From a virus: a stretch of DNA of 30,548 nucleotides. The notes under the pieces are model-generated. The model saw nothing but the letters and a program-made list of their open reading frames with translations. It was not told the origin of the DNA and did no database searches. A program made the position numbers and the translations under genes. Positions 1 through 30,548 of the stretch are shown in pieces (position 1 is the stretch's first letter; every line of letters starts with the position of its first letter). The DNA is taken from positions 1 through 30,548 of IMG/VR virus record IMGVR_UViG_3300017750_000057, one strand, 5' to 3'.

Positions 1-614
1 GCACTATTAGTTGGTCCATAAAAATTGACTTTCATGTCAAAATCTAATGAATAAATAATTGTGCGCCTTTGTTCTTGTGGACCTTCAAAGTCATCAGAGA
101 AAGTTACTCCTTGTAAAGTTACAGGAACATCTTCAACTACTAATGGATAATCTTTAAAGGGCTTAATAGAAACATTATATTGTGGATTAAAATATGGAAT
201 AATTTGCTCTACTACTTGCAAAGCATCGTCTTGACTTTTAGAATATATACTAAGCTGAAAAGAAATATTGTATGGAGCAGCAGCATTAAATTTATTAGCA
301 ACAGTTGTAGTTGTACCAGGACGCATAAAGTTATTATTTTTAGGCAATTGCCTAGCAGGCTCATATGTTATAGAAATAATTTCAAATGACATACGAGGTA
401 ACTTAACGGCAATCTTTTGATCCGTATCAAGGTCTGGATTTTCTTGAATTCTTTCTAAAAACTTTTGCTTAGGAGCATATGACAAAGGAACTTTAATTTG
501 TGATAAAGCATTGCCAGATGCGTCTTGTCTAATGACGTAAATATCATTAAATATTCTACCAAAAGTAGCTACAGACTTTCTAATTCTTTCGTGATAAAAC
601 CATGTACCAAACAT
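1..614 (-). CDS. 15: Proximal tail sheath stabilisation protein, gp15-like (3' end outside window)
   Basis: T4-type gp15 caps the tail tube and sheath at the end that joins the head and stabilises the contracted sheath. I translated this reading frame by eye: it starts MFGTWFYHERIRKSVATFGR and stays open for 204 codons to the window edge, so the C-terminus is missing. The segment RPGTTTTVANKFNAAAPYNI and a later FSDDFEGPQEQRRTIIYSLD stretch resemble gp15 of marine T4-like phages as I remember them; no search was run. Its ATG overlaps the stop of the gp14-like gene in a TAATG arrangement, which suggests translational coupling. The order gp13-gp14-gp15 is the conserved T4-like order and supports the call. 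Confidence 0.85.
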   Translation of the reverse strand, partial: MFGTWFYHERIRKSVATFGRIFNDIYVIRQDASGNALSQIKVPLSYAPKQKFLERIQENPDLDTDQKIAVKLPRMSFEIISITYEPARQLPKNNNFMRPGTTTTVANKFNAAAPYNISFQLSIYSKSQDDALQVVEQIIPYFNPQYNVSIKPFKDYPLVVEDVPVTLQGVTFSDDFEGPQEQRRTIIYSLDFDMKVNFYGPTNS

Positions 615-1486
615 TAAGTAGGATCTCCAAACGGATTTGACTCAGTGAAGTCTAAGAAATCTACTGCATCAAATATAGAATTTTGTGAATTTACCGGAAG
701 ATCTTCATTTATAGCAGTTATTGTACGTACTAATGTATTTCCAGCAGAATCAGGTGATGTAATATTACCTGCAGCAAATGTATGATATCCAGGTTGATTA
801 GCTCCGATATGAGCAAGCGAAATTATATTTGAAGAATCTACGTAATTAGTAATCTCGCCAGTAACAATAACTCCGGATGATAGAGTCTGTGTAACTGTAT
901 TACCTACTACAAATCCAGTTGATGCTGAATCTACCATAGTGAGATCTAAAGTAAATCCTAAACCTTCGATAGCGTCTATTTGTTCGATATTTGTATCAAG
1001 ATCTTCACCGCTATATTCAAACAACTCACAACGTAATTTATAAGTTGGTAGATTTGACAATTGATAGAACGGTTGCTCATGCTCTACATGCATAATCTCA
1101 AACAATTTATTAGTCATTGTAAGATATATTAAATCGCCTTCGAGAGGTCTAACAGAATTAATTTCAGCGTCATATCTTTTTACAGTTTGTTCCCATCTTT
1201 TACGTGATACTACAAAAGTTGCTTGGTCTCTAATTTCAACACCAAACTTTGTAAATAGATCACCTTCTCCATCGAAGCCTTCAACATTCTCGATATACAT
1301 TTCTATTTTATGAGATGAGTTAAAAGATGAAGGTACATCCTCATTTAGAATAGTATCTTTATTCACTATATCTCTAGGAAGATAATAAACATCCTGGCCA
1401 TAAATCTTTAGTGATTCTATTACGATATCTTCGTATAGACTCTGCTCAGATCTTACTGCTTGGCTAAAATATGGATTAATTGACAT
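614..1486 (-). CDS. 14: Neck protein gp14
   Basis: gp14 and gp13 form the neck that closes the filled head and connects it to the tail in T4-like phages. The 290-aa product starts MSINPYFSQAVRSEQSLYED and carries IYGQDVYYLPRDIVNKDTIL, which match the N-terminal part of cyanophage gp14 as I know it. A segment around residues 90-115 (FVVSRKRWEQTV) is also typical. Length is in the range of marine T4-like gp14 proteins, somewhat longer than T4 gp14. The region around residues 180-250 is rich in Ser, Thr, Val and Gly and looks like a beta-rich insertion. It lies 3 bases downstream of the gp13-like gene and overlaps the gp15-like start by one base. Confidence 0.9.
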   Translation of the reverse strand: MSINPYFSQAVRSEQSLYEDIVIESLKIYGQDVYYLPRDIVNKDTILNEDVPSSFNSSHKIEMYIENVEGFDGEGDLFTKFGVEIRDQATFVVSRKRWEQTVKRYDAEINSVRPLEGDLIYLTMTNKLFEIMHVEHEQPFYQLSNLPTYKLRCELFEYSGEDLDTNIEQIDAIEGLGFTLDLTMVDSASTGFVVGNTVTQTLSSGVIVTGEITNYVDSSNIISLAHIGANQPGYHTFAAGNITSPDSAGNTLVRTITAINEDLPVNSQNSIFDAVDFLDFTESNPFGDPT

Positions 1487-1489
1487 AGT

Positions 1490-2242
1490 TTACCCCACAA
1501 AGAAATCTGCAGGAAACTCATGTTCCAGTCTTAATTCTTCTTTTAGTCTTTCTATATCTTGAATTGCGTCTTCGTATAATTGTCGGCCATTAATAGTAAC
1601 ACCACCTGGAAGCTGCATACCTTCGAACTTAATTAAATTTTGACCCCATTGCCTTTTAATTAAAGCAGTCGTGTATTCTTTTAACCATCTATCATTCCAA
1701 ATAGCTGAAAAAGAATTACCGTCGATTATTTCGTAAACTTCTGCAATTATATAATCACCTGCTTTTAGGTCTTCACCGTCCAGATCACCGTCAATATAAA
1801 GCCTATTTTGTTTACGCGAGAAGCGGACCTGAGGCGTACCAGTTAACCTCATATCAATAAGTGTTAAATACTGTTGCATCTGTTCGTAATAAGCCATATC
1901 GCCAATATATGTCTGTAGATCAAAAAAGTCATTTAAACTTAACTGATATTTTACATCAAAAAAGTTCTTTGAAGTGATATTGTCGTGTAGAGGAAAGAGT
2001 CTTGTGACATATGTTACACTGGTAGATAAAGGAATATAGCCATTAGTAATATCATCTGATGTTAATTCGTGTTTTACATAACTTCTTAATGTAGCATCGG
2101 AATGAATATCTTGATAATATTGTAATGCTTCATCAACCCGATCTTCTTGCTGATCTGGATCTACGTTAATCTCAATTACTGGATCACCAAGTTGGCGTAA
2201 ACAATAATCTATCAAACCTTGTCTTGTCGATGGATTAGCCAT
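1490..2242 (-). CDS. 13: Neck protein gp13
   Basis: gp13 is the T4-type head-completion (neck) protein; it works with gp14 at the portal side of the capsid. The 250-aa product begins MANPSTRQGLIDYCLRQLGD and continues with a PVIEINVDPDQQEDRVDEAL stretch, a hallmark start of gp13 in marine T4-like phages. The middle has a region rich in Phe, Tyr and Asp (about residues 85-125) and the end holds QDIERLKEELRLEHEFPADF. A T4-style late promoter lies about 28 bases upstream, and AGAGGA precedes the ATG at a suitable distance. This is the first gene of a late unit that continues into gp14 and gp15. Confidence 0.92.
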   Translation of the reverse strand: MANPSTRQGLIDYCLRQLGDPVIEINVDPDQQEDRVDEALQYYQDIHSDATLRSYVKHELTSDDITNGYIPLSTSVTYVTRLFPLHDNITSKNFFDVKYQLSLNDFFDLQTYIGDMAYYEQMQQYLTLIDMRLTGTPQVRFSRKQNRLYIDGDLDGEDLKAGDYIIAEVYEIIDGNSFSAIWNDRWLKEYTTALIKRQWGQNLIKFEGMQLPGGVTINGRQLYEDAIQDIERLKEELRLEHEFPADFFVG

Positions 2243-2269
2243 TAATTTTTCCTCTAACTCTGTTAGATC

Positions 2270-2277
2270 TATTTATA
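2270..2277 (-). promoter_or_regulatory. T4-type late promoter for the neck genes
   Basis: The minus strand reads TATAAATA, the exact consensus of T4 late promoters recognised by the gp55 sigma factor and the gp45 sliding clamp. It lies in the 38-base gap before gp13, and the gp13 ribosome site AGAGGA follows it. The surroundings are GTG before it and GATCT after it. Confidence 0.75.
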
Positions 2278-2280
2278 CAC

Positions 2281-2640
2281 TTAAGATGCTACTACTATTT
2301 GGCCTGCCATAGATGAATGATATTCGCAGTTATAATAATAAGTTCCCGCAGATGTAGGAGCAAATAGAATATAATCAGTAGTTCTACCAGTGTTAGCAAA
2401 TACAGTCGAGCCTGTTACAGCATTACTGGTTCCTGTAGAATTCGATGTTTTTATCCAAAATGGATGTCCGGTTGTATTTAGTATTTTAAATTTAATAACA
2501 GAGTTCGCAGCCATATTAATAGTCTTATTATTAGTGTCTCCAAAAGAGCCGTTAGTATCCCAGCCCTTAAGTACATAAACACCTGACCCTGCCTTTACTT
2601 CTACATCATACCCTTCATAAAAAATAGTTTGAGTTGCCAT
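2281..2640 (-). CDS. Cupredoxin-like small structural protein with intact type-1 copper ligand set
   Basis: The 119-aa product looks like a single small beta-barrel. His59 lies in TTGHPFWIKT, and the C-terminal strand pair holds YYYNCEYHSSMAGQIVV with Cys105, His108 and Met111. His, Cys-x2-His-x2-Met is the type-1 copper ligand set; this spacing matches amicyanin, while plastocyanin has Cys-x2-His-x4-Met. There is no signal peptide. It sits in a late structural cluster, one base overlapping the gene before it (TAATG), and directly upstream of the neck genes. Similar domains occur in fibre-related proteins of marine T4-like phages. I infer a virion-associated decoration or fibre module; whether it binds copper, another metal or none cannot be told. 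A second relative lies at 5281-5862. Confidence 0.7.
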   Translation of the reverse strand: MATQTIFYEGYDVEVKAGSGVYVLKGWDTNGSFGDTNNKTINMAANSVIKFKILNTTGHPFWIKTSNSTGTSNAVTGSTVFANTGRTTDYILFAPTSAGTYYYNCEYHSSMAGQIVVAS

Positions 2641-3038
2641 TATGATTGACTCCAGATTAAAGTACTACCAATATATACGTGTGTAAACTGAGAGCTTCCT
2701 AAATATATACTGTTTATTGCTGTACTTCCTATTTTTAAATTACGAGTAGCAGATCCCCCACCTCCTCCTCCTCCTCCTTCGGGCGCTGCTCCGTGTTCAG
2801 CGGTTGTACTAAATAGTGGCCGAATAAATCCTAGATTTGGTTTATCATCTTTTACAGCATCTAAGTCTACCCAAGTTTTATTAGCATTTCTATATTTTGC
2901 ATGAATTTGTTTTCTAATCGTTATTGATGCTTTAATAGTATCTGAAACATACATATTCCCTACATCAATGCCAATTAATGTATCACTCCATGGGCGATTT
3001 CCTGTACCGCTAAAAAAGGAATATGATGGAACTGCCAT
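2640..3038 (-). CDS. Small virion protein with poly-Gly linker and repeated I-G-S-T C-terminal module
   Basis: The 132-aa product has two parts. The N-terminal part (about 1-90) starts MAVPSYSFFSGTGNRPWSD and contains IKASITIRKQIHAKYRNANK; I do not recognise a named family. A run of about eight glycines near residues 90-98 links it to a C-terminal part with three short repeats: NLKIGSTAINSIYLGS, SQFTHVYIGS and TLIWSQS. This IGST-type ending is common in tail-associated proteins of marine and other phages, where it probably forms a small beta-sheet cap. It sits between the 670-aa protein gene and the cupredoxin-like gene, with one-base overlap to the latter. Function is unknown; a small tail tip or fibre adaptor is a fair guess. 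Confidence 0.6.
   Translation of the reverse strand: MAVPSYSFFSGTGNRPWSDTLIGIDVGNMYVSDTIKASITIRKQIHAKYRNANKTWVDLDAVKDDKPNLGFIRPLFSTTAEHGAAPEGGGGGGGGSATRNLKIGSTAINSIYLGSSQFTHVYIGSTLIWSQS
2761..2778. repeat. (CCT)6 trinucleotide run encoding a Gly linker
   Basis: Six perfect CCT units on the plus strand (GGA or AGG on the coding strand) encode most of the poly-Gly linker in the 132-aa protein. Perfect units contrast with the mixed glycine codons used in linkers of the giant fibres. Confidence 0.8.
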
Positions 3039-3039
3039 T

Positions 3040-5052
3040 TTAAGTTATTTGTGTTAAGTCTAATTGATTAAATATTACATTACCAACAGTAGTATTATCA
3101 GTTGCCTTAATTACTTCACAGAAAGCCCACATGTATTTTGGAGCAATATCTATTAACGTTGATGAAGAAATAGTTTGTGCAAAAACAGCGGTAGTAGATG
3201 TAGTGGTCGGTGATGAATATGGACCTAGTTTATAATTATTAGTATAAGCATATGTGTTTCCTGAAGCGCCAATGGCTTTATCTTGAATATACCAGAGAGA
3301 AATTCTAAACGTAACTCCTAAACCTGAAGTGTGACTAACATTCCAATTTAATCTCAAATCATTAGAAGAATAATCAGGAATTTGTAATGCATAATTGTCT
3401 GAATATGTGTAACCACCATTGTTATTAAAGAAATGCCAGACTAGCTTATTGCTGTTTGATGGACTATTAAACTGAAGATATGAAGGTCCTGCGTTACTTT
3501 CTGGGCTAACTAAAGTACATGGTCTACGATCTTTATCATTTCTAAGCACTGTTACTTTCCATGGTAACCTGTCACCTGGATCTTGATTAAAATTAAGTGG
3601 ATTTCCTTGAGCCAATTCTAATGAGGAATCGACTAAATCTAAAGTCGATGAAAATGATCTGTATGTCGTATCAGTTGAAGCTGCAGAAAAAATATTACTT
3701 GCATCCGATACCAGTCTTGACGTTTGACTATTCATACTACCAAAGCTAAAATTACTGTTTGGGTTAGTTCCTAATCCCCCATAACCAGTATTTTCTTCAA
3801 CATTACTATTATAACTGAACTGAGGAGCGTGTGTACTTGGTGTTCCTACATTTACATTAATTGTTTTGTAATTTGAATTATAACTCTGCAGTAAATGGCC
3901 CGTCTCTCTTTTAGAATGATGATAACCATCTCTAAAATTTAAATTAAAAGTTCCTGGTATGGAACTGCCGCTTGTACTATCAGTAAATCTCCAGCCATAT
4001 TGCCCATCTGTTAATTTAATATAGGCATTTAAAGTTCTTGGTGTTGAATTGCTATAACTGCTTAACTGAGACGTACTAGGGAAATAAGCATAATGATATT
4101 GACTACTATACCCCATAGTCCATCTATTTAGATCAAAAGTATATGTTACTTTAGTTTCATCATTCTCACCATCATCCTTCATATATTGATAAATGTTAGT
4201 ATAACCCCCTGAGCCCAAATGACCGACATCAACATCACCATTACTGTAAATGCTGACACCATACCCAGGCATGTACGATGAGCCTTTAAAAGCTTCTAAT
4301 TTTACATCACCACCATAAATATAACTCCATTGATATTGAGAATTACCTAATATTAAAGTATTTCTGCAATCCCAGTTAACACATCCCATATGACTAGTGG
4401 TATTACCACCCCATCTCCATTGATCTTGAGAATCACTTCTGTCCGCATTACTATGAATAATAGTCATACCACCCGTCTGAGATGTTTCGCTTACCCATCC
4501 TGCTGTTACAGTAATACCATGCCGCCCGATACCGCTGGCCCCTCCTGACATATCACTTGGTTTTAAAAAATCCATATTCGTATTGTTTTGATTTTGTGTA
4601 TAAATTGTACTCTGGGAAATACTTTTAGATGTTGGCATAACTTTAACGCCATGAGAAGTATCTAATAGAGGATAATGCTCATTCCAAGTGCTTCCTTGAG
4701 GTACAAATCTAAACTGATTATATGAAGAGTATTGAGCCTTATAATACTTCTCACCTGTATCTTTTCTTATCGCATACATAAACTGTTTATTAAATGTTGC
4801 ATGGGAGTATGAACTTGGATTACTTCCTGTACTTGTCCATGCTTGTGATGATCCAAAAAAGTCATCAAAAGGCAAACCTTTAAATCTTACATGATCTCCT
4901 GACGCTAATGTACTTAATTTGCTAGAAGTACTATTCGCTAACAAATGGGATAACTTCCACGGTGAAGCATACGTACCGCTGCCATTACCGGTTGTTCCAT
5001 GAATACCACCACCTGATGATTCTAGATAAGGGTCTACCCAATAAACTGCCAT
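3040..5052 (-). CDS. Large beta-structured tail-associated protein, possible spike or depolymerase
   Basis: The 670-aa product starts MAVYWVDPYLESSGGGIHGT followed by a GNGSGTYASPWKLSHLL stretch. This resembles the opening strand of right-handed beta-helix proteins, in which a Y-V-D-P start and a G-T-x-x-x-P-W motif lead into the first coils. The rest is rich in Ser, Thr, Asn, Tyr and Gly with little charge, typical of secreted or virion beta structures. I cannot point to catalytic residues, so enzyme activity (polysaccharide lyase or hydrolase) is only a possibility. It overlaps the 74-aa gene by one base (TAATG) and is followed two bases later by the Gly-linker protein gene. It belongs to the late unit that starts at 5893. 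An inert adhesin or decoration protein is an equally good alternative. Confidence 0.55.
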   Translation of the reverse strand: MAVYWVDPYLESSGGGIHGTTGNGSGTYASPWKLSHLLANSTSSKLSTLASGDHVRFKGLPFDDFFGSSQAWTSTGSNPSSYSHATFNKQFMYAIRKDTGEKYYKAQYSSYNQFRFVPQGSTWNEHYPLLDTSHGVKVMPTSKSISQSTIYTQNQNNTNMDFLKPSDMSGGASGIGRHGITVTAGWVSETSQTGGMTIIHSNADRSDSQDQWRWGGNTTSHMGCVNWDCRNTLILGNSQYQWSYIYGGDVKLEAFKGSSYMPGYGVSIYSNGDVDVGHLGSGGYTNIYQYMKDDGENDETKVTYTFDLNRWTMGYSSQYHYAYFPSTSQLSSYSNSTPRTLNAYIKLTDGQYGWRFTDSTSGSSIPGTFNLNFRDGYHHSKRETGHLLQSYNSNYKTINVNVGTPSTHAPQFSYNSNVEENTGYGGLGTNPNSNFSFGSMNSQTSRLVSDASNIFSAASTDTTYRSFSSTLDLVDSSLELAQGNPLNFNQDPGDRLPWKVTVLRNDKDRRPCTLVSPESNAGPSYLQFNSPSNSNKLVWHFFNNNGGYTYSDNYALQIPDYSSNDLRLNWNVSHTSGLGVTFRISLWYIQDKAIGASGNTYAYTNNYKLGPYSSPTTTSTTAVFAQTISSSTLIDIAPKYMWAFCEVIKATDNTTVGNVIFNQLDLTQIT

Positions 5053-5276
5053 TACGATATCTCCTCTAGAATTGCGTCGTTTACTTTAGCTTGCGTTATT
5101 GCCCATCGCTCGTTATCTTCTATTTCAATTGAAAGTGTTTTTGTTACTATTGTAGTTTCTCCATCACTATCTGTGTGTTTCATAGGAACATAGACTTCTA
5201 GACAATCATCGTAATATTTATGTTCATATACAGAAAAATTTTCTGGTAAATATTTAGAAAGTAATTTATACGGCAT
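5052..5276 (-). CDS. Small protein of unknown function in the virion cluster
   Basis: The 74-aa product starts MPYKLLSKYLPENFSVYEHK and is acidic toward its end (IEIEDNERWAITQAKVNDAI). It has no signal peptide or membrane segment. An AGGATAA ribosome site precedes the ATG, and the stop overlaps the next start in TAATG, so it is co-translated with the 670-aa protein. I do not recognise the family. A chaperone or connector for the downstream protein would fit position and size, but nothing in the sequence proves this. Confidence 0.6.
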   Translation of the reverse strand: MPYKLLSKYLPENFSVYEHKYYDDCLEVYVPMKHTDSDGETTIVTKTLSIEIEDNERWAITQAKVNDAILEEIS

Positions 5277-5280
5277 TTTA

Positions 5281-5862
5281 TTATCCTGTTACGAAATAGA
5301 TTGTATTAGCATCTGGAGAGCCAGGCAAAGAGGCTACAACTTCAAGTGCATAGCCTTTAATAGCCTTACCTGTAACATAAATGTTACCCACCATTGCTGA
5401 GTGATTGGTACATTGATATACTAGAGAATCAGGAGCATCCATAGGAACTGTAAATGATACCTTAGCACTACTAGCTCCTGTTACTCCAGATGTATATGCT
5501 GAACCTCCATTAGAGACTCTAATTGCTAATGGATGAGATGAATAAGATGAGTTGTGGATACAATAGGTTTTGCCTCTTTCAAAATACATATCAGGGTTGT
5601 TACCTGATTCCGAAGGAAACCCGTCTCCTGTAAATTTATATACATTGCTTCCTGCTGTACTTACAGTTATTACAGCATCTGGCATTCCGGTCTCGTCACC
5701 AAGCTTAGAAGTTAATTGAGCTTCTAATCCGGTAAGATTAGAAGCTTCCAGGGTACTGATCGCAAGTTTTTTAAACTTACGCCCATCCCACTTATAACTA
5801 ACTCCGTTAGTAGTAACGGATTGGTTTAATGTTCTAGAACTTGGAAATTTTATCTTGGGCAT
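5281..5862 (-). CDS. Tail-associated protein with cupredoxin-like domain
   Basis: The 193-aa product has three parts. Residues 1-55 (MPKIKFPSSRTLNQSVTTNG, then YKWDGRKFKKL) resemble the N-terminal attachment part of fibre-like proteins in marine T4-like phages. Residues about 60-165 form a cupredoxin-like domain: His110 in SSHPLAIRVSNGG, then VYQCTNHSAMVGNIYV with Cys151, His154 and Met157, again His plus Cys-x2-His-x2-Met. The end (LEVVASLPGSPDANTIYFVT) is a short motif often seen at ends of phage fibre proteins. It is the first gene after the late promoter at 5886-5893, with AAAGG as ribosome site. I infer a minor virion protein. Metal binding is possible because all four ligands are present, but untested. 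Confidence 0.68.
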   Translation of the reverse strand: MPKIKFPSSRTLNQSVTTNGVSYKWDGRKFKKLAISTLEASNLTGLEAQLTSKLGDETGMPDAVITVSTAGSNVYKFTGDGFPSESGNNPDMYFERGKTYCIHNSSYSSHPLAIRVSNGGSAYTSGVTGASSAKVSFTVPMDAPDSLVYQCTNHSAMVGNIYVTGKAIKGYALEVVASLPGSPDANTIYFVTG

Positions 5863-5885
5863 ATTAAAACCTTTCTAATTAACAG

Positions 5886-5893
5886 TATTTATA
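5886..5893 (-). promoter_or_regulatory. T4-type late promoter before the cupredoxin unit
   Basis: The minus strand reads TATAAATA in the 58-base gap between the DUF6447-like gene and the 193-aa gene. The start codon lies about 24 bases downstream, with AAAGG between. It separates the glycan cassette from the next structural unit. Confidence 0.75.
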
Positions 5894-5920
5894 AGGTTTT
5901 AAACATCCAATTTGTTTGAA

Positions 5921-6157
5921 TTATTCTTCGTCCAGTTCTTCTGCAACATCTTCTGGAGCTTCAACAGAAGCTGATAGATTGTTTACAAAGAATTGTCGCG
6001 CAGCCTGGAGCTGTGCCATTTCCATATTAAGGTTACCTACCTTATTATCTAGATTAGTGATCTGAGCAAGCATACCCTTTTGATCATCTGTAAGATTCTC
6101 AATTGCATATTCTTTTTCGTTGATTGTGATCATTTGCTTTTGTTGTTCTTCAGCCAT
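5921..6157 (-). CDS. Small DUF6447-like protein
   Basis: The 78-aa product starts MAEEQQKQMITINEKEYAIE, followed by NLTDDQKGMLAQI. Short proteins with the M-I-T-I-N-x-K-E-Y start are common in marine T4-like phages and I associate them with the DUF6447 family. Residues 25-60 are likely a coiled coil or helix (NLDNKVGNLNMEMAQLQAAR), and the tail is acidic (EDVAEELDEE). The start overlaps the end of the GT4-type gene by 8 bases, with GAGG just inside that gene as ribosome site. It is the last gene of the glycan cassette before a late promoter. Function is not known. Confidence 0.65.
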   Translation of the reverse strand: MAEEQQKQMITINEKEYAIENLTDDQKGMLAQITNLDNKVGNLNMEMAQLQAARQFFVNNLSASVEAPEDVAEELDEE

Positions 6158-7052
6158 GTGTTGTTACCTCGTTTATTAGCTGTTTCCATTCATATTGTCT
6201 TGTTCCCCAAGACCAATGATTTAAATAATGTTTATACTGACTTTTACGCCAGATATAATTATCCCAATATGTGTCGATAGCATTATCAAGAGCTTTAGCA
6301 TATCTATCGACAATATTATTACTAATTGGAACATAGTCTGCCCATGTTCCGCATGTTTCATATAATGCGCCATAGTTAGTAGTTACTACTTTGCATCCTG
6401 TAGATAAAGCTTCAATTGCCGCTAAGCAACTTGTTTCTTCAAATACTGATGGATAAGCTAGTATATGAGCATCTTGAACTGCTTCACGCACTACTGCGTT
6501 TGGTGCATACTCTATATGGTTATATCCTAACTCACTTATACCTTTATATATATGTTCAAATTGTCCTTCTGTTTGTTTTGCAAAACTAGGTCCATAAATT
6601 GAAGTGCCTGAATATACATCAACCTCGATATCATCTCTATTTAACTTATATAGTACTTCTGCTAGGATATGTAAACCCCTCCAGGGCGTAGAAGTGTAAA
6701 TTAATTTTATTTTATCCTTTGGTTTTTCTTTCCATTCAAACTCTGGTATAGCGTTCTGAATAACATAACAATCTACATTATCCAAAGGAAAGTTTTTTCT
6801 AAATTGTTCGTGTTGCCAATGCGAAACAAACACTATAGCATCTAGTCTTTTTGTATATTCAGGATCACTAAGACCTTTAGCATTCTCTTCATTAATATTT
6901 AAATGCTGCCACAATACATTAGGTTTGTCATTAGATAAAAAATCTGGATGACACATTGATAATATAAGATTAATATCAGAAAAGTCAACTCTTTTTGATA
7001 GATTATTATAAAGTAATTCTGTACCGCCGATCGGACTACTTGGTTTCTGCAT
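6150..7052 (-). CDS. GT4-type (GT-B fold) glycosyltransferase
   Basis: The product would transfer a sugar from a nucleotide-sugar donor to an unknown acceptor in the cytoplasm. The 300-aa sequence starts near the glycine-rich loop usually found close to the N-terminus of this family (IGGTELLYNNLSK). It has FVSHWQHEQFRKNF in the middle, a hinge after the C-terminal half begins (KLIYTSTPWRGLHILAEVL, residues 117-135), and the donor-site E-x7-E motif as Glu206 and Glu214 in FEETSCLAAIEALSTGCKVV. The family usually has 350-400 residues, so this is a short form lacking the first strand. The start lies inside the end of the sulfotransferase gene (17-base overlap), pointing to coupled translation. 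The acceptor could be a glycan that the neighbouring enzymes also modify. Confidence 0.85.
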   Translation of the reverse strand: MQKPSSPIGGTELLYNNLSKRVDFSDINLILSMCHPDFLSNDKPNVLWQHLNINEENAKGLSDPEYTKRLDAIVFVSHWQHEQFRKNFPLDNVDCYVIQNAIPEFEWKEKPKDKIKLIYTSTPWRGLHILAEVLYKLNRDDIEVDVYSGTSIYGPSFAKQTEGQFEHIYKGISELGYNHIEYAPNAVVREAVQDAHILAYPSVFEETSCLAAIEALSTGCKVVTTNYGALYETCGTWADYVPISNNIVDRYAKALDNAIDTYWDNYIWRKSQYKHYLNHWSWGTRQYEWKQLINEVTTHG

Positions 7053-7878
7053 ATAAGAACCTACACTTCTTCAAAGGACTATCCTCTTGTTTCCAAAAGT
7101 CATATTCCGCATACATATTAAATAAGTCAGAAGGCAGAATTGTTTCTCTCTGCTCAAACTTTACGTCTTTTCTGACTTTGTGCAATCCCTCTATTTTAGC
7201 ATCTGTATCATAATTATCATAAGAAGCTTCGGTATTATTAAAGTCGTGTTCATACCATTCCTCTTCAATGAATTCATATATGTGTTTCATAACCTCTTTT
7301 GGATGAGAAGCTAAAACATCATACTCAATAAACATAATATTTTCTTGCTCTTCACATGCTGCAGCCTGTTTAACAAAATCTAAAGGACCTTTTACTCTGG
7401 CATTTTTATCTGGATATTGTCCCATAAGCATATGACAACGCTCATAAACAGATGCCCAGTCAATGTGATCATATAATGGTTTTATTTTTAGAGGGTTCTT
7501 TCTATGAAGCTTTTCAAAAGAATCTAAAATCCAAGGTATGCTTCGAACTGTAATAATCATTTTAAAGTCGGGGTATAATTGTTTTAGTAAATGAGTGTCA
7601 GCGGCCCATCCTCTACCAGTATTAAAACAAACTTCTGTATCATCTTTATAGAAAGCATCAAAGTCTGCTCTCATAAGGTCGTATAACCTCTCGTCTGGAA
7701 CCACGTCTGCCATTCCCACATTCATATTCACAGCTGTTATTTTACTCTTCACAAAGTCCGCAAGAGGGTCTGATATGCCTGCCGTGAATCTAGGATTCTG
7801 GTTTAAGATAGTAGAAAGCAGTGTAGAACCAGATCGAGGTAACCCTGAGATAAAATTATATTTTTTAGTATTGCTCAT
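7036..7878 (-). CDS. PAPS-dependent sulfotransferase family protein
   Basis: Members of this family move sulfate from 3'-phosphoadenylyl sulfate (PAPS) to a hydroxyl group of a sugar, lipid or protein. I use the ATG at 7878 (MSNTKKYNFISG), giving 280 aa; the longer frame to 7893 begins with TTG and sits deeper in the gene before. The phosphosulfate-binding loop is clear at residues 11-19 (SGLPRSGST), followed by LLSTIL. The 3'-phosphate site fits IITVRSIPWILDSFEKL with Arg112 and Ser120. GAAGAA lies a short distance upstream of the ATG. It overlaps the DUF6165-like gene by 14 bases and the GT4 gene by 17, so it is part of a tight operon of glycan enzymes. The likely acceptor is a sugar made or handled by this cassette; that is inference. 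Confidence 0.85.
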   Translation of the reverse strand: MSNTKKYNFISGLPRSGSTLLSTILNQNPRFTAGISDPLADFVKSKITAVNMNVGMADVVPDERLYDLMRADFDAFYKDDTEVCFNTGRGWAADTHLLKQLYPDFKMIITVRSIPWILDSFEKLHRKNPLKIKPLYDHIDWASVYERCHMLMGQYPDKNARVKGPLDFVKQAAACEEQENIMFIEYDVLASHPKEVMKHIYEFIEEEWYEHDFNNTEASYDNYDTDAKIEGLHKVRKDVKFEQRETILPSDLFNMYAEYDFWKQEDSPLKKCRFLYAETK

Positions 7879-8254
7879 ACGATTTTTCTTCAACTAATTC
7901 TGAACCGGTCATTTCATTAATTTTCTTTTTAACCTCTGACCTCTTATCATTTGTAATGTATACTGACCTAGCTAATTCAATAAATTCGCTATCAAATTCT
8001 TCTAACATTTCTTTTTTTCTTATTTGGTCTTCAATATCCCACAACTCTTTATTAATGCTTTCTAGCATTACAAATTCATTTATAATATCAGGAATACTGT
8101 TTTTAGTCAGACCAGAAAAAACATACTGCAGTTTATCTAGCTCAGCACCGACATTTTTTAGTTTATCTGCGTTTTTAATTTTACGGCTTTTGATTCTTAA
8201 AATTGTAATTTTATCAACCAATTCACCTACACTGATAGGAGTTTCAATAATCAT
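7865..8254 (-). CDS. DUF6165-like protein linked to glycan genes
   Basis: The 129-aa product starts MIIETPISVGELVDKITILR followed by IKSRKIKNADKLKNVGAEL. The P-I-S-V-G-E-x-x-D-K-I-T-I-L start is what I know from the DUF6165 family, which in bacteria tends to lie beside glycosyltransferase and surface-polysaccharide genes. The rest is charged and probably helical, with likely coiled coil from residue 20 to 60. No catalytic motif is evident. It overlaps the GT9-type gene by 4 bases (ATGA) and the sulfotransferase gene by 14, so all are probably made together. A helper or adaptor for the glycan enzymes is plausible but unproven. Confidence 0.72.
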   Translation of the reverse strand: MIIETPISVGELVDKITILRIKSRKIKNADKLKNVGAELDKLQYVFSGLTKNSIPDIINEFVMLESINKELWDIEDQIRKKEMLEEFDSEFIELARSVYITNDKRSEVKKKINEMTGSELVEEKSYEQY

Positions 8255-9162
8255 TTGTGTGCAAACCTTATTTCTTTTTCTTTTGGTTTACGTCCATGAA
8301 CTTTGTTTACATATGTATCATAAACATCTTGAGCGTCTACCATAAGATTACGTGGGTCAGCGATATCCATTTTATAGTATGTGTTATATTTCTTCTTATC
8401 ATGAAATGACATATTATAGTTTTGCATATAACCAAATTGTGTCCATCGCGTGTTACCCCAAATTACAACACCTGAAGTTCCTGCAGATGCTGCAAAATGC
8501 TGGACACAAGAATCAATACCAATAAATCCCTTTGCTTTCTTTAACAGCTCATGTAATACTGGATATGATTTATCACATTTAATTGATCCAGCATAGCCAG
8601 GTTCATTAGGCATACTAGCATCAATAATAGTATGATCCGGAAATTTTTCGTTCAATACATTGACGATACTTTGAGAGAAATATGGATGATAGTTGCGGCC
8701 TGCATTAGAACTAACATATTGGTTATTAGGGTCCCATCCAATTGGAGTTTGCCCACCAGTAAACTGAACCATAATATAGTTTTTAATGTTATTATCTGAC
8801 AACCATTTTTGTGTATCTTCTTTTGCCCAATCGGTATACATTTTAGGACGCATACCAGGATCATATTCAATATCGTGTAGCTTACAATATGCTTGTACTA
8901 AATGCCAATCGCCTTTCACAAAATTGCTTTTGTAAGGTTCTGAATAGTAGATATTATCTGATTCTAAAATTCTTTGATCATCTAATGGAATAGATGACTC
9001 ATCAAAACACATCTTGACAAGAGGATTATCTCTAAACACATCAATATAAGGTGTTACGATTTGAACTGGACCGCCAGCTCTTTCAGCTAGTTTAGGTAAA
9101 AGCGCAGTAAACATAACACATTTACCAATACCACCCTCAACTACATAGGTATCTAAAGACAT
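8251..9162 (-). CDS. GT9-type (heptosyltransferase-like) glycosyltransferase
   Basis: GT9 enzymes are GT-B glycosyltransferases, best known for adding heptose to lipopolysaccharide core. The 303-aa product has the N-terminal loop GGIGKCVMFTALLPKLAE (residues 10-27), corresponding to the G-G-x-G-D loop of the family with Lys at the usual Asp position. It also has the C-terminal donor-site block KGFIGIDSCVQHFAASAGTS (211-230, Asp217 and His222) followed by VVIWGNTRWTQFGY. Length is slightly shorter than the 320-350 usual for heptosyltransferases. It is the first gene behind the sigma70-like promoter at 9190-9218, with GGAG as ribosome site, and leads the cassette of DUF6165-like, sulfotransferase and GT4 genes. 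The sugar donor cannot be told; the nucleotidyltransferase at 19388-20203 hints at a heptose-like sugar. Confidence 0.83.
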   Translation of the reverse strand: MSLDTYVVEGGIGKCVMFTALLPKLAERAGGPVQIVTPYIDVFRDNPLVKMCFDESSIPLDDQRILESDNIYYSEPYKSNFVKGDWHLVQAYCKLHDIEYDPGMRPKMYTDWAKEDTQKWLSDNNIKNYIMVQFTGGQTPIGWDPNNQYVSSNAGRNYHPYFSQSIVNVLNEKFPDHTIIDASMPNEPGYAGSIKCDKSYPVLHELLKKAKGFIGIDSCVQHFAASAGTSGVVIWGNTRWTQFGYMQNYNMSFHDKKKYNTYYKMDIADPRNLMVDAQDVYDTYVNKVHGRKPKEKEIRFAHK

Positions 9163-9189
9163 AATTTCTCCATATTATTTTTATAATTT

Positions 9190-9218
9190 ATTATATCACA
9201 TCAAAGCGTATATGTACA
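9190..9218 (-). promoter_or_regulatory. Sigma70-like promoter of the glycan cassette
   Basis: On the minus strand TGTACA (9213-9218; four of six matches to the -35 consensus TTGACA) is followed by a 17-base spacer and a perfect -10 TATAAT (9190-9195), preceded by TGA that makes an extended -10. It is the only promoter of this type I found; other gaps carry TATAAATA. The start codon of the GT9-type gene is about 28 bases downstream of the -10. Host sigma factor use is inferred from consensus. Confidence 0.65.
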
Positions 9219-9222
9219 TATA
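9209..9222. promoter_or_regulatory. 14-base palindrome over the -35 element
   Basis: TATATGTACATATA is a perfect 14-base palindrome centred on GTAC that covers the -35 hexamer of the cassette promoter. A dimeric repressor could bind here; the sequence is also AT-rich, so chance is possible. Confidence 0.35.
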
Positions 9223-9244
9223 TATTGTGTTAAATACCTAGCAT

Positions 9245-9601
9245 CTATATCGTAACATTAGGGATTGGTTGAATAGCTTTTAGCTCATCAGGGGTTGTAG
9301 CTGCGTCAATGCTTAATAGTGCAGGGGCATCACGCAGTGCTTGCTTGTCAGCTATAATCTGAGTTGTGCTTGCGTCTGTTTCTTGCGCTTTCATAAAGGC
9401 AGTGTCCAAAGCAGCCAGTGGATCAACTCTTGCTGCGCGGATCTTATTGCGCCAGATATCTTTAGCCTTTGCCATGTTCACAGAAATTACCCCTGTGTCT
9501 GCATTAGCTTCCCACCCATCACGAAACGTGCGCTCCGCTGGGATTGTATAGTCTGCGGAGTTATACTGTGTTGCGCCTATTTTAATAAGTGTTTGTGTCA
9601 T
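9245..9601 (-). CDS. Tail fibre assembly or accessory protein, candidate
   Basis: The 118-aa product starts MTQTLIKIGATQYNSADYTI and contains PAERTFRDGWEANAD followed by GVISVNMAKAKDIWRNKIRA. The R-T-F-R-D-x-W then D/N-M-x-K-A-K-x-I-x-R pattern is frequent in small genes next to tail fibre genes of many phages and prophages, some called tail fibre assembly or chaperone proteins. It is predicted mostly helical in the second half. It follows the 133-aa gene after 25 bases, with AGGAGA as ribosome site. Base composition is near 47-48% GC in two 60-base samples, clearly higher than the glycan cassette directly downstream. Role as a fibre helper is inference from context and motif. Confidence 0.6.
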   Translation of the reverse strand: MTQTLIKIGATQYNSADYTIPAERTFRDGWEANADTGVISVNMAKAKDIWRNKIRAARVDPLAALDTAFMKAQETDASTTQIIADKQALRDAPALLSIDAATTPDELKAIQPIPNVTI

Positions 9602-9626
9602 TTACATATCTCCTACTTAATCGTGC

Positions 9627-10028
9627 TCATGTTACCATCTCCCAAGCATTACGAAACTGTCTATCGCTTGGCACTGCCTCTGTTCTTACAATTTTAAACA
9701 TCGGGCGGTTATGTTTTTCTGCCCAACAACGGCGAGGTAAATCTTTCATTACAAGATATTCCATTGCCTCTTCTTCCGTCAAATGCCCAATGCGTGGGGC
9801 AGTCCATTGCAAAGCATGTTTTTCTGGATCATGTTTAAAGGTGCTATGACGCCCTTCTTTAATTGCTTGCTGCTCATCATCTTGTAACTGCCAATACACC
9901 CAGATGGGTGGCAAGTTACCAGTCATAGCTTCATCTAGCCAATTTTGTGAGGGCACAAGCACCTTTGTCGGTTCATCAAGAGCATCTGGATCATCAAAGA
10001 CAACACGATATTTTGTATATTCTACCAT
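9627..10028 (-). CDS. Small accessory protein downstream of giant fibre
   Basis: The 133-aa product starts MVEYTKYRVVFDDPDALDEP and contains IWVYWQLQDDEQQAIKEG, then EEAMEYLVMKDLPRRCWAEK. It ends VPSDRQFRNAWEMVT. The ending closely resembles PAERTFRDGWEANAD in the protein encoded next (9245-9601), which suggests a shared small module. It starts one triplet after the stop of the 126-aa gene with no clear ribosome site, so coupling is likely. I recognise the type from marine phage tail loci but know of no proven function. Fibre assembly or a virion-associated role are both possible. Confidence 0.58.
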   Translation of the reverse strand: MVEYTKYRVVFDDPDALDEPTKVLVPSQNWLDEAMTGNLPPIWVYWQLQDDEQQAIKEGRHSTFKHDPEKHALQWTAPRIGHLTEEEAMEYLVMKDLPRRCWAEKHNRPMFKIVRTEAVPSDRQFRNAWEMVT

Positions 10029-10030
10029 TA

Positions 10031-10411
10031 TTAAGTCATACCAAAAAAGTAGCTAAAGTTATCATAGTCATATTCAGTGTTTCTATAGCCACTTATCATT
10101 CTAATAGCTGATGATGTTTTAGTTGCATAACCAGCGGTGGTTATCCCATCATCTGCACCTCCAAGTGCATCATCGTAACCGCAACCACCGTAAGAATAAT
10201 ATTGATTTGTCTTGGCAGTAGAAAAATTAAAGGTCTGATCGCCTGTGCCGTTATCTGTTATACTACCCAGACCGCTACTGGCATTTATACTGTTTGACTG
10301 AGGCGCATAATCTACCCAAACCGTTGGCATAATCGTTGCTGCACCATCTATCGTAAAAGACCCGCTAGTAGCTGAGATGTCGTTAGTCTGGTGATTAATG
10401 TTAATTGCCAT
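10031..10411 (-). CDS. Small putative virion protein
   Basis: The 126-aa product starts MAININHQTNDISATSGSFT and continues with LGSITDNGTGDQTFNFSTA and a Tyr- and Gly-rich C-terminal half (QYYSYGGCGYDDALGG). The N-T-D-x-I-S-x-T-S-G-S start and the L-G-S-I-T-D-N-G-T-G-D motif are common in phage tail-associated proteins of marine and other bacteria, likely beta-rich. It has its own late promoter (10437-10444). Its position after the giant fibre suggests a tail tip or fibre cap component; this is inferred. Confidence 0.6.
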   Translation of the reverse strand: MAININHQTNDISATSGSFTIDGAATIMPTVWVDYAPQSNSINASSGLGSITDNGTGDQTFNFSTAKTNQYYSYGGCGYDDALGGADDGITTAGYATKTSSAIRMISGYRNTEYDYDNFSYFFGMT

Positions 10412-10436
10412 AAATAATTCCTTAATTAACTATTAG

Positions 10437-10444
10437 TATTTATA
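10437..10444 (-). promoter_or_regulatory. T4-type late promoter overlapping a stop codon
   Basis: Minus strand TATAAATA, where the TAA inside it is the stop codon of the 101-aa gene. The next start (10411) lies about 26 bases downstream. This gives the 126-aa, 133-aa and 118-aa genes a late start site of their own. Confidence 0.7.
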
Positions 10445-10745
10445 CAGCTGTAGAACCATCCATGTCTTCTTGAGCCATAACCCAAGCATAACACTTAGCT
10501 AAGAATGTATCACCTGTTTTAGCTTCAATGTCTGCAAGTGCTGCATCATAACATTTAACATCAACATCTCGTGTATTCATATCTGGTGTTGGTGTGGCGT
10601 AAGCTAATAATTGAATTGTAACATGAAATGTTAAGTCAGGATTAGGTGTACGATTAACTCCTGCAGCAACTATTCTATAGTAAGCATTATTAAATGAAAT
10701 GCCAAACTGAGAGGCGTCTTCTGCGATATTTTGTTGAATAGCCAT
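10440..10745 (-). CDS. Small protein of unknown function after giant fibre
   Basis: The 101-aa product starts MAIQQNIAEDASQFGISFNN and contains YYRIVAAGVNRTPNPDLTFH. Its end is acidic (WVMAQEDMDGSTAV). The start A-S-Q-F-G-I-x-F-x-N-A-Y-x-R-I is familiar from small phage tail-associated proteins, but I know no function. GGAGA lies at the stop of the giant fibre gene, ten bases before this gene, so the two are made in succession. It may help fold or anchor the fibre. Confidence 0.58.
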   Translation of the reverse strand: MAIQQNIAEDASQFGISFNNAYYRIVAAGVNRTPNPDLTFHVTIQLLAYATPTPDMNTRDVDVKCYDAALADIEAKTGDTFLAKCYAWVMAQEDMDGSTAV

Positions 10746-10755
10746 TAGTATCTCC

Positions 10756-13700
10756 TTAGGCGTAAATTACTTCTGATGTATCTATTGTTGCAACCCATCT
10801 AATACTAGTAGATGATTTACCGGTTACGTTAATTTTTAACGCGCCGTTTGAGGTGTCAGCAACTAGAGCTATACCTCCCCAGCTATCAGCATTAGAAAGA
10901 ACTGTAATAGCTGAATTTACAAGTGTGGTTGTCCCTGCGTTAGCTTCTCTACGTACTAATCCTTCTATTTTAAATGCTGCACTTTCTGTTCCATTAGCCG
11001 CGCTTTCTCTACCTACAATAGTTCCATTAAATGCATATGCAGAATTATTTCTAAGTGTAAATTGGTTGTCCGCAGCAGCAGTTGATATGTTTGCTGTTAG
11101 CGCAGTTACAGTTGCATCTGTAGTAGCTGCTTTTAATATATATAATCCGCGTTGAGCGTCACCTGCTAAATTATACTCTGCGCTGAAACCATCTGTAGCA
11201 ATAGCTACTTTACCTTTAGTGTCTGCAAGGGCTGTTGTACCAATTGCTATAGAATTATCACACGATGCTTTAGAGTATGAACCAAAAGCAAAAGCGTGTT
11301 GACCACAAGATTTAAGACCACCAGTGCCAAAAACGGCGCCGCCACTGGTCACATTGCTCGACCCGAAATAACCTCCGGTTACAGCTACAGCTCCAGGTCC
11401 ACTTGCATTAGCACATGATCCTATTGCTACAGTGTGCTGATTAGTTCCTCGGGCGCAAATACCGAATGCAACAGAACCAGCGCTGGTTACTTGTGACTGA
11501 TATCCTATTGCTACATTACATGTTTGTGTTGCTCTTGCGTTAAATCCTATTGCGACACTACAAGCTCCACACGCGCCCATCGAAGAAGAGTGACTTCCAA
11601 TATTAGCTCCGAACGCCAAACCTCCATTTGTATATGTTCCACAACCCAGCGCAGTTGATGATCCGCCCTGAGTAGTAACAGCATCACCTGCAGCTAGTGA
11701 CCTTGAGCCATTAGCTGTAACATTACCTCCAAGACCAGCACCAATTGCAATTCCTCCTACTCCGGTAGCACGCGCTTGGGATCCAACCGCGGTTGCATAG
11801 TTATTATATGCATAAGAGTTTGGCCCTACAGCTGTGCCATGGTGATAATAATCCCATGGTTTTTCAGCTGCAACATTCCAACTTGCTCCGTTCCAAGCTA
11901 ATGTTATTCCTTTACCTGTATTTAGTTTATACGGATCAGCTGCTGTAAATCCGTTTCCAGAACTCTGAACTCCGATAAATTCTGAGCCATTTGGTTTTAC
12001 ACTAATTACACCTGTACCATCGTTCCAGACTTGTACATTCCATCCAGTGTCAGCTGATGAACCAGCAGGAAGAGTAGCATCTACAGTACCGGAAGTAAAG
12101 CGAATTATTTTTCCTAAATCTCCATCTACAATAGTATAAGCAGAAGTTTTGTTTTCTATTACGTAATCAGATGCACCACCGCCGCCTCCACCAGCAGCTG
12201 CTAGTACAAGGCCTCCGCTAGAAGTGCTATATGTTAGTACATGACCGTCAGTAGACCCAAGACCTGGTATACGTAGCAGGTTGTTGTTAGCATTACCTAA
12301 AGTAATTTCATTAGATACGGTTCCAGCTGATGAACAAGCCCCGGCGCCTAGTATAAGATTGTTACATCCTGTAGTAACACCTCCATCTCCATTTCCAACC
12401 ATAACATTGCAATGTCCAGTAGTTACATTGTTTAATGTTTGATGGCCGATTGCTACGTTTTTACAGCCTTTTACATATTGTAAAGCGCATCCACCTACTG
12501 CAGTATTACCATACCCACAAGCAAGAGATGATCCTCCGGCGCCTGCAAGATACCCCATAGAAACATTCCACCACCCACAGTTAAATGCAGCCGCACAGTA
12601 ACCTACAGCTGTTGAAAACTTGGCAGGGGTTGCATATAATAATGCCTTATGTCCCACAGCTACATTGAATTCACCAGTAGTGTTTGCTTGCAGTGCTTGG
12701 TGACCAACTGCTACGTTACAATTGCCGGTAGTATTATTTTGCTGCGCGGCATAACCAACAGCAACATTATACGTACCAGTAGAAGATCTCAGGCCATACC
12801 CACCAACAGAAATATTGTAATTACCACCAGCTAACTGTTGCGAGTTCATACCCAACGCAATAGCATGCTGTGGCTGAGAACCTAGGTTGCACATCGCAGC
12901 TTCACCAATTGCTATACTATTACGACCGTCTGCGGTTGTCCCTAAATTATACCCTGCTGAATGCCCCAAGGCAATATTGCTATAGCCAACAAGACCATTA
13001 CGCATTGCACATGAACCAAGAGCTGTATTATTATAACCACCAGTGTTTGCATTTAACGAGTTAAATCCTACCGCAGTATTTCTTGTACCGGTTGTATTTG
13101 ATTCTAAAGAATTATTACCAACTGCTACACCATAGGCCGCAGTACCACTAATTGATTTATATGCTTTCCATCCGATAGCAACGTTATTATTTGTTGGTAC
13201 GCCATTTAAAGCGCATTCACCAATACCAATATTTTTAACACCTGAACCATTATAAACAGCTCTTACACCAATGCCAACATTACAGGCTCCAGATGCAAGA
13301 TATCCTGCTAGATAACCAATACTGATACTATTACTTTGAGTAGACATACCATGGCCAGCTTGGTAACCTAATGCTGTGTTACTAGAACCTGTTGTCAAAT
13401 TACAGTGGCTATAGCCGCCTAAGGAAACGTTCCATTTACCGGTAGTTACCTTACAGGCAGATTTGTTACCAACTGCCGTATTACCGTATCCTGTTGTAAC
13501 AGCTGTTAGTCCGTAAGTACCGATAGCTACATTATTAAAAGCGCTTTTATAACACTTCAGAGTATGATGGCCGATACCCACATTACAACCACCGGTGGAA
13601 GCATTACCATATCCAGATTTGAACCCCATAAATATGTTGTTATCACCACTAGTAACAGATCTCATAGCAGCTTTACCGACAGCTACGTTATATCTTCCTG

Positions 13701-16700
13701 CAGTGTTTTGATACATTGCCATCGAACCAACAGCAACGTTAGAGTGTCCAAGAGCGGTAGTTTGCATACTGCGTATAGCATTATACCCGATTGCAACTGT
13801 GTCATATGTATTAACCGCTTGCTTTAAGGCATCTGTACCTATAGCTACGTTCATTACTCCTGTAGTATTTGCTGCCAGGGCGCATATACCTACTGCAGTA
13901 ACATTCCTATCGGTTGCGGTTAATGCAGCTAATGCATTAGTACCTAATCCAACGCTTGTGGCATTAGTCTTAGCATCACTCAGATCATTTATAGCAGATG
14001 CACCACCGCCACCGCCTGATGCGGCTGCTAGTACTAATGAAGTACCGTTGTAACATAATACATCACCAGAAGAAGCGCCTGCAAAAATACCAGGCATTTT
14101 GAAAACAGTATTAGATGTATTGCCAATTACTATTTCATTTGATGTAGTTGTCGATGCAGCTTGTACATTTTGACCAATAAGAATATTGTTACTACCGTTA
14201 ACTAAACTATGACCTGAGCAGTAACCCAAGGCAATGTTATAACAACCGTGGCACATTGATGTTAATGTCATACCACCTACAGCAGTATTACAAAGGCCTG
14301 TTCTATTGGTTTTCATAGAGCAACCGCCAATAGCAACGTTATACCCATCAGCGTGAGCTGTAACACCGCATGAACCATACATTAGTGCATATGCACCTAC
14401 CGCAACGTTATGAGCTGTTGTTTTTCCCCCATACATTGCACAGTCACCAATAGCAACATTGAACTTATTATTATGACCATATTTCATAGCCTGTGTGCCA
14501 ACAGCAATGTTACTACACCCTTGGCGGATCTTATCACCAGCTTTACAACCAATAGCAATGTTATTACTACCCGTTGTTATACCCTGCCCAGCGTGATTAC
14601 CAACAGTAATGTTTTTAGCTCCTGTTGTAGCTGAGTAAAGAGATTGGTAACCTATAGCAACATTTTCAGAAGTGTTAAGACCAGAGTGTGCAGCTTGAAC
14701 ACCAATCGCGACATTCAATCGGCCGCAAGTGTTATATCTCATAGCATCATTACCTACAGCTACGTTACATCCCCCGCAACCTTGCTGTGTCAGCATTGCC
14801 CTTGCACCTACAGCAGTATTCAAAGCGCCAGTAGTCATAGCACCACCAGCGCTAAAGCCCATAAGTGTATTAAAAGTACCAGAAGTTATATTTTGACCAG
14901 CATTACACCCAAATGCAAAGTTATATGTTGTATTATTTGCATTTGCAAGAGCGTTTGTACCTATACCAATTGAATTAGCGTCAGGTGATCTAGCATCAGA
15001 TAGATCATTTATAGCAGATGCACCACCACCACCGCCTGATGCGGCCGATAATACAATACCACCACTAGAAGTACTATACGTTAGCACATGGCCATCTGTT
15101 GATCCTAGGCCTGGAATACGTAGCAAGTTATTACTAGCATTACCAAGAGTAATTTCATTAGATGTGGTCGCTGAAGTTGGTTGAGCATTATATCCTAAAA
15201 CAAGGTTATTAGAACCTGTAGTAATAGTACAAAGTGCATTTGTACCTACAGATGTATTATTATTACCTGTAGTATTTTTATTTTGCGAATTTAACCCGAT
15301 CGCAGTATTCTGGTGACCAAAGGTATTAAGCTTTAAGGCACCATATCCAACGGCTGTATTACAGCAACCGGATGTATTAGCACACATACTTTGAGGGCCA
15401 ACAGTAACGTTATTTTTACCAACAGTCGTTTTTTGTAGACTATTTGTCCCCATTGCTACGTTATAGCAACCCGTGGTTAAACATTTACTAGAACCATAAC
15501 CCATAACAACGTTATTGCCGCCGGTATTGTTTGCAATTAAAGCGTCACGGCCTATAATAATATTGCTACTACCTTTAGCTTGACACCCAGCATTCATACC
15601 AATTGCAATAGTACCATTACCGCAACCACTTCTTAGTGCGCCGCAACCAATCGCAACTCCACCATAAGCATTTGAAGCGCAATTCTCAGCTGCTCTATAA
15701 CCTATCGCTGTTAAAAAGTTATTACCAGTTGCATGCTCTCCAGCACTTTTACCTATTGCAGTCATACCATCTGCAGTAGCATTATCTTTTAAAGCAGCAG
15801 CACCAAATGCAGTATTATAATTACCTCCAGCAGCTATATTAGCACCTGCGTTATCACCGATTGCTGTATTATCATTTGATGTACCAGCACCAGCATTAAT
15901 ACTACCTAAAGCATTATCACCTAGACCTAGGTTATTATCTGTAGTATCATAGATTGCATCACTAAGGCCATTAATAGAAGAAGCACCACCACCGCCACCA
16001 CCTGATGCAGCTGCTAGTACTAATGAAGTACCATTATAACACATTACGTGACCTGATGAAGCGCCTGCTTGCAAACCAGGAATCCTAAACGCTGTAATGT
16101 TAGCATCGCCAAGTGTGATTTCATTATTGGCGGTTGCAGAGCTTGCGGTAGCGCTTCTACCTAGTAAAAGATTGCCACACCCTGTAGTTAAGTTTAGACC
16201 AGCTTGTTCACCTATAGCTGTATTACATTGGCCAGTTGTTAAAGATCTTAAACTTAGTCTTCCCATCGCAACATTGCAACCACCAGTGGTTGCCGCACAT
16301 AAAACTTGATAACCAAGACCGATATTTAATGCCGCAGTGGTAGTTTTCATTCCTGATTGGTGTCCAATATAGACATTGCAATTACCAGCACCTGTAGATC
16401 CAGTACCACACATAGATCCATAGCCAATCGCTATGTTATATTTACCGGTGGTATTATTACGCATAGCGTTACTACCAATTGCAACATTACCATAACACGT
16501 ATTACATGAAAGGCCATAATACCCTATCGCTGTCTGAGATGATCCTCCACATGAGTTAGTATAATGCCCAATAGCAACCGATTGATTGTGAGTGTTTTTC
16601 CATGCGGCCGCATAACCAATGGCAACCGATCTATTTACAGATGTTGAACACTGATGCGCTTGACCAATAGATATATATTGACAACCAGAAGCTACACAAC

Positions 16701-18324
16701 AAGCAGCATTCGCACCAACAGTCGTTGCCCATCTCACATTGGTATTCTTTCGACCAGAATGCGTGCCAATAAAAACGTTATCATAGCCACAAGCCTGATA
16801 ACCTGCTAGATAACCAACTGCAACATTGCAGTTTGATGTAACAGAAGTTCCCATTGCTTGATGACCGATGACAGTATTATAAGAACCTGTAGTTGGATTA
16901 CACAAAGCATTAGTACCTACAACGACGTTTCCTGCACCTGTTGTGTTAGCTTTTAAAGCTTGAGCTCCAATAGCAATGTTATTACTTGCAATAGTATTTG
17001 CATAAAGGGAGCAGAAACCTATAGCTATATTACTAGCTCCGCTGGTATTACTATAGAGTGTTTTACTACCGAGAGCAGTATTATAAGAACCTATAGTATT
17101 GTTTCGAGTAGATCCATAACCAATTACAGTATTTTCAATAGCACATGTATTGCATTGTAGAGCTTTGTGACCAATGGCAAGATTCATACAGCCTGTTGTA
17201 TTACTGCACATTGCTTGATGGCCCATAGCGATGTTATAACCACCAGTTGTATTAGAATACAACGCATATCGACCAAAAGCATGTCCATATTGACCACTTG
17301 TGTTAGCGTATAATGCTCCAAAACCAAATGCATTGTTGTTGTTACCATTATTAACTTTTAAAGCCTGATCACCAAATGCAGAGTTGCTAGATCCAGTAGT
17401 TAATGAGTTTAAAGCACATCGACCAACAGCAGTATTTGAATTAGTAGATCCATCATCGTTAGCTAGAGCACCGGTTCCTAAACCTAAAGATGACACATCT
17501 GGAGACTTACCATCAGATAGACCATCAATATTAGAAGCTCCACCTCCACCCCCAGCAGTAGCCCAAGATACAGTTCCACTACCGTTTGTTGTGAGAACTT
17601 GATTTGCAGATCCGTCTGCAGCAGGTAAAGTAAAAGCATTATTGAATGTTACAGTACCTAAAGCGTTTATAGTTAAGGGGTTGCAATGAGCTGATGGGTT
17701 ATGGCAATAAGTACAAAACTTAATTGTATTACCAGAACTATTAGTCTTCAATTCAAACCCTTGGCCTCCAACATGTTGAAGATGACCAGCTACGCCTGAG
17801 GTTCCACTGTTAAATTCAATTTTACTAGTACCAAAGTTACCAGTACCATCACCAAAAGTTAGCGTTGGGTTACCAGATGCTACACTTGTTGAAATATCAG
17901 CAACATTAGTAATTGTATTACCCTGGCCATCAAGATTTCCTCCAAGTTGTGGAGTTGTATCTTCTACAATATCACTCAGGCCTGACCCTGCTGCAGCTGT
18001 TGAAGCTGCAACGTTGACAAAAACAGGTGTTTCTGCACTATCTTGATAATAAATGTTAAGAGTGCCATCTTGCTTGTCGTACCATAAATCACCAGCTTTA
18101 ACGCCCGTCGGTACATCGCTATCGATGAGTGCTCCAATTTGATGAAGCCGGACATAATCAGAATCTACTAGATTTGAAACTGCTGCAGAATCTAATCCGC
18201 CTCCGCCTCCTCCACCGCCAACAGCAGAAGAGATTGTTGCACTAGTTGTGGCATCAAGAGATGCAATATTTTGTAATTGCCTACTATCATTAACGACTGT
18301 AGTACCTATAATCTTGATGGCCAT
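10756..18324 (-). CDS. Giant tail fibre with YadA-like head repeats (2522 aa)
   Basis: Layout by residue: 1-45, start MAIKIIGTTVVNDSRQLQNI with a poly-Gly linker; about 60-105, a module with GVKAGDLWYDKQDGTLNIYY; 105-255, beta-rich part; then four cassettes of head repeats at about 260-751, 778-1073, 1100-1413 and 1442-2023. Each opens with a D-L-S-D or G-L-S-D motif and closes with NEITLG-A-N-x-x-x-x-R-x-P-G. Repeats are 16-17 residues with core N-x-A-[VI]-G-x-x-A-L, as in trimeric autotransporter (YadA) heads. After 2050 a globular module follows (TSAYTIVDGDLGKIIRFTSG), then shorter, more classical YadA repeats. The tip (last 130 residues) ends SSTSIRWVATIDTSEVIYA. Many repeats hold Cys just before the conserved Asn. 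No S74 chaperone is present. It likely forms a trimeric receptor-binding fibre. Confidence 0.85.
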   Translation of the reverse strand: MAIKIIGTTVVNDSRQLQNIASLDATTSATISSAVGGGGGGGGLDSAAVSNLVDSDYVRLHQIGALIDSDVPTGVKAGDLWYDKQDGTLNIYYQDSAETPVFVNVAASTAAAGSGLSDIVEDTTPQLGGNLDGQGNTITNVADISTSVASGNPTLTFGDGTGNFGTSKIEFNSGTSGVAGHLQHVGGQGFELKTNSSGNTIKFCTYCHNPSAHCNPLTINALGTVTFNNAFTLPAADGSANQVLTTNGSGTVSWATAGGGGGASNIDGLSDGKSPDVSSLGLGTGALANDDGSTNSNTAVGRCALNSLTTGSSNSAFGDQALKVNNGNNNNAFGFGALYANTSGQYGHAFGRYALYSNTTGGYNIAMGHQAMCSNTTGCMNLAIGHKALQCNTCAIENTVIGYGSTRNNTIGSYNTALGSKTLYSNTSGASNIAIGFCSLYANTIASNNIAIGAQALKANTTGAGNVVVGTNALCNPTTGSYNTVIGHQAMGTSVTSNCNVAVGYLAGYQACGYDNVFIGTHSGRKNTNVRWATTVGANAACCVASGCQYISIGQAHQCSTSVNRSVAIGYAAAWKNTHNQSVAIGHYTNSCGGSSQTAIGYYGLSCNTCYGNVAIGSNAMRNNTTGKYNIAIGYGSMCGTGSTGAGNCNVYIGHQSGMKTTTAALNIGLGYQVLCAATTGGCNVAMGRLSLRSLTTGQCNTAIGEQAGLNLTTGCGNLLLGRSATASSATANNEITLGDANITAFRIPGLQAGASSGHVMCYNGTSLVLAAASGGGGGGASSINGLSDAIYDTTDNNLGLGDNALGSINAGAGTSNDNTAIGDNAGANIAAGGNYNTAFGAAALKDNATADGMTAIGKSAGEHATGNNFLTAIGYRAAENCASNAYGGVAIGCGALRSGCGNGTIAIGMNAGCQAKGSSNIIIGRDALIANNTGGNNVVMGYGSSKCLTTGCYNVAMGTNSLQKTTVGKNNVTVGPQSMCANTSGCCNTAVGYGALKLNTFGHQNTAIGLNSQNKNTTGNNNTSVGTNALCTITTGSNNLVLGYNAQPTSATTSNEITLGNASNNLLRIPGLGSTDGHVLTYSTSSGGIVLSAASGGGGGASAINDLSDARSPDANSIGIGTNALANANNTTYNFAFGCNAGQNITSGTFNTLMGFSAGGAMTTGALNTAVGARAMLTQQGCGGCNVAVGNDAMRYNTCGRLNVAIGVQAAHSGLNTSENVAIGYQSLYSATTGAKNITVGNHAGQGITTGSNNIAIGCKAGDKIRQGCSNIAVGTQAMKYGHNNKFNVAIGDCAMYGGKTTAHNVAVGAYALMYGSCGVTAHADGYNVAIGGCSMKTNRTGLCNTAVGGMTLTSMCHGCYNIALGYCSGHSLVNGSNNILIGQNVQAASTTTSNEIVIGNTSNTVFKMPGIFAGASSGDVLCYNGTSLVLAAASGGGGGASAINDLSDAKTNATSVGLGTNALAALTATDRNVTAVGICALAANTTGVMNVAIGTDALKQAVNTYDTVAIGYNAIRSMQTTALGHSNVAVGSMAMYQNTAGRYNVAVGKAAMRSVTSGDNNIFMGFKSGYGNASTGGCNVGIGHHTLKCYKSAFNNVAIGTYGLTAVTTGYGNTAVGNKSACKVTTGKWNVSLGGYSHCNLTTGSSNTALGYQAGHGMSTQSNSISIGYLAGYLASGACNVGIGVRAVYNGSGVKNIGIGECALNGVPTNNNVAIGWKAYKSISGTAAYGVAVGNNSLESNTTGTRNTAVGFNSLNANTGGYNNTALGSCAMRNGLVGYSNIALGHSAGYNLGTTADGRNSIAIGEAAMCNLGSQPQHAIALGMNSQQLAGGNYNISVGGYGLRSSTGTYNVAVGYAAQQNNTTGNCNVAVGHQALQANTTGEFNVAVGHKALLYATPAKFSTAVGYCAAAFNCGWWNVSMGYLAGAGGSSLACGYGNTAVGGCALQYVKGCKNVAIGHQTLNNVTTGHCNVMVGNGDGGVTTGCNNLILGAGACSSAGTVSNEITLGNANNNLLRIPGLGSTDGHVLTYSTSSGGLVLAAAGGGGGGASDYVIENKTSAYTIVDGDLGKIIRFTSGTVDATLPAGSSADTGWNVQVWNDGTGVISVKPNGSEFIGVQSSGNGFTAADPYKLNTGKGITLAWNGASWNVAAEKPWDYYHHGTAVGPNSYAYNNYATAVGSQARATGVGGIAIGAGLGGNVTANGSRSLAAGDAVTTQGGSSTALGCGTYTNGGLAFGANIGSHSSSMGACGACSVAIGFNARATQTCNVAIGYQSQVTSAGSVAFGICARGTNQHTVAIGSCANASGPGAVAVTGGYFGSSNVTSGGAVFGTGGLKSCGQHAFAFGSYSKASCDNSIAIGTTALADTKGKVAIATDGFSAEYNLAGDAQRGLYILKAATTDATVTALTANISTAAADNQFTLRNNSAYAFNGTIVGRESAANGTESAAFKIEGLVRREANAGTTTLVNSAITVLSNADSWGGIALVADTSNGALKINVTGKSSTSIRWVATIDTSEVIYA
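12255..13998 (-). repeat. Fibre cassette 4 of head repeats (approximate limits)
   Basis: The longest cassette of the 2522-aa fibre, from the SAINDLSDAKTNATSVGLG opening to the NEITLGNANNNLLRIPGLG closing. It holds about 35 coils of 16-17 residues by length. Confidence 0.7.
13982..14025. repeat. 44-base near-identical repeat at a cassette junction (copy 1)
   Basis: This stretch matches 15002-15045 with one mismatch in 44 bases. It encodes the poly-Gly linker and the start of a cassette (GGGGGASAINDLSD region). Surrounding repeats are similar in protein but diverged in DNA. Confidence 0.85.
14085..15025 (-). repeat. Fibre cassette 3 of head repeats (approximate limits)
   Basis: Opens with SAINDLSDARSPDANSIGIG and closes with NEIVIGNTSNTVFKMPGIF, a variant closing motif. 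It is followed by a GASSGDVLCYNGTSLVL linker. Confidence 0.7.
15002..15045. repeat. 44-base near-identical repeat at a cassette junction (copy 2)
   Basis: Second copy of the 44-base stretch at 13982-14025, in the same orientation about 1020 bases away. Recombination between them would remove or add one whole cassette in frame, since 1020 is divisible by three. Confidence 0.85.
15105..15990 (-). repeat. Fibre cassette 2 of head repeats (approximate limits)
   Basis: Opens with SSINGLSDAIYDTTDNNLGL and closes with NEITLGNASNNLLRIPGLG. The following linker (STDGHVLTYSTSSGGIVL) is the same type as after cassette 4 and differs from that after cassettes 1 and 3. Confidence 0.7.
16070..17545 (-). 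repeat. Fibre cassette 1 of head repeats (approximate limits)
   Basis: Opens with SNIDGLSDGKSPDVSSLGLG, almost the same as the opening of the first cassette in the 1575-aa fibre. It closes with NEITLGDANITAFRIPGLQ. Confidence 0.7.
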
Positions 18325-18334
18325 GGATTAATCC

Positions 18335-18994
18335 TTATTTTTTTATTTTATTTAACCAGCTCATAAAATCACCATTCCAACGTTTTGTTCCAACATGCGA
18401 AAGTTTAATAGATGGGTCAAGCCATACCTTACCGCCCAACTTTCTCCACTTCCTACAAAATACAATATCCTCAGATATTAGTTCACCTTTTTCATCTATT
18501 ACTATATCAAAAATCATTTTAATTGGTTTAGGTTTATGTGATTCGGTATATTCAATACTATCATCTGAAACTGTTTGCAATGCTTTTTTTGTTAATCTTA
18601 AAAAACCTGTTGCAATACCTTCAACTTCTACCAAACCACTCTCTTCAAATTTCATATTCCCATCTAATGTTTTAACGGGATAATCTTCTTCATCACCCTT
18701 TTTAGGGTAAATTCCTCCAACAACATCAGCATCATGCTCTAGTAGTTTAAAGAAATCTTCGGGGGTCCAATCAACGTCACAATCAATAAAAACTAAATCA
18801 TCGACTCCTTGATCTAAAGCTAATTGGGCAATATCATTTCTAGCACGTTGTACTAACGAATCATATGACATGTAAATGCAATAAACGTTTATGTCCTTTG
18901 CAAGACCTGCTTTACAAGTCTCGCTAAGAGCCGATGCATGCCATACAGTTATAGTACCGTCGTAAGACGGCGCTGCAATCATAACATTTCTCAT
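18335..18994 (-). CDS. GT-A fold glycosyltransferase-like protein
   Basis: The product probably transfers a sugar from a nucleotide donor with help of a metal ion. The 219-aa sequence starts MRNVMIAAPSYDGTITVWHA and has SLVQRARNDIAQLAL, then LVFIDCDVDWTPEDFFKLL with the D-x-D motif at Asp71 and Asp73. DADVVGGIYPKK follows, and a C-terminal block SEDIVFCRKWRKLGG (Glu175, Asp176) with KLSHVGT (His200) at the expected place of the third metal ligand. It is similar in type to small GT-A enzymes in marine phages. It lies directly upstream of the 2522-aa fibre gene, ten bases apart, and downstream of the nucleotidyltransferase-cupin. Fibre glycosylation is one possibility, host surface change another. 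Confidence 0.78.
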   Translation of the reverse strand: MRNVMIAAPSYDGTITVWHASALSETCKAGLAKDINVYCIYMSYDSLVQRARNDIAQLALDQGVDDLVFIDCDVDWTPEDFFKLLEHDADVVGGIYPKKGDEEDYPVKTLDGNMKFEESGLVEVEGIATGFLRLTKKALQTVSDDSIEYTESHKPKPIKMIFDIVIDEKGELISEDIVFCRKWRKLGGKVWLDPSIKLSHVGTKRWNGDFMSWLNKIKK

Positions 18995-19009
18995 TATATA
19001 AGATCCCTA

Positions 19010-19357
19010 TTAACCTAGTGTGTCTAGATCAAAGTCATCTACAGCAGACTCTTCAGGTTCTGCGGGTGCTAGATTGAACGCCTCGTAATGTGCGTGAAAT
19101 ACGTGATCATCGATAACAGCAGGCATCATTGCGATGAGTTCTGCCTTTGTGTAGTCAGTTGCTACTTTTGATGGTGTTTCGATTTCAACTGTTTCAGAGT
19201 AATCTGAATTCCATGCTGGTTGTACTGGATCTGCATCTGCATCTCCTGCGTAGGCATAGTTTACTTCGATTTGCCACCGAGTTACTTTATTATCGGACGC
19301 ACGTTTAGTTGGTACCGCTTTTGCAAGCGTTTTAGTTACCGGTGAATATGTAGCCAT
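19010..19357 (-). CDS. Small acidic protein of unknown function
   Basis: The 115-aa product starts MATYSPVTKTLAKAVPTKRA and contains TRWQIEVNYAYAGDADADPV. The second half holds YTKAELIAMMPAVIDDHVFH and the tail is acidic (ESAVDDFDLDTLG). I do not recognise the family. It has a ribosome site AAGGAGT and a T4-type late promoter about 45 bases upstream, inside the end of the gene before it. Small late genes between fibre genes often encode minor virion or assembly proteins, so that is the best guess. Confidence 0.58.
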   Translation of the reverse strand: MATYSPVTKTLAKAVPTKRASDNKVTRWQIEVNYAYAGDADADPVQPAWNSDYSETVEIETPSKVATDYTKAELIAMMPAVIDDHVFHAHYEAFNLAPAEPEESAVDDFDLDTLG

Positions 19358-19387
19358 TTTCGACTCCTTTAAGGTTACTAGGCATGA

Positions 19388-20203
19388 TTATTTCATACCT
19401 TTATTTATAATAGTTCTGCGTTCTATATCTTCTTCAATACATTTATTTCCATACTGTACTTCAAGTATATGACATGGTTTGTCATAAGGATTATAAGCCC
19501 TGTGCCAATCTTCTCTATATATAATGCATGTTTGATGTTGTTTTAAAATGATGGTTTCATCTCGACCTACATTAGTAGATATAATATCACCACGTTCAAT
19601 ATCTATTTTTAGTGAGCCTTCAAGAATATACCAATGCTCATTTCTATGGAAATGCCTCTGATCTGATAATGATTGGCCAGGATTGATTACAAGCTCTTTC
19701 GCTTTAACAGTACCTTTATCATCTAGTACCCGCCAATAACCCCACTCTCGTTCGGTCCTTTGTGTTTTCCATTCATCAAGTATCCAACTACTAGAATTCT
19801 TTTTATTATTTCCACCAACGCCAAATACAAATCCTATGTTACCTTGATCAGCCAAAGATCTTGCGTACTCTACTTCTGGAGTCGACCCTTTATGCCTATC
19901 ACCACCGTTAGCAAATATAATTTGTGAACCTTTAGGGAAATTTTCTCTGATATGATTAATGGCGTTTACAGCATGATCTTCATCATCATTAAAGGCAAAA
20001 GCCATACCAACGCCCTTAATATTATCGACTATTTCTAATCTTTCTTCAATAGGCATGAACGGTCTACCTTTTTTACGAGTTAGCCATTCATCACTATTTA
20101 CTCCTACACATAATATATCTCCAAGTTTTTTTGCTTCTTGGAAATACTTTACATGACCAGAATGCAGGGGATCAAAGCCCCCTGTCACTAAAACTACTTT
20201 CAT
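19388..20203 (-). CDS. Fused sugar-phosphate nucleotidyltransferase (RfaE/HldE-C-like) and mannose-6-phosphate isomerase type II-like cupin
   Basis: Residues 1-145 form a cytidylyl/adenylyltransferase domain: VLVTGGFDPLHSGHVKYF with the H-x-G-H motif (His14, His17), GVNSDEWLTRKKGRPFMPIE, and FANGGDRHKGSTPEVEYARS. This pattern is closest to the C-terminal half of HldE, which makes ADP-heptose from heptose 1-phosphate. Residues 150-271 form a cupin like the end of GDP-mannose pyrophosphorylase/PMI proteins: VKAKELVINPGQSLSDQRHF, then HRNEHWYILEG, with His184, His186 and His190 as likely metal ligands. Both domains look intact. It lies ten bases after the 1575-aa fibre gene, with GGAG before the ATG. 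It probably prepares an activated sugar for the glycosyltransferases nearby. The exact sugar is unknown. Confidence 0.83.
   Translation of the reverse strand: MKVVLVTGGFDPLHSGHVKYFQEAKKLGDILCVGVNSDEWLTRKKGRPFMPIEERLEIVDNIKGVGMAFAFNDDEDHAVNAINHIRENFPKGSQIIFANGGDRHKGSTPEVEYARSLADQGNIGFVFGVGGNNKKNSSSWILDEWKTQRTEREWGYWRVLDDKGTVKAKELVINPGQSLSDQRHFHRNEHWYILEGSLKIDIERGDIISTNVGRDETIILKQHQTCIIYREDWHRAYNPYDKPCHILEVQYGNKCIEEDIERRTIINKGMK
19402..19409 (-). promoter_or_regulatory. T4-type late promoter inside the end of the cupin fusion gene
   Basis: Minus strand TATAAATA, read in frame as part of the Ile-Ile-Asn codons near the C-terminus of the fusion protein. The start of the 115-aa gene lies about 45 bases downstream. 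Confidence 0.6.
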
Positions 20204-20213
20204 AATTACTCCA

Positions 20214-20483
20214 TTATATTTTAGATTTCAACTCATTAATTTGATGCTGTTGATCTTGAACTGCTTGTACAAGGAAGGCAATAATCTGTGAATAATTAAC
20301 AACCTTCTTACCTTCTATATTAGTTGATACTGCTTCAGGAATCAACTGTTCTAGTTCCTGAGCGATGACACCGTAAGACTTTTTACCATCTTTCTTCCAA
20401 GTAAAGCTAACAGGATTAATACTATTAACAATATCTAAACCATCCTCAATTGTTTCAATGTTTTCTTTGAGTGTTACATCTGA
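20214..20483 (-). other. S74 self-cleaving chaperone domain of the 1575-aa fibre
   Basis: Residues 1487-1575. The expected cut site is before Ser1487 in NATSDVTLKEN, with Lys1492 as the partner of the Ser-Lys dyad. The domain ends in a coiled helix typical for the family. Confidence 0.8.
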
Positions 20484-23400
20484 TGTAGCATTAAAGTCAA
20501 CTGCACTTACTTGTCCACCACTATTTATACTATAGCTTAGAGCTGGTATTCTCATTGCTGTAATGTTAGCATCACCAAGTGTGATTTCATTAGAAGTTGT
20601 AGCCGATGTTGCTTGAGCATTATAACCTAAAGTTAGATTATTACATCCACTAGAAATGGTCCTACCAGCCTCTGCACCAACCGCTGTATTGCACCTACCA
20701 GTTGTTACAACACACAAAGTTGCATACCCAAAACCAGTATTTAGTTGACATTTTGATTGTCTCAGAGAGCCATACCCTACAGCAGTATTACAAGAACCAG
20801 TTATATTAGCACCCAAGGTTTGCATACCAACAGCTACGTTTAACCAACCTGTAGTATTTGCTGACAGCGCAGTATCACCAACCGCAGTATTCCTAGCACC
20901 ACACACGTTTGATTTTAATGCGTTATATCCTACAGCTGTACCGTAGTTTGCTTGGTTAGAGGTTAAAGAACAGTGTCCTAGTGCAGTGTTTCTTTTACCA
21001 CTTACGTTTGCTTTTAATGAGCCATACCCTACAGCGGTATTACAACTCCCAGTGGTATTACCACATAAAGCGTTAAAACCAATAGCAAGATTTGCATTAG
21101 CACATGTATTACTTGCTAGTGATCTAAACCCTATTGCTATATTACAAGATCCTGTTGTATTCTGACAAAGGTTATATCCACCAATAGCAACATTACATTT
21201 ACCAGTCGTATTTAATTGAAGTGCAAAATTACCAAATGCTGCGTTTATGTCACCTGTTGTATTAGATTTTAAAGCCTCTTGTCCAAAGGCGTTATTAGTT
21301 GAACCAGTAGTATTTGAACATAATGCAGAAGACCCAACAGCAGTATTAAAACAGCCAGTAGTATTTGAACATAATGCTTTTACACCTATTGATGTATTTT
21401 GACTACCAAATGTAGTGAGATACATAGAATATAGACCAACAGCAGTGTTATTATTTCCAGTCTTGTTATTACACAAAGCTGATTTACCGATTGCTGTAGT
21501 ACCGGTAGCAGTAGTATTACAATAGCCAGCACCATATCCAACATATACATTGTTATCAGCATTGTTATATCTACCAGCACCGAATCCAACAGCGACATTG
21601 GAACCTTTACCTGCTCCATTATTATACAATGCTTCAGCACCAAGAGCAACGTTGTGAATACCAGTCGTTGAGTTCAACATAGCTGAACTACCAACCGCTG
21701 TGTTACCTCTTGCGCTTCCATTCATTAATCTAGCTGCGCATCCCCCAATAGCAACGTTTTGATAACCAGTAGTTAATGAAGCAAGTGAACAATGACCAAT
21801 AGAAACGTTCCTATTATAACCAGTGGTCAAACTTTTTTGAGAACAAGAACCAATTGCAACACCATAACATGCACTTACATTAGCATAAGATGCACAATCA
21901 CCAAGCGCGACGTTTTGGTGAGCAATAGTAACAGAACCTAGAGCTCCTCCACCTACAGCTATATTATTATGCCCTGTAGTGAGAGCATCAAGAGTAGAAG
22001 AACCTAGAGCTATGTTTGAATTGCCAGAAGATCCACAGCGCATAGCTCTATGACCGATAGCAATGTTTTGTGAACCGGGTTGATTACCTTCATGAGCCTG
22101 CCAGCCAATTGCAACACCGTATTTTGTTGTAGTGCCTAGATAGTTATATTGACCAAGAGTGGAGTTACCATACCCTGTAGTTACTCTACATGCTGCTTGA
22201 TTACCTATAGTAGTGCTTGGAGATGTATTAGTGCTGTTATATCCTGCTTGGCATCCAATAGATACTTGATATCTAGTATTAGTACCACATTTGTTGGCTT
22301 CATAACCTATAGATACGTTACCATATCCCTGTGCATTGCAAAATAATGCACAGGTTCCAACCGCAACATTACACTTACCAGTAGTGTTTGTAAATAGAGC
22401 GCACATACCCGCAGCAACGTTATCAGATCCAAGAGTATTCATTCTCATTGAAAGATGACCTACAGCGGTGTTATGACACCCTGTAGTTTGAGCCATCAAA
22501 GAAAATGTACCCACAGCAACGTTACAACTGCATTTATTATTGTACAATGTGTTTTGGCCAACCGCAGTATTACCATAACCAGCAGTATTATGCCTTAAAG
22601 CTGAAAATCCAACCCCTACGTTTCTTTTTGCGATTGTAGTGTTCTTCATAGCTTGGCTACCTACAGCCACATTTTGACATCCACTAGTAGCAGTTTCAAG
22701 GGTTTGAGCACCTATCGCAACATTGTCGGTACCTGTATTATTGCACCTCATGGAGCACCAACCAACAGCAGTGTTTAGATAACCTTGAATGTTACAACCA
22801 AGAGTTAAATGTCCTATAGCGGTATTTTGATAACCAGTGGTATTAGCACATAAAGCGTTAATACCTACAGCAAGATTACAATTAGAAGACCCATCGTCAT
22901 TTGCTAAAGCACCAGATCCTAATCCTACAGAAGTTGCATCTGGCGATTTACCATCTGACAAATCATCGATAGCAGATGCTCCGCCGCTGCTTGCAGCTGC
23001 TAGAACCAATGATGTACCATTGTAACACATTACGTGACCAGAGGATGCGCCTGCTTGTAGTCCGGGAAGACGAAATACTGTGTGCGCTGTTGAACCTAGA
23101 GTAATCTCATTAGATGTAGTCGCTGAAGATACATCAGCACAGCAACCTAATACAATATTGTTTGATCCAGTTGTTAAAGAAACGCCAGCACTTCTACCGA
23201 TAGCAGTGTTGTGTGTGCCAGTAGTTAGATTACATAATGCAAAGCTACCAACAACTGTATTACCTTCAGATGTTGTGACAGAGCTCATTGATAAGTAACC
23301 AACGGCTACGTTACAGCAAGAAGTAGTAGCGCTTCGCATTGCATCTGATCCGACTATAGTATTACCATGTCGTTTAATTGTTTTACCAGCACAATGACCG

Positions 23401-24941
23401 ATAGCAACGTTATTAACCCCACAGAAATATGCTGAATGAGTACCAATAGAAACGTTTTGACCGCAGTTACCAAAAGTACCTGCAAACGCACCTAATGCAA
23501 CGTTGCATGAAGCAGTTGTGGTAGTGTAACCTGCACCATCACCAAAATATGCATGATACTGCCCTGTAGTGGTGTTTAATCCCGCATCTCTACCTACAGC
23601 TGTATTGCAACTAGCACTAGTAGTACATGCCAGAGCTCTACATCCAACCGCAGTATTATTGTTACCAGTAACTTTACTTGTTAAAGCCTGGTAACCAATA
23701 GCAGTATTACCATAACCTGTTGTATTGCTTTGTAAAGCCGAACCGCCGACAGCTGTATTAAATTTACCAGTAGTATTACCATATAATGATGCATCACCTA
23801 TAGCAATGTTTTGACACCCGGTGGTGTTTTTACGTAACGCGTATGAACCAACAGCAACGTTACATTTACCTATAGTATTAAGCTGTAAAGCACAAGCACC
23901 TAGGGCAGTATTTCTTTCACCGGTTGTTGTGCTACATAGCGATCGATAACCAACGCTTGTGTTATAGTTTGTTGATCCATCGTCGTTTGCTAGAGCACTA
24001 GATCCCAATCCTATAGAAGTTGCATCTGGAGATTTACCATCAGAGAGACCATCGATATTCGAAGCGCCACCGGAAGGCAAATTTGTCAATCCAGACCCAT
24101 CGCCAGTTACAGCAGTAGCTGCAAGTGTACCTGTTACTGTTGCACCTGTTGAGGTCGTTTCAAACTTTTTAGAGCCTGAATGATATAAGTCTACCGCACC
24201 AGTAGCGCGAAGTGTTATTCTATCAGAATTAGACACTTTCATGTCTACGTCTTTATTAGATATTATTTGAAAATTTCCAGAACCTGATTGATTATAGGTA
24301 ATGTTTGTTTCGTTAACAGTTAAAGCTGAGCCTATTGTCGCGCCGCCCGTTACAGAAATACCGGTGCTAGATGTCTCAAGTTTGGTGCTATTATTATGCT
24401 TTAATGTTATTGCACCCGCTGGGTTGATAACCAGCGCATTTACCGATCCGCCTGCGTTTCTAAAATAATGATTTCCAGCTTGATATTGAGCATTAAAACC
24501 ACCCGCGTTTATTCTAAAAGTATTAGGGTCGTACTCAATGCTTACATCGCTATCCGAGCCAAAATACAATTTGACATTATCATTGAGTTTTACGTCACCA
24601 GTAAACGTGCCACCAGCTAATGGCATTTTAGTAGAATCAGCTGCAGAAACCCAATCGTAATCAGATCCGCTCCAGCTTAGAACTTCCCCTGAAGCTGCTG
24701 TACTTTGATTTAAATGTGTATTAACTGATGCATCGTTATAACTACCAGCTGCAGTAATAGCAGCGTTAATCTGAGTCTGAACATTGTCAGAGTCAGCAAA
24801 GCTCTTAATTACATTTGAGGAGTTTTTATAGTAGAGATTACCATCAGCATAGTTAATGGCTAACTCACCATAATCAAGATCACTAGTCCCTGGAGCATTA
24901 CTCGAAACAGAGGACTTCTTTAGTTTAATCGTAGCTGTCAT
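20214..24941 (-). CDS. Giant tail fibre with YadA-like repeats and S74 chaperone (1575 aa)
   Basis: Residues 1-60 (MTATIKLKKSSVSSNAPGTS, then LDYGELAINYADGNLYYKN) are an N-terminal fibre module well known from marine phages. Residues 60-290 are beta-rich without Cys (for example LKLNDNVKLYFGSDSD-type strands). Two cassettes of 16-17-residue head repeats follow at about 292-627 and 652-1465. The end is an intramolecular chaperone of the S74 (endosialidase) type: SDVTLKENIETIEDGLDIVN from Ser1487, with Lys1492, then SYGVIAQELEQLIPEAV and a final helix VQDQQHQINELKSKI. In known members the chaperone helps trimer folding and cuts itself off at the Ser. The mature fibre would then end just before residue 1487. 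It heads the group with the nucleotidyltransferase-cupin and GT-A genes. Confidence 0.88.
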   Translation of the reverse strand: MTATIKLKKSSVSSNAPGTSDLDYGELAINYADGNLYYKNSSNVIKSFADSDNVQTQINAAITAAGSYNDASVNTHLNQSTAASGEVLSWSGSDYDWVSAADSTKMPLAGGTFTGDVKLNDNVKLYFGSDSDVSIEYDPNTFRINAGGFNAQYQAGNHYFRNAGGSVNALVINPAGAITLKHNNSTKLETSSTGISVTGGATIGSALTVNETNITYNQSGSGNFQIISNKDVDMKVSNSDRITLRATGAVDLYHSGSKKFETTSTGATVTGTLAATAVTGDGSGLTNLPSGGASNIDGLSDGKSPDATSIGLGSSALANDDGSTNYNTSVGYRSLCSTTTGERNTALGACALQLNTIGKCNVAVGSYALRKNTTGCQNIAIGDASLYGNTTGKFNTAVGGSALQSNTTGYGNTAIGYQALTSKVTGNNNTAVGCRALACTTSASCNTAVGRDAGLNTTTGQYHAYFGDGAGYTTTTASCNVALGAFAGTFGNCGQNVSIGTHSAYFCGVNNVAIGHCAGKTIKRHGNTIVGSDAMRSATTSCCNVAVGYLSMSSVTTSEGNTVVGSFALCNLTTGTHNTAIGRSAGVSLTTGSNNIVLGCCADVSSATTSNEITLGSTAHTVFRLPGLQAGASSGHVMCYNGTSLVLAAASSGGASAIDDLSDGKSPDATSVGLGSGALANDDGSSNCNLAVGINALCANTTGYQNTAIGHLTLGCNIQGYLNTAVGWCSMRCNNTGTDNVAIGAQTLETATSGCQNVAVGSQAMKNTTIAKRNVGVGFSALRHNTAGYGNTAVGQNTLYNNKCSCNVAVGTFSLMAQTTGCHNTAVGHLSMRMNTLGSDNVAAGMCALFTNTTGKCNVAVGTCALFCNAQGYGNVSIGYEANKCGTNTRYQVSIGCQAGYNSTNTSPSTTIGNQAACRVTTGYGNSTLGQYNYLGTTTKYGVAIGWQAHEGNQPGSQNIAIGHRAMRCGSSGNSNIALGSSTLDALTTGHNNIAVGGGALGSVTIAHQNVALGDCASYANVSACYGVAIGSCSQKSLTTGYNRNVSIGHCSLASLTTGYQNVAIGGCAARLMNGSARGNTAVGSSAMLNSTTGIHNVALGAEALYNNGAGKGSNVAVGFGAGRYNNADNNVYVGYGAGYCNTTATGTTAIGKSALCNNKTGNNNTAVGLYSMYLTTFGSQNTSIGVKALCSNTTGCFNTAVGSSALCSNTTGSTNNAFGQEALKSNTTGDINAAFGNFALQLNTTGKCNVAIGGYNLCQNTTGSCNIAIGFRSLASNTCANANLAIGFNALCGNTTGSCNTAVGYGSLKANVSGKRNTALGHCSLTSNQANYGTAVGYNALKSNVCGARNTAVGDTALSANTTGWLNVAVGMQTLGANITGSCNTAVGYGSLRQSKCQLNTGFGYATLCVVTTGRCNTAVGAEAGRTISSGCNNLTLGYNAQATSATTSNEITLGDANITAMRIPALSYSINSGGQVSAVDFNATSDVTLKENIETIEDGLDIVNSINPVSFTWKKDGKKSYGVIAQELEQLIPEAVSTNIEGKKVVNYSQIIAFLVQAVQDQQHQINELKSKI
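20522..20529 (-). promoter_or_regulatory. Possible late promoter inside fibre gene
   Basis: Minus strand TATAAATA within the codons for Ser-Ile-Asn before the S74 domain. It is about 320 bases upstream of the nucleotidyltransferase-cupin start. In coding DNA this may be chance. Confidence 0.25.
20545..22985 (-). repeat. Second cassette of head repeats in the 1575-aa fibre (approximate limits)
   Basis: Opens with SAIDDLSDGKSPDATSVGLG and closes with NEITLGDANITAMRIPAL. About 813 residues, the longest cassette in the window. Confidence 0.7.
23060..24066 (-). repeat. First cassette of head repeats in the 1575-aa fibre (approximate limits)
   Basis: Opens with SNIDGLSDGKSPDATSIGLG and closes with NEITLGSTAHTVFRLPGLQ. 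The linker that follows (GASSGHVMCYNGTSLVL) is also found after cassette 1 of the 2522-aa fibre. Confidence 0.7.
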
Positions 24942-24969
24942 TTTAGATCCTTAAAAAAGGTGAGTTAAA

Positions 24970-24993
24970 GTCCAGGTATAAAAATACCCAGAC
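24970..24993 (-). terminator. Hairpin after the 480-aa fibre gene
   Basis: A 10-pair stem with a 4-base loop lies seven bases past the stop codon in the 59-base gap before the 1575-aa fibre gene. Two of the pairs are G-U in the minus-strand RNA, while the plus-strand RNA would have A-C mismatches, so it can fold well only in the direction of transcription. Only a short U run (ACUUUAA) follows, so it may slow or partly end transcription, or protect the RNA end. Confidence 0.5.
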
Positions 24994-25000
24994 TGTTTTA

Positions 25001-26443
25001 TTAGAATGTGCCGCCGTCAACTACAGCAAGAGATACTGCGCCAGATGATACACTAAATTCAGTAGCATTAAAAGAAGCAACACCTTTATTAGATGATGTA
25101 GCAAGTTCTGCAGCTATAGTCATTTGATTTGAGCCATCTACATATGTAAGATCAATACCTTCACCTGCTAAGAAGAAGTTAGAAGTTAAATGATCTTCAA
25201 TGGCTTCCATGATCTTAACATCATTAAATGTAATAGTGTTGGCGTCGTTGATACCAGCTTCAATATTTACACCGTAATTAAAATCCCAGGCTGTATTCGA
25301 ATTATCCCATGTAATAGCCGGTTTAGTGCCACTATACAGAGCACCGCCGACAGTAATACCTGCTCCATCTGCCGCTGTTCCGTTAGCAGCTGAATCAGCA
25401 AGAACAATATTTTTATCATTAACAGATAAAGTATTCGAATTAATAATTGTTTGAGTACCTTGAACTTGAAGGTTACCACGGATAATTAAATCACCGCCGT
25501 CTGAATCTTCAGGAGCAGGATCAATATAAAGTGTATTTGATCCATCAGTAGAGCTTAGAGTGTTACCATTTAATTTTAAGTTATCTACTGTAAGAGATGT
25601 TAGTCCAGTAACATCACCATCTAGGTCAACAGTAATTGTTTGTCCAGAAGCAGATGCAGTTAAGTTAGTACCACCTGAAACTGTAAGAGACTGAGAAGCA
25701 AGAGCTACAGATCCAGAACCAGAGTTACCTGCTGTACTCAGAGTAGTTGTAATTGAAGCAGTTGAGGCTGCAGTTAATCGACCTTGTGCATCAACAGTAA
25801 TAACTGGAATGGCTGTCGTACCACCGTATGAACCTGCGGTTACCGCGGTATTGTCTAGGTTAAACGTAGCGGTGTTTGAAGTAACTACAGAGCTTATACC
25901 TGTACCACCAGCTAATGTAAGAGTTTCACTTGCAGTTTCAATATTGGTCGTGCCAGTATCACCTGCAATGTCTAGATCATTGTTTGCAGCTATAGTTGTA
26001 TCAACATAAGCTTTTGTAGCAGCGTCTTGTGCGCTTGCTGGATCAGTTACATTAGTAATTTTAGATGTACTAGCATCAATAACCCCTGCACCGTTTGGAT
26101 CGAGTATTACATTTCCACCGGAGTTTGTTGAGCTAATAGTATTACCATTAATTGTGATATTATCTACATTCAGAACATCAATTTTACTTGAGGCATCAGT
26201 AATAATAGCACTAGATGCTGTTAAAGTTCCTGGTGTATGATCAAGCATACTTGCAAAATATTCACCACCAATTGATACAATCGATGTTGCATTTCCTGAT
26301 CCGTCATCTCCTTTACCGAAGAATAGCCTATCTCCGAGATTTGCGCTAGTACCTGTACCAGCCGAGTATGCTATTTCACCGGTGGCGAGAGACGATGGAG
26401 CCGCGACACCTGTTGATCTTTTTATTCTTATTGTAGCGGCCAT
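25001..26443 (-). CDS. Tail fibre-like structural protein (480 aa)
   Basis: The product starts MAATIRIKRSTGVAAPSSLA with TGEIAYSAGTGTSANLGDRL, the same kind of N-terminal module as in the 1575-aa fibre. The middle holds repeated phage fibre motifs (NITINGNTISSTNSGGNVIL, ASAQDAATKAYVDTTIAAN, NLKLNGNTLSSTDGSNTLYI), mostly beta structure. It ends SVSSGAVSLAVVDGGTF. I see no Cys in the whole protein. It lacks YadA-like repeats and the S74 domain. It overlaps the 77-aa gene by one base and is followed by a hairpin. It is likely a virion fibre or baseplate-linked structural protein of marine T4-like phages; its exact place in the particle is unknown. Confidence 0.78.
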   Translation of the reverse strand: MAATIRIKRSTGVAAPSSLATGEIAYSAGTGTSANLGDRLFFGKGDDGSGNATSIVSIGGEYFASMLDHTPGTLTASSAIITDASSKIDVLNVDNITINGNTISSTNSGGNVILDPNGAGVIDASTSKITNVTDPASAQDAATKAYVDTTIAANNDLDIAGDTGTTNIETASETLTLAGGTGISSVVTSNTATFNLDNTAVTAGSYGGTTAIPVITVDAQGRLTAASTASITTTLSTAGNSGSGSVALASQSLTVSGGTNLTASASGQTITVDLDGDVTGLTSLTVDNLKLNGNTLSSTDGSNTLYIDPAPEDSDGGDLIIRGNLQVQGTQTIINSNTLSVNDKNIVLADSAANGTAADGAGITVGGALYSGTKPAITWDNSNTAWDFNYGVNIEAGINDANTITFNDVKIMEAIEDHLTSNFFLAGEGIDLTYVDGSNQMTIAAELATSSNKGVASFNATEFSVSSGAVSLAVVDGGTF

Positions 26444-26676
26444 TAATAGCTACCTCCATTTACGTTTTGATTTTCTAAATCTAAAGTAGCTTCAAAATTA
26501 CCAGTTGTTGTATTATATACTAAAACGCTACCGTTTACTTTTGATGTTGTATCAACACCTACGAGGGTGTTTATATTTGATGTTGCTGGTACAACTGCCC
26601 TTACAGGCCTACCAACAGAAATCTTTTTTACTATAGTGGTATTTCCAGCAGTAATCGTTAAATTTCTATTTACCAT
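26443..26676 (-). CDS. Small structural-cluster protein
   Basis: The 77-aa product starts MVNRNLTITAGNTTIVKKIS and ends ATLDLENQNVNGGSY. It is beta-rich, with the segment NGSVLVYNTTTGNFEATL resembling the V-L-V-Y-x-x-x-T-x-x-F-x-x-x motif found in phage fibre proteins. It overlaps the 480-aa fibre gene by one base (TAATG), so it is probably made in fixed ratio with that protein. Function unknown; perhaps a connector for the fibre. Confidence 0.6.
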   Translation of the reverse strand: MVNRNLTITAGNTTIVKKISVGRPVRAVVPATSNINTLVGVDTTSKVNGSVLVYNTTTGNFEATLDLENQNVNGGSY

Positions 26677-26679
26677 AAT

Positions 26680-27036
26680 TTACCTCGTCACCGATGGGGT
26701 TACTTGAACTCTACCCTCAAGCAGCCGTTCAATTATAGTATTAGAACCACTATCTTGATAAGAAAGCTCAACGTCATATACATAACGTCCAGCTCTTAAA
26801 GCATCTGTTTGAGTATTTGTGAGGGAAAGTGTTACTACGCCATTTGTTGGTGGCGCGACGACTATAGATGTAAAATTCGTAGTATCAGCACTATCGCTAG
26901 TGTAAGTCTTTTTTAACTTTGCTGATATACTATATCCACTTAAATCCTTTGCAGAATTTGTGGTTGAATCTATACAGTGTATTTCGACCGCAACATCTGT
27001 GCCTTGGTCAATTGAAAATTCTTCGTACTGGGCCAT
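26680..27036 (-). CDS. Putative virion protein with immunoglobulin-like fold
   Basis: The 118-aa product starts MAQYEEFSIDQGTDVAVEIH and contains DLSGYSISAKLKKTYTSDSA, then LSLTNTQTDALRAGRYVYDV and ends LLEGRVQVTPSVTR. The order D-Q-G-x-x, then D-L-S-G-Y-x-x-x-A, then L-x-x-G-R-Y-V-Y-D-V resembles N-terminal domains of baseplate upper proteins and similar small beta-sandwich domains in phage structural genes. It has its own late promoter and an unusual GC-rich leader; AGAAGG serves as ribosome site. It is followed after three bases by the 77-aa gene. I infer a minor tail or baseplate component. Confidence 0.65.
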   Translation of the reverse strand: MAQYEEFSIDQGTDVAVEIHCIDSTTNSAKDLSGYSISAKLKKTYTSDSADTTNFTSIVVAPPTNGVVTLSLTNTQTDALRAGRYVYDVELSYQDSGSNTIIERLLEGRVQVTPSVTR

Positions 27037-27052
27037 AGAATACCTTCTGATT

Positions 27053-27081
27053 CGCTTGTCGGACGCGCGCGCCCCTGCTCC
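27053..27081 (-). promoter_or_regulatory. GC-rich leader patch between late promoter and start codon
   Basis: The stretch includes 14 G or C out of 15 bases at 27061-27075 in a genome rich in AT. In the RNA, bases from 27074-27070 can pair with 27065-27061 (one G-U pair) around a 4-base loop. It could be a small hairpin that protects the RNA 5' end or tunes translation; function is not known. Confidence 0.4.
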
Positions 27082-27093
27082 ATATGTTATTCT

Positions 27094-27101
27094 TATTTAT
27101 A
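27094..27101 (-). promoter_or_regulatory. T4-type late promoter before the 118-aa gene
   Basis: Minus strand TATAAATA in a 90-base gap, about 58 bases upstream of the start of the 118-aa gene at 27036. It gives the 118-aa, 77-aa and 480-aa genes a late unit of their own. Confidence 0.75.
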
Positions 27102-27126
27102 ACAAATGGAATTTAGAAAAGAAGGA

Positions 27127-27579
27127 TTATTCTACAGAAATGAAGTTTAAAATAAGAGTTCCGTCAGCTGAGTCTTTAGTAGCTCTTGCAAGGGAAACCT
27201 CAGATGAGGTCTGCAATCTATTATTTTCAATAATTTTCTGTTCATTTATTTTAGTAGTTAAATCAGTTTTACTAGTAGCAAATGCTTCTGCTGCTGCTTT
27301 TGAATTCCAGATTCTAAAATTAGTGTTTTCATCTAGATCGTCAAGAGATTCATAATTAAAGAAAGTTTGCGCATTACCAACCTGATTAAATGCCCTAATC
27401 TTTAGATATCTACTAGTATCATTTACTTTTTCTTGTATTTTTTCATTGTACTGTTCTAATGCAGAATCATATGTACTTAATAAAGGATTTATAGTTTCTG
27501 ATATTACTTGATATCCATCTTTAAAATCTGATGGTATAACAAAATGCTCAGCTGAATCATTAGTAATAATATTCGCCAT
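27127..27579 (-). CDS. Protein of unknown function with central helical region
   Basis: The 150-aa product starts MANIITNDSAEHFVIPSDFK and has likely helices in ETINPLLSTYDSALEQYNEK and KAAAEAFATSKTDLTTKINE. The end (GTLILNFISVE) is a probable beta strand. It overlaps the glycine-rich adhesin gene by one base (TAATG), so both are co-translated. I do not recognise the family. Its place right after the adhesin-like gene suggests an adaptor or chaperone for it, similar in concept to fibre helper proteins, but this is only context. Confidence 0.55.
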   Translation of the reverse strand: MANIITNDSAEHFVIPSDFKDGYQVISETINPLLSTYDSALEQYNEKIQEKVNDTSRYLKIRAFNQVGNAQTFFNYESLDDLDENTNFRIWNSKAAAEAFATSKTDLTTKINEQKIIENNRLQTSSEVSLARATKDSADGTLILNFISVE

Positions 27580-28781
27580 TACGTAACATCTCCATACATA
27601 GTTCCACCTAGTCCAGATTCTACTGTAGTCGATCCACCCGTACTAGTATTTTTAATTGCTGATGCTCCATCATATCTAGCATTAGTATCATGCACTGAAG
27701 TTACTGTTCCATTCCAAAAATACTGCATTCCATTTCCGCCATCAGCACCCCAGCCTCCACCGGCCCCTGCGCCAAATTGTCCTGAAGAGTATACATTTTG
27801 ATTAAATCCGCTAGATATACCACTTTCCCCTGCATTGTTATTCGCTCCGCCCGCAGCTAGAGAAATTCCACTGGGGCCATCATCGTAGTTGGACCAATTA
27901 CCAAATACTGTAGGCAAACTGGCAAATCCACCCATGCCGCCACCTTGTGCACCACCAATTCGAATTCCATCGTAAAGACCACCACCAGCACCACCACCAG
28001 CACCACCACCTGTTAGAGCATAGTAATTTCCACTAGTTGTATTGGTGTCTGAACCTTCACCTTCCTGTCCTTCTACACCATCAGCGTTTGTTATTCCATT
28101 TGCTTTTTGAGCTTGTGTTGATGAGCTACTGCCATTAAAATAAAATAAGCCATCGCCATGGCCGCCGCCAGCGCCGCCACCGCCGCCGCCAAAGTACTGA
28201 CTTGAGCTAGATGATGTTTGTCTGGTTATTTGTTTACCTGCACCTCCGCCGCCATTAATAAAATTCGTGTTTTTTATAGTAAGGTAAACAGCATTTGATC
28301 CAGAGCATTTAATAGCTTCGGTAGGTGCAGCTCCATTTCCAACATCAGTTCCTCCAGCTCCAAAAATATATCCATTATTCTTAATTGTTATATAGTACGG
28401 ATTAGAAGTATTATTTTCTATTTTGATTCCAGGAGACATTGTAGATGATCGAGGTAGACCATAGACATATATATTTGCATTTACTATTAAATATACTGGT
28501 TGAGAACCATTCCATCCTGCGGTTGAAAGAACTGACGGTAAATCTACATCACTTACATTAGCCGATATTGTATGAACAAAATATCCTTTAGCGTTAAAAT
28601 AATCACTAAGACTTACTTCTCCAGAAGCCGGAACACTAGAATTTATAGTATCACCATCAACTGTAGATAGTACTTTTCCTCCACCTTTATAGAATTCACT
28701 AATAGAAGATGGAGAAGTATCACCAAAATCGGTTTTTAGGTCACTAAACTTTATAGCGCCTGAACTTGGTATATTAGGCAT
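27579..28781 (-). CDS. Glycine-rich adhesin-like tail protein
   Basis: The 400-aa product starts MPNIPSSGAIKFSDLKTDFG, then SPSSISEFYKGGG, a start common in tail proteins of marine T4-like phages. Residues 70-135 are beta strands (VYLIVNANIYVYGLPR, then YYITIKNNGYIFGAGG). From about 130 to 350 many glycine-rich blocks follow (GGGGGGAGGGHGDG, LTGGGAGGGAGGGLYDG, GAQGGGMGGF, FGAGAGGGWGADGGNG). Such blocks recall the poly-Gly II helix sandwich of T-even-type gp38 adhesins, where loops between the Gly helices bind the host receptor. It follows the first giant fibre with one-base overlap, just as gp38 follows the long fibre gene gp37. Receptor binding is inferred from this likeness and position. 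Confidence 0.68.
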   Translation of the reverse strand: MPNIPSSGAIKFSDLKTDFGDTSPSSISEFYKGGGKVLSTVDGDTINSSVPASGEVSLSDYFNAKGYFVHTISANVSDVDLPSVLSTAGWNGSQPVYLIVNANIYVYGLPRSSTMSPGIKIENNTSNPYYITIKNNGYIFGAGGTDVGNGAAPTEAIKCSGSNAVYLTIKNTNFINGGGGAGKQITRQTSSSSSQYFGGGGGGAGGGHGDGLFYFNGSSSSTQAQKANGITNADGVEGQEGEGSDTNTTSGNYYALTGGGAGGGAGGGLYDGIRIGGAQGGGMGGFASLPTVFGNWSNYDDGPSGISLAAGGANNNAGESGISSGFNQNVYSSGQFGAGAGGGWGADGGNGMQYFWNGTVTSVHDTNARYDGASAIKNTSTGGSTTVESGLGGTMYGDVT

Positions 28782-30548
28782 TATATTGTTCCAAACGCTG
28801 TGATATCACCCTTAAGTGTTAAGTTGCCATTTACATCTAGTTTCATTAAATCGCTGTCGTTTAAACTAAATATTAAACTATTTCCACTATCTCTTAGTTC
28901 GAATCCATTCAGACCTGGAACTCTAACTTTAGTAATATCAGCATTACCAAGTGTAATTTCATTTGAGGCTGTCCCAGAGGATGCTGCAGCTTGATTACCA
29001 ATAACAGTAACGTTGCATAACCCCGTTCCTTGGCAGGTATTATATCCAATAATTGTGTTCAGCATACCCGTAGTTAAGTTAAAACCAGAGTACATGCCAA
29101 CTAAAACGTTTCCACCTCCTGTTGTTAAGTTTTTCCCTGCATTTGCACCCAAGACCGTATTGCCAGTAGTAGATGTAGCACACAATAAAGTCATTGAACC
29201 TACCGCAACGTTACTGGCTCCTGTGCTCGACTGATTACCTCCCATTGATCTATAGCCAATAGCAACTGATGCAAAGTCAGCCAAGCTGGGTGTAGGAATG
29301 TGACAGATACCAGCCATATCACCAATATTAACTCTACCATTGCCTACTGTATTACAAAACGCAGCGCATTGACCGATTGCTATATTACTTGCCCCTGTTG
29401 TATTACACATTAATGCAGAATATCCAACAGCAACGTTATAATGTCCAGATTGAGTCTGCTGCAGAGTTGAACTACCAACAGCAATATTGCCAAAGCCTTT
29501 ATTGTTCGCCAAGGCGCCTACACCAACACCTACGTTATGACTACACACGTTTCTCAGCAATGCGGTGGCACCTACTGCTACGTTATAGTCGCCAGTAACG
29601 TTTTCACTTAAGCTGCACCAACCAATAGCTGTGTTACAAATTATTGTGGTACCACACCTGCTAGACTCATAACCAATAGCTACGTTACAACCTCCTGTTG
29701 TTATACATGTTGTTATATCTTTTAGTGCAAAATATCCAACAGCAACGTTTTCACAGCTGTTAATGCCAGCACACATTGCATTTGTACCTAAAACTGTATT
29801 ATATTTACCGTTGGTATTGAGTTTCATGGCACAATTACCAATTGCAAGGTTCCAATGACCACCAGTATTTGAACATAGCGCGCTATGACCAATTGCAATT
29901 GTTTGTTGCACTTGGCCGTTTATTGATGCATTTATACCAATAGCTATATTACACATACCAGTAGTACCATTACGCATAGCACCATAGCCTAGTACAGTAT
30001 TTTGCTTACCAGTAGTTATATTACATCCAGCGTTTAAACCAACAGCTGTATTCTGAGATGCGCCTGCTCCATTAGTACAATGTAAAGCATTTTTCCCAAT
30101 GGCCGTATTATTTTCAGCTATATTGGCATATAGTGCCTGTTCGCCGACTGCAGTATTATTAAATGATCCTACACCAAGCTGAGCCGCTCCGCGGCCTACT
30201 ATTGTATTTCCAGTACCTGTTGTATTATCTGCCATAGCCAAATGGCCTATAGCGACATTTCTACTACCAGATACGTTAGAGCAAAGAGCAAAGGCGCCTA
30301 AAGCAGTATTGTCTATACCAGAACTATTTACAAATAATGATCCAGAACCCACGGCTGTATTACAACTACCAGTGGTTGTTCTTAAAGAGCAAAAACCTAT
30401 ACCAACATTATGTTGTCCTGCAATATTTGCACATAATGCTTGAGTGCCAATAGCTATATTGGCATTAGCACCATTGTCATTTTTAAGTGCGTCTGTACCT
30501 AATCCAACACTTGCACCATCCGCTGAACCATCTGTAAGATCATTAATA
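28781..30548 (-). CDS. Giant tail fibre with YadA-like repeats (5' part outside window)
   Basis: The frame is open from the window edge (INDLTDGSADGASVGLG) to the stop, 588 residues visible. A GTG at 30352 can be read as a start, but it lies inside the repeat motif T-A-V-G-S-G-S-L and the open frame runs on beyond it, so the real start is upstream of the window. The visible part is one cassette of 16-17-residue head repeats ending in NEITLGNADITKVRVPGL. A short tail follows (FELRDSGNSLIFSLND, then LKLDVNGNLTLKGDITAFGTI). There is no S74 domain. About 21 Cys occur in the repeat part, many just before the conserved Asn. It is followed by the glycine-rich adhesin with one-base overlap, which recalls the gp37-gp38 order of T-even phages. 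Confidence 0.82.
   Translation of the reverse strand, partial: INDLTDGSADGASVGLGTDALKNDNGANANIAIGTQALCANIAGQHNVGIGFCSLRTTTGSCNTAVGSGSLFVNSSGIDNTALGAFALCSNVSGSRNVAIGHLAMADNTTGTGNTIVGRGAAQLGVGSFNNTAVGEQALYANIAENNTAIGKNALHCTNGAGASQNTAVGLNAGCNITTGKQNTVLGYGAMRNGTTGMCNIAIGINASINGQVQQTIAIGHSALCSNTGGHWNLAIGNCAMKLNTNGKYNTVLGTNAMCAGINSCENVAVGYFALKDITTCITTGGCNVAIGYESSRCGTTIICNTAIGWCSLSENVTGDYNVAVGATALLRNVCSHNVGVGVGALANNKGFGNIAVGSSTLQQTQSGHYNVAVGYSALMCNTTGASNIAIGQCAAFCNTVGNGRVNIGDMAGICHIPTPSLADFASVAIGYRSMGGNQSSTGASNVAVGSMTLLCATSTTGNTVLGANAGKNLTTGGGNVLVGMYSGFNLTTGMLNTIIGYNTCQGTGLCNVTVIGNQAAASSGTASNEITLGNADITKVRVPGLNGFELRDSGNSLIFSLNDSDLMKLDVNGNLTLKGDITAFGTI

What the first reader, a model, noticed from the sequence alone, without database searches (positions are those of the whole stretch)
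19388..20203. Nucleotidyltransferase-cupin fusion between two fibre loci
One 271-aa protein joins an HldE-C-like nucleotidyltransferase (HSGH motif) to a mannose-6-phosphate isomerase-like cupin (His184, His186, His190). A single polypeptide could activate a sugar phosphate and change or bind it. With a GT9 (heptosyltransferase-like) gene in the same region, a phage-made route to an activated heptose-like sugar is possible. No kinase or epimerase is present in the window, so it would have to draw on host intermediates.
Basis: partly seen in the sequence, partly recalled or inferred. Interest (0 to 1): 0.62.

Follow-up and report, generated by a model that had tools for sequence, protein, structure and literature searches.

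The report
Two-headed sugar-activating enzyme in marine phages
A marine phage carries one protein that joins a sugar-phosphate isomerase to an enzyme that attaches a nucleotide; the same uncharacterised two-headed protein is common in marine phages and in the SAR11 bacteria of the ocean, and it probably makes an activated, mannose-like sugar for surface glycans.

Summary
The fusion is real. It lies on the minus strand (20203..19388, 271 aa), in the tail-fibre 'host recognition' region of a T4-like marine myovirus fragment. An HxGH nucleotidyltransferase (NT) domain is joined by a short linker to a type II phosphomannose-isomerase (PMI) cupin. The architecture is not peculiar to this phage: 80 of 80 retained IMG/VR relatives are full length. 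It is also a near-core gene of SAR11 (22 of 26 genomes) and occurs in SAR86 and Patescibacteria. Both active sites are intact in 125 of 125 distinct full-length proteins. The heptose reading is not supported: heptose kinase is over cut-off in 2 of 33 genomes with the fusion, and three of five HldC substrate motifs are changed or absent. Genomes with the fusion and GDP-mannose dehydratase lack any other recognisable PMI or ManC. Best reading: a ManC-like enzyme for the first and last steps of an activated-sugar pathway, with a non-homologous NT domain, feeding glycosyltransferases. Relatives lie beside KpsC-like glycosyltransferases, one beside the window's own GT9-like/sulfotransferase cassette. 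Substrate and nucleotide are unproven.

The parts
19388..20203 (-). NT-cupin fusion gene, 271 aa (ATG at 20203, stop at 19388)
   Evidence: Pfam; full-length relatives; purifying selection
19772..20203 (-). N-terminal HxGH nucleotidyltransferase domain (residues about 1-144): TGGFDPLHSGH, NSD, KKG, ER, NGGDR, PE, NSSS
   Evidence: Pfam PF01467; H14, H17, K44, R55, G101, D102, E110 and S137-S139 identical in 125 of 125 homologues
19391..19771 (-). C-terminal type II PMI-like cupin domain (residues about 145-271); S180, Q182, H184, R187, E189, H234
   Evidence: PF01050; invariant in 125 of 125; model mbff45139fdb3 matches Thermococcus phosphomannose isomerases 7zvm/7zvy, TM 0.83-0.85 by target length
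20209..20212 (-). Shine-Dalgarno-like GGAG, 5 nt before the ATG
   Evidence: sequence upstream of the start, TGGAGTAATTATG
20214..24941 (-). tail fibre with C-terminal S74 intramolecular chaperone, directly upstream (10-bp gap)
19010..19357 (-). 115-aa protein of unknown function, next gene downstream; conserved at this place in L002-L004
18335..18994 (-). 219-aa GT2-like protein (phrog_1574; Pfam Glycos_transf_2 only weak, E 0.019)
10756..18324 (-). 2522-aa tail spike/fibre-like virion protein on the other side of the NT-cupin gene
8251..9162 (-). GT9-like glycosyltransferase (PF01075 just over its cut-off, partial match)
   Evidence: homologue adjacent to the NT-cupin cassette in L025
7865..8254 (-). 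DUF6165 protein, partner of the GT9-like gene
7036..7893 (-). sulfotransferase; its homologue directly precedes NT-cupin in L025
6150..7052 (-). GT4-type glycosyltransferase

Best explanation
The gene encodes a bifunctional enzyme that works like ManC, catalysing the first and last steps of an activated-sugar pathway. The cupin is a metal-dependent PMI-type aldose-ketose isomerase, most likely fructose-6-phosphate to mannose-6-phosphate or a manno-configured analogue. The HxGH domain transfers a nucleotidyl group to the sugar-1-phosphate (or related phosphate) that a host mutase makes in between. In the phage the product would feed phage-encoded glycosyltransferases (and the sulfotransferase) of the fibre region, remodelling the surface glycan of the infected host or glycosylating fibres. 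Shown: both domains, both intact active sites, purifying selection, the recurrent linkage to glycosyltransferases and the cellular distribution. Inferred: catalysis, the mannose-type substrate, the nucleotide and the biological target.
For: All four PMI functional residues described for types I and II (Ser, Gln, His, Arg in the shared 9-residue motif; PMC9602691) correspond by motif pattern to S180, Q182, H184, R187 and are identical in 125 of 125 proteins; so are E189 and H234, the remaining metal ligands. The structure model matches solved PMIs, and the cupin aligns with a plasmid-borne ManC at QKHFHRAEHW. The NT catalytic set is identical in 125 of 125. In nine genomes with the fusion and GDP-mannose dehydratase over cut-off, no type I PMI is found, the only strong PF01050 is the fusion itself, and TIGR01479 matches only the fusion's cupin strongly, its GMP part drawing nothing in the SAR11 genomes beyond one marginal hit. 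The GT-A nucleotidyltransferases examined there were GlmU-, RfbA-, MurU- or COG1208-like, none over a guanylyltransferase cut-off. In 55 of about 75 phage loci the neighbours include a glycosyltransferase family whose model matches KpsC/WbbB. L025 joins the fusion to the GT9-like/sulfotransferase cassette.
Against: No substrate or nucleotide is known. Characterised HxGH enzymes use ATP or CTP (own knowledge), so a guanylyltransferase would be without precedent that I know of. Genomes G034, G035 and G055 carry a stand-alone NT domain and no PF01050 protein at all, so the NT domain does not always need the isomerase. H186 and H190, conserved in the ManC motif, vary, so the cupin's substrate may differ. 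The 'missing PMI and ManC' argument rests on draft genomes of unstated completeness, and a MurU-like protein could be the guanylyltransferase.
Confidence: 0.5

Rival explanations
1. One reading: a heptose-type route. The cupin replaces GmhA (sedoheptulose-7-phosphate isomerase) and the NT domain is an HldC-like adenylyltransferase, giving ADP-heptose for the GT9-like transferase.
For: The closest curated NT models are the heptose adenylyltransferase domain (69.9 bits) and phrog_7878. The GGD...PE pattern is shared with BpHldC 5x9q. The GT9-like gene is linked to the fusion in L025. S7P to manno-heptose-7-P is chemically parallel to F6P to M6P (own knowledge).
Against: Below the heptose cut-off of 181.5 bits. 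Of the HldC substrate motifs TNG/NSD/KG/EXTP/KGG (PMC7993394), TNG and KGG are altered to TGG and NGG and EXTP is absent; the Phe placed against adenine is replaced by the GVGGxxKxNSSS loop. Heptose kinase is over cut-off in 2 of 33 and GmhA in 0 of 25 genomes with the fusion.
Confidence: 0.12
2. A CDP- or CMP-type route: the NT domain is a cytidylyltransferase for a polyol phosphate or acidic sugar, feeding KpsC-like transferases, and the cupin makes the precursor, for example arabinose-5-phosphate.
For: The NT domain also resembles PCYT2 and TagD cytidylyltransferases. The commonest phage neighbour models as a KpsC/WbbB-like GT-B fold. Four phage loci (L007-L010) carry a DAHP/KDO8P-synthase-like gene and a CTP_transf_3 gene near the fusion.
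Against: 19 of 25 genomes with the fusion already have KpsF, the usual arabinose-5-phosphate isomerase. CMP-Kdo synthetase is a different fold. The score is far below the TagD cut-off (43 against 165.4 bits).
Confidence: 0.18
3. The cupin is not a catalyst in this context but a sugar-phosphate-binding or oligomerisation module that regulates the NT domain.
For: H186 and H190 vary widely. Stand-alone NT domains exist in genomes without a PF01050 protein, and the same SAR86 place (pntB-X-gyrA) holds either the fusion or the NT domain alone.
Against: The six catalytic/metal residues are invariant in 125 of 125, which a mere binding module would not need. Genomes G036, G057 and G058 have both pieces as separate genes.
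Confidence: 0.15
4. The protein belongs to nucleotide or coenzyme metabolism (NMNAT/PPAT-like) and its place among fibre genes is incidental.
For: Distant similarity to PPAT and NMNAT models.
Against: Recurrent neighbours are glycosyltransferases, methyltransferases and sulfotransferase; the PMI domain is unexplained.
Confidence: 0.05

Closest known systems
ManC/AlgA (mannose-1-phosphate guanylyltransferase / mannose-6-phosphate isomerase, TIGR01479)
   Same: Same C-terminal PF01050 cupin with the QxHxxRxEhW motif, and the same plan of nucleotidyltransferase plus isomerase in one chain.
   Different: ManC's NT domain is the GT-A-like NTP_transferase fold; here it is an unrelated HxGH domain about half the size. 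The score is 55.7 bits against a cut-off of 372.95, through the cupin only.
HldC / HldE C-terminal domain (TIGR02199)
   Same: HxGH nucleotidyltransferase with NSD, KG and GGD...PE elements.
   Different: Below cut-off; two of five substrate motifs altered and one absent; distinct NGGDR and NSSS signatures; fused to a cupin instead of a kinase.
Stand-alone NT proteins of cyanophages (S-SSM7, S-SCSM2R, P-TIM68; phrog_7878)
   Same: About 46-48% identical over the NT domain, in T4-like marine phages.
   Different: No cupin; located next to DNA polymerase/uvsX.
Cyanophage S-SCSM1 monofunctional type II MPI (PMC9602691)
   Same: Phage-borne type II PMI domain with the four conserved functional residues.
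   Different: No NT domain.
Pelagimyophage host recognition cluster genes (PMC7029224: 'rfaE' and glycosyltransferases between vrlC and gp14)
   Same: Same genomic setting (fibre region next to neck genes) and probably overlapping gene content.
   Different: The paper annotates rfaE and mentions no cupin or mannose; that its rfaE is this fusion was not tested.

Membership tests
HxGH cytidylyltransferase-like superfamily (PF01467) | HxGH motif, downstream basic residues and C-terminal Ser/Thr motif, over gathering score | tested here: met
   52.1 bits against 21; motif residues 125 of 125
Heptose-1-phosphate adenylyltransferase (HldC/HldE-C, TIGR02199) | score over the equivalog cut-off of 181.5 bits | tested here: not met
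   69.9 bits
Heptose-1-phosphate adenylyltransferase (HldC/HldE-C, TIGR02199) | substrate motifs TNG, NSD, KG, EXTP, KGG (PMC7993394) | tested here: not met
   NSD and KG kept; TGG and NGG instead of TNG and KGG; EXTP absent
Heptose-1-phosphate adenylyltransferase (HldC/HldE-C, TIGR02199) | heptose kinase in the same genomes | tested here: not met
   over cut-off in 2 of 33 genomes with the fusion; phage hosts themselves not tested
Glycerol-3-phosphate cytidylyltransferase (TagD, TIGR01518) | score over the cut-off of 165.4 bits | tested here: not met
   43 bits
Type II phosphomannose isomerase domain (PF01050) | score over gathering | tested here: met
   66.3 bits against 23.6
Type II phosphomannose isomerase domain (PF01050) | Ser/Gln/His/Arg functional residues of the shared motif and Q-H-E-H metal set | tested here: met
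   125 of 125; literature
Type II phosphomannose isomerase domain (PF01050) | full QxHxHRxEHW signature including both extra histidines (as in the ManC aligned here) | tested here: inconclusive
   complete in the window protein and in L165 ManC, but H186/H190 are replaced in about half of viral and most cellular relatives
Type II phosphomannose isomerase domain (PF01050) | isomerase activity | not testable with these tools
   needs an enzyme assay
Bifunctional ManC (TIGR01479) | GT-A-type guanylyltransferase domain and score over 372.95 bits | tested here: not met
   55.7 bits, cupin part only; works-like claim only

The most novel reading that the evidence does not exclude
The protein is a second, convergently assembled ManC: an HxGH-family nucleotidyltransferase replaces the GT-A guanylyltransferase and, with the PMI cupin, supplies GDP-mannose (or another NDP-mannose) in SAR11, one of the most abundant bacterial groups, and in marine phages. 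It would fill an apparent gap in SAR11 genomes that have GDP-mannose dehydratase but no recognisable PMI or ManC.
Probability: 0.22. Interest if true: 0.72.

Novelty: new variant of a known kind. Interest (0 to 1): 0.5.

Why it matters
The fusion is a conserved, uncharacterised gene of SAR11 (conserved beside polA and an MFS transporter) and of very many marine T4-like phages, yet current annotation names its relatives only by the NT half ('rfaE', 'glycerol-3-phosphate cytidylyltransferase'). If it is a ManC analogue it would supply a missing step of mannose activation in SAR11 and give a defined, testable enzyme for how marine myophages remodel host or virion glycans. Its invariant residues make the test easy.

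Tried and rejected
Megablast of half the window against isolate phages gave nothing. Papers searched for an NT-cupin fusion gave no hit. I first took the loss of H186/H190 in relatives as decay of the cupin site; alignment to solved PMIs and ManC showed that the metal set is Q182/H184/E189/H234, so that reading was dropped. Arabinose-5-phosphate isomerase as the cupin's main role was weakened because most fusion-bearing genomes already have KpsF. The search for GT-A guanylyltransferases in GDP-mannose-dehydratase-bearing SAR11 genomes gave GlmU-, RfbA-, MurU- or COG1208-like proteins and no clear GMP, but a MurU-like protein cannot be excluded. Sequence profiles of the two neighbour families found no solved relative; only the fold search of the first gave an answer. 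The tree nests most viral sequences together with some SAR86 ones, beside a SAR11 clade, but rooting and transfer direction are not resolved.

Full report
What is there. The gene is on the minus strand, 20203 to 19388, ATG start, 271 aa, with GGAG five bases before the start. It is packed between co-directional genes with gaps of about 10-30 bp: a 1575-aa fibre with an S74 chaperone upstream, then a 115-aa protein, a 219-aa weakly GT2-like protein and a 2522-aa spike/fibre-like protein downstream. Neck genes (head closure Hc2, adaptor Ad2) lie at 614-2242, and a GT4/sulfotransferase/DUF6165/GT9-like cluster at 6150-9162. This matches the 'host recognition cluster' that earlier work places between vrlC and gp14 in pelagi- and cyanomyophages, with glycosyltransferases and rfaE among its genes (PMC7029224). 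The window is a virus record of 30.5 kb.

The domains. Residues 6-83 match PF01467 and 149-262 match PF01050, both over their curated cut-offs. AlphaFold on 28 viral sequences gives mean pLDDT 85, with an alpha/beta N-terminal domain and a beta-barrel C-terminal domain; pTM 0.60 leaves the interface uncertain. Foldseek matches Thermococcus phosphomannose isomerases 7zvm/7zvy with TM 0.83-0.85 by target length. The NT domain's best sequence relatives of known structure are ethanolamine-phosphate and glycerol-3-phosphate cytidylyltransferases and BpHldC.

The active sites. I aligned 63 distinct viral and 62 distinct full-length cellular-genome homologues. H14, H17, K44, R55, G101, D102, E110 and S137-S139 of the NT domain are identical in all 125. 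So are S180, Q182, H184, R187, E189 and H234 of the cupin. The PMI metal set is Gln, His, Glu, His (C. albicans Gln111, His113, Glu138, His285; PMC3765361; PMC10069634), and the residues cited for types I and II are Ser, Gln, His and Arg (PMC9602691). The alignment to Thermococcus PMI and the spacing put Q182, H184, E189 and H234 on the metal positions. The linker from S139 to W154 is exactly 14 residues in all 63 viral proteins.

Distribution. A scan of IMG/VR found 298 stretches encoding a relative; the 80 kept are all full-length fusions. In bacterial genomes the fusion occurs in SAR11, SAR86, Patescibacteria, Woeseia and others. Some records filed under bacteria look like phage contigs (L086, L092, L131, with neck- or fibre-like genes). 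In SAR11 it is conserved between polA and an MFS transporter (polA named here from its sequence, the transporter by Pfam) and is found in 22 of 26 family genomes at 62% identity or more, one of them a fragment. On the tree the SAR11 proteins form one clade (100/94), beside a group that holds the viral proteins and one SAR86 clade; rooting is arbitrary.

What it does. Against heptose: the NT domain scores 69.9 bits with a cut-off of 181.5; of the motifs given for HldC (PMC7993394) it keeps NSD and KG but has TGG and NGG and no EXTP; heptose-7-phosphate kinase is over cut-off in 2 of 33 genomes with the fusion, the heptose adenylyltransferase domain in 1 of 25 and GmhA in 0 of 25, though five have near-cut-off relatives. 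For a PMI/ManC-like role: type I PMI is absent in 25 of 25; the only strong PF01050 is the fusion itself in the gmd-positive genomes; nine of 25 have GDP-mannose dehydratase over cut-off; TIGR01479 matches only the fusion's cupin strongly, and its guanylyltransferase part gives nothing in the SAR11 genomes apart from one marginal hit in G001; and the GT-A nucleotidyltransferases examined are GlmU-, RfbA-, MurU- or COG1208-like. So in those genomes the fusion is the only recognisable PMI and a candidate for the missing guanylyltransferase. This is an inference from draft genomes.

Phage context. In about 75 viral loci the commonest neighbour is an uncharacterised 300-aa family, present in 55 loci, often as tandem copies, and next downstream of the fusion in 41. 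Its model (pLDDT 90) matches KpsC, WbbB and KrkA Kdo transferases in the top 22 hits, at modest TM 0.3-0.6, and one member reaches PF05159 weakly: a GT-B glycosyltransferase by fold, donor unknown. Other neighbours are FkbM methyltransferases, GT25 and a weakly GT8-like family with a DxD motif. In L025 the homologues of the window's GT9-like, DUF6165 and sulfotransferase genes sit directly beside the fusion, followed by a 1094-aa protein part of which is weakly similar to the window's GT2-like protein. Four loci (L007-L010) add a DAHP/KDO8P-synthase-like and a CTP_transf_3 gene. The product is therefore most likely used in glycan building; whether on the host surface or on the virion cannot be told.

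Verdict. A real, conserved, bifunctional-looking enzyme with both active sites intact. It works like ManC but is not a ManC (different NT fold) and is not an HldC or TagD by their cut-offs. Novelty: a new variant of a known kind. Interest rests mainly on its wide distribution and on the testable ManC-analogue hypothesis.

Noticed in passing
L034:2522-3433 and 162 further copies in 55 viral loci: Tandem, rapidly diversifying 300-aa family next to the NT-cupin gene; no Pfam or PHROG match for the representative, but its model matches KpsC/WbbB Kdo transferases.
   Followed up: partly
L007-L010 (e.g. L010:8456-9881, L007:2310-3135): Phage loci with a DAHP/KDO8P-synthase-like gene and a CTP_transf_3 gene (possible phage-borne CMP-Kdo-type steps), plus an APS-kinase-like gene and a second short HxGH protein.
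   Followed up: partly
L109, L115, L127 against L141 (SAR86 pntB-X-gyrA): The same chromosomal place holds either the NT-cupin fusion or a stand-alone NT gene; G034 (L141) and G035 (L152) have no PF01050 protein at all.
   Followed up: partly
window 10756-18324, 20214-24941, 28781-30352: Three fibre/spike proteins that match the same three PHROGs repeatedly (phrog_6002, 4636, 23837): repetitive, apparently paralogous fibres.
   Followed up: no
window 6150-9162: GT4, sulfotransferase, DUF6165 and GT9-like genes in one cassette; a sulfated glycan made with phage enzymes is possible.
   Followed up: partly
L131:4486-6669: A 727-aa ORF in which the NT-cupin is preceded by an extra N-terminal region similar to the separate upstream gene of L086.
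   Followed up: no
window 3040-5052: 670-aa protein with no Pfam or PHROG match between the neck genes and the fibre genes.
   Followed up: no
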